A stretch of 64,000 nucleotides of DNA from Apostichopus japonicus (Eukaryota > Echinodermata > Holothuroidea > Aspidochirotida > Stichopodidae), in the NCBI RefSeq assembly GCF_037975245.1, contig NC_092577.1, positions 35,768,898-35,832,897 on the forward strand. The letters are read 5' to 3'. Positions 1-64,000 of this stretch are shown here, piece by piece (position 1 is the stretch's first letter; every line of letters begins with the position of its first letter). The notes beneath the pieces are model-generated. The model did no database searches. It was not told the origin of the DNA and was given only the letters and a program-made list of their open reading frames with translations. The translations under genes and the position numbers were made by a program.

Positions 1-339
1 CTTTTCATTCCAACCAACGGTAAATTAAATAAAAATTGACAAAGAAACGCTTAGTAATACTTTATTATTTCTTCAAAATGTTGACAACTATTCAAAGTAA
101 ACTACTCCTCCGTGGAACAGAACCTCTACAACTGAAAAATAAAGTCGGGGAAAGAAACACTGAATAGAAACCCAATTAACAAAAAACATTCTATGCCATC
201 AAACACTTTACCTTCGTCCCCTTCGCTGCAAAGTGAATATCACCTCTTAAACTACGATGTAAGAAACGGCTGTTTTAAACATCTCACTAACTCTTGCGGC
301 GACCTTAATCCCTATTCATTGAGCACAATAGCATTTCCT

Positions 340-420
340 GCGTATAAACTCGTAGAGGGATTATACGCGGTGTCTACGCGGCCTCTACGCGGCAATTTCT
401 TTGTCAACGAGTTTATACGC
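340..420. repeat. Perfect 14-bp inverted repeat around a CpG-rich core
   Basis: GCGTATAAACTCGT at 340-353 is the exact reverse complement of 407-420. The 53-bp core holds three TCTACGCGG or TCTACGCGGC-like words. It could be the centre of a small MITE or a regulatory palindrome. Confidence 0.55.
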
Positions 421-566
421 GAGTGTACGTGTTTATACGTGTTTATACGATTCTGTGCGCGTACACATGTCCAGTTATACGTGAGCGGTACTGTATCCTT
501 ATTATATAGAACCGAATACTGAATAGTGCATTAACTTCATGCAATTGGCGTCTGAACATAGCAAAT

Positions 567-752
567 ACACGATATTATGTATGTATGTATTTTAGATCCT
601 CCTGCAAACAAAATTGCAAAGAAGCCTCATTGGCTTATCAAAGCTGCAAGCTGACCGAAGTCAATCTCTTACATTCATATTTAACGTCCATGATTATGAA
701 TTGTCAACAACTCTTTTACTGGACGACATACATTAATCTTGGAGTGACTGGA
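567..752 (-). mobile_element. tRNA-derived SINE, 5'-truncated copy A
   Basis: It matches the body of the SINE at 26285-26536 in the same orientation: TATGTATGTATGTATTTTAG, then GATCCTCCTGC, GAAGCCTCATTGGCTTA, AACGTCCATGATTATGAAT and GGACGACATACATTAATC. It stops at GAGTGACTGG, just before the tRNA-like head, so the head is missing. Confidence 0.75.
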
Positions 753-1088
753 TATATGTATTGTATATGGCTCGATATATCATTATATATGATTATTATT
801 ATATCGATTATTATATTGATGATGATATCGATTATTATTATATATGACTCGATATATGTATTGACTGATTTGTATGTTGTATTGAGAGTGAATATGGCAG
901 TGACCTCCGGGTCAAGTCAAATCTTATGTAAAGCCTGGTCCAGATGCAGGACTTCATTAAGGAGGGGCTGTGGTAGCATCCCCCCTTATGTCTAAGCACA
1001 AGGTTGCATTAGTAACTACAGACTTTCTCATTTCTGTGTGAGTTTGAGAAGTTGGTGTACCTATTCATCTTTCCACATTTCCCAACAG

Positions 1089-1261
1089 GCTTCTTAACGG
1101 AAAAGAGATACTTCTTGGTGCTCGCCATCGTGTTCGTCAGAACGAGGGAGAATGTTCTTTGATTCTGGATTCGGTCAGTGAAGGAGATGCGGGAGAGTAC
1201 ACCTGCGTAGCAACCAATCCAGTAGGCTCGGAGAAATGTAGAGGAAAGATGAGTGTTGTCT
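1089..1261 (+). CDS. Exon: C-terminal half of an I-set Ig domain
   Basis: First exon in the window (phase 1 to 1). It translates to the back half of an I-set immunoglobulin domain, with the diagnostic run DAGEYTCVATNPVG, which holds the Tyr-x-Cys of strand F. The preceding strands, with the partner Cys, must lie on an exon left of the window. The donor is GTAAGT. The exon end is copied three more times just downstream (see the array at 1283-1445). Confidence 0.88.
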
Positions 1262-4200
1262 GTAAGTTAGTAATCTAAAGAAGCAATCCTCTAGGCTCGG
1301 AGAAATGTAGAGGACAGATGAATGTTGTCTGTAAGTTAGCAATCATAGGCTCACAGAAGTGTTAAGAAAAGATGAATGTTGTGTGTAAGTTAGCAATCTA
1401 AAGAAGCAATCCTCTAGGCTTGGAGAAGTGTAAAGGATAGATGCATAGGAGACAAACATTGACTTAGATTTGAGGTGCAAACCACAAAGTTACCTTAAAC
1501 CTTTCTGACCAAGTGAATCCTGTGTATGTAGTGTGTCAGTGAGCAATCATAAGGAACCAAACCTCTGAGATCAAACTTAATGGTGAGGGAAAAATGTATG
1601 TTGTAAGTTGGTGAGTTTCTTGAAAAGTATTGACTTTGTTAGGCACAACAAATGTAGGACAAGACTAATGAATAATGGTTCTGGAAGTCACTCCTAGAGG
1701 CACAGAGACAAAAATGGATGTGAAATGTAAGATATCATTCATAACTGACCCTGCAATTCCTTTTGGCAAAGAGAAATATTTAGACCAAATATTGATGGAT
1801 GTCCTATGCAAATTATTGTTACATTTTGTCTCATGTCAAACATTTCTTACCTTTTTGCCTCCTCCAGTAACACCCAAAATTAAAGGAACCATTGATACCC
1901 AGACTGTGGAGGTTGGTAACCCTCTTAAGATCAAGATCCCATACAGGGGACAGGGTGATGTTATTGCATCCATTGCCCTGGAGGGTCAGCCCATCGAAGG
2001 TGCGTGATGCTTATGTATTCTGTTGAATTTACAGTGCTTTGTTTGCAACAAACAGACCTGCATACAAGTTACTATATTTAACTATATATTTTACTCTGTT
2101 CTTATATAACTGCATACAAGTTACTATATTTAACTATATATTTTACTCTGTTCTTATATACCTGCATACAAAGTTACTATATTTAACTATACATTTTACT
2201 CTGTTCTTATATACCTGCATACAAGTTACTATATTTAACTATATATTTTACTCTGTTCTTATATAACTGCATACAAGTTACTATATTTAACTATATATTT
2301 TACTCTGTTCTTATATACCTGCATACAAAGTTACTATATTTAACTATACATTTTACTCTGTTCTTATATACCTGCATACAAGTTACTATATTTAACTATA
2401 TATTTTACTCTGTTCTTATATAACTGCATACAAGTTACTATATTTAACTATATATTTTACTCTGTTCTTATATAACTGCATACAAGTTACTATATTTAAC
2501 TATACATTTTACTCTGTTCTTATATACCTGCATACAAGTTACTATATTTAACTATACATTTTACTCTGTTCTTATATACCTGCATACAAAGTTACTATAT
2601 TTAACTATATATTTTACTCTGTTCTTATATACCTGCATACAAGTTACTATATTTAACTATATATTTGACTCTGTTCTTATATACCTGCATACAAAGTTAC
2701 TATATTTAACTATATATTTTACTCTGTTCTTATATAACTGCATACAAGTTACTATATTTAACTATATATTTTACTCTGTTCTTATATACCTGCATACAAG
2801 TTACAATATTTAACTACATATTTTACTTTGTTCTTATGTTATTCTTATGATATACAAGTTACTATATTTCACTATATATTTAATATGATTTTTGTTATAT
2901 ACCTGCATACAAGTTACTATATTTAACTATATATTTTACTGTGTTCTTATTATGTGTAGTTTTACCTGCTTAAACATGTGAATAAATTACACATTTTGGT
3001 GAATTGATAAAATAAAACCCCAGTCACCTTTCATTTTGTTTTCTACACAACATTGCTTCATGGCTTACATCTTCTTCTTGATCCTCTCCTGATTCAGAGG
3101 ATGACCGCGTCAAGACTAACGTTTTTGATGACTACGTCCAGTTTGTGATCCGCTCTGCGGATATCAGCGATGACGGCACCTTTAAGGTCACACTCAGCAA
3201 CCAAGCTGGAGCCGACTCTGTCTCATTCAGGGTCAAAGTTCAGGGTGAGGTTAACTTATAATTCTCAGCCTTTCAATCTATTTCAACTCCATCTATGTTT
3301 TATTTTATTTTATTTTTTATTTTTCCAGCTCACATTTATTTCTGCATGTAGTGATGTTTTGTCACAGCAGTTCTTTTTTGGATAAAGACAAAATGCAACA
3401 TGTGTAAATGATAGCAGATTATGTAACTCTAACATGATAGTAATATGCTAGTGAGGCAACCCAAGACCATGTGACAAATGATCTTAGACTTTATTTATTT
3501 CTGTCACATGTCTCTATTCCTTTGTGTCACATGTCGCTATTCCTTTGTGTCACATGTCTCTATTTATCTGTGTCACACGTCTCTATTTATCTGTGTCATA
3601 TGTCACATGTCTCTATTTATTTGTGTCACATGTCTCTATTCATTTCTGTCACATGCCTCTATTTCTGTCACATGTCTCTATTTATTTGTGTCACATGTCT
3701 CTATTCATTTCTGTCACATGCCTCTATTTATTTCTGTCACATGTCTCTATTTATCTGTGTCACATGTCTCTATTCATTTCTGTCACATGCCTCTATTTCT
3801 GTCACATGTCTCTATTTATTTGTGTCACATGTCTCTATTCATTTCTGTCACATGCCTCTATTTATTTCTGTCACATGTCTCTATTTATCTGTGTCACATG
3901 TCTCTATTTATCTGTGTCACATGTCACATGTCTATTTATTTCTGTCACATGTCTCTATGTCACTTGTCTCTAATTCATTTCTGTCACATGCCTCTATTTC
4001 TGTCACATATCTCTATTTATCTGTGTCACTTGCCACATGTCTCTATTTTATTTGTGTCACCTGTCTCTATTTTATTTGTGTCACATGTCTCTTTTTATTC
4101 TGTCACATGTCTCTTTTTATTTCTGTCACACGTCTCTATTTATTTCTGTCACCTGTCTCTTATTTGTGCGTCTCTATCTATTACTTACAGCTAAGCCTGG

Positions 4201-7200
4201 CTCTCCTCGTGGACCCCTCAATGTTGATGAAGTCACAGATCACACTGTCACCGTGTCCTGGAAACCACCAACATTCGATGGAGGATGTCCGATTAAGTCT
4301 TACGTCGTTGAAAGACAAGAGGTGGACACACCTAACTGGGTCACAGGTAAGATCTAAACCCAGGTTACTCAACCTGGGGTCCGCGGACCCCTAGGGGGTC
4401 CGTGAAATTTATTTGGGGGTCCGTGAGGGCAAAGGGGTCCGCAGGGGGTCTGTGAAAAAATAAGGGTCCGTGAAAAAAATAAGGGTCCGCGAAAGCCGAA
4501 GAGGTTTGTGAAAAATGGAATGAGAGATATAGTCGAAGGAAGAAGTATGTATGCCTCTAGAAATCTAGGCTAGGCTAGCCGTCAATACGTCGGACCCTGA
4601 TGATCAGACCGTATCGTCAGTAGTCGATATATGTTGAATCGTGCGTTCCCCGATGAAAACAAGTAATATAGTTTCTCATTGGTATATATACATTCGGTGA
4701 GGTATGGATAACATGCCACCCGAGTGTTGTGTACAACTTAACTGCACACTATACATCCTAATATGCAGAGCAATAACTATGATGCGTTGCTCACTGTTGA
4801 CACAGCGAAGCGCGGTAGTTATAAGGCTTTTGCGGAGGAAAAGTTATAACTAACTTGGATTTGACACCAAAAAAACGGTGCCATTTGCAGCTATCTCTGA
4901 CAAAGAAAACACATAATTCTCCTGACCTCATGCAGAATCAACCAGTTTGTATCTGACAACTCATCGCTTCCAAATTAAAATTTAATTGGGAAATATATCA
5001 TTTGAAAGTAAGAATTTCCAAGTAGGCCTATGCCTAGCAATACTTGCAGGTCTAGGAAAACTGCATTCCAGGCCCAGAAAAATGCATTTCTAAACATAAA
5101 TTCTTGAACATAAATTTACTTCAAAAGTCACAAAATAATGCACCATTTCGCATCTGACCCTCAAATATTGAAAAAAATTCAAAAGGGGACGGGGAAAACC
5201 CCCTCCCCTTATAACCCTCCCCCAGGCCGGCGGTCACTGTCCGGGGGTCCTCAAACATTTCAGTTTATCTCAAAGGGTCCCTGGATAGAAAAAGGTTGAG
5301 AACCTAGGATCTAGACAATCCCATGGTTTGTTTGATTGTTTGATTTTGGTGATAGCTGACATATATTATGTTATTGTTTTATGTTATGCTATTTTTAAAA
5401 ATTGAAATTATTGATTTATCAATAGTTACATATTGCCATAAATAACTGCTTCATATTATGAGAATTTTATACAAATTCCGTTAACTTATTACCATGATTT
5501 TACAGCCAGCAGTTATGTCAAGGATACCAAGTTTATCATCCAGGGACTCAAGAAAGGAACTCCTTACCTCTTCAGAGTTTCAGCAGAAAATGAAATTGGT
5601 GTCGGCAAAACATTGGAAGGAAAGGAACCAGTCTTTGTCAAATCACCGTTTGGTAAATCTGTCTATATTTTCAAATTCAAAGCAGTCTTAAATGGTAGCC
5701 TCGCATAGTGTGTGACTGGATGCTGTATGAAACATGTTTTACAAGAGTCACTCATTGCCATTGACCAATCCAAGTATTTGCCTCTTGAAATAAACTCGAG
5801 CTGTGATCCAATTGAGGCGACATGTACCACCACCGTTCATGTGAAGCAAATGATGGATAAATATAATTACTTAAACTTTTATCATAATTTCCTGTCAAGT
5901 ACTAATTGAACTGAGTGAATTATTGTGTACAGTTTTTAACAGGAACTCTTCTTAGCCTGGGGTGTGACGCAGGATTCCATCGGGAGGGGGCACACTAATA
6001 GGCATTAAACTCAACATTTAATGCTAATTTATCTCTGATAAATCTCTATTATAAATGTTTTAATCTGTTGTTCTGTTTTCAGACCCCCCTAGTGCACCAG
6101 GAGACCCAGAGGTCACAGAGGTTGGTAAGGACCATGTAGAGTTAATGTGGAGTAAACCAGAATTTGATGGTAACTGCCCCATCATCACTTACATCATAGA
6201 GAAGAGTGAAGCTGGCCTAGATAGATGGGTAAGTCATACCTCCCTCTGTCATCTGTTGCTATGTTTCTTTTTTTTTTCATCTGTAATAAATTATCTTATG
6301 CAAGTTGGTCCCGGAAATTCAAGAAAATTTTGGTGAAAATTTGTGATTTTTGACACAAGATTTGTTATCTTTCACTGTTTGTTACACATTAGCACAGTTT
6401 ATCCTGGGGGGGGGGGGGGTTCCCCCATGAGGAGAACTCCTGAAAACAGGCTAACACAGGAATATGTTACAACCTGTGGCAATATGAAATATGTGTTAGA
6501 ATGTAACTGAAGAAAACACATGTTATTGTGAGATCCAGAATGTTTCAAGTTATGTATTTCAGTATTCTTGAGTTGCATTTGTGTTATTGATTGTCACATA
6601 TAGAAACACATTAGCTCACATTGTCACATGAGTCAAACTCAACAGATTTCCACATGTTTTGAACACATGCGGTTTTACGTGTGAAAACATGGTTAAAAAC
6701 ACAAAAAAAACATGTTTTCCACACTTTTACCTTTTGTAGTTTGTTAAGTTTGGGTTGACACAGGTCTGATTCTATTTATTGGTAAGGGATTTTCTTTGAA
6801 ATAACATTTCCCTCCCCACTCAGGTGCGTGTGAACCGCAACAACGTGAACACCTTCAACTTCAGAGTAGACAATCTGATCGAAGATAGAGTTTATGAGTT
6901 CCGTGTCTCAGCTTTGAATGATGCTGGTCAGGGGCCAGCCTCGGAGACCACCATGCCAACCAGAATCAAAGATCCCCATGGTAACAATCAAAACAGCGTT
7001 CATTCGAAATGTTACAAAACATAGCAAAGAGGGCTCTCTGTCAAGTGGGAAATTGTATCTCCAAGCACAAATACCTATAGCAGTTTTTGTTCACAGAATT
7101 GTTTGAAGTATGAACTAACATTTTGTGGGAACTCCTGGAATAGTTCAGTAATGCATGATACATATAATAGTAAAATTAAAATAAAACTACCTATCTGTAT

Positions 7201-10200
7201 TCTCTGCATTATCTTTATTAAAACTACCTATCTGTATTCTGTGCTTGTACTTGTCCCTTGTAGTTTCTGTTACTTGTCATTCAGCCTCTGAAAAAGATCC
7301 TACTTGGATCGAAACGTCAGACCCAATTACTTTTACACAAGTTTAAAAGTAATCAAACCTTGAAATTACTATGATAAATAGAAATAATAAGTTATTTCAT
7401 TGGTTTTGTTAAACTTTACACCCAGTTGTGACAGTTTATTTCTATACTGTACTGTCAAGTCCTGCCTCAAAGCACTTGCACTGACAGAATTAGCAGTATG
7501 AAAATCATGTTTCTGTCAGATAATGGTTATGAACTGTTCATACTGTCAGTACAAGTGCTTTGAAGCATGATATGGGAGGGCAGTATAGAGTGGTATTAGC
7601 ATTAGAATCAGATTAAGGTTAGAAACTGTTCATACTGTCAGTACTAGTGCTTTGAAGCATGATGATGGAGGACAGTATGGAGTGGTATTAGCATTAGTCA
7701 ACTGTTCCAACTGGCTGAAAATGTATTCTATGTATATGCTTATGTGCACACACATGCTCATATTCAACTACAGATATGCATATGCATAGTTCTAGTTGGT
7801 ATAATAGAACAAGGTTAACCTCTAAAGGTTACTCTAGACTCTTTACTTTCAATAGAGACCAAGAACACTACCATCTCTACTTAAAAAGTCAGTATTTGTC
7901 TTCATTTCAAGGACTGAAGGAAGAATTTGTGCACCGCTGAAAAATATATACCGGTCCATATGTTATTCATGTATGTTATTGATTAATTTATTCATGTATC
8001 ATGTATTGATTGATTAAATCCATTCATATTTCAGAGGTTCTCAAGCCACGATTCACAGAGAATATGGAAAATGCCCAGGGCGAGGAAGGTCGATCGGTTA
8101 AGTTTACTTGTGGATTTACCGGCAAGCCAGCCCCTGAAATTAGATTGTGAGTATAAATGTCAGAATTATAACTTTTATTTGGACAGGATGAGGCAGGACA
8201 AAGTCTCTAAATATATTACAGTCATCCAACCTAAATGTATATGACTTAGCATTTCCTTTATGTGTACAACAATTTGACAGTAATTTGACAACAATTTGAC
8301 TGTTCGAGTCACTCCAAGATTAATGTATGTCGTCCAGTTACAGAGTTGTCGACAATTGAGAATTCATAATCATGGACGTTAAATATGAATCTAAGAGACT
8401 GACTTGGGTCAGCTTGCGGCTTTGATAAGCCAATGAGGCTTCTTCGCGAGTTCCTGCTTGCAGGAGGATCTTAAATACATACATACATACATTAAGGTAT
8501 TGAAATTAAATGAAAAAGACGAACCATGTGTATATGGCAGGTCTTCATGGTATCTCATACACTGGTATGTTTGTCCTTGTGTGATCTTGTTCTATGGGAA
8601 CTGAATCCAAAGAAAGTTGACTACTCAAGTTTATACCATTTTTCAATCAATGAACCACTCGATCGATAGTTTTATTGATTGGCAGTTGGTCAAGAAAGGC
8701 AATCGAACAACATCAGAATTTAATTTTATTGTTGTCATTGTTTCTTCTCCAGCTTTAAAGGACAGCGGGAGCTGTTCAACAATGACAAGTATTCCGTCAA
8801 CATCGAAGATGATAAGGCCACATTAACCGTCAGCAATCTAAGCGACGAAGACGCTGATGAATACTCTGCCGAAATCAGCAACCGTGGAGGCCGGAAATAC
8901 AGCCGTGCCACTCTGATTGTCAAGAGTAAGTTTTGAAATGCTTAGAATCGTCAAAACTGCTCAACAAGTATCCCTACTTTTGGCAAGTGATGTCTGCCCT
9001 CAATTCCAAGGGAATGGATCTGGGGGCCATACCCCCCTCTTTCCACCTCCATCGTCAGTCGGGGGTAAAATGTTATGCCAGGAGATTTTTGACATTCAGT
9101 TGGGGAAGAATGAGTCCACTCGCCTCTTGGCTCTCAGGATACTCTTTCATGAAGGTTCATGCCCCTGCCTAAACCTGTCGGGGTAGAAGTTTCTCCCGCC
9201 CCTTCCCCTCCCCCTCCCTCATCCTTTGAAGACCAGTGCGTATCACTGCTGATAAGTGATTTCTATTTTTTTTAAATCATAAAAATTGGATCAGAAGGGA
9301 GCAATTTGAACACTTAACAAGCACCTACACAAAATAAATTGTTAAATCCTCTTGTGCTATAAAAAACCAGAGGCATTATTAACCTAGTAACACTAGTTTC
9401 CTTGCAAACATTCAACATTATCACACAACATACACAATTTTCACTTACACTAACTTTTCTGGAGTAATATGTACTATGTCATGAGAATTCCTATAGAATC
9501 ACCAATTTAATACAAATTAATAAACCAGATATGATTCTTCCATCACCCTACATTCTTTCTCTCCCTCCCCCCTTCATTCCCCTCTCCTCCCCTTTACTTT
9601 CATGAAGACTTCAGGGAATGCTTTAGCTAATACTCTTGAGGAACATCTGATCACACCCAGTAACCATAATGCCAGAAGTTGCCCGAGTACCTATAAAGAG
9701 TTTATGCCCTTATGAGCATAGGTATTTACTAATTACCGTTATCACTTTTCCTGTTTATATTCTGTTACTTTTGAGCAATGGTGATAATTTCACCTAACAG
9801 CTCAATTTTGAAGTTGACCAGCTCCTTTAGATTAAACCAACAAAGTCCATTGTTAATTTGGCATGGTTTCTTGACTAGTTTTGGCAAGTGGTTGCATTAA
9901 ATTACTAATAGAATAAATAAAAATTTACAAAAAGATCATTTCACTCTTTACTCTTCAGCCTCTCCAAAGATTAAAGTTCCCTCAAAATACGAAGGAGAGA
10001 TCCGATTCTTCAAGGGTGAATTTATCAAGATAAAGATCCCTTACATCGGTTTCCCTAAGCCAGAAACTTCCTGGTCGAGAGAGGGAGCGAAGATGACCGC
10101 AAATGTCAGCTCTACACCGAGATTTGCGATTCTGAGCATCGAGAATCCCACAGGGGAAGATACAGGTTCCTACAGGTTGACTGCAGAGAACGAAGTAGGC

Positions 10201-13163
10201 AGCGATTCCGCTACCATCAGAATCAAAATTACAGGTATGAGAAAATGGAATGAATTATGCATGCCCAATGTTACCCTGTAGAACAGAGGGTCAAAACTTT
10301 AGAATAAAGGGGGCGCCCTTCATATATAGAGCATGACAATACAATGGAGTAACAAGAAAAATGTCTTAAACTCTGTTATATCCCAAAAATTTAAGAACGT
10401 TTTAACCCAACTGTGATTTATCATAGTTTTTGTTTCTTGGTGGAAGGTGTTGACCTGAGACTAGTTGAGATCATATTTGATACTTTTTTTAGTTAGTGTT
10501 TGCCAAACTTGGACATTGGTGAAGTTTCACCTGCAACATCTAAGAGCTGGCAGACTTTTCTTTACTAGCAAATTGGCCTAAATGGTTGCTACATTAGTCT
10601 ATGATACTGTAGAGGGTCCATATGTATTGCTATGTTAATTAAATATGTTAGGGCTATGAATATCAAGCCATTGGAAGTGTCTACAACATGTGTTGCCCTA
10701 CAACAAAGGTAATGTCTAAATGTATCATCTTGTACATTAAATTAAGTTTAATCAGTCAACTCCGACTAACAAAATGTTTTTCAGCTTCATGCAGGAAGTG
10801 AAGTAATTATAAATACGGGGATTTTCTTCTTCATTTTCTTGTGAGTTTAATTTTAATTCCTGATTGCAAAACAGACAAATAAATGCTCATGTATATTGTT
10901 CCTGTTTCTCCAAATTTTTTCAGATGCTCCGAAAGCTCCAGAGAACGCCCGCGTGAGCGACTTATCCCACGAATCAGTCACAGTGTCATGGACCGCCCCA
11001 GCAGAGGATGGCGGTACTCCAGTCACCGGGTACCTGATTGAAAGAGCCGACAAGGGATCGGATGTATTCACAAGGTGTGCCACCTCTTCAGAAACCACCT
11101 GCACGGTCAATTTCCTCAGTCCCAACAAGGAATATCGTTTCAGGGTGAAAGCAGAAAACATCATTGGTGCGAGCGAACCAATAGAAGTGACTCACACGAT
11201 CACCACACCCGGTGAGTCCCTGCCACCATTTACCACCTCTCACCATTCATCCATTCTACCACCCCACCCCCCTCCCAACCCCCCGACCCTTAGGTACTTA
11301 GCCAAAAGAATTTGGTGGTTGCGTCCTTTAGAAGTAGTAAACAAGTTGCCTTATGTGTACAATGGTATCAGGTGAGTTTCTGGCATCATTTAACCCTTCC
11401 CTATCACCCACAAAGCTTTTACCTTTTATCCTTGCAAACATTTGGCAAGTCTGAAGGCACTAGCAAGTGTACTTTGCAGATTAAAGGCAGTATGCATATA
11501 CTGAAATAACTCATGTTGAATTTAAAATCAAAGAAGACTTAAAATCAAAGATATCGTAGGGTAAAAGAAAGTTTTACCTTGCAAGTCTGAATGACTTAAG
11601 TTTAACTGAATGTGATTTTTAATGTTAGTAAAATTAATCTGTATTCCCTGTTTATTATGATATATTTTGCTGACTAGAGAGGTTTCATTAAAGGTGTATT
11701 TATTTCTTTTCGTTGTCTTTCTTTCTTCCAGAACCAGAACGTAAAATCAAGTTCCAAATGGAACAGGAACAAGAATCAGGTAATTAGAATCGTTAACTGT
11801 ATTGAGCTAAACCGGTTTAATTATCTTTGAGAAAAGTGTAGGCAGTAATTAACAGTTTGCTCACATTTCTATAAGTTTATGTTTTCTCAGAGATTAATTC
11901 TAAACAGCTTTACATTATTTTAATGTAAATTTAGAAAAAGTAAATATTGCCATTGATTTACCAATAAGTTATTTAGTGACGATTGCAAGTATAAACAAAT
12001 TAAATTATTAAAATAAATAAAATATTTATTAATAAAAGTGAATTATGAAGAAAACAGGATACTATTCTATCTCATTTTTTGCTTGATATATTGATTTCAT
12101 ACTTGTTAAAGCAATTTTTTTGCACTTGCCTAAACAAGTTTAGTAAAACCCATTGAGTATTACACAAACTAAGATTGCAAGGGAGCCTAATGACAAACAT
12201 TTTTTCTTCCAAAACAAATTTTATTACATTTTAACTCAATATTTTGAAGTGAATCTTGAAAACCTAAGCTAATAAAGTACATTTTTGTGGAAATCCAGCA
12301 TTGGAAATGCCCAAAATCTACTCTCAATATAGTAAGGAATAAGAATGGTTTTGATGTGATTTTTATTTTTCTGCTACCAGCTGCACCTAAGAGAGGGACA
12401 AGGCGCCCAGCTGACTATGATTACTTGGGTAAGTATAACATGGTGTGAATTACTTAAGTAAGTAGAACATGGTGTGATTACTTAGGTAAGTATAACATGG
12501 TGTGAATTACTTAAGTAAGTAGAACATGGTGTGATTACTTAAGTAAGTAGAACATGGTGTGATTACTTAGGTAAGTATAACATGTTGATAGAACAGTTAT
12601 TTACATCTAGACGTTGGTGACTTTGGAACTGATCTTGAGTAAATTCAAGTTTATTCAAACACAGAATATTCTGTGTCCCACAAATTTTACTCTTATATGC
12701 TTGACTGACTGCACTTGCAAAAATATGGAATTTCATTTGTTTGGTGCAATTTTGTTGGAATGACAGTAACAGACCATATTTTCAGTTATGTCTTCTTTCC
12801 CTCAAGCCTGGGATATGAAGATAACACAGGTTGACAAAATAACTTGAAAGAATAATGAGATTTAATGTTATTGTCGGTATTAAAGTGATCTTAGTATTTC
12901 AGTATTAAGTATTCCTCACCATATTAGGAAAGAAAAGCTGCAGCAGCAGCTGCAAAATCCCCTGCAGCATGGCTGAATATCAAATAATAGAGATTATCTC
13001 AGCAGAGCAAGCAGTGTCTACTGTGTGAAGCTGACAGCAGAAGATATTTTGTTCTACATAGCTGGCCTCTTGGACATGGTGTCTTATTATTCTGGTCGTA
13101 TTGTTATTATTACTATTATTATGATTGTTATTATTATGATTGTTATTATTATTATTATTATTT

Positions 13164-13200
<37 letters not shown>

Positions 13201-16200
13201 ATTATTAATATTAATACTATTATTATTATTTTTTATTTTTTTATTTTTCAGTTGACGATACCTTCAAAGCTGTCAAGGCTAAATGGAGGAAGGGAAAAGC
13301 AGAAGACAAATATGACATCATGGAGGAACTTGGCAAGTACGTACCAATGGCAGCTTGATTTCAAAGTTGGATTTGCATATCTGCATAAGTAATTATGATA
13401 ATCAGGTTCTTTGATAATGATTGGTTTGTAATACATTTGCATCACAGCTGGGCAAAATACAATCAGCATAAAACACACCTGTAAAGTTTCTTAGGGTATT
13501 TGAGGTTTTAAAAAAACTATCAATGCAGCCCTCTGCAATGTTGTAAAATCAGAGCAATGATTGTGAACATGATCTTCTATTTCTTCCAACTACTAAGGGG
13601 TCCGTTCGGTGTCGTCCACCGAGCCGTAGAGAGGTCCTCGGGCAGGAACTTTGCTGCTAAGTTTATCAACATAGAACCCAAAGACAAGGCTCTCCTGAAG
13701 GAAGAGATGGAGGTGATGGGATGCCTGCAACATCCTCGTCTCCAGAGACTCCACGATACCTTCGACCAGGATGACGATCAAGTCGTCCTCATTCTCGACC
13801 TGTAAGCATTTTAGCTTTAAAATTTAAAAAGAAAGGTAGACTTGCTAGCAAGCGTAACATATACCAGACTGTTCCCACATCTAGTTTGAAACTTTGTTTG
13901 AATCTGGACAGAATGTTTTTGAACCGACCAGAACTGGAACCCGCAATTATCCGAGACTATGTAGAGCTTCCCTCTCTGGTCAATGTCAGAGTCATCACTG
14001 GCAAGTAAATACTAGATGGAACTTAGGATAATTGGCAGAATAATGAGAAGATGGAAGGAGGGGGGAGGGGAGGGGGGTGGTGGAAAGGTGGACTTATTTT
14101 ACCTCTCTGTATTTTCAAGCCCTTTTCCAGCTACAATAGCAATGCCCTTTTCATCTTTCATTCCATCTTCATCTTTTTCTCTTTCCATCTATACAGTTTG
14201 AGCGGTGGTGATGCATTCCAGAGAGCCAGGGATCTTGGCTCACTCACCGAAGATGAAGTCCGTCTGTACACTAAGCAAGTTTGCGAGGGTCTGTTGCATA
14301 TACATAAGGAAGGCTACATGCATCTTAATATGAAGGTTCGTTACCTATGACACCTCTCTTTCAACTAATTAACTTATTTTCGTACAAACTCAGTATGCAT
14401 TGATACGATTTTACGATGTATTGATTTAAACACATGATGTTATGTAAAGAGAAACAGATAATTGTTAATTTGCAAAGATGTCATTGAAGATGGCCAATTC
14501 TGTCACCCAGACACATTGTTCACACTCAGTTTGGTGTATTTATACAATAGGAACGTTAATTCAAAATATTACAGTATTACCTTATTATCACTGAAATTAA
14601 GGCATAAATCGTTAGGGTATGTATCTCCATGAACAAAGGAGAAAACAGTTTCCAACCCATTTTCCCTTCACAAACAAGAAGGTCTCCTTATATGGTTATT
14701 TTCAAACAGACAATCTATATCGAGTGAAATAGGCCCAAGTTTTGTGAATAATTAAAATCTGTTATGTTAATGAATTGTACAGTGCGATACATATATGCAC
14801 CAAATCTTCAGATTCACTATCAAATGCTGCTCTGGGACACTAATAGCAGTAATTTGTCTCATTTTTCAATCCTTCATTTTTAGCCTCAAAATATCCTCTA
14901 TGAGACCAAGAAATCAGACTCCCTAAAGATCATCGACTTTGGTTTAGCTATCAAACTGGATCCCGATGAGAGAGCCAAGATTGTCCAAGCCAAGCCTGGC
15001 TACTCCGCCCCTGAGGTCCTCAATAACGATGCTGTGGGCTTTGGCACAGACATGTGGACCGTTGGTGTCATTGTGTACACACTGTAAGTGTAAATCTTGA
15101 ACAGGAAAACTATCTGTAAAAAAAAATACAAAAGAATTTCTCTTTTATAAGCATATAATTTATAATACATTTGGTTCTTAAGTCTAAATGCATATTGTGA
15201 TAATTTCACTTTGTATGAAAGAGATATTACTCAGTCAAAGTTTGTCTCAAGGTCACCAGAAAACCCCTTTGATAACAACATCTTCAAAATTTATATTAAT
15301 TGAACATTTTACAAAAATTTGAATAACATATTTGAAAGGTTCAAATCTTGAAAAGCAAAATTAAAAACAGGTTCTCTCTTTTGTAGGCTGATGACAATAT
15401 GACAAAAATCAAAATGTTTTCTTTTGAGGTAATCGTGTTAAATTAACAATTTCACATCATTTGTCGACAGGTTGAGTGGTATCCATCCATTCGAGGAGTC
15501 AGCTGACAAAATCAAGAGCTGTGATTGGAGCTTTGACCGAAGTGCTTTCCGTGACATCTCTGAGGACGCACAGGATTTCATCTCAAAACTTCTGGTGAAG
15601 AGCAAAGAGTAAGTCGCATTTTGATTTCTTGAGATGTCTTCGTCCATTTTCCGAACTACGATTTTGCGATCAATGTATATATTGGAGATCATTCATTGAT
15701 TTATTTATGATGCTATCAAACAATCAGACAATTTGAAATGACTAAATCTAATGTCTTGACAACTCAATGAAGCTAGAAGGTGCCTCATGGCACCAGACTT
15801 TTACAGCTAGTAACACAGCAAGGGTACAAGTGGAAGTGCTCTGGTAGTATGCTGAGTATGTGTACAAAGCTGTCGGTATGATTTTGAGTACTTTGCAAAG
15901 CCGAGTACTTAAAAAAGCTGTCAGTATGATTTCAAGTATTTTACAAAGCTGTCAGTATGATTTTGAGTACTTTACAAAGCTGTCAGTATGGTTTCGAGTA
16001 CTTTACAAAGCTGTCAGTATAGTTCTTTACTCTGCACTAGTTCACTAGATTTCCAAAATGGTCTGGTATGAGTACGAGTACAAGACCATGAGGGCCAGTA
16101 ATGGCATAAGCAAATATGCTAGAACTCAGGTACAGACCTGCTACAAGGCTATAAGACCACACAGCACACCAGGTGCCACCCTTACTACTTATGATCTAAG

Positions 16201-19200
16201 TTATGATTAATTTAATTGGTAGCTATAGAGATCTACTGAATATAAAACATTGAACTGGGCCTCCACTGTGATCAAATTATGGTGCTCACATTTCCACTTG
16301 AGATGGACACCATCACCCACCAAATTAGGTAGACACCATTTCACACAAGGTACACACCACCATCCCACAAGAGGTGGAGGTAGACACCATCACCCAAATG
16401 AGGTGTACACCATCACCCCACATGAGGTAGTCACCATCCCACAAGGTAGACACCATCATTCCACATGAGGTGTACACCATTACCCCACATGAGGTAGACA
16501 ACATCCCACACGAGGTAGACAACATCGCACAGAATGTAGACAACATTGCACATGAGGTGTACACCATCACCCCAAATGAGGTAGACACCATCCCACAGAA
16601 GGTAGACAACATCATTCCACATTATCTAGACCCCATCACACACGAGGTAGACACCACCATGCCAAACGTGACATTGCTTAATAAGAAATTGCCTTTGATA
16701 CCTCGCAATAATGTGATCTAAGTTTCCCTTTTCTCTCATTTTCTCTTTCATCAGTGATAGAATGGGAGCACATGATTGCCTTGATCATCCATGGCTGAAG
16801 GTTTGTTCCACAAATAATTTTTAACCATTGTTGACTTTATGGCCATCAAAACTAGCCAACCTTCTTAAATTTGCATATTGAGTTTGAATGTTTAATTTGG
16901 ATTGTTGTGTCATATGACACTATATGTACACCTTCCTTGCTCTAGTTTACCTCGCATTAGGAAATTATGAAGATTTCACTGTTGGAATAATCCGATATAT
17001 GACCTTGGTTCCCATTCACCAAAAAGTGTGTGAATAATAAATGGATTCTTAAAGCAGTGACCACCCAAAGATTTTTTTTAAACTTGCATGCTCTAAAATT
17101 TTGTATTGAAAAATGCAAATCTCTCATGATTGTTTTTATTAGCAGCCGATAGGGTTATGGTTTCAAAATTCTAGAAAATACCACTTTCTGTTCAATGTTA
17201 TATTTTACCGTGTCTCCTATTCTTTCAGGGCTCCAGCAAAAACTACAAAGCGCGTATCGATGTCGGTAGACACAAAGCTATGTGTGAATCTGAAGATTGG
17301 ATTGTAAGTGGTAGATGTTTCTATATCATTTTTATACATATACTATAAGCTAACATTCTGCATTCATGTATTTGCCTGGTGGTTTATGTCATGTTAATTG
17401 AGTAGAGTATAATGAATCATAATCAGTTTAACTCACGACCATCCAATACGTTCATAACCCTTTTAATCCTCTCCTCATTATCCTTCTCCTTGTAGGAGGG
17501 TGAAGCCACACTGCCCATTGGTCGTATCGCTGCTTATGGTGCACACAGGAGAAGGAGACCACTGCAAAGCGATGTTGTTATTTGTGAAGCACGTATTGGT
17601 AAGTTCACCTGATGGGAGGGGAGGTGTGGGGGGGGGGATGGTTGGGCTTCAGTGTGCTGTACTCAGTATCTTAGCCATGTTGTTATTTGTTAAGCAGGTA
17701 TTGGTAAGTTCACCTGATGGGAGGGGAGGTGTGGGGGGGGATGGTTGGGCTTCAGTGTGCTGTACTCAGTATCTTAGCGATGTTGTTATTGCGAAGCACG
17801 TATTGGTAAGTTCACCTGGAGGTAGGGGAGGGGGGAGGGGTGTTAGGGCTTCAGTGTGCTTTACGCAGTATCTTAGCGATGTTGTTATTTGTGAAGCACG
17901 TATTGGTAAGTTCACCTGGAGGTAGGGGAGGTGGGGAAGGGGTGTTAGGGCTTCAGTGTGCAGTACTCAGTATCTTAACGATGACATTATTTGTGAAGCA
18001 CGTATAGGTAAGTTCACCTGGAGGGAGGGGAGGTGGGGAAGGGTGTTAGGATATCACTGTGCTGTACTCAGTATCTTGCATCAATTCTTCTTTTGTTTCA
18101 TCTATTTTGCCTTATTGCGTAATTACTAAATGTTTGATCTAGCATTATAAGATTAATTTATACTCTGTTACCTATCATGATGTAAAATTAAAAGCCTAAA
18201 CAAATCATCACCAAGTGTTATCACGCATTCCATCCCTTAATTGTTCACACCATCAGTCATTTTCAATGATCTATGACACCCTTTTTCTTTTTTCTTGCTC
18301 CTTTAAAGACAAAAAGGATGCCAGACCGCGCTTCTTGAAGCGACCACATAACCTGGCTCAGATGGAAGACCGAGATATCAGCTTCCAGTGCCATGTAGCT
18401 GCTCCAGTAGATTCAGAAGTTACTTGGTGAGTGTTTAACTTCCCTGTGGTGCACTAATATGTGATTCTGCCTCTCAGTTCTTGCCCTACCTCTATCTTCC
18501 TCCAGCCTCCCCCACCCACCCCCACTCCCCCAATCATCTGTCAAACGCATAGTCAGTGGTGTCATTGTGGTAATTGTGCTGAAAAAACTAGTATTTGTTT
18601 TATTTATCATTTAGAAATCATTAATCCACCGTAAGACAACAGTCTTAAAAAACAAGTTGTATAGTCATGGAATTCTAAATGAAGAGAAAAGTTGACATTT
18701 AGCGAACATTCCAAATGTATCACATTGGAACAATGATATATGACAAGAATATAAAACTTAATGTTAAGAGCATTTAACAATGTGACATTGTAGACAACCT
18801 AATAAGATACACTTCCTTGAGTGTGGAAGGGTTTCAATCTGGTAAAAAATAGTTTACGTTCAAACAACCATATCTAGAGTTAGAGAGAAGATATTGAGAC
18901 TGGGTTTTGAACTATCACAGAAAAATAGTTTCTCTTCCATATAAGTTGTCAAAATTTCTGCTTCCAGAATTCTTTAAACTCTTATTCCTTTATTCCCCAT
19001 CTTTACCTTATCCTGATAGGAGGTGTAATGGTTTTTTGAGGGTTTGTAGTGTCACAGAATGAATTGCAATGATAGACGCTGAGGAACAGAAGGAAACGTT
19101 TTATTTCATTTTTCTTTATTCGCTAAGGTACCATAACGGTGAAGTTATCAGACAGAGTCTACGACACAGAATAGACTACGACAAAATCTTCCACAATTTA

Positions 19201-22200
19201 AACATCATGAGAGTATCGGAGGCCGACCAGGGAGAGTACACTGTAAAAGCAGTCAACCAGTATGGTGAAATGACACACACTATGAAAGTAGAAGTAGCAC
19301 GTGAGTACAGCTAGCAGTCAAAAGAAATGGACCACTATTACAACCAATCACAAAGCAGGATTTATCTGTCTGCCTTCTGTAATGATCTATCAGTGCTCAT
19401 TGGTACTTGCTGGTCTTGGAAATGGATTAAAAACATGTTGATGATTTGCATATTTGTATGACAATAAATAATCTTTGACTGAAAATTGGGAAAAGCACAA
19501 TTTTTTATCATGAAAAATTGTTCGAAGAAATCATGACTTTGAATCACATATTATTATGATTATTATTTTTAATTTTATTATTATTGATTAATTATTATTT
19601 GAGTTTATATCAATCTTCTACTTTCTTTTGCTACCTTACAGCTGATCCATTGAAGAGAAGAGTAAAGTTGAAACCAAAGTAAGTCAAGAATTTCAGATAT
19701 TTGTATGTGTGTGTGTGGATGACACAACCTTTCATTTAATCTTGTACTCTGCCATGGTCAGTTCATGAACAGGTCATTTGTCGGTTTGAGCTGACGGTGC
19801 AGAATAACTTGACCATCCAGACAATTTGAGCTTAGAGGTTTGTCCAAAATATGTCCATAAAACATTTTGATACAGTTTCCTTTACTTGAGGCAAATTTGC
19901 CATTCAGCTATACTTTCTGTTCTCTTCTTGAATGTTTCTTTCGTTGGGTTTGGGTCTATGGTGCAGTACGACCTAGACCATTCAGAAGCATTGCCACGGA
20001 GGTTGTCCCAACTTAGGAAAGGAAACTGGTTTGCTGCGGTTTAATGTAATATTGGACACTGTGATGGTCCTGACAGAACACAGCGTGATCTATAATATGT
20101 GGTTAATATTTAGTACATTGATATTGATATTATTATTTTTATTATTATTTAAACATTTCTAAAGCGCACATTTATATGTAAAACATAAGCTGTGGCACTG
20201 TACAAACTTAAAAGAGTAAAGGTAAAAAACTTAAAGAAAATTAAGAAACCATGTTAATCCATGTTTAACCATGATATTTGTATTAATATACTCTTAATAT
20301 GCCATTTAATAGTCTCGTTGACCTTCAGACAGATAATTTTAATTTGCAGATTTCCATCTAATTATTTAAGGGGTGTGGGGGGGGGACAATTTTTTGTGCA
20401 CCATTGGTAACTCAAAAGATACCTGAGATAAGGTTTTGGGTTTGTCTCTTGTTTCTAATAATTTTTATTGTGTTTTTATGTTACTTATTTGACCATCAAT
20501 GTTAATTTTTCGACCAGATATGTAGCAATGCCAATGCCTGAGAAACCAAGACACAGTCCAGAGTTTACCTTCCAGCTTAGATCCAGAGGAGTGCAAGAAG
20601 GAAGCCATGGCAAACTGAGTTGCATCGTACAAGCATATCCACCCGCTAAAGTTAGTCCTCGTTACCTTCACTTCAATCTAATGTTTTGTACATTGCTTGA
20701 GTTGCATCGTACAAGCATATCCACCCGCTAGTGTTAGTCATCGTTACCTTCACTTCAATCTAATGTTTTGTACATTGCTTGAGTTGCATCGTACAAGCAT
20801 ATCCACCCGCTAGTGTTAGTCATCGTTACCTTCACTTCAATCTAATGTTTTGTACATTGCTTGAGTTGCATCGTACAAGCATATCCACCCGCTAGTGTTA
20901 GTCATCGTTACCTTCACTTCAATCTAATGTTTTGTACATTGCTTGAGTTGCATCGTACAAGCATATCCACCCGCTAGTGTTAGTCATCGTTACCTTCACT
21001 TCAATCTAATGTTTTGTACATTGCTTGAGTTGCATCGTACAAGCATATCCACCCGCTAGTGTTAGTCATCGTTACCTTCACTTCAATCTAATGTTTTGTA
21101 CATTGCTTGAGTTGCATCGTACAAGCATATCCACCCGCTAGTGTTAGTCAACGTTACCTTCACTTCAATCTAATGTTTTGTACATTGCTTGAGTTGCATC
21201 GTACAAGCATATCCACCCGCTAGTGTTAGTCATCGTTACCTTCACTTCAATCTAATGTTTTGTACATTGCTTGAGTTGCATCGTACAAGCATATCCACCT
21301 GCTAAAGTTACCTTCACTTCAATCTAATGTTTTGTACATTACTTGAGTTGCATCGTACAAGCATATCCACCTGCTAAAGTTAGTCCTCATTACCTTCACT
21401 TCAATCTACTCAGAGTTATGGAGCCATTAATACCTTAAAAATAAAATATATTTGTCCAGTAGTGTTTTTTCTCATGGTTGTGTGCATTCTATCAAATTGC
21501 CAGAAACAAAATAGGGACAAAAATGTGTACATTAAAAGTATTATCAGATCTCTATGTGTTTGTCTAATAATATATGTTGTACTGACATAGTTGATAGTAC
21601 CATGAAGCATATTTGATTCAAAAAAGTTTCTGGAACAGAGTTATTTGATAGCAACTTCCCATAAATACACTAAGACAAAAGAAATGAATAATTAATTAAT
21701 ATTGAATCCGGTCACAAGGAATGGTTCATTTGTTGAAAAAGTTATTTCCTTGGCAATCAATGATGATTGGGCAAAATGTAATAAATGTATTTTAAAATGG
21801 ATGGAGAAATATTAAGAGTTTTGTGCATTCTAACTCTCCTAAGCTATTTATCTAGTAATGTGCTCTATTCAGCTGTGACAAACAGGCCAATCAACACTCA
21901 TGATTTACCTTGCCGGTATTTTTTGAAATTTCAATGTTCTCGTCTTTTGCTCGATTAACTCTTACCTTGTATCTTCTTTCAACGTTTGTTGGAAATTGGT
22001 TTCATTTTAAACTCTAAACTGACAGTGCTGGACCCAGTAGAGCAATTTGCAAAACTTTTATAAACACGATTAATTTGTCTTTATCTTAACCTTTGATACT
22101 TTGAGCTGCTTTCATTGGTCGACATCTTTCAGGTTAGGTGGCTCTTCAACGGTAACGAAGTGACTCGATCAGATCCCGACATGAAGTTAGAGTTCTCTTA

Positions 22201-25200
22201 CGGCATGGCTTCATTGGAGATAGACAGAGTGATGGGCGAACACTCGGGGAAGTACACCTGTATTGCTTACAACGAGGTCGGAGAGGCCACCACAGAGTGT
22301 ATGGTCCGGGTACAAGGTAACCATTTGCCTGCTGAGCTTGACGTTAACACTTTACAAGCACGACTGCGTATGTCTCGCATGGGCTTCCATCCACGAAGGC
22401 ATCTTTATTACTGAGGAGGGGGAGGGGAGGAGGAAGAGGTGGGAGTAGGAGGAGGGGGAGGGAGGATGACTCTTTCTCTCTCTCTCTATCTCTCTCTTCC
22501 TCTGAATCATAAAATCATATAAATATCATTTTCATCCATGCTCGTCTTAAATTTTAGAGTGAAAATAATGGCTTATTAATCATAGAATTGACTAGAAAGA
22601 ATCTCTTCTGCTGTTTTCTAATATTTGATTTTACTGCTGTATAGTATGTTTGTTTTCATGTACATAAAACATCAATTGATCAATGAATGTTCTTTAAACC
22701 AGCTTATCTTTTTTTTCATCTGGTCCACAATTTATCAAATTTCCTATTGCATATTACCCAAAATAAGATTTCAATGGTTTCAAACTAATTAGATTAATTA
22801 GATTTAATAAATAAGATTCCATTGATCCCGAACTAGCTAGGTTGCATCGTAGATCTTTGTACACAAATGATTTGGTGTTAAGCAGCTTTATGGATAATCT
22901 GAGAGCATATGCTAAATAAACATGGCTTAACACAAGTACACACATTGATGGCTCTAAAACAATGACATGAAATGACTAAAAGGAGGGGTTAAAAAGCCTC
23001 TGTACCTTTTGTTCTTTGATGTCAATAAACTGTAAAACACAATTTAAACTTAAGCTAAAAAGGTGATAATTTAAGTTAAATATGACGGGACTTCAAAGAC
23101 AAACATACATTGACTAGAAGACAAGAGTTGTTAAAAAGCTACTGTTGTCTTTGTTGTTTTATGTCAGTAATGTAGTAAAAAAATGTAATTTGACACTAGT
23201 GAAGGATAATTTTAGAAGTCAGCCCTTCTTCATATTCAGAACAAATATTAGCAAGCTCAAATCGTGACTGTATTTTTAAACTTTGACAATGTGTTTTGTT
23301 GATCCAAACAAAGTCTATTGTTTTTAAGAAAAATACAAATCCAGTATTTTGTCATCACTTTCCGTCCCCAGAATATGTGTTTTTTTCTTTCCCTTCATTT
23401 TACGTTCTTATAAGAATTTCATCTTTTTTTTTCTTGCTTTCATGCCTGCTGCCTGTGATTTAGTTTGCATTGGTTTTCCAGACTGCATGTTAAAACTTTA
23501 TTTCTGATTTGATTTTGTAATATAATTTCTTGAATCAGATTACTCTTCTTAAAGACAGGTCATATACTTAGAAATTTTATTTTGAATCCAAATTGCAGAG
23601 GTTATGACATAACTCTTATTTGTCAAGTTTCTCTAGAACTAAAGTGTACAAGATATTGAAAATGATATACTCTTTTCATAGCCCTTATTTTCCCATCCTC
23701 TGGAACCACTCTGTCCCACTCCCAATGGTCCCTACCCCCCCCTTGCCCACACACACACACATACTATGGGAAAAGATACCATTATGATGATGATTATTTT
23801 AGGATCACAGATATAAGTTTACATTTCTGTACAGGCATCTCTGTTTATTATTGGTTGGGATGGTTCTACATTTAATGCGATGCCTGGGTGGACAACTTTA
23901 TGGCAGCATATACCATTACTGTTATGGCAGCATATACCATTACTGTTATGGTAGCATATACCATTACCGTAACAGTATGATGGTTGTAAAGGGAAATAAT
24001 ACTTTTTGGCACATATGAAGCTATTTTATGTTTCACACTGTTGAGTCAACTCAATTGAGACATCCACACTTCCACAAAGTAATAGAGGGTTAAGCCACAG
24101 TAGTGAAAAAAAGGGGTACATTCGGTCAACCATGTCTCAAGTTTAATAGGGACAAGATATTAACATGTGGGGGGGGTGGGGGCTCCAAAAGAGGCATGGA
24201 ATATTTCTCTATTAAGGCTAACTATTTCTCTGCATGCTACTGGAATATCCCCGTACATGCATAGTTCCCCTTAATTAAGAAATAAAATAAATTGTTAAGT
24301 GTAGTTCTCAAATTTTGGACCCACCAGACCCCCACCCCTCAGCAATCCATCATTGCATTGAATACATAAAAGTTAGTTTGGTCTATGGATTTGATGTTAC
24401 AAAATTACTTTTTCTAACTAGAAAGGAGAGTAGCAAACGTAATTGAGATGGGGGGGAGGGGAGGGGGGTTGGATAAGGCAGGGGGTTATATTTGCTCAAT
24501 GCCATAATCGTATAAATGCTCTGAAGCACAAATTACTGCCGATATGTCTCCACAAACTGGTGATGTTTCTAGGATATTCTTGAATTTTTCATGATGACCG
24601 TTTTTTTAAAATAATCTAGCAGTTTGTTTTATATCTTTGGAACACAATTATTGTGTTAATTCAATAAAAATTGAGTTGAAAATCAATAATAATTTATAAT
24701 CTGACCGCATTGAGCATGGAGTTTGCATCCAATGGATTTCCTACTTACCGTTATGATTGTGTGTTCTTATTTTTGTGTGTGTGTTTTACTTCTTCTTTTT
24801 TGGCTTCATGAGTTTAATAAAGATAATATATTAACATGAATTGCAGTGTTTTTTCTTTTCCTTTTGTACATATACATAAGGTTTATTGTTAACTGATGCA
24901 ATGGATTGAAAATAAACAGCATGCTGTTTTGTCATGAAAGGTAATTTTACATATCAAATATTTCCTTAAAGGTAGTCTGTATAGGCCCCAAATTATAGCT
25001 CGCTATTAATGCTAGAAGTTTTAAAAAAGTACTTTCCTGGAGGTCTTTACTCTCTAAATTGTTCTCAGACATTCAAAACGAACACACAAGATGACTGAAT
25101 GTCCCATTGGGGAAAGTCTCCTCAAAGGTTTGTAATAAAAACAGTTTAAGAATTTTGACCAAAGGTGACCATATTTGAATATCTAGCATATTTGGGGCCA

Positions 25201-28200
25201 ATACAGCATCACTTTAAGGACAGAAGTCCTGTGTTATGTCAAGCTCTTCAATATGTAAAGAAGACCTATCGAGGAGCCTTGAGATCCACGTTGGACAATT
25301 TTGTCACCAGCCACCCTTTCTGAAGTCTTCATTTTGCCTTAATCTTATTATGAGAAAATAGAATATGTGACCCCCCCCCCCCCCCTGCCTCTGGCTGTAA
25401 CACCCTGGCATTCTGCTTACCAGGCCTGGACTCCCCAATCTAGAAAATTGGCTTACCAAGAATTATCAAAGCATACCCCCATTTTTAGAACGCATATTAG
25501 AGATTAAACATCACCATGGAAACAGCACAACCCACACTATTTCAAGGTAGGCTAAGTTATAGCTCTACGTTTATGGACTAGGTGATAGTACGTGATTCAT
25601 TGGTTTGGGAAATTTTATTTACGGGCTGGGATGAGACGGGAATTACGCCGTTTATGCGGGTTAGCTGTACGCCATGGTGGAGTTTCTGTCGTATTCCAAA
25701 CACCTTTGCTTCGACTCTAATGGAAGACTGACTGAAATCAGTGACAGCGCTGTGATTTTAATGAAACTGTGTTCCCGGGAATGAAAGAAGTATACATAGA
25801 TACCGATATCGCTAGCTCGAGAAAACGATGCATAAGAAATCATCGGTTAGAAGTAATTAACTACTGAAGAACCCTTAATTATTTTGTTCCTCTACAAGTA
25901 CCTTGTTTTGGATTGGTTTTGTTGTTGATGTTTAGTGCCAAGACTACTTCAAATAGGTAGGACCGAGACCCTTAGCTTCCCTCCCTCCGGACCTCCCCCC
26001 CCCCCCGACATGTATCACTCATGCTACAGTCTAGACGTAAGAGGGACACAAAAACCGGCAAACGTCGGACCTCATAAATAGAGGATCACTGTATTGATAA
26101 TTGGTAGTAATTAATCATTGTCCTGATTTTTGCCTTTATGTGGTCTACATTTCTCGTCAACTTGACTCAGTCAGTACATGGTGTGACATGATACTAATTA
26201 CGTAGAACACAATCATTGCACTCCTATCAGAAACACAGAAAAGATAGCACAGTAAATATGTAATCTGCTTTAGTCATACCGTGTGGTTATGTATGTATGT
26301 ATGTATTTTAGATCCTCCTGCAAGCAGGAACTTGCGAAGAAGCCTCATTGGCTTACCAAAGCCGCAAGCTGACTGAAGTCAGTCTCTTAGATTCATATTT
26401 AACGTCCATGATTATGAATAGTCAATTGTCAACAACTCTGTAACTGGACGACATACATTAATCTTGGAGTGACTAGAACCGGGGACCTTATGATTGGAAG
26501 GCACCGGCGTTAACCACTGAGCTAACACTCCTTATTGCTTGTAATTGCTTATTATTGCTTTTCATTGTTTCAAATTATTATCATTCGTAATATATTCAGG
26601 GTCTCAGTCAGTACATGTAACAGTGACACTAAAAAACATTACACTCAACACAGTACACACATGCAACCCAATCAGAACAGAGGAAACGGTCGAGTAGTAC
26701 CTTCTGTGGCCATACAGCGTGGTCATTGGTTGTCCTTGTTTCAAATTATTAGCATAAATATTGTCGCAAAGGAAGCATCATTATGTTTTAATATCAGACA
26801 GAGTTTTGAATCTTGAGGATCAATGGCAAAATGCACCGGTTTTGATCAAATTAATTCACGACAGAATTATGAAGTTCAAGGACACGTCATGTCATAATAT
26901 AGGTAACCACGTGCATTTCTGGCTCCCAGTATAAACTCAGTGTCACAAAAGTTAAATAGCAAACGTTTTTCTTTTCTTTCATTCGAAACCTTTTTAATGA
27001 AGTTGGTAAAGAGAAGGCTGTACCGAGAGGGGCTTCAAAATCCAGAATCTCAAGAAAAACTAAAAAAGAAGATTTCGATGAAGAATTCGAAGAATTTAAA
27101 AGACAAGAGGATGAAGATATTGCAGCAAGAAAGATTCAGAGAGGTTTGAAGACAATGAGGAGTAGAAGCAGGACAGATGAGGGTAAGCATGACGTAATAG
27201 TGAGGTATAACTGCTGGTACTTTATTTCGCTTGTACCACGGGCGTCAATTTTGCTTCTCAAAGTGAAGGAGGAGCGGGAGGGGGCATGTAACTGTTATGA
27301 AAATTAACTGAATATAATACACGGGTGGATCTAAACACACGAGGGCAAATCATGACCCAAGGGCAAGCTTTCCACCCCCCCCCCCGTCCTTCCGCAGGAG
27401 TTTTGAAAGTCCTCTCGTTTGGAAAGATGCTTAGGCCATGTACTATATGTGGGCGCTTTTGTTATTGATTGTGTGGGGATGCATGTTATTACTGAAACAC
27501 TGAAGATCCATAAGAGAAGGGACCCTCCGTTAAGGATTTCAAACCACAAGTATAGTCTTGTCCCATTATTCAAAGAGTAGGGGAATGACGCCCCTTCTCC
27601 TGCCAAAATAGATGCCTATGCGTCGGGTAGGATAGATGAGAAGGGCGTTCGGCGGGAGGAGTTTCTTGATTGCTATACCTGTTGTGTTCGGATCAATATG
27701 TTTCGTTCTGTGTAACTTATTACTTTCTTACTAGGATTTTGTTTTGAGGAAGCGTTATAGTTATACTTCTGCTAAATATTCTCATTTGCTTTCCACCCAC
27801 TCACCCACTCACCGACCCACATTCTCCATCTATAGAAGACGAACACCATCGTGAACACCACGAAGAGCACCACCACGAGGAACACCACGAGGTACACGAA
27901 GACGGTTTCCACGAGGAACGCCATGTCCAACGTCATGAAGAACGTCACGAAGAAAGTTACGAGGAACATCAAGATGATACGTCATCGGGACAGCAAGTTG
28001 AAATCACTGACGTCACAGAAGGTACGCGAGCCATATAAAAGAATGCGACACACCGATCCCCATCCGTCCTCTTCCCGCCATTACCTCCCCTCTTATTTCC
28101 CCTTCCTCCCTCCCTCAATCGAACTATCTCTACCTTCATGCTCCCCCCCCCCCCATGCTCATTCCTGCCTGCATCCCCTCTATGTCCCTCACGTTCGCTC

Positions 28201-31200
28201 CTCAACCTCCCTTTCCCGTCCAACCTCATCCCGTTCCCCTGACGTTCCCCCATCCTCCTCTACACCTCCCAATCTCTCCCATTCCCTCTCAGTTACTCTC
28301 TCTCTTCCCATGTCTTCCCCATCCCACCACTTTCCAATTATAATTCCCAAGACAAATATTAGCTTTGCTGCGATATTTCAAATTTGCTGGTAATCTGGTT
28401 TTGCTTGAATCAGTTTTAATACAAATACCCATGCCGGGATATCATATGCTTCAACAGAGTTATTACTTAAATCGAAATTTAATTCAATTTATTAGCTAAA
28501 TGTTGGTCACTTACGAACAAAATTACATTGAGCACACGAAACATATTTACATGTATGTCATCAGGCACTCTTTTAGAATCTTCAATGTTTTCTTTAAGTA
28601 TAATATGAATATGAGAATACATAATGATTCATCCCGTATTTGTTCCCTGTCTCCATATTTCCTGGGTTTCTCTAATTGGCCTCATTGCCGCGACACTGTT
28701 GCCACATGCCGTCACCCCCCCCCCCTAACCCCCCATTCGCTAGTCCTTATATACACTGGCGGATCCAGGTCCTTTGTTTGGGAGGGGCCAAAGTGGCATT
28801 AGAGTGATATGGGGGAGGGGGAAAATTTTCTATTGCTGAATGCCCTCAGATGCAATTTGGTGCGACAAAAGTGTACAATGGTGATGTTAGTTTACTTCGA
28901 AAAAAAATGTTTCCCAGGTGTAATTTTCTAAAATATTTATAAAACAAAGTTGGGATCATCTTTCTCAAGAAATTTTATTTCTCATAGGTTATAAATTTCT
29001 TACAACCAGCCTGTAACATGCCTGCAAACCAGCCTGCAAAATGGTGTTAAACTGTAAATCCTCATGCTCATACATTTACATAGCTCCCAACTCTTGAGAA
29101 GGCAAATGCTGGTCCATGCCATGAATCGCCGTCCTGGGGGAGGGTATAAGGGGAGGGGGTGTCCCCCTCCCCTTTTGAATTTTTTGGGAATCCTGGTGAT
29201 GCCTACATGTAAAATGGTGGCACTTAGAAAGGCTTTTGTCACCCAAAATTTTCTGAGAAATATGCATTTTTTTGTGTGTAACATCAATAAATTGAATAGT
29301 AAGTGATAATTCATTCTTTCCCGTGGCATGAAAATGTTCGCTGCTCACCCCAATGAAAAGAAATATAGGCTAATTTGAGGTTCAAATGATGCTGTAAAGG
29401 AGGTTTTATACTCTATTATGCTAAATGCTAAAGAAATGATGGTTGCTAAGTCAAAATTTGATGCAATTTTTTTTATGTATGCTTGACAATTACAATGCGG
29501 TTTTTTCGGACGCTTGTGCGGGTCAGCGGGTTTGGGTGTTAGAATGCGGGTCTTATTCCCGCGAATTGCGGGTCATTGGGAGCCTTGCATTTAATTTTAA
29601 ACCAGAAAACGAAAAGGTTTAGACTAATCTACCACTGCTATTCCTCTCGATTTTTTTAATTTCCAATCATATGATTTAGCGGATGTTCGGAAACACTTTT
29701 TGGCTCACCTTTGGGGGGGGCCATGGCCCCCCATGGCCCCCCCTTGGATCCGCCAATGCTTATATATGATTTGTCCTAATCAGAGCAAGGATTTGTTTGC
29801 CATCTTTAACGGCAAGTGTATAAATTGTTTCTAACGACCTCTAGAAGGGGAATATTCCCGTATGTGCCTTCAGTGATGCTGATGGCGATAACCTTTATAA
29901 TACAGTAAGTATATATAGAATCGATATTACTTGCATATACACAACAGGGAGATTACAACAGTATGCTATGCGTGCTTGAAACAGCAGCCTGTCAGTGCAG
30001 TAATTCTTTCACTCATGTAATGAATTTATAAACGGCAATGGGGGGGGGGCTATCGACGCGGTGGGGGTGGGGTGGGGATGCCTGTCAGAACCTTTCATAT
30101 AGCTTTACCTGGGGGCACAAAACGCCTTCATGTAATACTACAGACAGAGTGACTTAGAAGGAATTTCAAAAAATTTTCTTTTGCTATCTTGTTTCGAACA
30201 ACGTATACATTCTAGAAAACTAAACTGATTCCCAGGCTTTATGTTATTTACAGAAACTCACGAAGAAAATGAAATCCAAGAAGGTGAAGAAGGAGCCGAG
30301 GACGAAGGTGATGTTGATGCTGCTGTAACAAGTAAGGAAAAACACCAGAGCTTCCCTGGACACGTGACACTTACGTAGCCATGACGTCATTTCGGGTTAC
30401 AATGACGTTATATCTTGGATATATCCCCACCCGACAAAAAAAAAAAAAAAGCTAATTTTTTTTTTTGGCTCAGCAGTCCTATAAGCATACCAGCCGTGGG
30501 GGAAATCCCTGTTGAAGGTCATACGTCACTTACAGAATTGGCAAATATAACACAGATGCATGTATAGCCTATTCTGTACTTGACGGATGGTCACTGTTAT
30601 TCATTTAGAAGGATTGTTGTGAGGAAATCTAAGTGAAATGCTTACGTGCTTTTTGTGATTGATTATATCTGAATATCATTAATATTGAATAGATAAAATT
30701 CCCATAGTATGATCCAGTAGAACTAATTTCTAATATTTCTCTTTATACTCTGTAACACTGATATATAGTAACTAACTGTGTAGATATCTTATAACGTAGT
30801 TAGTATGTATACTAACCCGAACATTGAATGATACTCATCGTTACAATCATTCATTAGTTATGAGACTAACTTTCCATTGTACAAGTATAATACCCTCTAT
30901 ATTTATACTGAAATGGTAGTTATTCAAATTCTAAATATTGAAAGTATAACATATGCAAATGAGTTGAATAAGATTTTTAATTAAAACAATGAATAAACAC
31001 AAATTGAGAAGTTAAAACCTTAAATTATGTGGGCAATTTCAACAGACGTTTGTGCAGTCATACTGAACATGTAGACAGACAGAAAGATGAATAGACAGAT
31101 GAACATTGCTGTAGTGTTCTTAAAAGGATTGTCTGGTGGCTGATTGGAAACAAATATATTTTTGAAGGATGGGATGTTAAAAGAATGTTCCGTTAGTATT

Positions 31201-34200
31201 GAGTGTAATACCGAGTATGGAAAGTAAACAAATCCCACCTTGCTTGGTTTGAATAAAACGAACACTCCTCTAAACTTAGCTGAAAGTTCTTGCGTTAATT
31301 CATATACTTAATTCCACACTTGTATATGTATAAAGGACCATTATTTTTTGTAGGCCTGTCGTTTCTTAAACAACATGAACAAAGTCAGCATTGCTTTAAA
31401 TTCTCTAACCTGTTAGAAATCTTTGGTTGCCCCCGAAAAAATTGGTATTTAAAGTATTGCTCGGTGAAGAAGGTGGGGGAAGGGGGTAGGGGAGGGGTGA
31501 AGGTCGGAGGTCTAAGTTATACCCCATAGTTTATTATCAACTGAATGTTTTACTACAGGGTACAAACCGGTTGCTGTGCTTGGTGTGATCTGCTGAGCAT
31601 TTTTAGTTCCTCTTTTCTACATGAAGCTCTGTCGTTTTTCGTCTTTCGTTACTTGTTTTCTGTTTATTACATATGATATTCTGTCATATATGTCTAATGT
31701 TGTTACACGTACCCAAGGCCATGCAGGATATCAACGTTGAAGGTTCATGGGCGTGGCCTTAAAATAATGGTAAGGAAAAAAAACATATCTTAACTATATC
31801 GTTTTTATATTTATATAATTCTTCTAATTGTTATTATTACGTACATGTTCTTTTCTTTTATAATCGAGGGGGGGGGGGTGGGGTGGGGACGTGCAATCTT
31901 GTGCGTGATTGTTTTGTTGAAGGGGCTGGGGTTGAGGAAGAGTAATTCATCTTGTTACTGGATATACCAAATCGAGAAATCAATTGTTACCGGATGTGGC
32001 ACATTGGCGCCCGAAGAACTACTAATTAGAGTTAAGATATTGAATGGATATTTTTGATTATGTATCGGTATCTAACTTAAATCGTTCTCTAAACTATGCT
32101 TATCAAAACTTTACAATATTTTTAGTTTCACATTTAATTGCATTTATCTGGATCAAGGAAACTGCTTTGGTATTCCCTCTTGCTGAGGTCCCCACCCTAC
32201 CATGTACCCACCACCACTCCACCCCCTCCCCCAACCCTCCAGACACGTCACCCTCCTTCCACCTAAACCCTGTCATCATTTGGCAACGAGCCCATGTACA
32301 TGAAAGAAACATAGGAAATACGACTCTCAACTTGCGGCGCTGAATTTGATAAATCTTCGTTATTTCCTTCAAATTCAATTGTAAATCAGTTAATCGTCTG
32401 TACTATTTCATTGAGGATTTTTTTGTACCAAAGTGAGCCCAAAAAATTATGAAATTTTCTCGATTTTCTACTTTTAATGTAATATGTTTTGCAATCAGAT
32501 TTGAGAGAAACACCACGTAGCTTTTTTTATTGGGGGGGGGGGGGTAGAATTGAAAGATATTCAAATAACCAAGGGATATTTTATTACTCTATTCAAATTA
32601 AAGTCTTTGTAAAATCGTCCCCTGCTTCTTGTAAATAATTGAAAAATAATGATATTTATTACTCTTATCAAGAATACAAACATTTCTCCGTTAAAGAATT
32701 TTTTTGTAAATGATATTTGATGTCCTTTTCTTCCTTTTTATTTTCTTTTGTTTGTTTTGTTTTGTTTTACATTTTGCTTACCCTAATTCCCTATGCATTA
32801 TATTCATCTATCTTTGCAATTTTTTAGGCTTTATTTTATTTTATTTTGAAATTGATTTTGTCCCTGTTTGTTTTCTGTTTGATTTAGGGTGCAATGTTTG
32901 ATTTGATCTGTTTTAACATATATATGCACGCTTTCAGATAAAATTCCATTTTTTTCTTTCTTTTTAATTATCATCATTTTCTTTGCCTTTATTTTCATCT
33001 TGCTTTGAGAATGCTTCATATCATATTTATTTCTTCCTTCTATGATTTTAAAACCCTTGTCAACACAGTCTGGAGGTCAAAGGTTATGTTGTGTTATTAC
33101 GTTGCAGATTTGTCAATGGAATCGTGCGAATATCATCCAAAGGTGCTCTGTTGTTGAATATGACATTAAAATAACATTTGCTCTCGCGTTATTAAAATTT
33201 AGAGAAAAATATATCAATATTAACACATACGCCTGCACTGAACAGCCGAAGTCTTTATCAATTTAGCCTTAAAGGAGCATTTCAGAGATGTACCGTAACA
33301 TGTATTATATGTGAATATCTTGAAAACAAATAGCCGTGAAGAAAATCCTATGCGATATTTTTGGGGGGATTTGTCGATTATCTTGGTTACCAAAATATTT
33401 CGCACAACCTCCTTCTACATCCCCCCACCCACCCAACACCATCACCACCCCATTAGGAATACTTTCAGCAACTAGTATACACTGTTGCAGGGCCCTAGCT
33501 TCACGATCCTGTTTTACCAAATCAGTTTTCACCTACCCGTTTTGTTTCTTGCAAAATCCACGCTACTTTTATCTTCTCTGTTTTTGGTTTGTATATTTCC
33601 TTTGCTTCAATCGTATAGATCTGTAACTTCATTTTCCAGGTATAGGTATCATGTGAATATAACGATTATCATAATATTTTGTCCTATTCAGCGCCCCATG
33701 CGGGTTACAAAGGCCCCGTCGTGGTAGTGAAACCAGAAAATATTACCGTTGATGAAGGACAATGTGCAAAGTTTTACTGCAAACTGTCCGAAGAAGTGGA
33801 CGTCAGTAAGTGAAACAAACTTTATTGTATTTATCGTTGGTAGATCAATGCAAAACAAACATGATTGTACTTATCGTTGGTAGATCAATGCAAAACAAAC
33901 ATTATTGTACTTATCGTTGGTAGATCAATGCAAAACAAACATGATTGTACTTATCGTTGGTAGATCAATGCAAAACAAACATGATTGTACTTATCGTTGG
34001 TAGATCAATGCAAAACAAACATGATTGTACTTATCGTTGGTAGATCAATGCAAAACAAACATGATTGTACTTATCGTTGGTAGATCAATGCAAAACAAAC
34101 ATGATTGTACTTATCGTTGGTAGATCAATGCAAAACAAACATGATTGTACTTATCGTTGGTAGATCAATGCAAAACAAACATGATTGTGCTTATCGTTGG

Positions 34201-35490
34201 TAGATCAATGCAAAACAATCATTATTGTACTTATCGTTGGTAGATCAATGCAAAACAAACATGATTGTACTTATCGTTGGTAGATCAATGCAAAACAAAC
34301 ATGATTGTACTTATCGTTGGTAGATCAATGCAAAACAAACATGATTGTACTTATCGTTGGTAGATCAATGCAAAACAAACATGATTGTGCTTATCTTTGG
34401 TAGATCAATGCAAAACAAACATTATTGTGCTTATCGTTGGTAGATCAATGCAAAACAATCATTATTGTGCTTATCGTTGGTAGATCAATGCAAAACAAAC
34501 ATTATTGTGCTTATCGTTGGTAGATCAATGCAAAACAATCATTATTGTACTTATCGTTGGTAGATCAATGCAAAACAAACATTATTGTACTTATCGTTGG
34601 TAGATCAATGCAAAACAAACATTATTGTACTTATCGTTGGTAGATCAATGCAAAACAATCATTATTGTACTTATCGTTGGTAGATCAATGCAAAACAAAC
34701 ATTATTGTACTTATCGTTGTTAGATCAATGCAAAACCAACATTATTGTACTTATCGTTGGTAGATCAATGCAAAACAAACATGATTGTACTTATCGTTGG
34801 TAGATCAATGCAAAACAAACATTATTGTACTTATCGTTGGTAGATCAATGCATGCAATATTAAATACAGCGATACAAAGATATTTATAGTCAAGGGGGAG
34901 GGGGGGGGGGGGAGTTCAGCCCGGAAATATGAGTCATAGTAATATTAGTGTTGAAGAATGTTGCGCAAGTTTTTATCTCAGTGTGTGTGTTGTAGTTATG
35001 GATACTTTAAAGGGTATTGGTGTGCGTGTACATTTGCGACTGTTTGTGTTAGGGGGTGGGGTTGGGTAGGGAAGGGGGAAGGTGGGGAGAAGTGAAGAGA
35101 TTGTATTAAGTTAATATATTCGGTTTGAATAGGGATTGAAACTTAATTCGATTAAACTTCTTCATTCATTATCTATTTAATATGTGACATGACAATTATT
35201 ACATCTGGCAGTCAACTCTCTGACGTCATCACCTCATTTTTATTTCCTTAGTTGAATGGATGTTAGATGATCGAATTATCGAAGATGGTGGACGATTCAA
35301 AGTGTTTAACGAAGGTCCCGAATACTTTATGCAAATACCAATGGCGTTAGCCGTCGACGATGGTACATATGTATTCAGAGCTAAGAATACCGCCGGAGAA
35401 TGCAAGACCTGTTTCACACTCTTTGTGCGAGAAAGTGAAGACGCAGCTCCAGATGTGGATGTCGCAGAACTACTCAAATCGGTGGAATAG
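1089..35490 (+). CDS. Twitchin/titin-like giant sarcomeric (pseudo)kinase, C-terminal 31 exons
   Basis: Spliced gene; its 5' part lies outside the window. Exons: 1089-1261, 1868-1999, 3098-3244, 4191-4346, 5506-5652, 6083-6228, 6824-6980, 8035-8146, 8753-8925, 9959-10234, 10924-11211, 11732-11779, 12381-12428, 13252-13336, 13598-13801, 14197-14335, 14884-15083, 15471-15608, 16755-16800, 17229-17303, 17496-17598, 18309-18426, 19128-19300, 19642-19678, 20518-20650, 22133-22316, 27003-27182, 27836-28021, 30254-30331, 33692-33805, 35252-35490. All junctions are GT-AG, the phases join, and the summed length (4,435 nt) is one leading base plus 1,478 codons including stop, which is a strong internal check. 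Seven Ig and three FN3 domains surround a protein kinase domain in the order known for titin and twitchin. The family acts in muscle sarcomeres as an elastic scaffold and mechanosensor. The twitchin type fits better than vertebrate titin because of the compact layout and the regulatory tail. Alternative exons could exist. Confidence 0.93.
1283..1445 (+). repeat. Tandem copies of an exon end with its 5' splice site
   Basis: The last about 45 bp of the exon at 1089-1261 plus the donor (TAGGCTCGGAGAAATGTAG to TGTAAGTTAG) recurs at about 1286-1339, 1339-1393 and, partly, 1406-1443 with increasing divergence. The second and third units keep a GTAAGT donor. Using them would add in-frame stops, so they are decoys rather than exons. 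Fainter similarity continues to about 1620. Confidence 0.85.
1868..3244 (+). CDS. Two exons: second Ig domain
   Basis: Exons 1868-1999 and 3098-3244 encode an Ig-like domain that begins TPKIKGTI and ends in DDGTFKVTLSNQAG, the usual strand E-F-G region of titin-type I-set domains. The F-strand Cys is Val and no obvious B-strand Cys is visible, so the domain probably lacks the classical disulfide, as many sarcomeric Ig domains do. The phase-1 intron between the exons (2000-3097) is almost filled by a 52-bp tandem array. Confidence 0.87.
2058..2950 (+). repeat. 52-bp minisatellite, about 17 copies
   Basis: The unit starts CTGCATACAAGTTACTATAT and ends ACTCTGTTCTTATATA, period 52-53 bp. Copies are nearly identical in the first two thirds and degrade at the right end. 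The array starts about 58 bp after the upstream exon and fills most of the intron. Open reading frames inside it are artefacts. Confidence 0.95.
3490..4170 (+). repeat. 23-24-bp minisatellite running up to an acceptor
   Basis: About 30 copies of a unit like TCTCTATTTATTTCTGTCAC followed by ATG, with variants (TTGTGTC, CTGTGTC, shorter units). It ends only about 20 bp before the exon at 4191 and so supplies the pyrimidine-rich tract of that acceptor. Several frames stay open across it only because the unit lacks stops. Confidence 0.95.
4191..5652 (+). CDS. Two exons: first fibronectin type III domain
   Basis: Exons 4191-4346 and 5506-5652 encode an FN3 domain: PGSPRGPLNV, then VTVSWKPPTFDGG with the conserved Trp, then SYVVERQ, and in the second exon YLFRVSAENEIGVG, the typical Tyr/Arg/Asn-x-x-Gly end. 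The intron between them carries a 948-bp hAT-like element starting 13 bp after the exon end. The first exon is preceded by a 23-bp minisatellite that runs almost to its acceptor. Confidence 0.9.
4360..5307. mobile_element. Non-autonomous hAT-like DNA transposon
   Basis: The left end CCAGGTTACTCAACC and the reverse complement of the right end CTAGGTTCTCAACC are terminal inverted repeats. Flanks GATCTAAAC (4351-4359) and GATCTAGAC (5308-5316) are a target-site duplication of 8-9 bp with one mismatch. Near the ends are many GGGTCCGTGAAA and GGGTCC words, like the GGTCCG-rich termini of Charlie-type hAT elements. No transposase frame is present. It is inserted 4 nt after the start of the intron. 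Confidence 0.82.
5653..6823 (+). other. Introns around exon 6083-6228
   Basis: The 430-bp and 595-bp introns contain only unique AT-rich sequence, a G run at about 6406-6419 and T-rich tracts. I see no gene or mobile element in them. Confidence 0.6.
6083..6980 (+). CDS. Two exons: second fibronectin type III domain
   Basis: Exons 6083-6228 and 6824-6980. Hallmarks are PPSAPGDPEVTEV, WSKPEFDGNCPI and YIIEKSE, then YEFRVSALNDAGQGPAS. This completes the FN3-FN3 pair that precedes the Ig-Ig-FN3-kinase block. The intron inside the domain is phase 0, in contrast to the phase-1 rule of most other introns here. Confidence 0.9.
6981..8034 (+). other. Intron with hammerhead-like motif and a short diverged duplication
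   Basis: It contains the motif at 7288-7318 (see findings) and two diverged direct repeats around AACTGTTCATACTGTCAGTA (about 7531-7590 and 7623-7690), followed by AGAATAATAGAAC-like unique sequence. No coding sequence is supported. Confidence 0.55.
8035..8925 (+). CDS. Two exons: Ig domain (titin A168-like position)
   Basis: Exons 8035-8146 and 8753-8925. The first gives PRFTENMENAQGEEG followed by VKFTCGFTGKPAPEIRF, the B-C strand region with its Cys. The second gives DKATLTVSNLSDEDADEYS, where the F-strand Cys position is Ser, so the disulfide is likely absent. By order this is the first Ig of the Ig-Ig-FN3-kinase block. Confidence 0.9.
8298..8495 (+). mobile_element. tRNA-derived SINE copy B
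   Basis: Opposite orientation to copies A and C. It starts at the B-box-like GTTCGAGTCACTCC, runs through the shared body and ends in the tail AAATACATACATACATAC. The first half of the tRNA-like head is absent. It lies in the intron between the two exons of the Ig domain at 8035-8925. Confidence 0.78.
8926..9958 (+). other. Intron, no gene seen
   Basis: It has C-rich and T-rich patches (about 9005-9065, 9190-9230, 9560-9600) and otherwise unique AT-rich sequence. The open frames at 8917-9186 are read-through of exon end and intron without a domain. Confidence 0.6.
9959..10234 (+). CDS. Single exon: Ig domain (titin A169-like position)
   Basis: A complete Ig-like domain of about 92 residues in one phase 1-1 exon: SPKIKVPSKYEGEIRFFKGE, a conserved core Trp (ETSWSREGAK) and the strand E-F run GEDTGSYRLTAENEVGSD. 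It has no Cys pair. One exon per domain with symmetric phase is the normal modular arrangement of this family. Confidence 0.9.
10235..10923 (+). other. Intron, nothing recognised
   Basis: Unique AT-rich sequence without repeats or coding potential that I could support. The same holds for the introns 11212-11731 and 11780-12380. Confidence 0.6.
10924..11211 (+). CDS. Single exon: third FN3 domain, just before the kinase (A170-like)
   Basis: A complete FN3 domain of about 96 residues in one exon: APKAPENARVSDLSHESVTV, then WTAPAEDGGTPVTGYLIER with the conserved Trp and Gly-Tyr, ending YRFRVKAENIIGASEP. In titin and twitchin an FN3 domain sits directly N-terminal to the kinase, and this one holds that place. 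Confidence 0.92.
11732..12428 (+). CDS. Two 48-nt linker exons between FN3 and kinase
   Basis: Exons 11732-11779 and 12381-12428 are both exactly 48 nt and phase 1-1. They encode a charged linker: KIKFQMEQEQES, then APKRGTRRPADYDYL. The Tyr-rich DYDYL lies where twitchins have the N-terminal linker that packs on the kinase. Because both exons are symmetric, either could be skipped without breaking the frame. Assignment rests on splice signals and phase, since the exons are too short for homology alone. Confidence 0.72.
12429..12590 (+). repeat. About 28-bp tandem repeat containing the upstream exon end and donor
   Basis: The exon end GATTACTTGG plus GTAAGTATAACATGGTGTG is repeated about six times as ATTACTTAGGTAAGTATAAC and ATTACTTAAGTAAGTAGAAC variants. 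Each unit with AGGTAAGT is a good decoy donor. Read-through from the true donor hits TGA within six codons. Confidence 0.9.
13083..13245 (+). repeat. ATT microsatellite abutting the kinase acceptor
   Basis: (ATT)n with ATG and ATC variants runs to within 10 bp of the acceptor TTTTTCAG of the first kinase exon. It replaces a normal unique intron end. Length changes here could alter the distance from branch point to acceptor. Confidence 0.9.
13252..16800 (+). CDS. Six exons: twitchin/titin-type kinase domain with HRD to HLN change
   Basis: Exons 13252-13336, 13598-13801, 14197-14335, 14884-15083, 15471-15608 and 16755-16800. In order: start KYDIMEELGKGPFGVV (Gly-rich loop), the ATP-anchoring Lys in FAAKF, the alphaC Glu in KEEMEVM, the catalytic loop MHLNMKPQN, the DFG motif in IIDFGLAIKLD, SAPEV, the alphaF Asp in TDMWTVGV, and RMGAHDCLDHPWL at the end. 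The Asp that acts as catalytic base in HRD-type loops is Asn here (codon AAT), while the following Lys, Asn and DFG Asp remain. Nucleotide binding is therefore plausible, but phosphotransfer should be absent or weak. The stretch after HPF is about five residues shorter than I recall for twitchin kinases. Confidence 0.93.
13802..15470 (+). other. Three introns within the kinase-coding region
   Basis: Introns 13802-14196, 14336-14883 and 15084-15470 are unique AT-rich sequence with one GGA-rich patch at 14050-14090. I found nothing beyond splice signals. The donor after the catalytic-loop exon is GTTCGT, weaker than the usual GTAAGT. Confidence 0.6.
15867..16022 (+). repeat. 31-bp tandem repeat, about five copies
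   Basis: Unit close to GCTGTCAGTATGATTTCAAG followed by TATTTTACAAA. The first copies are diverged, the last three nearly identical. It lies in the intron 15609-16754. Confidence 0.88.
16305..16660 (+). repeat. Degenerate CACCATC/GAGGTAGACA minisatellite
   Basis: Repeats of 18-24 bp of the form GAGGTAGACACCATCCCACA and GAGGTGTACACCATCACCCC. Open frames on both strands here are repeat artefacts (Cys/Met/Val-rich or His/Thr-rich). Confidence 0.88.
17229..17598 (+). CDS. Two exons: C-terminal regulatory (autoinhibitory) tail of the kinase
   Basis: Exons 17229-17303 and 17496-17598 encode GSSKNYKARIDVGRHKAM, then LPIGRIAAYGAHRRRRPL. In twitchin and titin the segment right after the kinase folds back over the active site. 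The pattern Leu-Pro-x-Gly-Arg-Ile followed by a basic cluster matches the twitchin tail as I remember it. The basic run HRRRRP could also bind calmodulin or S100 proteins (inference). The end of the second exon is amplified downstream in a tandem array. Confidence 0.85.
17599..18075 (+). repeat. About 100-bp tandem repeat carrying the upstream exon end and donor
   Basis: The exon end GCGATGTTGTTATTTGTGAA to GCACGTATTG plus GTAAGTTCACCTG is repeated four times after the true exon end, with units of 99-104 bp. Copies of the donor stand at 17704, 17806, 17906 and 18008. Each unit also has a G-rich block (GGGAGGGGAGGTGTGGGGGG), a splicing-enhancer-like and quadruplex-prone sequence. Continuing past the true donor meets TGA after four codons. 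Confidence 0.92.
18309..19300 (+). CDS. Two exons: first Ig domain after the kinase
   Basis: Exons 18309-18426 and 19128-19300. Features are ARPRFLKRPHNLAQMEDRD, ISFQCHV with the B-strand Cys, then EVTWYHNGEVI across the splice, and ADQGEYTVKAVNQYGE with Val in place of the F-strand Cys. It corresponds to the Ig that immediately follows the regulatory tail in twitchin and titin (M1-like). Confidence 0.9.
18427..20517 (+). other. Introns around the post-kinase Ig and micro-exon
   Basis: Apart from exons 19128-19300 and 19642-19678 this stretch holds AT-rich unique sequence, an ATT/TTA patch at 19550-19600 and another at 20130-20155. No other gene is seen. Confidence 0.6.
19642..19678 (+). CDS. 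37-nt micro-exon: basic inter-Ig linker
   Basis: A short exon encoding DPLKRRVKLKPK, with acceptor TTACAG and donor GTAAGT. It is the only way I found to join the phase-1 end of the exon before with the phase-2 start of the exon after. Twitchin has a similar basic linker at this position, which supports it. Confidence 0.75.
20518..22316 (+). CDS. Two exons: second Ig domain after the kinase
   Basis: Exons 20518-20650 and 22133-22316. SPEFTFQLRSRGVQEGSHG leads into LSCIVQAYPPAKVRWLFNG, with B-strand Cys and core Trp, then EHSGKYTCIAYNEVGEA with the F-strand Cys, a complete classical I-set domain. The donor of the first exon is GTTAGT, weaker than most here, and this exon end is copied about nine more times in the intron. 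Confidence 0.9.
20651..21405 (+). repeat. 82-bp tandem repeat derived from exon end plus donor, about nine copies
   Basis: Copies start at 20701, 20783, 20865, 20947, 21029, 21111, 21193, 21275 and 21347, after the exonic founder at 20619. The period is 82 bp; the step from 21275 to 21347 is 72 because of a 10-bp deletion. Each repeats the exon end GTTGCATCGTACAAGCATAT to CCACCCGCT. The founder and the last two copies have GCTAAAGTTA; the inner copies have GCTAGTGTTA, so one variant was amplified internally. An in-frame stop arises in the first downstream copy. Confidence 0.94.
22317..27002 (+). other. 4.7-kb intron without a supported exon
   Basis: It holds a GGA-rich then TC-rich patch (22,410-22,500), a 24-bp motif three times at about 23,901-23,965 (TATGGCAGCATATACCATTA), G runs and C runs (24,170; 24,450; 25,370; 25,995) and a SINE at 26,285-26,536. 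Joining phases are 1 and 1, so an extra symmetric exon could hide here, but I found none. Confidence 0.55.
26285..26536 (-). mobile_element. tRNA-derived SINE copy C (most complete)
   Basis: Read on the minus strand it begins with a tRNA-like head: AGTGTTAGCTCAGTGGTTAA (A box), CTTCCAA as an anticodon-loop-like block, and GGTTCTAGTCACTCC (B box). The body shared with copies A and B follows, and it ends in a (CATA)n tail. The CTTCCAA loop recalls tRNA-Gly(UCC), but the arms are too degenerate to be sure. Confidence 0.82.
27003..27182 (+). CDS. Linker exon with an IQ-like motif
   Basis: A 180-nt phase 1-1 exon with a pyrimidine-rich acceptor and a GTAAGC donor. It encodes a charged, probably helical linker: basic (KSRISRKTKKEDF), then acidic (DEEFEEF), then AARKIQRGLKTMRSR. 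The last run resembles an IQ motif (Ile-Gln-x-x-x-Lys with a later Arg), but the usual Gly after the Lys is Thr. Calmodulin or myosin-light-chain-like binding is possible (inference). The frame joins cleanly to both neighbours over a long upstream intron. Confidence 0.75.
27836..28021 (+). CDS. Histidine/glutamate-rich low-complexity exon
   Basis: A 186-nt phase 1-1 exon. About 15 of the first 45 residues are His, mixed with Glu in units such as EHHEEHHHEEHH and ERHEERHEE, and it ends QQVEITDVTE. The DNA is itself a degenerate tandem repeat of GAACACCACGA-type units, so the segment grew by coding repeat expansion. It sits between the IQ-like exon and an acidic exon. A metal (Zn/Cu/Ni) or pH-sensing role is possible but unproven. 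I recall no His-rich insert of this kind in standard twitchin. Confidence 0.75.
28022..30253 (+). other. Intron with C/T-rich tract and a hAT element
   Basis: 28,050-28,350 is strongly CT-rich (CCTCCC-type), which makes long but meaningless open frames. 28,754-29,758 is a hAT-like element. The rest is AT-rich with G runs near 30,040-30,075. No exon is supported between 28,021 and 30,254. Confidence 0.55.
28754..29758. mobile_element. Non-autonomous hAT-like DNA transposon with perfect 8-bp TSD
   Basis: The ends CACTGGCGGATCCA and, reverse complemented, CATTGGCGGATCCA form terminal inverted repeats. CTTATATA flanks both sides (28746-28753 and 29759-29766) as an exact 8-bp target-site duplication, the hAT size. 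The 1,005-bp interior has no intact transposase. A palindromic G/C block (GGGGCCATGGCCCC) lies beside the right end. Confidence 0.88.
30254..30331 (+). CDS. Acidic linker exon
   Basis: A 78-nt phase 1-1 exon after acceptor TTTACAG with donor GTAAGG. It encodes a Glu/Asp-rich stretch, ETHEENEIQEGEEGAEDEG, ending DVDAAVT. It has no domain and probably serves as a disordered spacer before the last Ig. It is symmetric, so it could be a cassette exon. Confidence is moderate because short low-complexity exons are hard to prove. Confidence 0.65.
30332..33691 (+). other. 3.4-kb intron, no gene seen
   Basis: AT-rich unique DNA with A and T runs (30,440-30,470), G runs (31,868; 32,531) and T-rich tracts (32,700-33,000). 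No domain-bearing open frame was found on either strand. Confidence 0.55.
33692..35490 (+). CDS. Two terminal exons: last Ig domain and stop codon
   Basis: Exons 33692-33805 and 35252-35490. VVVVKPENITVDEGQCAKFY opens an I-set Ig domain. The second exon gives EWMLDDRIIEDGGRF and DDGTYVFRAKNTAGEC, followed by a short acidic tail ending AELLKSVE and TAG at 35488-35490. Ending on an Ig domain is common for invertebrate twitchins. The intron holds a 40-bp minisatellite that starts 7 bp after the exon. Confidence 0.9.
33812..34855 (+). repeat. 40-bp minisatellite, about 26 copies
   Basis: Unit: TTGTACTTATCGTTGGTAGA followed by TCAATGCAAAACAAACATGA, period 40 bp, with few variants (GTGC for GTAC; AATCATT or AAACATT for AAACATG). 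It begins 7 bp after the exon, overlapping the intron start GTGAAACAAAC. The copies are contiguous, so this is not a CRISPR array. Confidence 0.96.
34856..35251 (+). other. Remaining intron before the last exon
   Basis: G-rich runs at 34,894-34,913 and 35,050-35,085, otherwise unique. It ends in a normal TTCCTTAG acceptor. Confidence 0.6.
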
Positions 35491-37932
35491 ATCTAAAAAA
35501 CAATTCATACCTGCTTGACCGACCTTTATGGGAACCCATGAAAACAAAAAAAGAAATGCTAATGCATGAACAAGACATGTGAACTCATGGTATTAAATCT
35601 TGTAGTAACACAAAAGCCTGAAAAATATTCAGTCTGATGTCTCAGATGGGAAAATACTTTTCTCCGCATATTTCAGACCGGAACAATATTTTAGTCTGTT
35701 TATGTCAGACCGGGGAATTACTTTAAGTCTACATATTGTCAGACTGGAAAAATACTTTAGTCTGCATTTGTCAGACAGCAATAATACTTGAGTCTACATG
35801 TGTCAGACTGGAAAAATACTTTAGTCTGCAATGTCAGACCGAAACACGTTAAGTCTGCCGATATCAGACCGGGAAAATACTTCATTCTGCATGTATCAGA
35901 CCGAACAAAAAATACTCGTCTGCCTGTGTCAGACTGGCGTAAGACTCCAGTGTGTTTCAGACTAGAATATCACATGACTTGTTTGTACGCATGCGTCAGC
36001 CATCCGCAAAATATAAAGTAAACGTCATCACTGTGAGTCGGTCACATGATTAACTAAACCATTGTCCGTTTTCCGCTTTCGCGGATAAATTGTGAAGGTT
36101 GAATGGCGAAGCGGATTTCACATGTCTATAAGTATGTCTGTCAAGCGTTGTAAAAACCCCTCTCGTTTGTGTTAAACACAACTGAAGGTGAATAAGATAA
36201 CAGTTTCAGTCTGTTTTTCTCCCCTTGTGTTTATTTTTTCTTTTCTTTCATTGTTGATGTGTTACAAACAATATTTTGACCCTGTAGGTAGTTTTTAGCC
36301 ACAAATTGATAAAACATTTGGATCATTACTTCTACAGCCAAATGGTCACTCACCTTGAGTCGGTCAATCATCCATATAGTACGTAAACAAAATGAGTTCA
36401 TATTAACTCTGACGTGAGCAATGACGTCATTTTTGTATGGCAAAGCAGGTGAGATTGATATTGATATATTTATCAAGCTTTATACAACAATTCATATCTC
36501 TAGACTCGCCGATGTTATTTGTTACCTATTATTTTGTAAATTAACAAAGTGCGCGCTGTATTCAAGTATACTAACTGTACACACACAGTTTAGTGACTGA
36601 AGTTTGCCGTTGGATTTCTAATAGATTTGCTCTATGAAATGAACTTTTGTGTTTTGTCCTATTTCTAGTCTATGCTCTAGCCTTTTTTGGGAGGGGGGGG
36701 GGGTTGGCTGGAGAGTGGGTTTGTTAGACGCGTGGGTGGGCCTGTAAGAAGCGTAGGCGATGGGTCGGCGGGCATGTTTGAATGTACATCATGTTATACT
36801 CGAATTTAACTCTCGACTCACCCCCACCCCCACATACCCCTCTCATGAGTACTCTGAAGTTCTGTTTGCACTAAAAATTGGCTACAAACCTTTTAGTCAA
36901 AAACAAAATATTTAGTGGGCAATACTTAGGTACGCTAGCGAACGTACATTCTTTTCTACAAATAATCCGCCACCCCCATCCCCTCCTCAGTTTAAAAAAA
37001 AAGTCCCAGAACCGCAAGTGGACATTAAGCGGATACTGCAAGTTAATGGACTAGGGACCTATAGGTGGTATTGTAATGAAAGGGCGTCAATAATAATTTA
37101 AATAGTCTTCAACATATACTCACAATTGTAGCAGGCTAAAGAAGTCATTTTTATATATGCCATAAAGAATTTGACTTTTACATCATTCCCGAACAGTGAA
37201 AAATTCGATGTCTTGCTAAAGAAGCATTTTGGATGTTTCTAAATGGCGTTATTTGATTTTTTTTAGCAATACTGATGACAATCAAAGTACAATTTATTAT
37301 TAAACCGGATATAAATTACACCATGGGAGATGAAGTATATTTTACATTCTTTCGTGTAAACGTTGTTTCGAAATTATATTCAATTCATGTTTGATCACCG
37401 TGATAACGTGACGACATGCCAGCAAAAAATGCTAAAGAAAATTAATAACACATGAATAATTAATATTCCAATAACTTACGGACATAGTTGAAGACACCAT
37501 CACATATTTGCTCGTAAAATTAAAAACCTTGGAATATAAAAGTACATTTTCAAGTATAAGTGAAAATTTCTATCGCTATTTGGCCTATGTATACAAACAC
37601 AAAAACAAAAACACATTGAAATACCTTCCATTTAATTTTCTCCGTATGGAATACATACAACAGATCCCAGGACGCCAATGCAAAAGACAGCTATACCAAC
37701 TCGACCATGTCAACCCATAATTACCCTATGGAACGCCAAACGAGTCACCGAGTGTAATGGTATATATAATGAGTATATGCTCAGAACAAAAATATGTGAA
37801 AACTCGATTTACTCCACCGCCTTATCTTTAAGTGTGGCAGTATGCAACATCTCTATTCACTTTCTAACTTCGTTATGACGTCATTATATCTAACTTACTC
37901 TGATTTAGTACTTCTGCACGACATAATCACTA
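35491..37932 (+). other. 3' UTR of the muscle gene and intergenic DNA
   Basis: It starts after the TAG stop and contains the hairpin array at 35,628-35,960 and an ATTAAA at about 35,592. No convincing AATAAA site could be assigned, so the transcript end is unknown. The rest to the duplication breakpoint at 37,933 is unique AT-rich DNA with one G run (36,690-36,705). Confidence 0.55.
35628..35960 (+). repeat. About 36-bp tandem array of small AGTCT/AGACT hairpins in the 3' UTR
   Basis: About nine imperfect units of AGTCTGCATTTGTCAGACNG plus a spacer like GGAAAAATACTTT. AGTCT and AGACT (or AGACC) flank 8-10 nt, so each unit can form a short hairpin. GTCT/AGAC is also the Smad-binding core. It starts about 140 bp after the stop codon. 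Confidence 0.85.
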
Positions 37933-38499
37933 ACGGCGTTCGTTGAGATCCTTTACTGTGATGTTTGTCACTCAATAATAATCCAAAGTAGGATGTAACT
38001 GATCAGTTGCACACGACTCATTATTTTGTGTACGGCTTTGTCAATTGATTTATTTTCTTTTCAATATATCGCGATGGAAGATCCGGTTAAAATATTAATA
38101 CTGGTACCTGAAGGCTGAAGGCTGAAATCACTGAGCCGTTTATCATTGTAAGGGTTGAAATGATTTAAGAGACAACTGCATAGTCTAACATCGATATACA
38201 ATATCCACACCTGTACATTGTCATGTGAAGTGAATTTGACGCATCATGTACGTAAAGATGTAAGAAGGAGGTAAAATTCAACGGTTTGCTTGCACATTCC
38301 AATCTGTGTCTTGATGTTCGTTAATTTACACTAAATTGAAATACAATAAGCATTGAAAGACGAACCAAATACAAAGGGTACAAATAGCCTTAGATATGTA
38401 TATTCTTCAATAGAGAATGCGATATTAATATTACTATTAGCTGTTAGATAAGGAAAACACTTTCAAACAGTGGTGCAGGCACAAGAAGAACCTTCATAT

Positions 38500-39045
38500 G
38501 TAATAGACCGTTAAAAAACACTGCTAATACTAGTCCACTTTATATTTGTCGGTTACCCCCCCCCCCCCCCCGAGAAATAGCCCTGGATATAGTGCCATCA
38601 ACCAAAGTGACTGGACTACCAACTATTAGAAATAACACATGTTTGAAAATTTATCGGAAAAGTGACTCAAATACTATGTTAAAATTCAAAAACAAAATTT
38701 AATCAAGGGCAAATGTAGCTGGTGTCGTTCGAGAGTGCTCATTAGCAATGCCAGGATACAGTCTAATTTTCATATGTAATAGACAGTTAAAAATGCTAAT
38801 AGTCCACTTTATATTTGTCAGTTACTCCCCTCCCCCCACCCCCAGAAATAGCCCTTTAATGGGTAGAGTGCCATCAACCAAAGTGACTGGACTACAAATC
38901 TAGCACACACAGTAGGATGGCTTATCAGAAATAACACGAGTTTGAAAATTCAATGGAAAAGAGACTCAAATACTATGTTTAAATTCCAAAACAAAAGTTA
39001 ATCAAGGGCAAATGAAGCTGGTGTCGTTCGAGAGTGCTCATTAGT
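38500..39045. repeat. About 270-bp direct duplication inside unit 1
   Basis: The blocks at about 38,500-38,760 and 38,770-39,045 both contain a C run, AGAAATAGCCCT, CCATCAACCAAAGTGACTGG and TCAAGGGCAAATG. Units 2 and 3 have this block once, so the extra copy is private to unit 1. Confidence 0.8.
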
Positions 39046-39525
39046 TTGTATTAAGTTGTTAAAAACGAACAATTTGTAACAGAGTAATCATTCTTTATGA
39101 AACAAAATAACTAACATTTAGACCTGGACTGAGAAGCCGAAGTTGTGGAGTTTTACACAGTTCGCACTCCATCCTTCCCTTCTCTGTCCAAGATGATGTT
39201 AAGATATGTATCACTGTTGGCATTCCTTATAACGAGTTCAAACAAATTGGGCTTCTACACCCATGTTTGCATAGCATGTTAGCAAACATTTAAAAGCGAA
39301 CGATTGGGCCAAGATGGACGTACTATTACAGCCCTGTAAAACTAACGACATATCTTAATCTGTGCATATTACATATTTCATGATCTTTGAACTGTTGAAG
39401 TCATCAAAACTAGCTAGCTATTTTGCAACCAGCACCACATATTTGGTAGATAAAATGTCATAAAAAACAACTGGGATATTCTGGCGGCAGCCAGAATACA
39501 ACCAAAGATACACAGTAGGTTATCA

Positions 39526-39531
39526 TTTATT
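39526..39531 (-). terminator. AATAAA overlapping the stop codon of copy 1
   Basis: On the minus strand GAATAAATGATAAC places an AATAAA across the TAA stop. The same arrangement occurs at the ends of copies 2 and 3 (about 50,366-50,371 and 63,341-63,346). It may be chance from Glu-stop-A, so function is uncertain. Confidence 0.3.
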
Positions 39532-42500
39532 CATCTAATTTGGCCATTTTCACAACCTCTTCTTGTTCATGCGGTGGCTCAACTTCTACATTCTCCCGAA
39601 CACTGCAGGGCATGCGCCCTCTTAGCCGCTTCGGTAAGCAACAGGCAAAGAGTTCCCCTATTGGACTGACAAGATCAGGATTGAGACTACTGGGATCAGT
39701 TGGGTGGGTAATTAAGCTGACCAATAGCCCAACAATCACGGTTATAAAACATGTCAAAGGGGTGTAGTAGGCATAGGATAAGGCATAAATGTTACCAAGG
39801 TTAGGGTCAATTTCATCTTTGTCTTCTGTCACTGTGTAAACAACTTGATCAGTGAGGGTGATGTTTGCATTTGGACACTGATCGGTGAACAACGGTGGTT
39901 TGTCTACGACCGCAGGATACACCAAGGAGCCTACTTTCAACCATATTCCAATGCCCAGTGCTGCTAACATGCCCAGCAGTGCGCCTTTCGAATTAGCCCT
40001 AGGGAAATAGATCCCAAGAGAAAACACTCCAAGTATGGGACCATTCAAAATACCCGCAAGGCTGACAACGAGGGGAAGAAGTCCACCCAATGATGATGCC
40101 AAAAATGCCATTGCCATTGTCAGGAGTCCAAATATAACAGATATCAGCTTCAAAATAAGGGTGAAATTGAAATCTGACATATCGGGGTATGCAGCTTTGA
40201 TGATGTCTTGACCAAACAGCGTTGCGAATGCGTTCGTACCCGACGAGATGGTACTTAGAGTAGCACTGAACACAGCTGATATCAAGAACCCAGACACTCC
40301 TGGCCATTCATTGAAAATATCTATTATAATGTAGGCCATGAGTTGATCTGGTTTTTGTACTTCTTTGAGGGTGAGGGGGTCACACCCTGCAAAGTAAGCG
40401 TACATTGACATACCCGTAAGAACAGCGATGAATTCGACAATACCTATACAGAAATTCCCCACTGCTGCCACCCACTGAGATTGCCTCAGTGACCTGCAAG
40501 TCAAATACCTCTGTACGATGATTTGATTGGTCCCGTTGTATGACATTACGAGAGTACCAATTCCAATGAAGACCGACCAGAAGCTATGACGGATTTTTGG
40601 ATCAAGACGGAAATCAAAGAAGGTCCCTCTGTCATCTCTAACGTTGATCCTGAAGACTTCAGTAAGTCCACCGACGTGAATACAGCAAGCAACGATGGTG
40701 AGGATTAAACCAGCCATGAAAATAATACTCTGTGAAACATAACACAAATATCAGAAACAATTGGAATGATATAAACTAGCACTAGCCTAATAACAGCAAC
40801 CTTAATTACACGTCTCGTTATATTAATATCACATTTGAGGAGCCAAATCTACTGAACAGTTCTGTCTGGCCAATACAAAAGAATGGGATTGTTAGTATTA
40901 GTAATACCATAGTATACAGCTAGCTAGACTCACTATTTAAATTATACAACTTGGTGGACATGAACGTACAATGTGCATTCCGCTGTACATATATTATACA
41001 TACCAGGGTTTCCCTTGCTAATTGTTTTGTGAGGTGACAGCCTTTCTGCTTCTTGCGACCGTCTTGCAACAATACTACCAACATCCTCGCCTCACTCTTT
41101 CAGAGCAGGAATAGAAAATGCTTGCAATCCAACTCTTTTAACACCTTGCCATCATTCTGTCATTGACAAATTGGCTGTGAACACTACACAACAGCAACAA
41201 ATAAAAGTTCTTCTATTTAACATAGCATTTTATCTGATTTATTGCTACGATGATTGACAGTAGGATGTTAATAACATTTTCCGGGCGAACATAGCCGCAT
41301 CCCCCCCCCCCCCCTTCACACTCTCGAGGTATGCTCACGCCCTCCAGTGTAACAAACCAGTAACCACCTCTCACACGACTAATCCTAGGGTAAACCCTGT
41401 AAAAAAAAACTGCAATTTTTAACCAGAATGAAAACATTTCATGGTTTCTTGCTGCTGCTCATTGATTTGGGGAACACTACAAGTATGTAATGATGAAGCA
41501 GTAATGTGTACAAGCTGTTGTTACCAAATTAATTCTAGTCATGGTCTTTCATAGACATGTATGAACCATTTGGCATTTGTAGAATACATCAGTGTGTGTT
41601 TGCTATCATCAATTTCACTAACCAAATTTTGAAGATGAAACATTTAGTTTCCACATGGTAACTGCAATTTGCTATATAATTCTTCAGCCGGTAAATTCAT
41701 CATTAATCATGAGATGGGCACCAAAAACAAAACAGGTTAACCTACTCACTACAAATGGTAATGATCAATAATTTCCTTCACATCAGCATGTATAGGTGGT
41801 CTACCAATATCACCAAACCAAGTTTGAAGAAACTCCAGCTTTTGCTTGCCAAGTTATTGCAGTTTGAAGATTTTGACGTTTGACCCTGTGACCTCATTAA
41901 CATTCATAAAATGAACACCGAAATCAATAGGGTTTACCTTATCATGCAGCGTAATGCTTTTTAGCAGTTTTAGTCTGATAAGTGTCTCATAAACATCATA
42001 TCCAAAATCGACACCGACACTGGTTGTCTGACCCAACCAAAATGGCGTCTAAATACAACATGGCGGCGGTACATGATACCTTGAACAGACTATGACACTA
42101 CAGTTCTTCCTCACTATCGATGTCGTAGTCTACAACATAGGAGTAGCACCATCCACGACATTCACTGCATCCTACAGAACACTCCAAGCCATGCTTCCTA
42201 CATAAGCATCGTTTCGAATCACAATTGATTCTGCATTTACATCTGATGACCTGCAGTAGCATTTCAGGAGCTGACGGTTAGAGTGACATGGTGGGCATCG
42301 GGCTTATATTATTCGTATACCATCCCCATTCGTGGGCTTTGGATACTTCTTCTTTTGAGGCCTGTCTGGAAAATACTTCACCTTATTTCTTAAAATTGTC
42401 GTCATTTGTCATTTTCCTTAATACTGGGCCTTTACCTATTCCAAACGGATGAGAAGTGGTGTCACAGCCCCTTAAAGCGTGCACAAATGGCAGATGCTTG

Positions 42501-45500
42501 CACATGTCTTCTCCCAATACATTCGTTGTCTTCTGTATGTCCCAGATCCTTCGCATGTTTGATTTTTCACTCATGAAGTATACGTTATGTGAGGCATTGT
42601 TGGCATGGAAACAAAGAAGCTTGACTATGTATATTCAGCAATAACAACTGTTGCTTAGTTTGTAGAGCATTCGACAACTTGTTGTACTATCAGCGTAAAT
42701 CGGCATCGGCTTCGGCATCGAACACACTAAGACCTCTTTCTTACATTTTCTGACACAACATGTAAGATATCGTTGTTTGTTGCATGAATTGGCGAGGAAT
42801 ATGTCTCTTCGGGATCTACAAGGCACGCTTTTAGTTAACAATACTGTTGATCCGAGAACTCCTTTTCACCTCTTGATATGAGCAGTGTCTTTTGTAAATG
42901 AGCCATTTGCATAACCATCAAAGACGACCATGGCGTTACCATACAATTTGTTGACATAGTCCAAGGACATCTTACAAATAGTGTTGAAGCTTTCGCCTTG
43001 GCGCCACGGCAGAAGCTGTAGGAGGGAAACACCGTCTAAGGCAAATCTTAATTCAACTGATTGCAGTTCGTGTCGTTACATTCATCTAGGCCCCATATTG
43101 CATCAGCGAGGGTAGACCTATTTGATGCTCTCAGAAGACCAGATGGCCGGTCAAACAGTGATGATGGGTGACTGCATAGTTCGTAACGGAAAAGTCCTGC
43201 CTTGTCGGCGTAGATACCATTTGACGCCAATAATAACACTCGCTTGAAGAGGAGTTGTGGTTCAACTTCAATTGAATCTTCATCCACTTTGACAGCTGTT
43301 TTGGCGTTCATTGTAGTGGCCTGCTGTGATCGCTTGAACGAAACTCCTGTCATTCCTTTTCCAGCAATTCCTTGCACAATAGTCGATTCGACATCTTTGG
43401 CCTTGTCTACGTTTACATTTCCGTCAGCTATAACCCCTGTGTCAATGTTTCGTAGAGATGGATCTTCTGCAAACGGATCCCTATTTTGCAGAAACGAAAT
43501 AACAGTGAACATATGCTTGTGATCAATTTCCGTTCGTCTCTCGGAGGATTCTTGTGTTGACTGCTTAAGTGGTAGTCAATTCCGCATCCAGCTTGCATAG
43601 CATTGTTCTTATCTGCACATGCTGGCATGTGCTGGCATGAAAGTATCCACGTTACCCTTTCGGAGTCTGTCATGCCACGTCATCTTGTCAAACCACCTGT
43701 TGTTTTTACAGATCTCATCAGTACATGTTCAATCACAATATCGGATGAGAGTCCAGCCAAAATCGATTACTCCCCACGGATCATATGATTACCATTTTGG
43801 ATCTCGGAATGATCTTCGGGATGATCAACTTCTAATTGTATCATCATTTGCAGATAAACAAGTTGTTCCCTGTAGCAGCGAAATATTGTAACATTTCTCT
43901 TATTGTACGTAGATGAAGATTCCAGTCACCAGTCTGTTCAGCTTTATTAAACAGGCGAAAAAATCAATCATATGCGTATAATGTATCCAAAGGGACCCTG
44001 TGCGAAGATTAGATAAAGAAAGTTTCTTCCTCTCAAGCTCTTCATTTATACTGTCGAGCACATCTCTTTTTGCAGATCTCTTGGGGTGAGCTTGTCTCGT
44101 CCCTTAGTCTGTTGTATAGGTTCTCTGCCGTTAAGAGTAGTTGAACTTCAGAATACGAAGAGGAGAATCCCAGTTTATTCAAAGTATCTATTAGGAACCG
44201 GGATCCGAAGTGGGTTTGCATTTGTATTCCTAATACAATTTGCAGAGGAGTCATCATAAACCTTGATAGTGCAGCATGGATACTGGCGTGTCCAATTGAA
44301 GATACTTTCACATTCTGTTTTCCAGTCATAATAGTTTTTTTAAAATAGTTTCAAACTGTCAGGAATATAAGTTAGACTTTGCTCAGTTGACGACACACTT
44401 GATGAGGATGGATATCTCAATGCGATGCTTCTATTTGCTTTATATCACTTTTTATAAGTTTTGCAGCAGCTTCTGCTATACATAACTTTTTTCAGAAACT
44501 GCGTCTTGATGCCGTAGCCTCTTTGAAAATTGTTGCAAAATTGACCATACTGTGTTTGTGAATGTTAAAACAGTTATCAAGATGTTATCTCCAAAGTGAT
44601 CCTGTATCCTTTTCTTGGTGTATACATGCAGTGTTATAATGGTTAGGACAAAATTCTCTCATTTTCTTGACTAGATCGGTAAGAGTAGCCTGTACTTCTT
44701 CATTTTCTTTCAAATATTCCGCAACTCTGATAAATTCCGCCGCTTGATTTTCATCTTCAGGACGTCCAGGGGTTTGTTTGCTCTTAGATTTACATTAAAA
44801 AGACTTTGGAAGCTGAATGTGTGTTCTTAAATTAACGCTGCATGCCTAGTGCTATATTGCATCTGCAGTATGTAAATCGCCCAAAAGTGCTAATCAGGCT
44901 TTCACCTGTTTTGCCCATTTGTCGTCTAGGCCTCGGTCGTAACAAGCCGAATCAATTTTAATTTGAAGTAGGCCTCCAATTTCATGGCTAGGCATCAGTA
45001 CATGTATTTCGGTTATACTAATAGCCTAACACAGGCTTAGCGAAGCTATCCTTTGGAGTGTTTTCTTCTTTTTGTGTTATATTCACTTCATTTTAATCTG
45101 TAGAATGGCTATTAAGTATCACAAAAATGAGCATCGATTCCTTACCTAAAACATTCCACGCAGATCACCGATAGCAGTCTCAAAAACGTTACATCCTTGC
45201 TCAAGTTCAAGGTTTCCGTGACCGAGCGTTCGATTGTGAGCAGTAGCAGTAGCCACGGCAACGGCTAGATAATTGTTCACCGTAGCTGATAAGAAGCATT
45301 AATAAATTCGTCACAACCGTCCCCTTTTTGAGCCAAAGTTTCGGTATGTGGCAAATGTCGATTGTTAGTATGTTACTAAGACGAAAGAATATAAACTATT
45401 AATTTGCGTTGAAATAATTAATGTTGCAATTTGTTTAGGGTTAAAGCATCAACTGAATGGACTTAAAAACTTCGAAGTCACCCAAAATATAATACTTATT

Positions 45501-46794
45501 TTGGGGCTGACATGTACTGGTACTTTATACTGTGCATAGCTAAACGTTAATCTATTACTACACATTGGACAGCACACCTACTGTACTTTTAAATGCATCT
45601 ACCGTATACCCACTACACACTGCCGAGTCTATATGTAACGCCGGAGGAAAAGATGTTCGGTGGTGACATATTCCTGGGGGTGGGGTGATGGGAGCTTCGG
45701 GTCTCTGCCGGTGACGACAAGAATGGAATAGACACGATGGTTTTTGTTCTAGTCCATGTATTATATCTGCTAGCGTACGGTCTGACACCGTACTGACGGG
45801 CTCTCATAGAGCTATTAAAGTAACAACTTCAACTGCTGCAAAAGCAGTCAAAAACGTAGTTAAAAGATTAATGGAAATCTTTGAAGTGTTGTATTAACAA
45901 GTGAAAGTAATGTGTCTCAGAAAAATAGATCTCAAGGCTACCCCACGCACTGAGGGGTCTCCCAATCTGGGAGGAAGGGCAAGTTCCGATGGAGTTAAAT
46001 TCTAAGGCAGGCCAGCTATTCCAAAATGGCATGGCTCTACATATAGAAGAACAATACGTGTTGACATAACCTGTACAGTATTTCATTTAGCTTAAAAACA
46101 CTATGTCGTCTATAAATATAACTACGTTGCACCCAGACCTATTCACTGTATTATTTTCATTGCCCAGCAAGATCTGAAAGTATTATGTACTGTGAGCCTG
46201 CAGGAAGCTCCTCCTAAATCTACAAGAAAAGCTTACCTGAAAAACGTCTGCCCAAAGGACAGCTTTGATTCCTCCAATTGTGGTATAGAAAGTGCAGACA
46301 AGACCCACAGCGATGGTCGACCCAGCCATACTCAAACCAGTTACAGCATTTAGGGCGAGAGCTGGTCCGTATATCACCACTCCCAGATACAGTAATAGGA
46401 ACAAACAGTTGATCAGCATTCCAAATAATCGAACGTCTCGGCCAAATCGCATACCAATGTATTCGTAGATGCTTGTTACTCCCAATTTATAAAAGATTGG
46501 CACAAATGATTGAGAAATAATTACCATTGGTATTATTTTGGCTGGGAGCGCAACCCAGTATTGCGGTCCATATATGTATGTATCTGCTGTTGTTCCCAGG
46601 AATGTGACGGACGAGACAAAACTAACCACTACTGACATAGTAACAGGTATGGGATTCATTTTCCGATCAGCAAGAAGATACTCATTAGCTGTACGCTGCC
46701 GACCTCCCCGGAATGCATGGTACACACCGATGGAGGCTGATAAACCCAAGAACAGAGCAAGCACAATATAATCAAGTGCAGACAAATAAGCCAT
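39527..46794 (-). CDS. SLC5-family sodium-coupled monocarboxylate transporter-like protein, copy 1
   Basis: Two coding exons on the minus strand, 46237-46794 and 39527-40729, give 586 aa. The donor CAG/GTAAGC and acceptor TTTCACAG/AGT join in phase 0. The start is the ATG of MAYLSALDYIV, conserved in copy 2. The protein has SSF traits: EYLLADRKMNPIPV, GGIKAVLWADVFQ at the splice, and SATLSTISSGTNAFA in the TM8 region with the Ser pair of the Na2 site. About 13 hydrophobic segments are expected. It likely moves small organic anions such as lactate or short-chain fatty acids with Na+ across the plasma membrane; SLC5A8/SLC5A12 (610-618 aa in human) are the nearest relatives by recall, and SLC5A6-like vitamin transport is not excluded. 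The C-terminus (EVVKMAKLDE) lacks a PDZ-type end. Confidence 0.92.
40730..42299 (-). other. Intron of copy 1, unique part
   Basis: Similar to the intron of copy 2 (51,570-52,720) with small indels, including the C run at about 41,299-41,313 next to the block CACGCCCTCCAGTGT. Some AT-rich sequence (about 41,740-42,300) has no counterpart in copy 2. No exon is seen. Confidence 0.6.
42300..44340 (-). mobile_element. Decayed protein-coding transposable element in the intron of copy 1
   Basis: Broken minus-strand frames include NRDPFAEDPSLRNIDTGVIA with VNVDKAKD and VEPQLLFKRVLLL (43,048-43,512), YELCSHPSSLFDRPSGLLRA, and HALRGCDTTSHPFGIGKG (42,383-42,574). These are hallmarks of a mobile-element protein family scattered through invertebrate and fish genomes (recalled, with the GCDTTS motif). 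Frameshifts and stops separate the pieces, so it is dead. The same remnant is in copy 2. Confidence 0.72.
44341..45774 (-). other. Intron of copy 1, continued
   Basis: Mostly absent from copy 2, so unit-specific. 45,600-45,774 matches the internal part of the LTR-like element of copy 2 (56,000-56,172), including TCTCTGCCGGTGACGACAAG. No exon is seen. Confidence 0.55.
45775..46041 (-). mobile_element. Single LTR-like repeat in copy 1
   Basis: It matches the 271-bp direct repeats at 55,014-55,284 and 56,173-56,443, ending CTCTACA followed by the same flank (TATAGAAGAAC) as the right repeat in copy 2. Part of the element's interior precedes it, so this is a truncated relic rather than a clean solo LTR. 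Confidence 0.6.
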
Positions 46795-47077
46795 CTTCTG
46801 GACTTCTGTAGCTTTGAACTTGAAGTATGACGAGAGTGACCAAGTACGATAGTAGTAGTAGGCTCAGCTCTGCTGCAGGGGATGTTGCCTTCCTAAAATG
46901 AACAGCTCAGAACTGTTCCTCCCGTGTACAGTATTTTTGTGTATGTGTGTTTCTACTCTATTCTATATTAAACTACTGCATAGGATCAGTTCTCAGCCTG
47001 TGCTTCAGCGGTTACATCACCATACTACCTCCAGGGATTTACGATTATGGGTGATACTGTCGTCGTTTCTGCGGGCT

Positions 47078-47088
47078 GATATATATAG
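47078..47088 (-). promoter_or_regulatory. TATA-box candidate of copy 1
   Basis: The minus strand reads CTATATATATCAGCCCGCAG about 285 bp before the ATG. The same TATATATCAGCCCGCAG context is kept before copy 2. No transcription start is proven, and the TATA could be a microsatellite seed. Confidence 0.4.
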
Positions 47089-47450
47089 ACACAACAGGTA
47101 CCATCAATATTTGGGAAACGAATATATTTCCTTTCAAAACGTGAAATGAAAAAGCAGAAATGTACGTTAAACAAAGACTCGAGACTGGAAATACCATTTT
47201 TGCGGGATCATCGTGGATGATTGCATTATCGTAATTTCCAACACAGCAGTTAACGTAGTTCCACTCCAACCAATGAAGACAGAATTATTAATTATCGAAA
47301 TTTCGACTGCCAAGTATTGATGACGAGGTCACAGGGGGACCGATAAATCCAATATAGGCTATTTTCCAAACAATACCCCTTATTTGTCAATTATGAGTAA
47401 TATCTTATTTCTAGTTATATATATTTATAAATATATAAATATATATATAC

Positions 47451-47481
<31 letters not shown>

Positions 47482-48021
47482 CATACATATATATTGTTGG
47501 GAAGTCAGATACAGGTTGTAGTTTGTTCTTAAGGTTTTGTTGTCGGAGTGGGAAAGTAATCGGCAGACGAGAAAGTAGACGAAAGGGAAGTTAAATGTAG
47601 AATGAAATTTAATATAACTTTCCTTGCAGTTACATGAAAATATACAAAAACACAACGCACTGGTACTAACAAACATAGGGCGTATGCTAACGCGTGCGGA
47701 GGTACCTCCTGTAGGGGTTGGTCCGGCCGCTAGTTACGGGATGGTGACTGTTGCTGTTAAGCCGTTTTCCACAGGTGAAGAGGTACGAAAGTTCAGGTAA
47801 GCGGGTTAAAGGAATAGCGTTGTGACAAGATAAAAATGCAGGCATGTTCACATGTTAAGGCAAGAACGAATGTGTGAGTCAGCAGCAGCCGAGGATCAGA
47901 GAGGCTGCATCACGGTAATCTGCATGGCGTAGCTTGACAACGAAGGAATCCAGACCAGTCACATACTTAGCATGGTTAACATTGTTTACAGACAAAAAGG
48001 ACATTGACTCTTTTCATAATA

Positions 48022-48062
<41 letters not shown>

Positions 48063-48500
48063 TATCATATATATATCATAGCCTAAATTCGAATAAATTG
48101 GGAAGAAATGTAATGCGCATTTCATATATATATCCGCATATATAGCAGGAGGCTCGGGTTCGAATCCCGGTGGAGACTGGAAGTTTTTTACTGTTCTGGA
48201 TTTTTCCAACTAATTGCAGTTTCAAATTTGACTAGAATAGCATGAACAGCGTGTAGATTGGTCTTGATTAAGTTATTCGAAACGATATGTATCTTCACTT
48301 CATCAGCCTCGACAATATATAGACTAGTATAAAATGAAAAAGCCTCAAGAAATATATAAAACGGTTAGGGTAAATCAGCCTAAAAAATACATAGAGCTTA
48401 GTAAGAACTGAATCAGGTATGACGTAATAATCACGCGATGAAAGATTTATGTTTAGGTTCTTGGATGAGGACGAGGGGTTATTGTGTTATAGTTGCCCTT
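47089..48500. other. Intergenic DNA between copies 1 and 2, first part
   Basis: It holds TA/ATAT microsatellites (about 47,418-47,495 and 48,025-48,075), a block beginning TTGTTGGGAAGTCAG also found after 59,146, and a tRNA-like T-arm at 48,148-48,172. No coding sequence is seen. Confidence 0.55.
48148..48172 (+). other. tRNA-like T-arm (B box) remnant
   Basis: GGCTCGGGTTCGAATCCCGG is a perfect B box with a complementary T-stem, followed by TGGAGACTGG and a T run. There is no matching D-arm or anticodon arm upstream (only TATA-type repeat), so it is probably a SINE fragment rather than a tRNA gene. Confidence 0.5.
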
Positions 48501-49028
48501 ACGGCGTTCGTCGAGATTCTTTACTGTAATGTTTGTCACTCAATAATAATCCGAAGTAGGATGTAACTGATCAGTTGCACAGCATTCTGAATACACTATT
48601 CATTATTTTGTTTACGGCTTTTTCAATTGCGTTATTTTCTTTTTAATATATCGCGATGGAAGATCCGGTTATAATATTAATACTGGTACCCGAAGGCAGA
48701 AATCACTGAGCCGTTTATCATTGTAAGGGTTGAAATGATGTAAAAGACAACTGCATAGTCTAACATCGATATACAATATCCATACCTGTACTTTACTGTA
48801 ATGTTTGCCACTCAGTAATACACATTTCACTATTTTTTAACTACTTTTTCAATTATTTTCATTTCCATAATATCGCGGCGTTAACTGATGGAATATCTGC
48901 TTAAATATTTATACTGGTACCTGAAGACAGAACTAACCAGAATGCAAAAATGCATTGTGGTTTCGATAATGTAACATGAGCAGTTTTCTTCATGAATCTG
49001 ACGTAACGTATAGTGAAAGGTGTACATG

Positions 49029-49285
49029 TTTACAAGTGTTTCACAAAATGACCTCTGATGAGCCCAAATGACCTTTGACCTCCACCAATAAAGGCTTCTT
49101 TAACTCAATGTGGTACTTCTACACACTAAATTAGAGGTCAGCCCAAGCTTCCAGTATTACCATATCGTGAATACAAGGTTTTCACAATTTGTCACCTGGT
49201 GACCCCAAATGAACTTTGCCCTACACCAATAACAATAGGCTTCTTTTACACAATGTGGTACTCCTACGCATCAAATATGACTGCA
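49029..49285. repeat. About 140-bp interspersed/tandem repeat with DR1-like motif, unit 2
   Basis: Two units of the form CAAATGACCTTTGACCTCCA, AATAGGCTTCTTT, ACTCAATGTGGTACTTCTAC, AGGTCAGCCC and AAGGTTTTCACAATTTGTCA. The family is larger (three units) at 60,090-60,505. Confidence 0.8.
49069..49081 (-). promoter_or_regulatory. Perfect DR1 nuclear-receptor-type motif
   Basis: TGACCTTTGACCT is the reverse complement of AGGTCAAAGGTCA, two half sites with one spacer, the consensus bound by HNF4/RXR-type receptors. It lies within a repeat family about 2 kb upstream of the copy-1 promoter candidate. Function is inferred from the motif only. Confidence 0.35.
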
Positions 49286-50366
49286 TAGTCTAACATCGAT
49301 ATACAATATCCACACCTGCACATTTAAATGCGAAGAGAATTCGACGCATCATGTGTATAACGTAAAGATGTAAGGAACGGTAAAATCCAACGGTTGGCTT
49401 GCGCATTCCTCTCGGTGTCTTAATGTTCGTTAATTTACACTAAATTGATATATGATTAGTGAAAGACGAACCAAATACAAAGGGCTCGTATAGCCTCGTA
49501 TATATATATTCTTCAATTGAGAATGCGATATCAATATTACTATTAGCTGTTAGATAATTTAAAGGTAAACACTTTTAAACAATGCCAGGATACAGTCTAA
49601 TTTTCATATATAATAGACAGTTAAAAATGCTAATAGTCCACTTTATATTTGTCAGTTACTCCCCTCCCCCCCCCCACCCCCAGAAATAGCCCTTTAATGG
49701 GTAGAGTGCCATCAACCAAAGTGACTGGACTACAAATCTAGCACACACAGTAGGATGGCTTATCAGAAATAACACGAGTTTGAAAATTCAATGGAAAAGA
49801 GACTCAAATACTATGTTTAAATTCCAAAACAAAAGTTAATCAAGGGCAAATGAAGCTGCTGTCGTTCGAGAGTGCTCATTAGTTTGTATTAAGTTGTTAA
49901 AAAAGAACAATTTGTGACAGAGTAATCATTATTTATGAAACAAAATAACCAATATTTAGGCCTGGACTGAGAAGCCGAAGTTGTGGAGTTTTGACACAGT
50001 TCGCACTTCATGCTTTCCTTCTCTGTCCAAGATGATGTTATGATATGTATCACTGTTGGCATTCCTTATAACGAGTTCAAACAAATTGGGCTCATACACC
50101 CATGTTTGCATAGCATGTTAGCAAACATTTAAAAGCGAACGATTAGGCAAAGATGGACGTACTATTACCCAGTCCTGTAAAAATAACGACAAATTTGTCC
50201 AAAACTGTGCATATTACATATTTCATGCTCTTTGAACTGATGAAGTAATCAAAATTAGCTTGCTATTTTGCAACCAGCACCCACACATATGGTAGATAAA
50301 ATCTCATAAAAACAACTGAGTTATTCTAGTCGCAGCCAGAATACAACTTGATATATAAGTTATCAT
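49286..50366. other. Downstream flank of copy 2
   Basis: Aligns with 38,200-39,526 and 62,380-63,341 (3' flanks of copies 1 and 3). It has C runs at about 49,663-49,680. No gene is seen; it probably includes the 3' UTR of copy 2. Confidence 0.55.
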
Positions 50367-53300
50367 TTATTCATCTAATTTGGCCATTTTCACAACCTCT
50401 CCTTGTTCATGCGGTGGCTCAACCTCTACATTCTCCCGGACACTGCAGGGCATGTGCCCTCTTAGCCGCTTCGGTAAGCAACAGGCAAATAGTTCCCCTA
50501 TTGGACTGACAAGATCAGGATTGAGACTACTGGGATCAGTTGGGTGGGTAGTTAAGCTGACCAATAGCCCAACTATCACGGTTATAAAACATGTCAAAGG
50601 GGTGTAGTAGGCATAGGATAAGGCATAAATATTACCAAGGTTAGGGTCAATTTCATCTTTGTCTTCTGTCTCTATGTAAACAACTTGATCAGTGAGGGTC
50701 ATGTTTGCATTTGGACACTGATCGGTGAACAAAGGTGGTTTATCTACGACCGCAGGATATACCGAGGAGCCTACTTTCAACCATATTCCAATGGCCAGTG
50801 CTGCTAACATGCCCACCAGTGCGCCTTTCGAATTAGCCCTAGGGAAATAGATCCCAAGTGAGAACACACCGAGTATAGGACCATTCAAAATACCGATAAG
50901 GCTGAGAACGAGGGGAAGGATTCCACCCAACGATGATGCCAAAAATGCCATTGCGATTGTCATGAGTCCAAATATAACAGATATCAGCTTCAAAATAAGG
51001 GTGAATTTGAAATCTGACATATTGGGGTATGCAACTTTGATGATGTCTTGACCAAACAGCGTTGCGAATGCGTTCATACCCGACGAGATGGTACTTAGAG
51101 TAGCACTAAACACAGCTGATATCAAGAACCCAGACACTCCTGGCCATTCATTGAAAATATCTATTATAATGTAGGCAATGAGTTGATCTGGTTTTTGTAC
51201 TTCTCCGAGGGTGAGGGGGTCACACCCTGCAAAGTAAGCGTACATTGACATACCCGTAAGAACAGCGATGACTTCGACAATACCTATACAGAAATTTCCC
51301 ACTGCTGCCACCCACTGAGATTGCCTCAGTGACCTGCAGGTCAAATACCTCTGTACGATGATTTGATTGGTCCCGTTGTATGACATTATGAGAAAACCAA
51401 ATCCAATGAAGATCGACCAGAAGCTATGACGGATTTTTGGATCAAGACGGAAATCAAAGAAGGTCCCTCTGCCATCTCTAACATTGATCCTGAAGACTTC
51501 AGTAAGTCCACCGACGTGAATACAGCAAGCAACGATGGTGAGAATTAAACCAGCCAGTAAAATAATACTCTGTGAAACATAACACAAATATCAGAAACAA
51601 TTGGAATAATATAAACTAGAAATAGCCTAATAACAACAAGCTTAATTACACGTCTTGTAATATTAATATCACTTTTGAGGAGCCAAATCTACTGAACAGT
51701 TCTGTCTGGCCAATACAGAAGAATGGGATTGTTAATTTTAGTAATACCATAGTCTACAGCTAGACTCACTATTTAAATTATACAACTTGGTGGACATGAA
51801 CGTACAATGTGCATTCCGCTGTACATATATTATACATACCAGGGTTTCCCCTGCTAATTGTTTTGTGAGGTGCCCGCCTTTCTGCTTCTTGCGACCTTCT
51901 TGCAACAATATTACCAACATCGCCGCCTCACTGCTTCAGAGCAGGAATAGAAAATGCTTGCAATCCAACCCTTTTAACACTTTGCCAACATCTGACATTG
52001 CCAAACTGGATTTGAACACTACATAACAGCAACAAATAAAAGTTCTTCTATTTAACATAGCATTTTATCTGATTTATTGCTACGATTATTGACATTAGAA
52101 TGATAACAAAATTTTCCTGGCGAACATAGCCGCGTATCCCCTCCCCCCCCCCCCCCTCCAGGTATGCTCACGCCCTCCAGTGTCACAAACCAGTTACCAC
52201 CTCTCACACGACTAATCCTAGGGTACACCCTGTAAACAAACAAACTGAAATTTTAAACCAGAATGAAAACATTTCATGGTTCATTGCTGCTGTTCATTGA
52301 TTTGGGGAACACTCCAAGTATGTAATGATGAAGCATTCCCTTAAGTTATGTGTACAAGCTGTTGTTACAAAAATAATGCTAGCCATGGTCCTTCATAGAT
52401 ATGTATGAAGCATTTGTAGCATACATCAGCGTGGGTTTGCTATCATCAATTTCACTAACCCAATTTTGAAGATCAAACATATAGTTTCCACATGAGTAAC
52501 TGCAATTTGCTGTATCCCTCACCCAGTAAATTCATTATAAGTCATGAGATGCGTACCAAAAGCCTACTCACTAAAAATTATAATGATCAATAATTGCCTT
52601 GTGAAGTTATCAATCATACTAACTTGTAACCTAAACAATGCAAAGCCACACCTCCACATAAATACACATGTTAGCAATTGCACACACATTTTCATGTGTT
52701 GAATACCTGCCAATAACACATTTATACTTCTTCTTTTGATGTCTGTCTGGAAAATACTTCACCTTGCTTCTTAAAATGGTCGTCTTTTGTCATTTTCCTT
52801 AATACTGCGCCTTTTCCTGTTCCAACGGATGGGAAGTGGTGTCACAGCCACAGGTATCGTGCACAAATGGCAGATGCTTGCACATGTCTTCTCCCAATAC
52901 ATTCGTTGTCTTCTGTATGTCCCAGATCCTTCGCATGTTTGGTTTTTCACTCATGAAGTATACGTTATGTGAGGCATTGTTGGCATGGAAACAAAAAAGC
53001 TTGACTATGTCTGTATCTTCAGCAATAACAACTGTTGCTTAGTTTGTAGAGCATTCGACAACTTGTTGTACTATCAGTAAATCGACATCGTCATCGGCAT
53101 GGAAAACACTAACACCTCTTTCTTCCATTTTCTGACCCAACATGTAAGAAATCGTTGTTTGTTGCATGAATTGGAGAGGGATATGTCTCTACGGGATCTA
53201 CAAGGCATGCTTTCTTTGAAAACTGTTGATCCGACAACTTCTTTTCACCTCTTGATATGAGCAGTGTCTTTTGTAAATGAGCCATTTGAATAACCATCAA

Positions 53301-56300
53301 AGACGACCATGGCGTTACCATACCTTTTGTTGACATAGTCCAAGTACATCATACAAATAGTGTTGAAGCTTTCGCCTTGGCACCACGGCAGAAGCTGTAG
53401 GAGGGAAACACTAAGGCAAATCGCAATTCAACTGATGGCAGTTCGTGTGCGTTACATTCACCTAGCCTCCTATATTGCATCAGCGAGGGTAAACCTATTT
53501 GATGCTCTCATAAGACCAGATGGTCGGTCAAACAGTGATGATGGGTGACAGCATAGTTCGTAACGGAAAAGTTCTGCCTTGCCAGATTAGATACCATTTG
53601 ACGCCAATAATAATCGCTTGGAGAGGAGTTGTGGTTCAACTTCAATTGAATCTCCATCCACTTTGACAGCTGCTTTGGCATTCATTGTAGTGGCCTGCTG
53701 TGATCGCTTGAAAGAAAAACTTGCACTCCTTTTGCAGCCATTTCTTGCTCAATAGTCGACCCGACATATTTGACCTTGTCTTCGTTTACATTTCCGTCAG
53801 CTATTACCCCTGTTTCAATGTTTCGTAGAGATGGATCTTCTGCAAACGGATCCCTATATTGCAGAAAAGAAATAACAGTGAACAGATGCTTGTGATCAGT
53901 TTCCTTTCGTGCCTCGAAGGATTCTTTGTGATGACTGCTCGTGTGGTAGTGAATTCCACATACCTCTTGCATAGCATTGTTCATATCTGCACATGCTGCA
54001 CGTTTAAAGTATCCACCTTGCCCTTTCGGAGTCATGCCACGTCCTCTCGTCAAACCGCCTGTTGTTTTTTAGAGACCTCATCAGTACCTGTTCAATCACA
54101 AGATCGGATGAGAGTCCAGCCAAAACCGATTACTCCCTACGGAGCATATGATTACCATTTTGGATCTCGGCATGATCTTAGGGATGATCAACTTCTAATT
54201 GTATCATCATTTGCAGATATACAAGTTGTTCCCTGCAGCAGCGAAATATTGTAACATTTCTTTTATTGTACTTAGATGAGGATTCAAGTCACCAGTCCGT
54301 TCAGCTTAAATAAACAGGCGAAATAAATAAATCATATGCATGTAGTGTATCCAAAGGGATCCTGTGCGAAGATTAGATAAAGAAAGTTTCTTCCTCTCAA
54401 GCTCTTCATATATACTGTCGAGCACATCTCTTTTTGCAGATCTCTTGAGGTGAGATTTTTTCGTCCATTAGTCTGTCGTGAAAGTTTTTTGTCGTTAAGA
54501 GTAGTTGAACTTCAGAACACAAAGAGGAGAATCCCAGTTTATTCAAAGTATCTATTAGGAACCGGGATCCGAAGTGGGGTTGCATTTGTATTCCTAATGC
54601 AATTTGTAGAGGAGCCATCAAAACCTTGGTAGTGCAGCTGGGATACTGGCGTGTCCAATTGAAGATACTTTCACTATCCGTTTTCCAGTCATAATAGTTT
54701 TAAAAATAGTTTCAAACTGTCAGGAATATACGTTAAATTTTGCTCAGTTGACGACACACTTGATGAGGATGGATATCTCAAATGTTATGCTTTCATTTGC
54801 TTTATATCATTTTTTATAAGGTTTTTTTTTTTTCCTTTTTTTTGACAGTCTTTGCAACATAAATTGATCGATGTTTTTTTATTTGAAAGTTTCATGTACT
54901 GCAACGCTTAAGAGCTGTTGTAACGAATGCAAAAGGCTTATTGAATATATTACGTCCTTTATCGAGCTTTCATTCGCTAAACATAACATTACTAGGTCTA
55001 ACGTTAGCTAGCGTGTTCTCTGACACCGTACTAGCGAGCTCTCATAGAGTTATTAAAGTAACAACTTCAACTGCTGAAAAAGCAGACAAAAACGTAGTTG
55101 AAGGTAAATGGAAATTTGGAGGTGTTGTATTAACTATTGAAAGTAATTTTGTGTCTTAGAAGAATAGATTTCAAGGCTACCCCGCGCCCTGAGGGGTCTC
55201 CCAATCTGAGCGGAAGGGCTTGCTCAGTTCCGGTGGAGTAAAATTCTAACGTAGGCCAGCTATGCCAAATGGCATGGCTCTACATCCTCCCCTGCTTCAA
55301 TTAGGTTTGTCCTCAAACAAGAGGCTATTACAAGCAAAGAAAAGTGAACATTGCTACTAATGCTAATTGTAAAGAAACTTATTTTAGCTGCATACACAGT
55401 ATGGAATAATATGAACTAGAGAAAGTGAAGAAAATAAACAAACTTCGACATTAAGAATACATGACATGCAGAACAACCCTGTAGGTGACCATACGAACGT
55501 AGTGCACCAACACAAATTAAACTGTTTCCTGTTACACCACTCGCATCAGTCCTCCCAAAGACCTCTGTTCTCCAAATATTTCCTGGAAAATATCCAGCAG
55601 CTTTTCGGGGTCTGCAACTGACTACATAGGACGATGGCGTATCTCCTGCCAAGCACATCCTCCAGGTGAGCAATAATAAAATCGACAGCCTCAATCCTTT
55701 CCAGTTTCCGCAGCTTGATTGCAGCTTCGGCATCCTCAGTGAAGCCAAAAACATCTAACCCAATCTGTCCCAGAAACTGACTTTAATTTTCTTTCTTTGG
55801 GGAAGAAGATAGACGGCACCCGAGTGTTAAACATGTCCAACTTGCTGTGAACATCTCAGCTCCTCCTCTATTTCACCCAAATTCTTCCTAATCTCTTCCA
55901 GTTCAGCCATCACTGAGTATCAGCAATTACCAATGCTCAAAGTTGCCAGCTCCCGGTTTGATCACACATCAACGTCGGCAATAGCTTTCATCAGCAGAAC
56001 TCCAGACTCGTGCACCCCACTCGTACTACCTCTTGTATCTCCGGGGAAAATGATGTTCCGGGTGACATTCCTGTGGGTGGGGTAGTGGGAGCTCCGGGTC
56101 TCTGCCGGTGACGACAAGAATGGAAGAGACACGATGGTTGTTGTTCTAGTTCATGTATTAAATCTGCTAGCGTGTTCTCTGACACCGTACTAGCGAGTTC
56201 TCATAGAGCTTTAAAAGTAACTTCAACTGCTGCAAAAGCAGACAAAAACGTAGTTAAAAGATAAATGGAAGTTTTGGAGGTGTTGTATTAACTAGTGAAA

Positions 56301-57149
56301 GTAATGTTGTGTCTCAGAAGAATAGATTTCAAGGCTACCCCACGCCCTGAGGGGTCTCCCAATCTGAGCGGAAGGGCTTGACAAGTTCCAGTGGAGTTAA
56401 ATTCTAACGCAGGCAAGCTATGCCAAAATGGCATGGCTCTACATATAGAAGAACAACACGTGTTGGCATAACCTGTACAGTATTTCATTTAGCTTAATAA
56501 CACTATGTCTTCCATAAATATAACTACGTTGCACCAGACCTTATTCACTGTATAACTTTCATTGCCCAGCAAGATCTGCAGAAAAGCTTACCTGAAAAAC
56601 GTCTGCCCAAAGGACAGCTTTGATTCCTCCAATTGTGGTATAGAAAGTGCAGACAAGACCCACGGCGATGGTCGACCCAGCGATACTCAAACCAGTTACA
56701 GCATTTAGAGCGAGAGCTGGCCCGTATATCACCACACCCAGATACAGCAATAGGTACAAACAGTTGATCAGCATTCCAAATAATCGAACTACTCGGCCAA
56801 ATCGCATACCAATGTATTCGTAGATGCTTGTTACTCCTAATTTATAAAAGATTGGCACAAATGATTGTGAAATGATTACCATTGGTATGATTTTCGCTGG
56901 GAGCACAACCCAGTATTGCGGTCCATATATGTATGTATCTGCTGTTGTTCCCAGGAATGTGACGGATGAGAGCACACTAACCACTACTGACATAGTAACA
57001 GGTATGGGATTCATTTTCCGATCAGCAAGAAGATACTCTTTAGCTGTCCGCTGCCGACCTCCCCGGAATGCATGGTACACACCGATGGAGGCTGATAAAC
57101 CCAAGAACAGAGCAAGCACAATATAATCAAGTGCAGACAAATAAGCCAT
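50367..57149 (-). CDS. SLC5-family sodium-coupled monocarboxylate transporter-like protein, copy 2
   Basis: Coding exons 56592-57149 and 50367-51569 (minus) give 586 aa, the same length and splice phase as copy 1. The first ATG (MAYLSALDY) is chosen over upstream non-ATG extension because copy 1 starts there too. The SSF features are unchanged: EYLLADRKMNPIPV, FYTTIGGIKAVLWADVFQ and LSTISSGMNAFATLFGQD. Differences from copy 1 are mostly conservative (FVSS to VLSS, RDVRL to RVVRL, TVTEDK to IETEDK, LPLVVSLAG to LPLVLSLIG). The frame is intact, so both copies look functional. The intron carries the same dead transposon as copy 1 plus a fuller LTR-like relic. Confidence 0.92.
51570..52719 (-). 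other. Intron of copy 2, unique part
   Basis: Collinear with 40,730-41,740 of copy 1 at high similarity, including the C run at about 52,146-52,157. Nothing coding is seen. Confidence 0.6.
52720..54690 (-). mobile_element. Decayed transposable element in the intron of copy 2
   Basis: Same remnant, position and orientation as 42,300-44,340, with the shared pieces RDPFAEDPSLRNIETGVIAD, MAHLQKTLLISRGEK and SRFLIDTLNKLGFSS. In copy 2 the GCDTTS region is further damaged (about 52,830-52,860). Shared position shows that insertion preceded the gene duplication. Confidence 0.72.
55014..56443 (-). mobile_element. Degenerate LTR-retroelement-like relic in the intron of copy 2
   Basis: Direct repeats of 271 bp at 55,014-55,284 and 56,173-56,443 start TGTTCTCTGACACC and end GGCTCTACA, so they have TG..CA ends. 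On the minus strand a purine tract (GCAGGGGAGGA) precedes the left repeat, as a polypurine tract would. The 0.9-kb interior has broken minus-strand gag-like pieces (IEAVDFIIAHLEDV; DPEKLLDIFQEIFGE). No target duplication was found, so the call stays tentative. Confidence 0.58.
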
Positions 57150-57438
57150 CTTCTGGACTTCTGAAGCTTTGAACTTGAAGTATGCGAAATTGACCAAGTA
57201 CGATAGTAGTAGTAGGCTCAGCTCTGCTGCAGGGGATGTTGCCCTCCTAAAATGAACAGCTCAGAACTTTTCCTCCAGTGTGCAGTATTTTTGTGTATGT
57301 GTGTTTCTACTCTATTCTATATTAAACTACTGCATAGGATCAGTTCTCAGCCCGTGCTTCAGCGGTTACATCGCCATACTACCTCCACGGGATTTTACGA
57401 TTATGGGTGATACTGTCGGCGTTTCTCAGCTGCGGGCT

Positions 57439-57447
57439 GATATATAG
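57439..57447 (-). promoter_or_regulatory. TATA-box candidate of copy 2
   Basis: The minus strand reads CTATATATCAGCCCGCAG about 290 bp before the ATG, matching the candidate of copy 1. Confidence 0.4.
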
Positions 57448-57774
57448 CTTAAAATTTATGAGTACCATCACCATTTGGGGAACGACTATATTTCCCTTCA
57501 ACGTGAAATGAAAAGCCGAAATGTACGTACAAAAAGTCTCGAAACTGGAACTACCATTTTTGCGGGATCATCGTGGATGATGGCACTATCATAATTTCAA
57601 ACACAGCAGTTAATCTAGTTTCACTCCAACTAATGAAAAGAGAATTATTAATTATCGAAACTTCGAGTGCCAAGTATTGATGACGAGGTCACAGGGGGAC
57701 CGATAAATCCAATATAGGCTATTTTCCAAACAATACCCCTTATTTGTCAATTATGAGTAATATCTTATTTCTAG

Positions 57775-57800
57775 TTATATATATCTATGAATATATATGA

Positions 57801-57878
<78 letters not shown>

Positions 57879-57880
57879 CC
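57775..57880. repeat. TA microsatellite
   Basis: Long (TA)n interrupted by TTTATA and GAATATA. It corresponds to the TA tract at 47,418-47,495 of the previous unit and is followed here by an inserted block. Confidence 0.95.
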
Positions 57881-58985
57881 GCTATTACCGAGTGATACAC
57901 AGGGGAACCACGCAGGTCGAGCAGACTATGAGCTGTTCTTAGTTCCACTGGGTCGGATAACTCCTAGCGGAGTACAGACCATTAAGTACAGCACAGAACA
58001 AGAGAACAGACCCGAGAGACCCAGGCTGACGTACCGGGATTACCACAGACATTGAATTCAAGTGGCTTAAACCCATTTCTGGGTTTGAAAGAGCCCCGAG
58101 TAGTGCACCCTTCTCGTGACCATGACCAGTTCGAGAGACGTAATTGGCAGTCTCGTGATCCAGAACGGAACCACCACGATGAGTGCGCCAGAGAGCCATC
58201 TAACCCTTTTAGTTTTGAATGGGGAAAATGGCGTGTTGAAAAGCGTGTGCCGTTTGAAAATGACTCACGTCCGAAATTTGAACAAAGACCACACGTTCTG
58301 CCCTCTCAGTTTGATGGTTTATCGAACTGGGATGACTATATGGTGGTATAATGACGGACCGGACCCGAGGCTGTTCCGACAGGACACCGATGCTGACCAG
58401 AGGACTGATATCGGCGAAGCCATGAAGAGGGCGATAGGAGAGGCACGAGAGGTACCGGCAGGAAGCACCAGTTGTGGGTGGAAAGTAGTAAGAATGACCG
58501 AGAAGAAGAGGTATGTGGTAACAACAGAGACGGCGGTTCAGGATGGGTTCTACTATCGACGAGTGAGGGAGCAATATCTCGAGTAGAAAGGTAATGCGTG
58601 GAAGCTTTGTTTTTGTTAGAGGGGGTTGTGTAACGAAAACGACTGTATTCCTTAATTTTGATTTTACTCTTCTTTATTGTTTGAATCGACGGCTGTGGAG
58701 CTTAGTCTACGCTTTGCGACATTTCATGACACAGCCGCGCTCGTCAGTCGTTGATTCACATGTTTTCACTGTTGGAATTTCCATGGAAAGTTTCCGCATA
58801 TGAGTATGATAAGAAAAGACATGTGGGGGGGGGGAGTCGACCAGATGAACAGCAGCCGGGTAGGGCGTATTTCATTGGACCAAGTTCGGCGCTACAATAT
58901 ATATATATATATATATATAATTAGAGAAAACCAGGGAAATAAGATATGACTCATAGTTGACAAATAAGGAGTAAAGTTTTGTATA
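57881..58985 (+). mobile_element. Inserted block with gag-like fragment within TA tracts
   Basis: Absent from the equivalent place between copies 1 and 2. The frame 58,052-58,351 reads REPSNPFSFEWGKWRVEKRV and then VLPSQFDGLSNWDDYMVV before a stop. Phe-Asp-Gly-x-x-x-Trp-x-x-Tyr is typical of Gypsy-type gag starts. A second open frame follows (to 58,586) that I cannot identify. The block is bordered by TA tracts, and 58,920-58,985 is an inverted copy of 57,725-57,780. Confidence 0.5.
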
Positions 58986-59151
<166 letters not shown>

Positions 59152-60089
59152 AGGAAGTCAGGTACAAGGTGTAGTTTGTTCTTAAGGTTTTGTTGTCGGA
59201 GTGGGAAAGTAATCGGCAGACGAGAAAGTAGGCGAAAGAGAAGTTAAGTGTAGAATTAAATTTTAATATAACTTTCCTTGCAGTTACATGAAAATATACA
59301 AAACACAACGTACCGGTACTTACAAACTTATGGTGTAAGCTAACGCGTGCGGAGGTACCTCCTGCATCAGCCTCGAAAATATATAGACTAGTATAAAATG
59401 AAAAAAAAACTCAAACAATATATAAAACGGTCAGGGTAAATCAGCCTCAATAATGCATAAAGCTTAGTAAGAACTGAATCAGGTATGACGTAATGATCAC
59501 GTGATGAAATATTTATGTCGGTGCTCTTGGATGAGGACGGAGGTTATTGTGTTATTGTTGCCCTTACGGCGTTCGTTGAGATTCTTTACTGTAATGTTTG
59601 TCACTCAATATTAATCCGAAGTAGGATGTAACTGATCAGTTGCACAGCATTCTGAATACACTATTCATTATTTTGTTTACGGCTTTTAAATTGCGTTATT
59701 TTCCTTTTATTATATCGCGATGGAAGATCCGGTTAAAATATTAATACTGGTACCTGAAGGCAGAAATCACTGAGCCGTTTATCATAATGAGGGATGAAAT
59801 GATGTAAGAGACAACTGCATAGTCTAACATCGATATACAATATCCACACCTGTACTTTACTGTCATGTTTCCCACTCAATAATACACTTTTTATTATTTT
59901 TTAACTACTTTTTCAATTATTTTCTTTTTAATAATATCGCGGCGTTAACTGATTGAACATCTAGTTAAATATTTATACTGGTACCTGAAGACAGAACTAA
60001 TCAGAATGCAAAAATGCATTGTGGTTTCGATAATGTAACATGAGCAGTTTTCTTCATGAATCTGACGTAACATATAGTGAAGGTGTACA

Positions 60090-60505
60090 TGTTTACAACG
60101 CTTTTTTAACTCAATGTGGTACTTCCACACACTAAATTAGAGGTCGGCCCAAGTTTTCAGTATTGAGATATCGTAATTACACGGTTTTCACAATTTGTCA
60201 CCTGGTGACCCCAAATGACCTTTGCCCTCCACCAATAACAATAGGCTTCTTTTACACAATGAGGTACTCCTACGCACCAAATATGAGGTCTGCCCATGAT
60301 TCCCTTCTTGAGATATCGTGTTTACGAGGTTTTTACAATTTGACCCCTGGTGACCCCAAATGACCTTTGACTTCCACCAAGAACAATAGGCTTATTGAAT
60401 TAAATGTAGTACTTCTACACACTACATACGAAGTCTGCCCATGTTCCAATCTTGAAATATCGTGTTTACAAGCTGGGCGTCACAAACGCACTGACACACA
60501 CATAC
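60090..60505. repeat. About 140-bp repeat family with DR1-like motif, unit 3
   Basis: About three tandem units with CCCCAAATGACCTTTGCCCT and CCCCAAATGACCTTTGACTT variants of the motif, ending with CAAGCTGGGCGTCACAAACG. Half sites are partly mutated compared with 49,069. Confidence 0.8.
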
Positions 60506-60753
60506 TAGTATACTGAAAATGGAGACCAATGAGGAATGGGCCACTGGTTTCTTGAGGTACTAGGAGACATACACTGCTGTAAGGAGCTTTAGTGGTTAGC
60601 CATCTTTCTCACTGTTCCCGAAGTAAATTTCAGATGTGGCTAGTTTTGTTTCTTCTTTCTTTTCTGTGTATCACATATAGGACTTGATATCCAAAAGATA
60701 AAACTTAAGGCATATAATACGTAAATGCTGCTATGTTATTACCATATAAGATA

Positions 60754-61154
60754 TGGGTCATTCCGTTTCAAATCAGGGATGGCTGTTGCTGCACCCTCTC
60801 CAAAAATTCCCAAATTTGTGTCATATTTATGGGTCATTCCATAATTTGTTTTGGAGTATGTTGTAGTTCGACAATGTTTTTGTAACCTTATTTTTTATAT
60901 TCCTTTTCTATGGGATAGACTCTATAGGCATCTGTAATGGAAAGGTAGTAGGATGTTTAATTGCTGAGAAATGAGACCTCAAAAATCAAGAAAATGCCAA
61001 AATGCCAAATTGCGGAATACAATACAACTGAAATTTTCAGGATATGCTTATTTCTTGGTGTTCCAATAATACAATAACATTTTTAAAAGATGTCGAACTA
61101 CAACATACTCCAAAATGTGGTGATTTGATATGGAATAACCCATATATATGACAC
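60754..61154. mobile_element. Foldback MITE-like element
   Basis: TGGGTCATTCCGTTTCAAAT at 60,754 faces ATTTGATATGGAATAACCCA at 61,122-61,141 as terminal inverted repeats. A second, longer pair (60,818-60,872 and 61,092-61,154) shares GGAGTATGTTGTAGTTCGAC. It has no coding capacity. A short TAT/ATA target duplication is possible. Confidence 0.68.
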
Positions 61155-61446
61155 AATAAAGCCTATTACACAGTATTACACAGTTTTCAAGAAAACAAAA
61201 CTAGGCTTAGAACTGTTAAATAATTGTTGACACTTTAAACTGTTGTATCATACTGAAATCAGTCAGATCACGTGACCAGTGACCTTAACACCCTGTAGAT
61301 TTCTATGAAAGAATCACAAATCCCTGACGGGCTGCTTTTTAACAGGATTAAATTTTGAAAGTTCATAAACACTGGTTTCCTTCTGTATATAGGCCTATAT
61401 TCTATGCCATAGCTGTATTTGTTCATTATGGGAGTCTTTGTGTTAC

Positions 61447-62162
61447 CAGAGTTGGGGACTCGAGTCTGGGACCCGGACTCGAGTCCGACTCGAGTCGCAA
61501 ATTTTAGGACTTGAGACTCGACTCGAGACTCGGCTGTCAGAGACTTGGGACTTGACTTTAGACTTGCCCAAAAAGTTAGCAAAGACTTGGGACTTGACTT
61601 GAGACTTGCCTTCAAAAGACTCGGTTTTTCTACTAGAGACTTGTTTGTATTTCACAATTTTCTAATCATTAAATAACTTCATAAGTTGATATCGATAATA
61701 AATAATTATGGTTTCGTGTACGCTCGAATTACGAGCGCCCAACGACGACTACAGGCGTTACCATAACTACCATTGGCTTGGTTGAATATTCCATCCAGGG
61801 CTGCTGTTTGGCTGAAGTTGGCCTTTTTCAATAAAACAGTGGCTAGCAAATTTTGAGGTAATTTGTTCTGTGGCGTGTGCCCCGGTTTTGCTATTCGGCT
61901 GTTTAATTTATACCACATAATTTCTGGAACACTGTTACATTATTCGTAGCCTGCATCGTTGTATTCAAACTTCAAAGACTTGAGACTTGACTTGGGACTT
62001 GCTCATAGGGACTTGAGACTTGACTCGACCTCCAAAGACTTGAGACTTGACTTGAGACTCGCTCAAAATTTTCAAGGTGACTTGAGACTTGACTTGAGAC
62101 TTGCTGGTAAAGACTTGAGACTTGACTTGAGACTTGCAGCTAGGGACTTGTTGACAACTCTG
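61447..62162. mobile_element. Non-autonomous hAT-like element rich in subterminal GACTTGAGACTTG repeats
   Basis: It starts CAGAGTTGGGGACTCGAGTC and ends with the complement CAACTCTG. TGTGTTAC occurs on both sides (61439-61446 and 62163-62170) as an exact 8-bp target duplication. Both ends have many GACTTGAGACTTGACTTG units in the same polarity toward the centre, like subterminal transposase-binding repeats. The 716 bp have no transposase. Confidence 0.88.
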
Positions 62163-62170
62163 TGTGTTAC

Positions 62171-63341
62171 AAATTGCATTGTACACAATATACCAGCCTT
62201 ATATACACACGCAGACACACACACGCGCCATCGCGAATGCAAAGGTTACAATTATCATCAAAATAAAAAATATTGAACTGAAATCAACCCGACATGAAAG
62301 TTGTAATTATTGCGGGCTATTCCCACATTCATGGTTGCTGATGCGTTGTAAAAAAAACTGCCTGATTATTATTACTATGATTAATTCAACGCATCATGTA
62401 TACGTAAATTGTAAGGAGATAAAATTCAACAGTTAGCTTGATTCATATTGGTGTTTTAATGTTGCTTAATTTACATTAAATTAAACTGAAATTAGAGTTG
62501 ACATTTTACGAACCAAATACAAAGGACGCGTATAGTTACGTATATTCTTCAAAAGAGAATGCGATATTAATATTACTATTAGCTGTTAGATAATTTAAAG
62601 GCAAACACTTTTACACAATGATGCAGGTAAAAGACTAATCTTCATATGTAATAGACTAGTAGTCCATTTTATGTTTGTAAGCTACTTTTTCCCCCAGAAA
62701 TAGCCCTTTAATGGGTACCATCAACCAAAGTGACTGGACTAGCAAATCTAGCACACAGTAGGTCGGCTTATCAGAAATAACATAAATTGAAAAATTCAAT
62801 GGCAAAATATAAAACTTCAACATTATGCAAACTTAAAAACTAAACTGCAATACACTTGTTTGATGAGAGTCAGTAGTTTCACAAATAAAAGTAATAAAAA
62901 AAGTCAGCCTCGGGTAATTGGACTAACGTTCTAAGCTTGCTCGACTAATCTGATATTGTGGAGTTTTGACACAGTTCGCACTTCATGCTTTCCTTCTCTG
63001 TCCAAAATGATGTTATGATATGTATCACTGTTAGCATTCCGTTTAACAAGTTCAAACAAATTGGGCTCCTACACCCATGTTTGCATAGCATGTTAGCAAA
63101 CATTTAAAAGCAAAGGATTGGGCAAAGATGGACGACTTACTATATTACCCAGCCCTGTAAAACTAACCACATATTTGTCCAGAACTGTGCATACATTTTT
63201 CAGGCTCTTCAAGCTGATAGAGTAATAAAAATAAATTGCATTTTGCAACCAGCACCCACACATATGGTAGATAAAATCTCATAAAAACAACTGAGTTATT
63301 CTGGTAGCAGCCAGAATACAACTTGATATATAAGTTATCAT
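62171..63341. other. 3' flank of transporter copy 3
   Basis: Collinear with 49,320-50,366 of unit 2 (AGAAATAGCCCTTTAATGGG, CCATCAACCAAAGTGACTGG, GCATAGCATGTTAGCAAACA). Nothing coding is seen. Confidence 0.6.
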
Positions 63342-64000
63342 TTATTCATCTAATTTGGCCATTTTCACAACCTCTTCTTGTTCATGCGGTGGCTCAACTT
63401 CTACATTCTCCCTGACACTGCAGGGCATGTGCCCTCTTAGCCGCTTTGGTAAGCAACAGGCAAAGAGTTCCCCTATTGGACTGACAAGATCAGGATTGAG
63501 ACTACTGGGATCAGTTGGGTGGGTAATTAAGCTGACAAATAGCCCAACAATCACGGTTATAAAACATGTCAAAGGGGTGTAGTAGGCATAGGATAAGGCA
63601 TAAATGTTACCAAGGTTAGGGTCAATTTCATCTTTGTCTTCTGTCACTGTGTAAACAACTTGATCAGTGAGGGTGATGTTTGCATTTGGACACTGATCGG
63701 TGAACAACGGTGGTTTGTCTACGACCGCAGGATACACATAGGAGCCTACTTTCAACCATATTCCAATGGCCAGTGCTGCTAACATGCCCACCAGTGCGCC
63801 TTTCGAATTAGCCCTAGGGAAATAGATCCCAAGTGAGAAAACTCCAAGTATGGGACCATTCAAAATACCGATAAGGCTGAGAACGAGGGGAAGGATTCCA
63901 CCCAATGATGATGCCAAAAATGCCATTGCGATTGTCAGGAGTCCAAATATAACAGATATCAGCTTCAAAATAAGGGTGAATTTGAAATCTGACATATTGG
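63342..64000 (-). CDS. SLC5-family transporter-like protein, copy 3 (partial, cut by window end)
   Basis: The last 219 or so codons of the second exon are in the window; the rest lies to the right. The frame is intact from MSDFKFTLILKLISVIFG to the stop after EEVVKMAKLDE. It has the same C-terminal membrane segments and the extracellular loop KPPLFTDQCPNANITLTD with Cys and possible N-glycosylation sites (NIT). At variant sites it follows copy 2 in the first half (ILPLVLSLIG, ALVGMLAALAIG) and copy 1 in the second (NITLTD, TVTEDK, EQEE), so it is a mosaic. Activity is presumably as for copies 1 and 2. Confidence 0.92.
   Translation of the reverse strand, partial: NMSDFKFTLILKLISVIFGLLTIAMAFLASSLGGILPLVLSLIGILNGPILGVFSLGIYFPRANSKGALVGMLAALAIGIWLKVGSYVYPAVVDKPPLFTDQCPNANITLTDQVVYTVTEDKDEIDPNLGNIYALSYAYYTPLTCFITVIVGLFVSLITHPTDPSSLNPDLVSPIGELFACCLPKRLRGHMPCSVRENVEVEPPHEQEEVVKMAKLDE

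Follow-up and report, generated by a model that had tools for sequence, protein, structure and literature searches.

Within a 64,000-nucleotide stretch of the genome of the sea cucumber Apostichopus japonicus (hereafter the window), a twitchin-type kinase carries asparagine in place of the aspartate that acts as catalytic base. The codon concerned, AAT at 14327..14329, lies on the forward strand in the third kinase exon (14197..14335; 139 nt), at a position where the compared relatives have Asp. We consider it probable that the domain is a pseudokinase inherited in this state, its nucleotide pocket still intact, and that it would serve as a force-gated scaffold with at most very weak phosphotransfer.

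Gene setting and family placement

The window lies on contig C17 of the assembly (671,581,487 bases in 35 contigs) and has a GC content of 38.1%. For comparison, the available part of a published description gives the A. japonicus HiFi assembly as 671.60 Mb in 34 scaffolds, with 23 chromosomes and 38.56% GC (PMC10344927). All exons of the kinase gene described here are on the forward strand. An FN3 domain directly before the kinase (10929..11201; Pfam fn3, 6.1e-18 on the open frame, local HMM) is followed by an N-terminal linker exon with a YD motif, PADYDYL (APKRGTRRPADYDYL; 12381..12428, exon ends judged by eye). The first kinase exon (13252..13336) encodes the end of the linker and the start of the Gly-rich loop, and the second (13598..13801) the remainder of that loop, FAAK and the alphaC Glu. 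The third ends in HLNMK; the fourth (14884..15083) contributes PQN, DFG and AKPGYSAPE, the fifth (15471..15608) LSGIHPF and an alphaG helix five residues short, and the sixth (16755..16800) reads DRMGAHDCLDHPWLK. A C-terminal regulatory tail comes next in two parts, 17229..17303 and 17496..17598, the latter bearing an R-7x-R motif (RIAAYGAHR) and Ile at position -2. The Ig domain after the kinase is encoded by 18309..18425 (the donor is one base later and the exon probably ends at 18426) and 19132..19296. The domain order is thus FN3-FN3-Ig-Ig-FN3, YD linker, kinase, R-7x-R tail and at least two Ig domains. In the 20 kb examined upstream of the window, further FN3 and Ig matches extend from 18.8 kb to 4.3 kb before its first base, as in an Ig/FN3 giant.

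The Ig-Ig-FN3-linker-kinase-tail-Ig setting is of the titin/twitchin type. As the YD linker, R-7x-R and tail -2 motifs are defined in the accessible part of PMC12862963, all can be recognized here. The markers of active twitchin kinases, AxK together with Leu or Ile at tail position -2, are present as FAAK and as the Ile of PIGR. Those of vertebrate titin kinase (TK) are absent: DFG and FAAK stand where TK has EFG and a bulky residue replacing AxK, and the nearest approach to the TK tail signature, [R/K]H[R/K]RYY with a small -2 residue, is RHKAMC with Ile at -2.

A phmmer comparison with PDB sequences placed the kinase domain nearest to twitchin and then titin, as for a DMT kinase (1kob, 2.4e-93; 1koa, 2.2e-90; 3uto, 3.6e-90; titin 4jnw, 4.5e-66), with 158 identities to 1kob over 330 aligned residues. 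The tail and next Ig domain matched twitchin 1koa (query 1-153, 70.7 bits), and titin 6ygn was absent among the 53 sequences listed for that search; the tail is closer to twitchin than to titin. Tree support was weak for a group of window kinase, TK and twitchin (75/74); window kinase and TK grouped at 65/47, and the pairing with twitchin was not rejected (p-AU 0.395). The gene most likely encodes a titin/twitchin-family giant muscle protein, the twitchin-type one of the sea cucumber. An earlier annotation of A. japonicus counted 6 predicted twitchins and 35 titins, according to the available part of PMC7599334. Published A. japonicus peptides had no match within the window, and the peptide printed for A. 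japonicus twitchin was absent from the window and from the 20 kb upstream.

Several other features of the window deserve mention. The exons of both kinase tails, the YD linker and the regulatory tail, bear minisatellites that contain their splice donors. At 17568-18077, about five tandem copies of a 102-bp unit carry the last part of the regulatory-tail exon, together with its donor, on into the following intron, so that this donor is present several times; at 12418-12584, a 28-bp unit in about 5.9 copies repeats the end of the YD linker exon and its donor into the intron. Between kinase exons 2 and 3, a 93-nt open segment (13912-14004; MFLNRPELEPAIIRDYVELPSLVNVRVITGK) is in phase and bounded by AG and GT. 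It may be a cassette exon, whose inclusion would interrupt the hinge of the kinase, or a chance occurrence; it scores 0.204 per codon, while other intron segments reach 0.338, the listed ones all in minisatellite. On the reverse strand, four open frames at 39527-57260 match the sodium:solute symporter family (PF00474), two of 407 aa (39527-40750 and 50367-51590) and two more at 46183-46863 and 56559-57260, in what looks like two tandem genes.

The catalytic loop and other lost positions

Kinase exon 3 is flanked by ...tatacag on the 5' side and gttcgt on the 3' side. Its last codons (14315-14335), TAC ATG CAT CTT AAT ATG AAG, translate as YMHLNMK, and PQN continues in the next exon at 14884, giving a spliced reading of ...LLSGGDAFQRARDLGSLTEDEVRLYTKQVCEGLLHIHKEGYMHLNMK joined to PQNILYETKKSDSLKIIDFGLAIKLDPDERAKIVQAKPGYSAPEV... 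across the junction. HLN thus stands in place of the HxD of active twitchin kinases; the aligned residues are HLD in twitchin 1kob and 1koa and HFD in human titin kinase 4jnw. The initial annotation had proposed, from the letters of the DNA, that Asn replaces the catalytic Asp of a twitchin-type kinase and that the exon concerned is open and in phase, and both points hold: the loop reads HLNMK followed by PQN, and the frame agrees with the exons on either side. The residues it listed as kept are indeed in place (the Gly-rich loop GKGPFGVV, the FAAK lysine, the alphaC Glu, the metal-binding Asn, DFG and APE), as is the catalytic-loop Lys. Among 38 exon pieces, exon 3 has the third-lowest codon-use score (0.078 per codon), a weak value. 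An alternative exon carrying HxD had been named as evidence that would refute the proposal; a tblastn search of the kinase against the 64-kb window recovered exon 3 once and no HxD exon, the other matches to that part of the kinase being noise.

The same annotation called the exon otherwise well conserved, which proved too generous for the domain as a whole. In an alignment of nine HxD kinases, comprising five from the same genome (three of them incomplete), two twitchins, MYLK4 and DAPK3, 49 columns are invariant, and the window kinase misses 12 of these (11 without the gap). One is in the hinge, two are at the start of alphaD, one is the base itself, one turns PEN into PQN, three are in the P+1 loop, one is the Ser of LSGxSPF and three are in alphaG (one a gap), a helix which is five residues shorter than in twitchin. 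The P+1 Thr, which contacts the catalytic Asp in active kinases, is Thr in all nine HxD rows and Lys here. When each HxD row was left out in turn, it missed 0-7 of 49-56 columns, gaps being uncounted in that test and counted for the window kinase. Tajima relative-rate counts lean the same way, with more window-only changes than partner changes in 9/9 comparisons, which share rows; the signal is weak, only three of the nine passing a chi2 of 3.84. A canonical catalytic residue has been lost, as in a pseudokinase, and the accompanying loss of catalytic-face columns strengthens that call, while showing that the Asn does not stand alone.

Out of the 49 columns, 12 are likewise missed in human titin kinase, and seven are common to both kinases (hypergeometric P 0.004, in a test chosen post hoc, after the overlap was noticed, and assuming all columns equally free to change). 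This overlap is the ground for a tentative and rather improbable history, in which the deuterostome giant A-band kinase would have drifted towards a pseudokinase before the split of echinoderms and chordates, losing substrate-face residues first. Each line would then have lost catalytic residues of its own, the base (now Asn) in the window kinase and those changed to EFG and MAK in titin, and in the echinoderm catalysis would have stayed with a second titin-type kinase.

Related kinases and competing explanations

A kinase search of the genome matched 148 places. A near-identical duplicate of the window kinase was rejected, since no scored place outside the window exceeded 55% identity (150 of 159 candidates scored). 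Twenty of the regions were examined, five of which (L019, L022, L023, L025 and L031) matched outside the loop only. Asp is kept in all six titin/MLCK/obscurin-like loops read (L015, L016, L017, L018, L020 and L021) and in nine others (L024, L026-L030 and L032-L034). The locus L017, on contig C23, has an Ig-FN3-linker arrangement with YD, an HLD kinase, an R-7x-R tail with Ile at -2, and an Ig domain. Its loop codons are CAT CTT GAT ATG AAG, against CAT CTT AAT ATG AAG in the window, with an identical intron position. Its kinase has twitchin as best PDB match, and its tail and next Ig domain align over their full length both with twitchin 1koa (56.4 bits) and with titin 6ygn (43.0 bits), which rank below single titin Ig domains; the trees give no firm placement to L017, nor to the window kinase between TK and twitchin. 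Several titin/MLCK/obscurin-like kinases (L015-L021) share this chromosome at 15.1-17.8 Mb of C23, a clustering that recalls the connectin-family genes reported on one amphioxus chromosome in the available part of PMC12198301.

As a bare DNA pattern, H-x-N-[hydrophobic]-K-P-x-N occurs at 58 places in the genome against 46 in a reversed control, compared with 148 against 30 for the H-x-D pattern; the window site, being split by an intron, is outside the HxN counts. Since the HxN count is near background, the bare motif means little, and the claim made here rests on the surrounding spliced kinase. Three of the 58 HxN places were read: two are not kinases and the third, L046 (G000:C16:37444400-37445100), is a kinase-like fragment (HLNVKPDNIFIGMDSLCKLGDFGLT); the remaining 55 include loci L035-L044. 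Pattern matches at 38.48, 38.89 and 39.29 Mb of C16 read HLD(V/F)KPDN, and L046 may thus be another duplicated kinase in which Asp has changed to Asn.

In the explanation that we favour, Asn at the catalytic position, together with the lost catalytic and substrate-face residues, would make the domain a pseudokinase, while the nucleotide pocket is kept (Gly-rich loop, AxK lysine, alphaC Glu, metal-binding Asn and DFG Asp), as are the two force-sensing tails with the YD linker, R-7x-R and Ile at -2. Stretch would pull the tail out, and the released kinase would most likely still bind Mg-ATP, with phosphate transfer very weak at most and a role as a force-gated scaffold. Phosphotransfer could be supplied in the same genome by L017, with its intact HLD, and by MLCK-type kinases, in a putative division of labour. 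In the twitchin and medaka TKb structures, the catalytic Asp is in contact with the second of the two R-7x-R arginines, according to the accessible part of PMC12862963; Asn would weaken that contact and tail release might change. Against this explanation, three markers (AxK, DFG and the residue at tail position -2) match those of active twitchins and make the kinase look active. The low codon-use score of exon 3, the low activity that HxN kinases such as HER3 and JAK2 can retain and the absence of the published twitchin peptide also count against it. Because trace activity is compatible with two of the explanations, their probabilities overlap and may add up to a value other than one.

The reading that survives best besides a pseudokinase scaffold, and overlaps with it, is a weakly active kinase that tolerates Asn and performs a slow, specialized phosphotransfer or autophosphorylation. 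It is unlikely: the ATP and Mg ligands are retained, and low activity has been reported for the HRN kinases HER3 and JAK2, whereas the substrate side has been damaged too (P+1 Thr to Lys, PEN to PQN, short alphaG). PSKH2 is neutral on this point, since none of its forms, HRN or HRD, showed activity when assayed (these reports as given in the available parts of PMC7586955 and PMC9988210). Somewhat less probable is a decaying kinase in an otherwise kept gene, the domain drifting without a scaffold role. The many lost invariant columns and a long end branch in the tree (0.86 against a median of 0.48) would suit such decay, but the kinase exons retain open frames, a matching phase and splice sites, and the motifs of both tails survive, which is not expected under drift.

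An assembly error or rare allele at one base, in a species whose kinase is normally HLD, is improbable. AAT does differ from GAT by a single base; a random base error is nevertheless unlikely because the assembly is likely a HiFi one, and a single sequencing error does not by itself explain the state of a domain that misses 12 of 49 columns, the P+1 Thr among them, with rate counts leaning likewise. Least credible is RNA recoding, in which A-to-I editing at the leading A of the AAT codon would let it be read as GAT for Asp: the target A has the correct register and is preceded by U (CTTAAT), but exon 3 taken together with its 3' intron alone folds no better than shuffles (z -0.39; 4/20 shuffles as good), and the other lost columns would persist.

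Comparison with known kinases

With the twitchin kinase of C. elegans and Aplysia (TwcK), the pseudokinase proposed here shares AxK, DFG, the YD linker, R-7x-R, Leu or Ile at -2 and an aligned next Ig domain. It differs in having Asn for the catalytic Asp, PQN for PEN, Lys for the P+1 Thr and an alphaG shorter by five residues. TwcK is described as active, and invertebrate twitchin kinases count as the active equivalents of the titin pseudokinase found in vertebrates, in the accessible part of PMC12862963. Vertebrate TK is alike in being a pseudokinase of a giant Ig/FN3 muscle protein with two tails and the seven shared losses. The initial annotation was right that the lesion is unlike that of titin kinase, which retains the catalytic Asp and has EFG and, as the bulky residue in place of AxK, MAK; the TK tail, with [R/K]H[R/K]RYY and a small -2 residue, differs as well. 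The same source, as far as available, records ELG in medaka TKb and DFG in 20 fish isoform a sequences (PMC12862963).

Loss of the base as a new route to a pseudokinase, the further suggestion of that annotation, did not stand: Drosophila obscurin PK1 has Gly at this position, and HER3, JAK2 and PSKH2 show the same Asp-to-Asn change. The scaffold or mechanosensor role that it named is a putative one. To our knowledge, PSKH2, HER3 and JAK2 are not giant muscle proteins and are without force-sensing tails. Their likeness to the window kinase is the Asp-to-Asn replacement in HRD (for JAK2 in the pseudokinase domain), and PSKH2 keeps the other ATP ligands (PMC7586955 and PMC9988210, in the parts available). 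HRN and HGN pseudokinase entries are also listed in the available part of PMC2754085. Obscurin PK1 is a sarcomeric pseudokinase without catalytic base that still binds ATP in a cation-free manner, but it has Gly rather than Asn, an altered metal-binding Asn and no developed C-terminal tail, as stated in the accessible part of PMC10129394. Asp-to-Asn loss, and loss of the base in a sarcomeric kinase, are thus already known, and Asn in a twitchin-type kinase is a new variant; a literature search over titles and abstract openings of mostly non-subscription papers found no published twitchin-type kinase with Asn at the catalytic base, which is weak evidence of novelty. With nucleotide pocket and tails like those of twitchin but no catalytic base, the window kinase would be a natural case in which ATP binding and force gating are uncoupled from phosphotransfer, and through it one can ask experimentally whether what is conserved in this mechanosensor has any enzymatic function.
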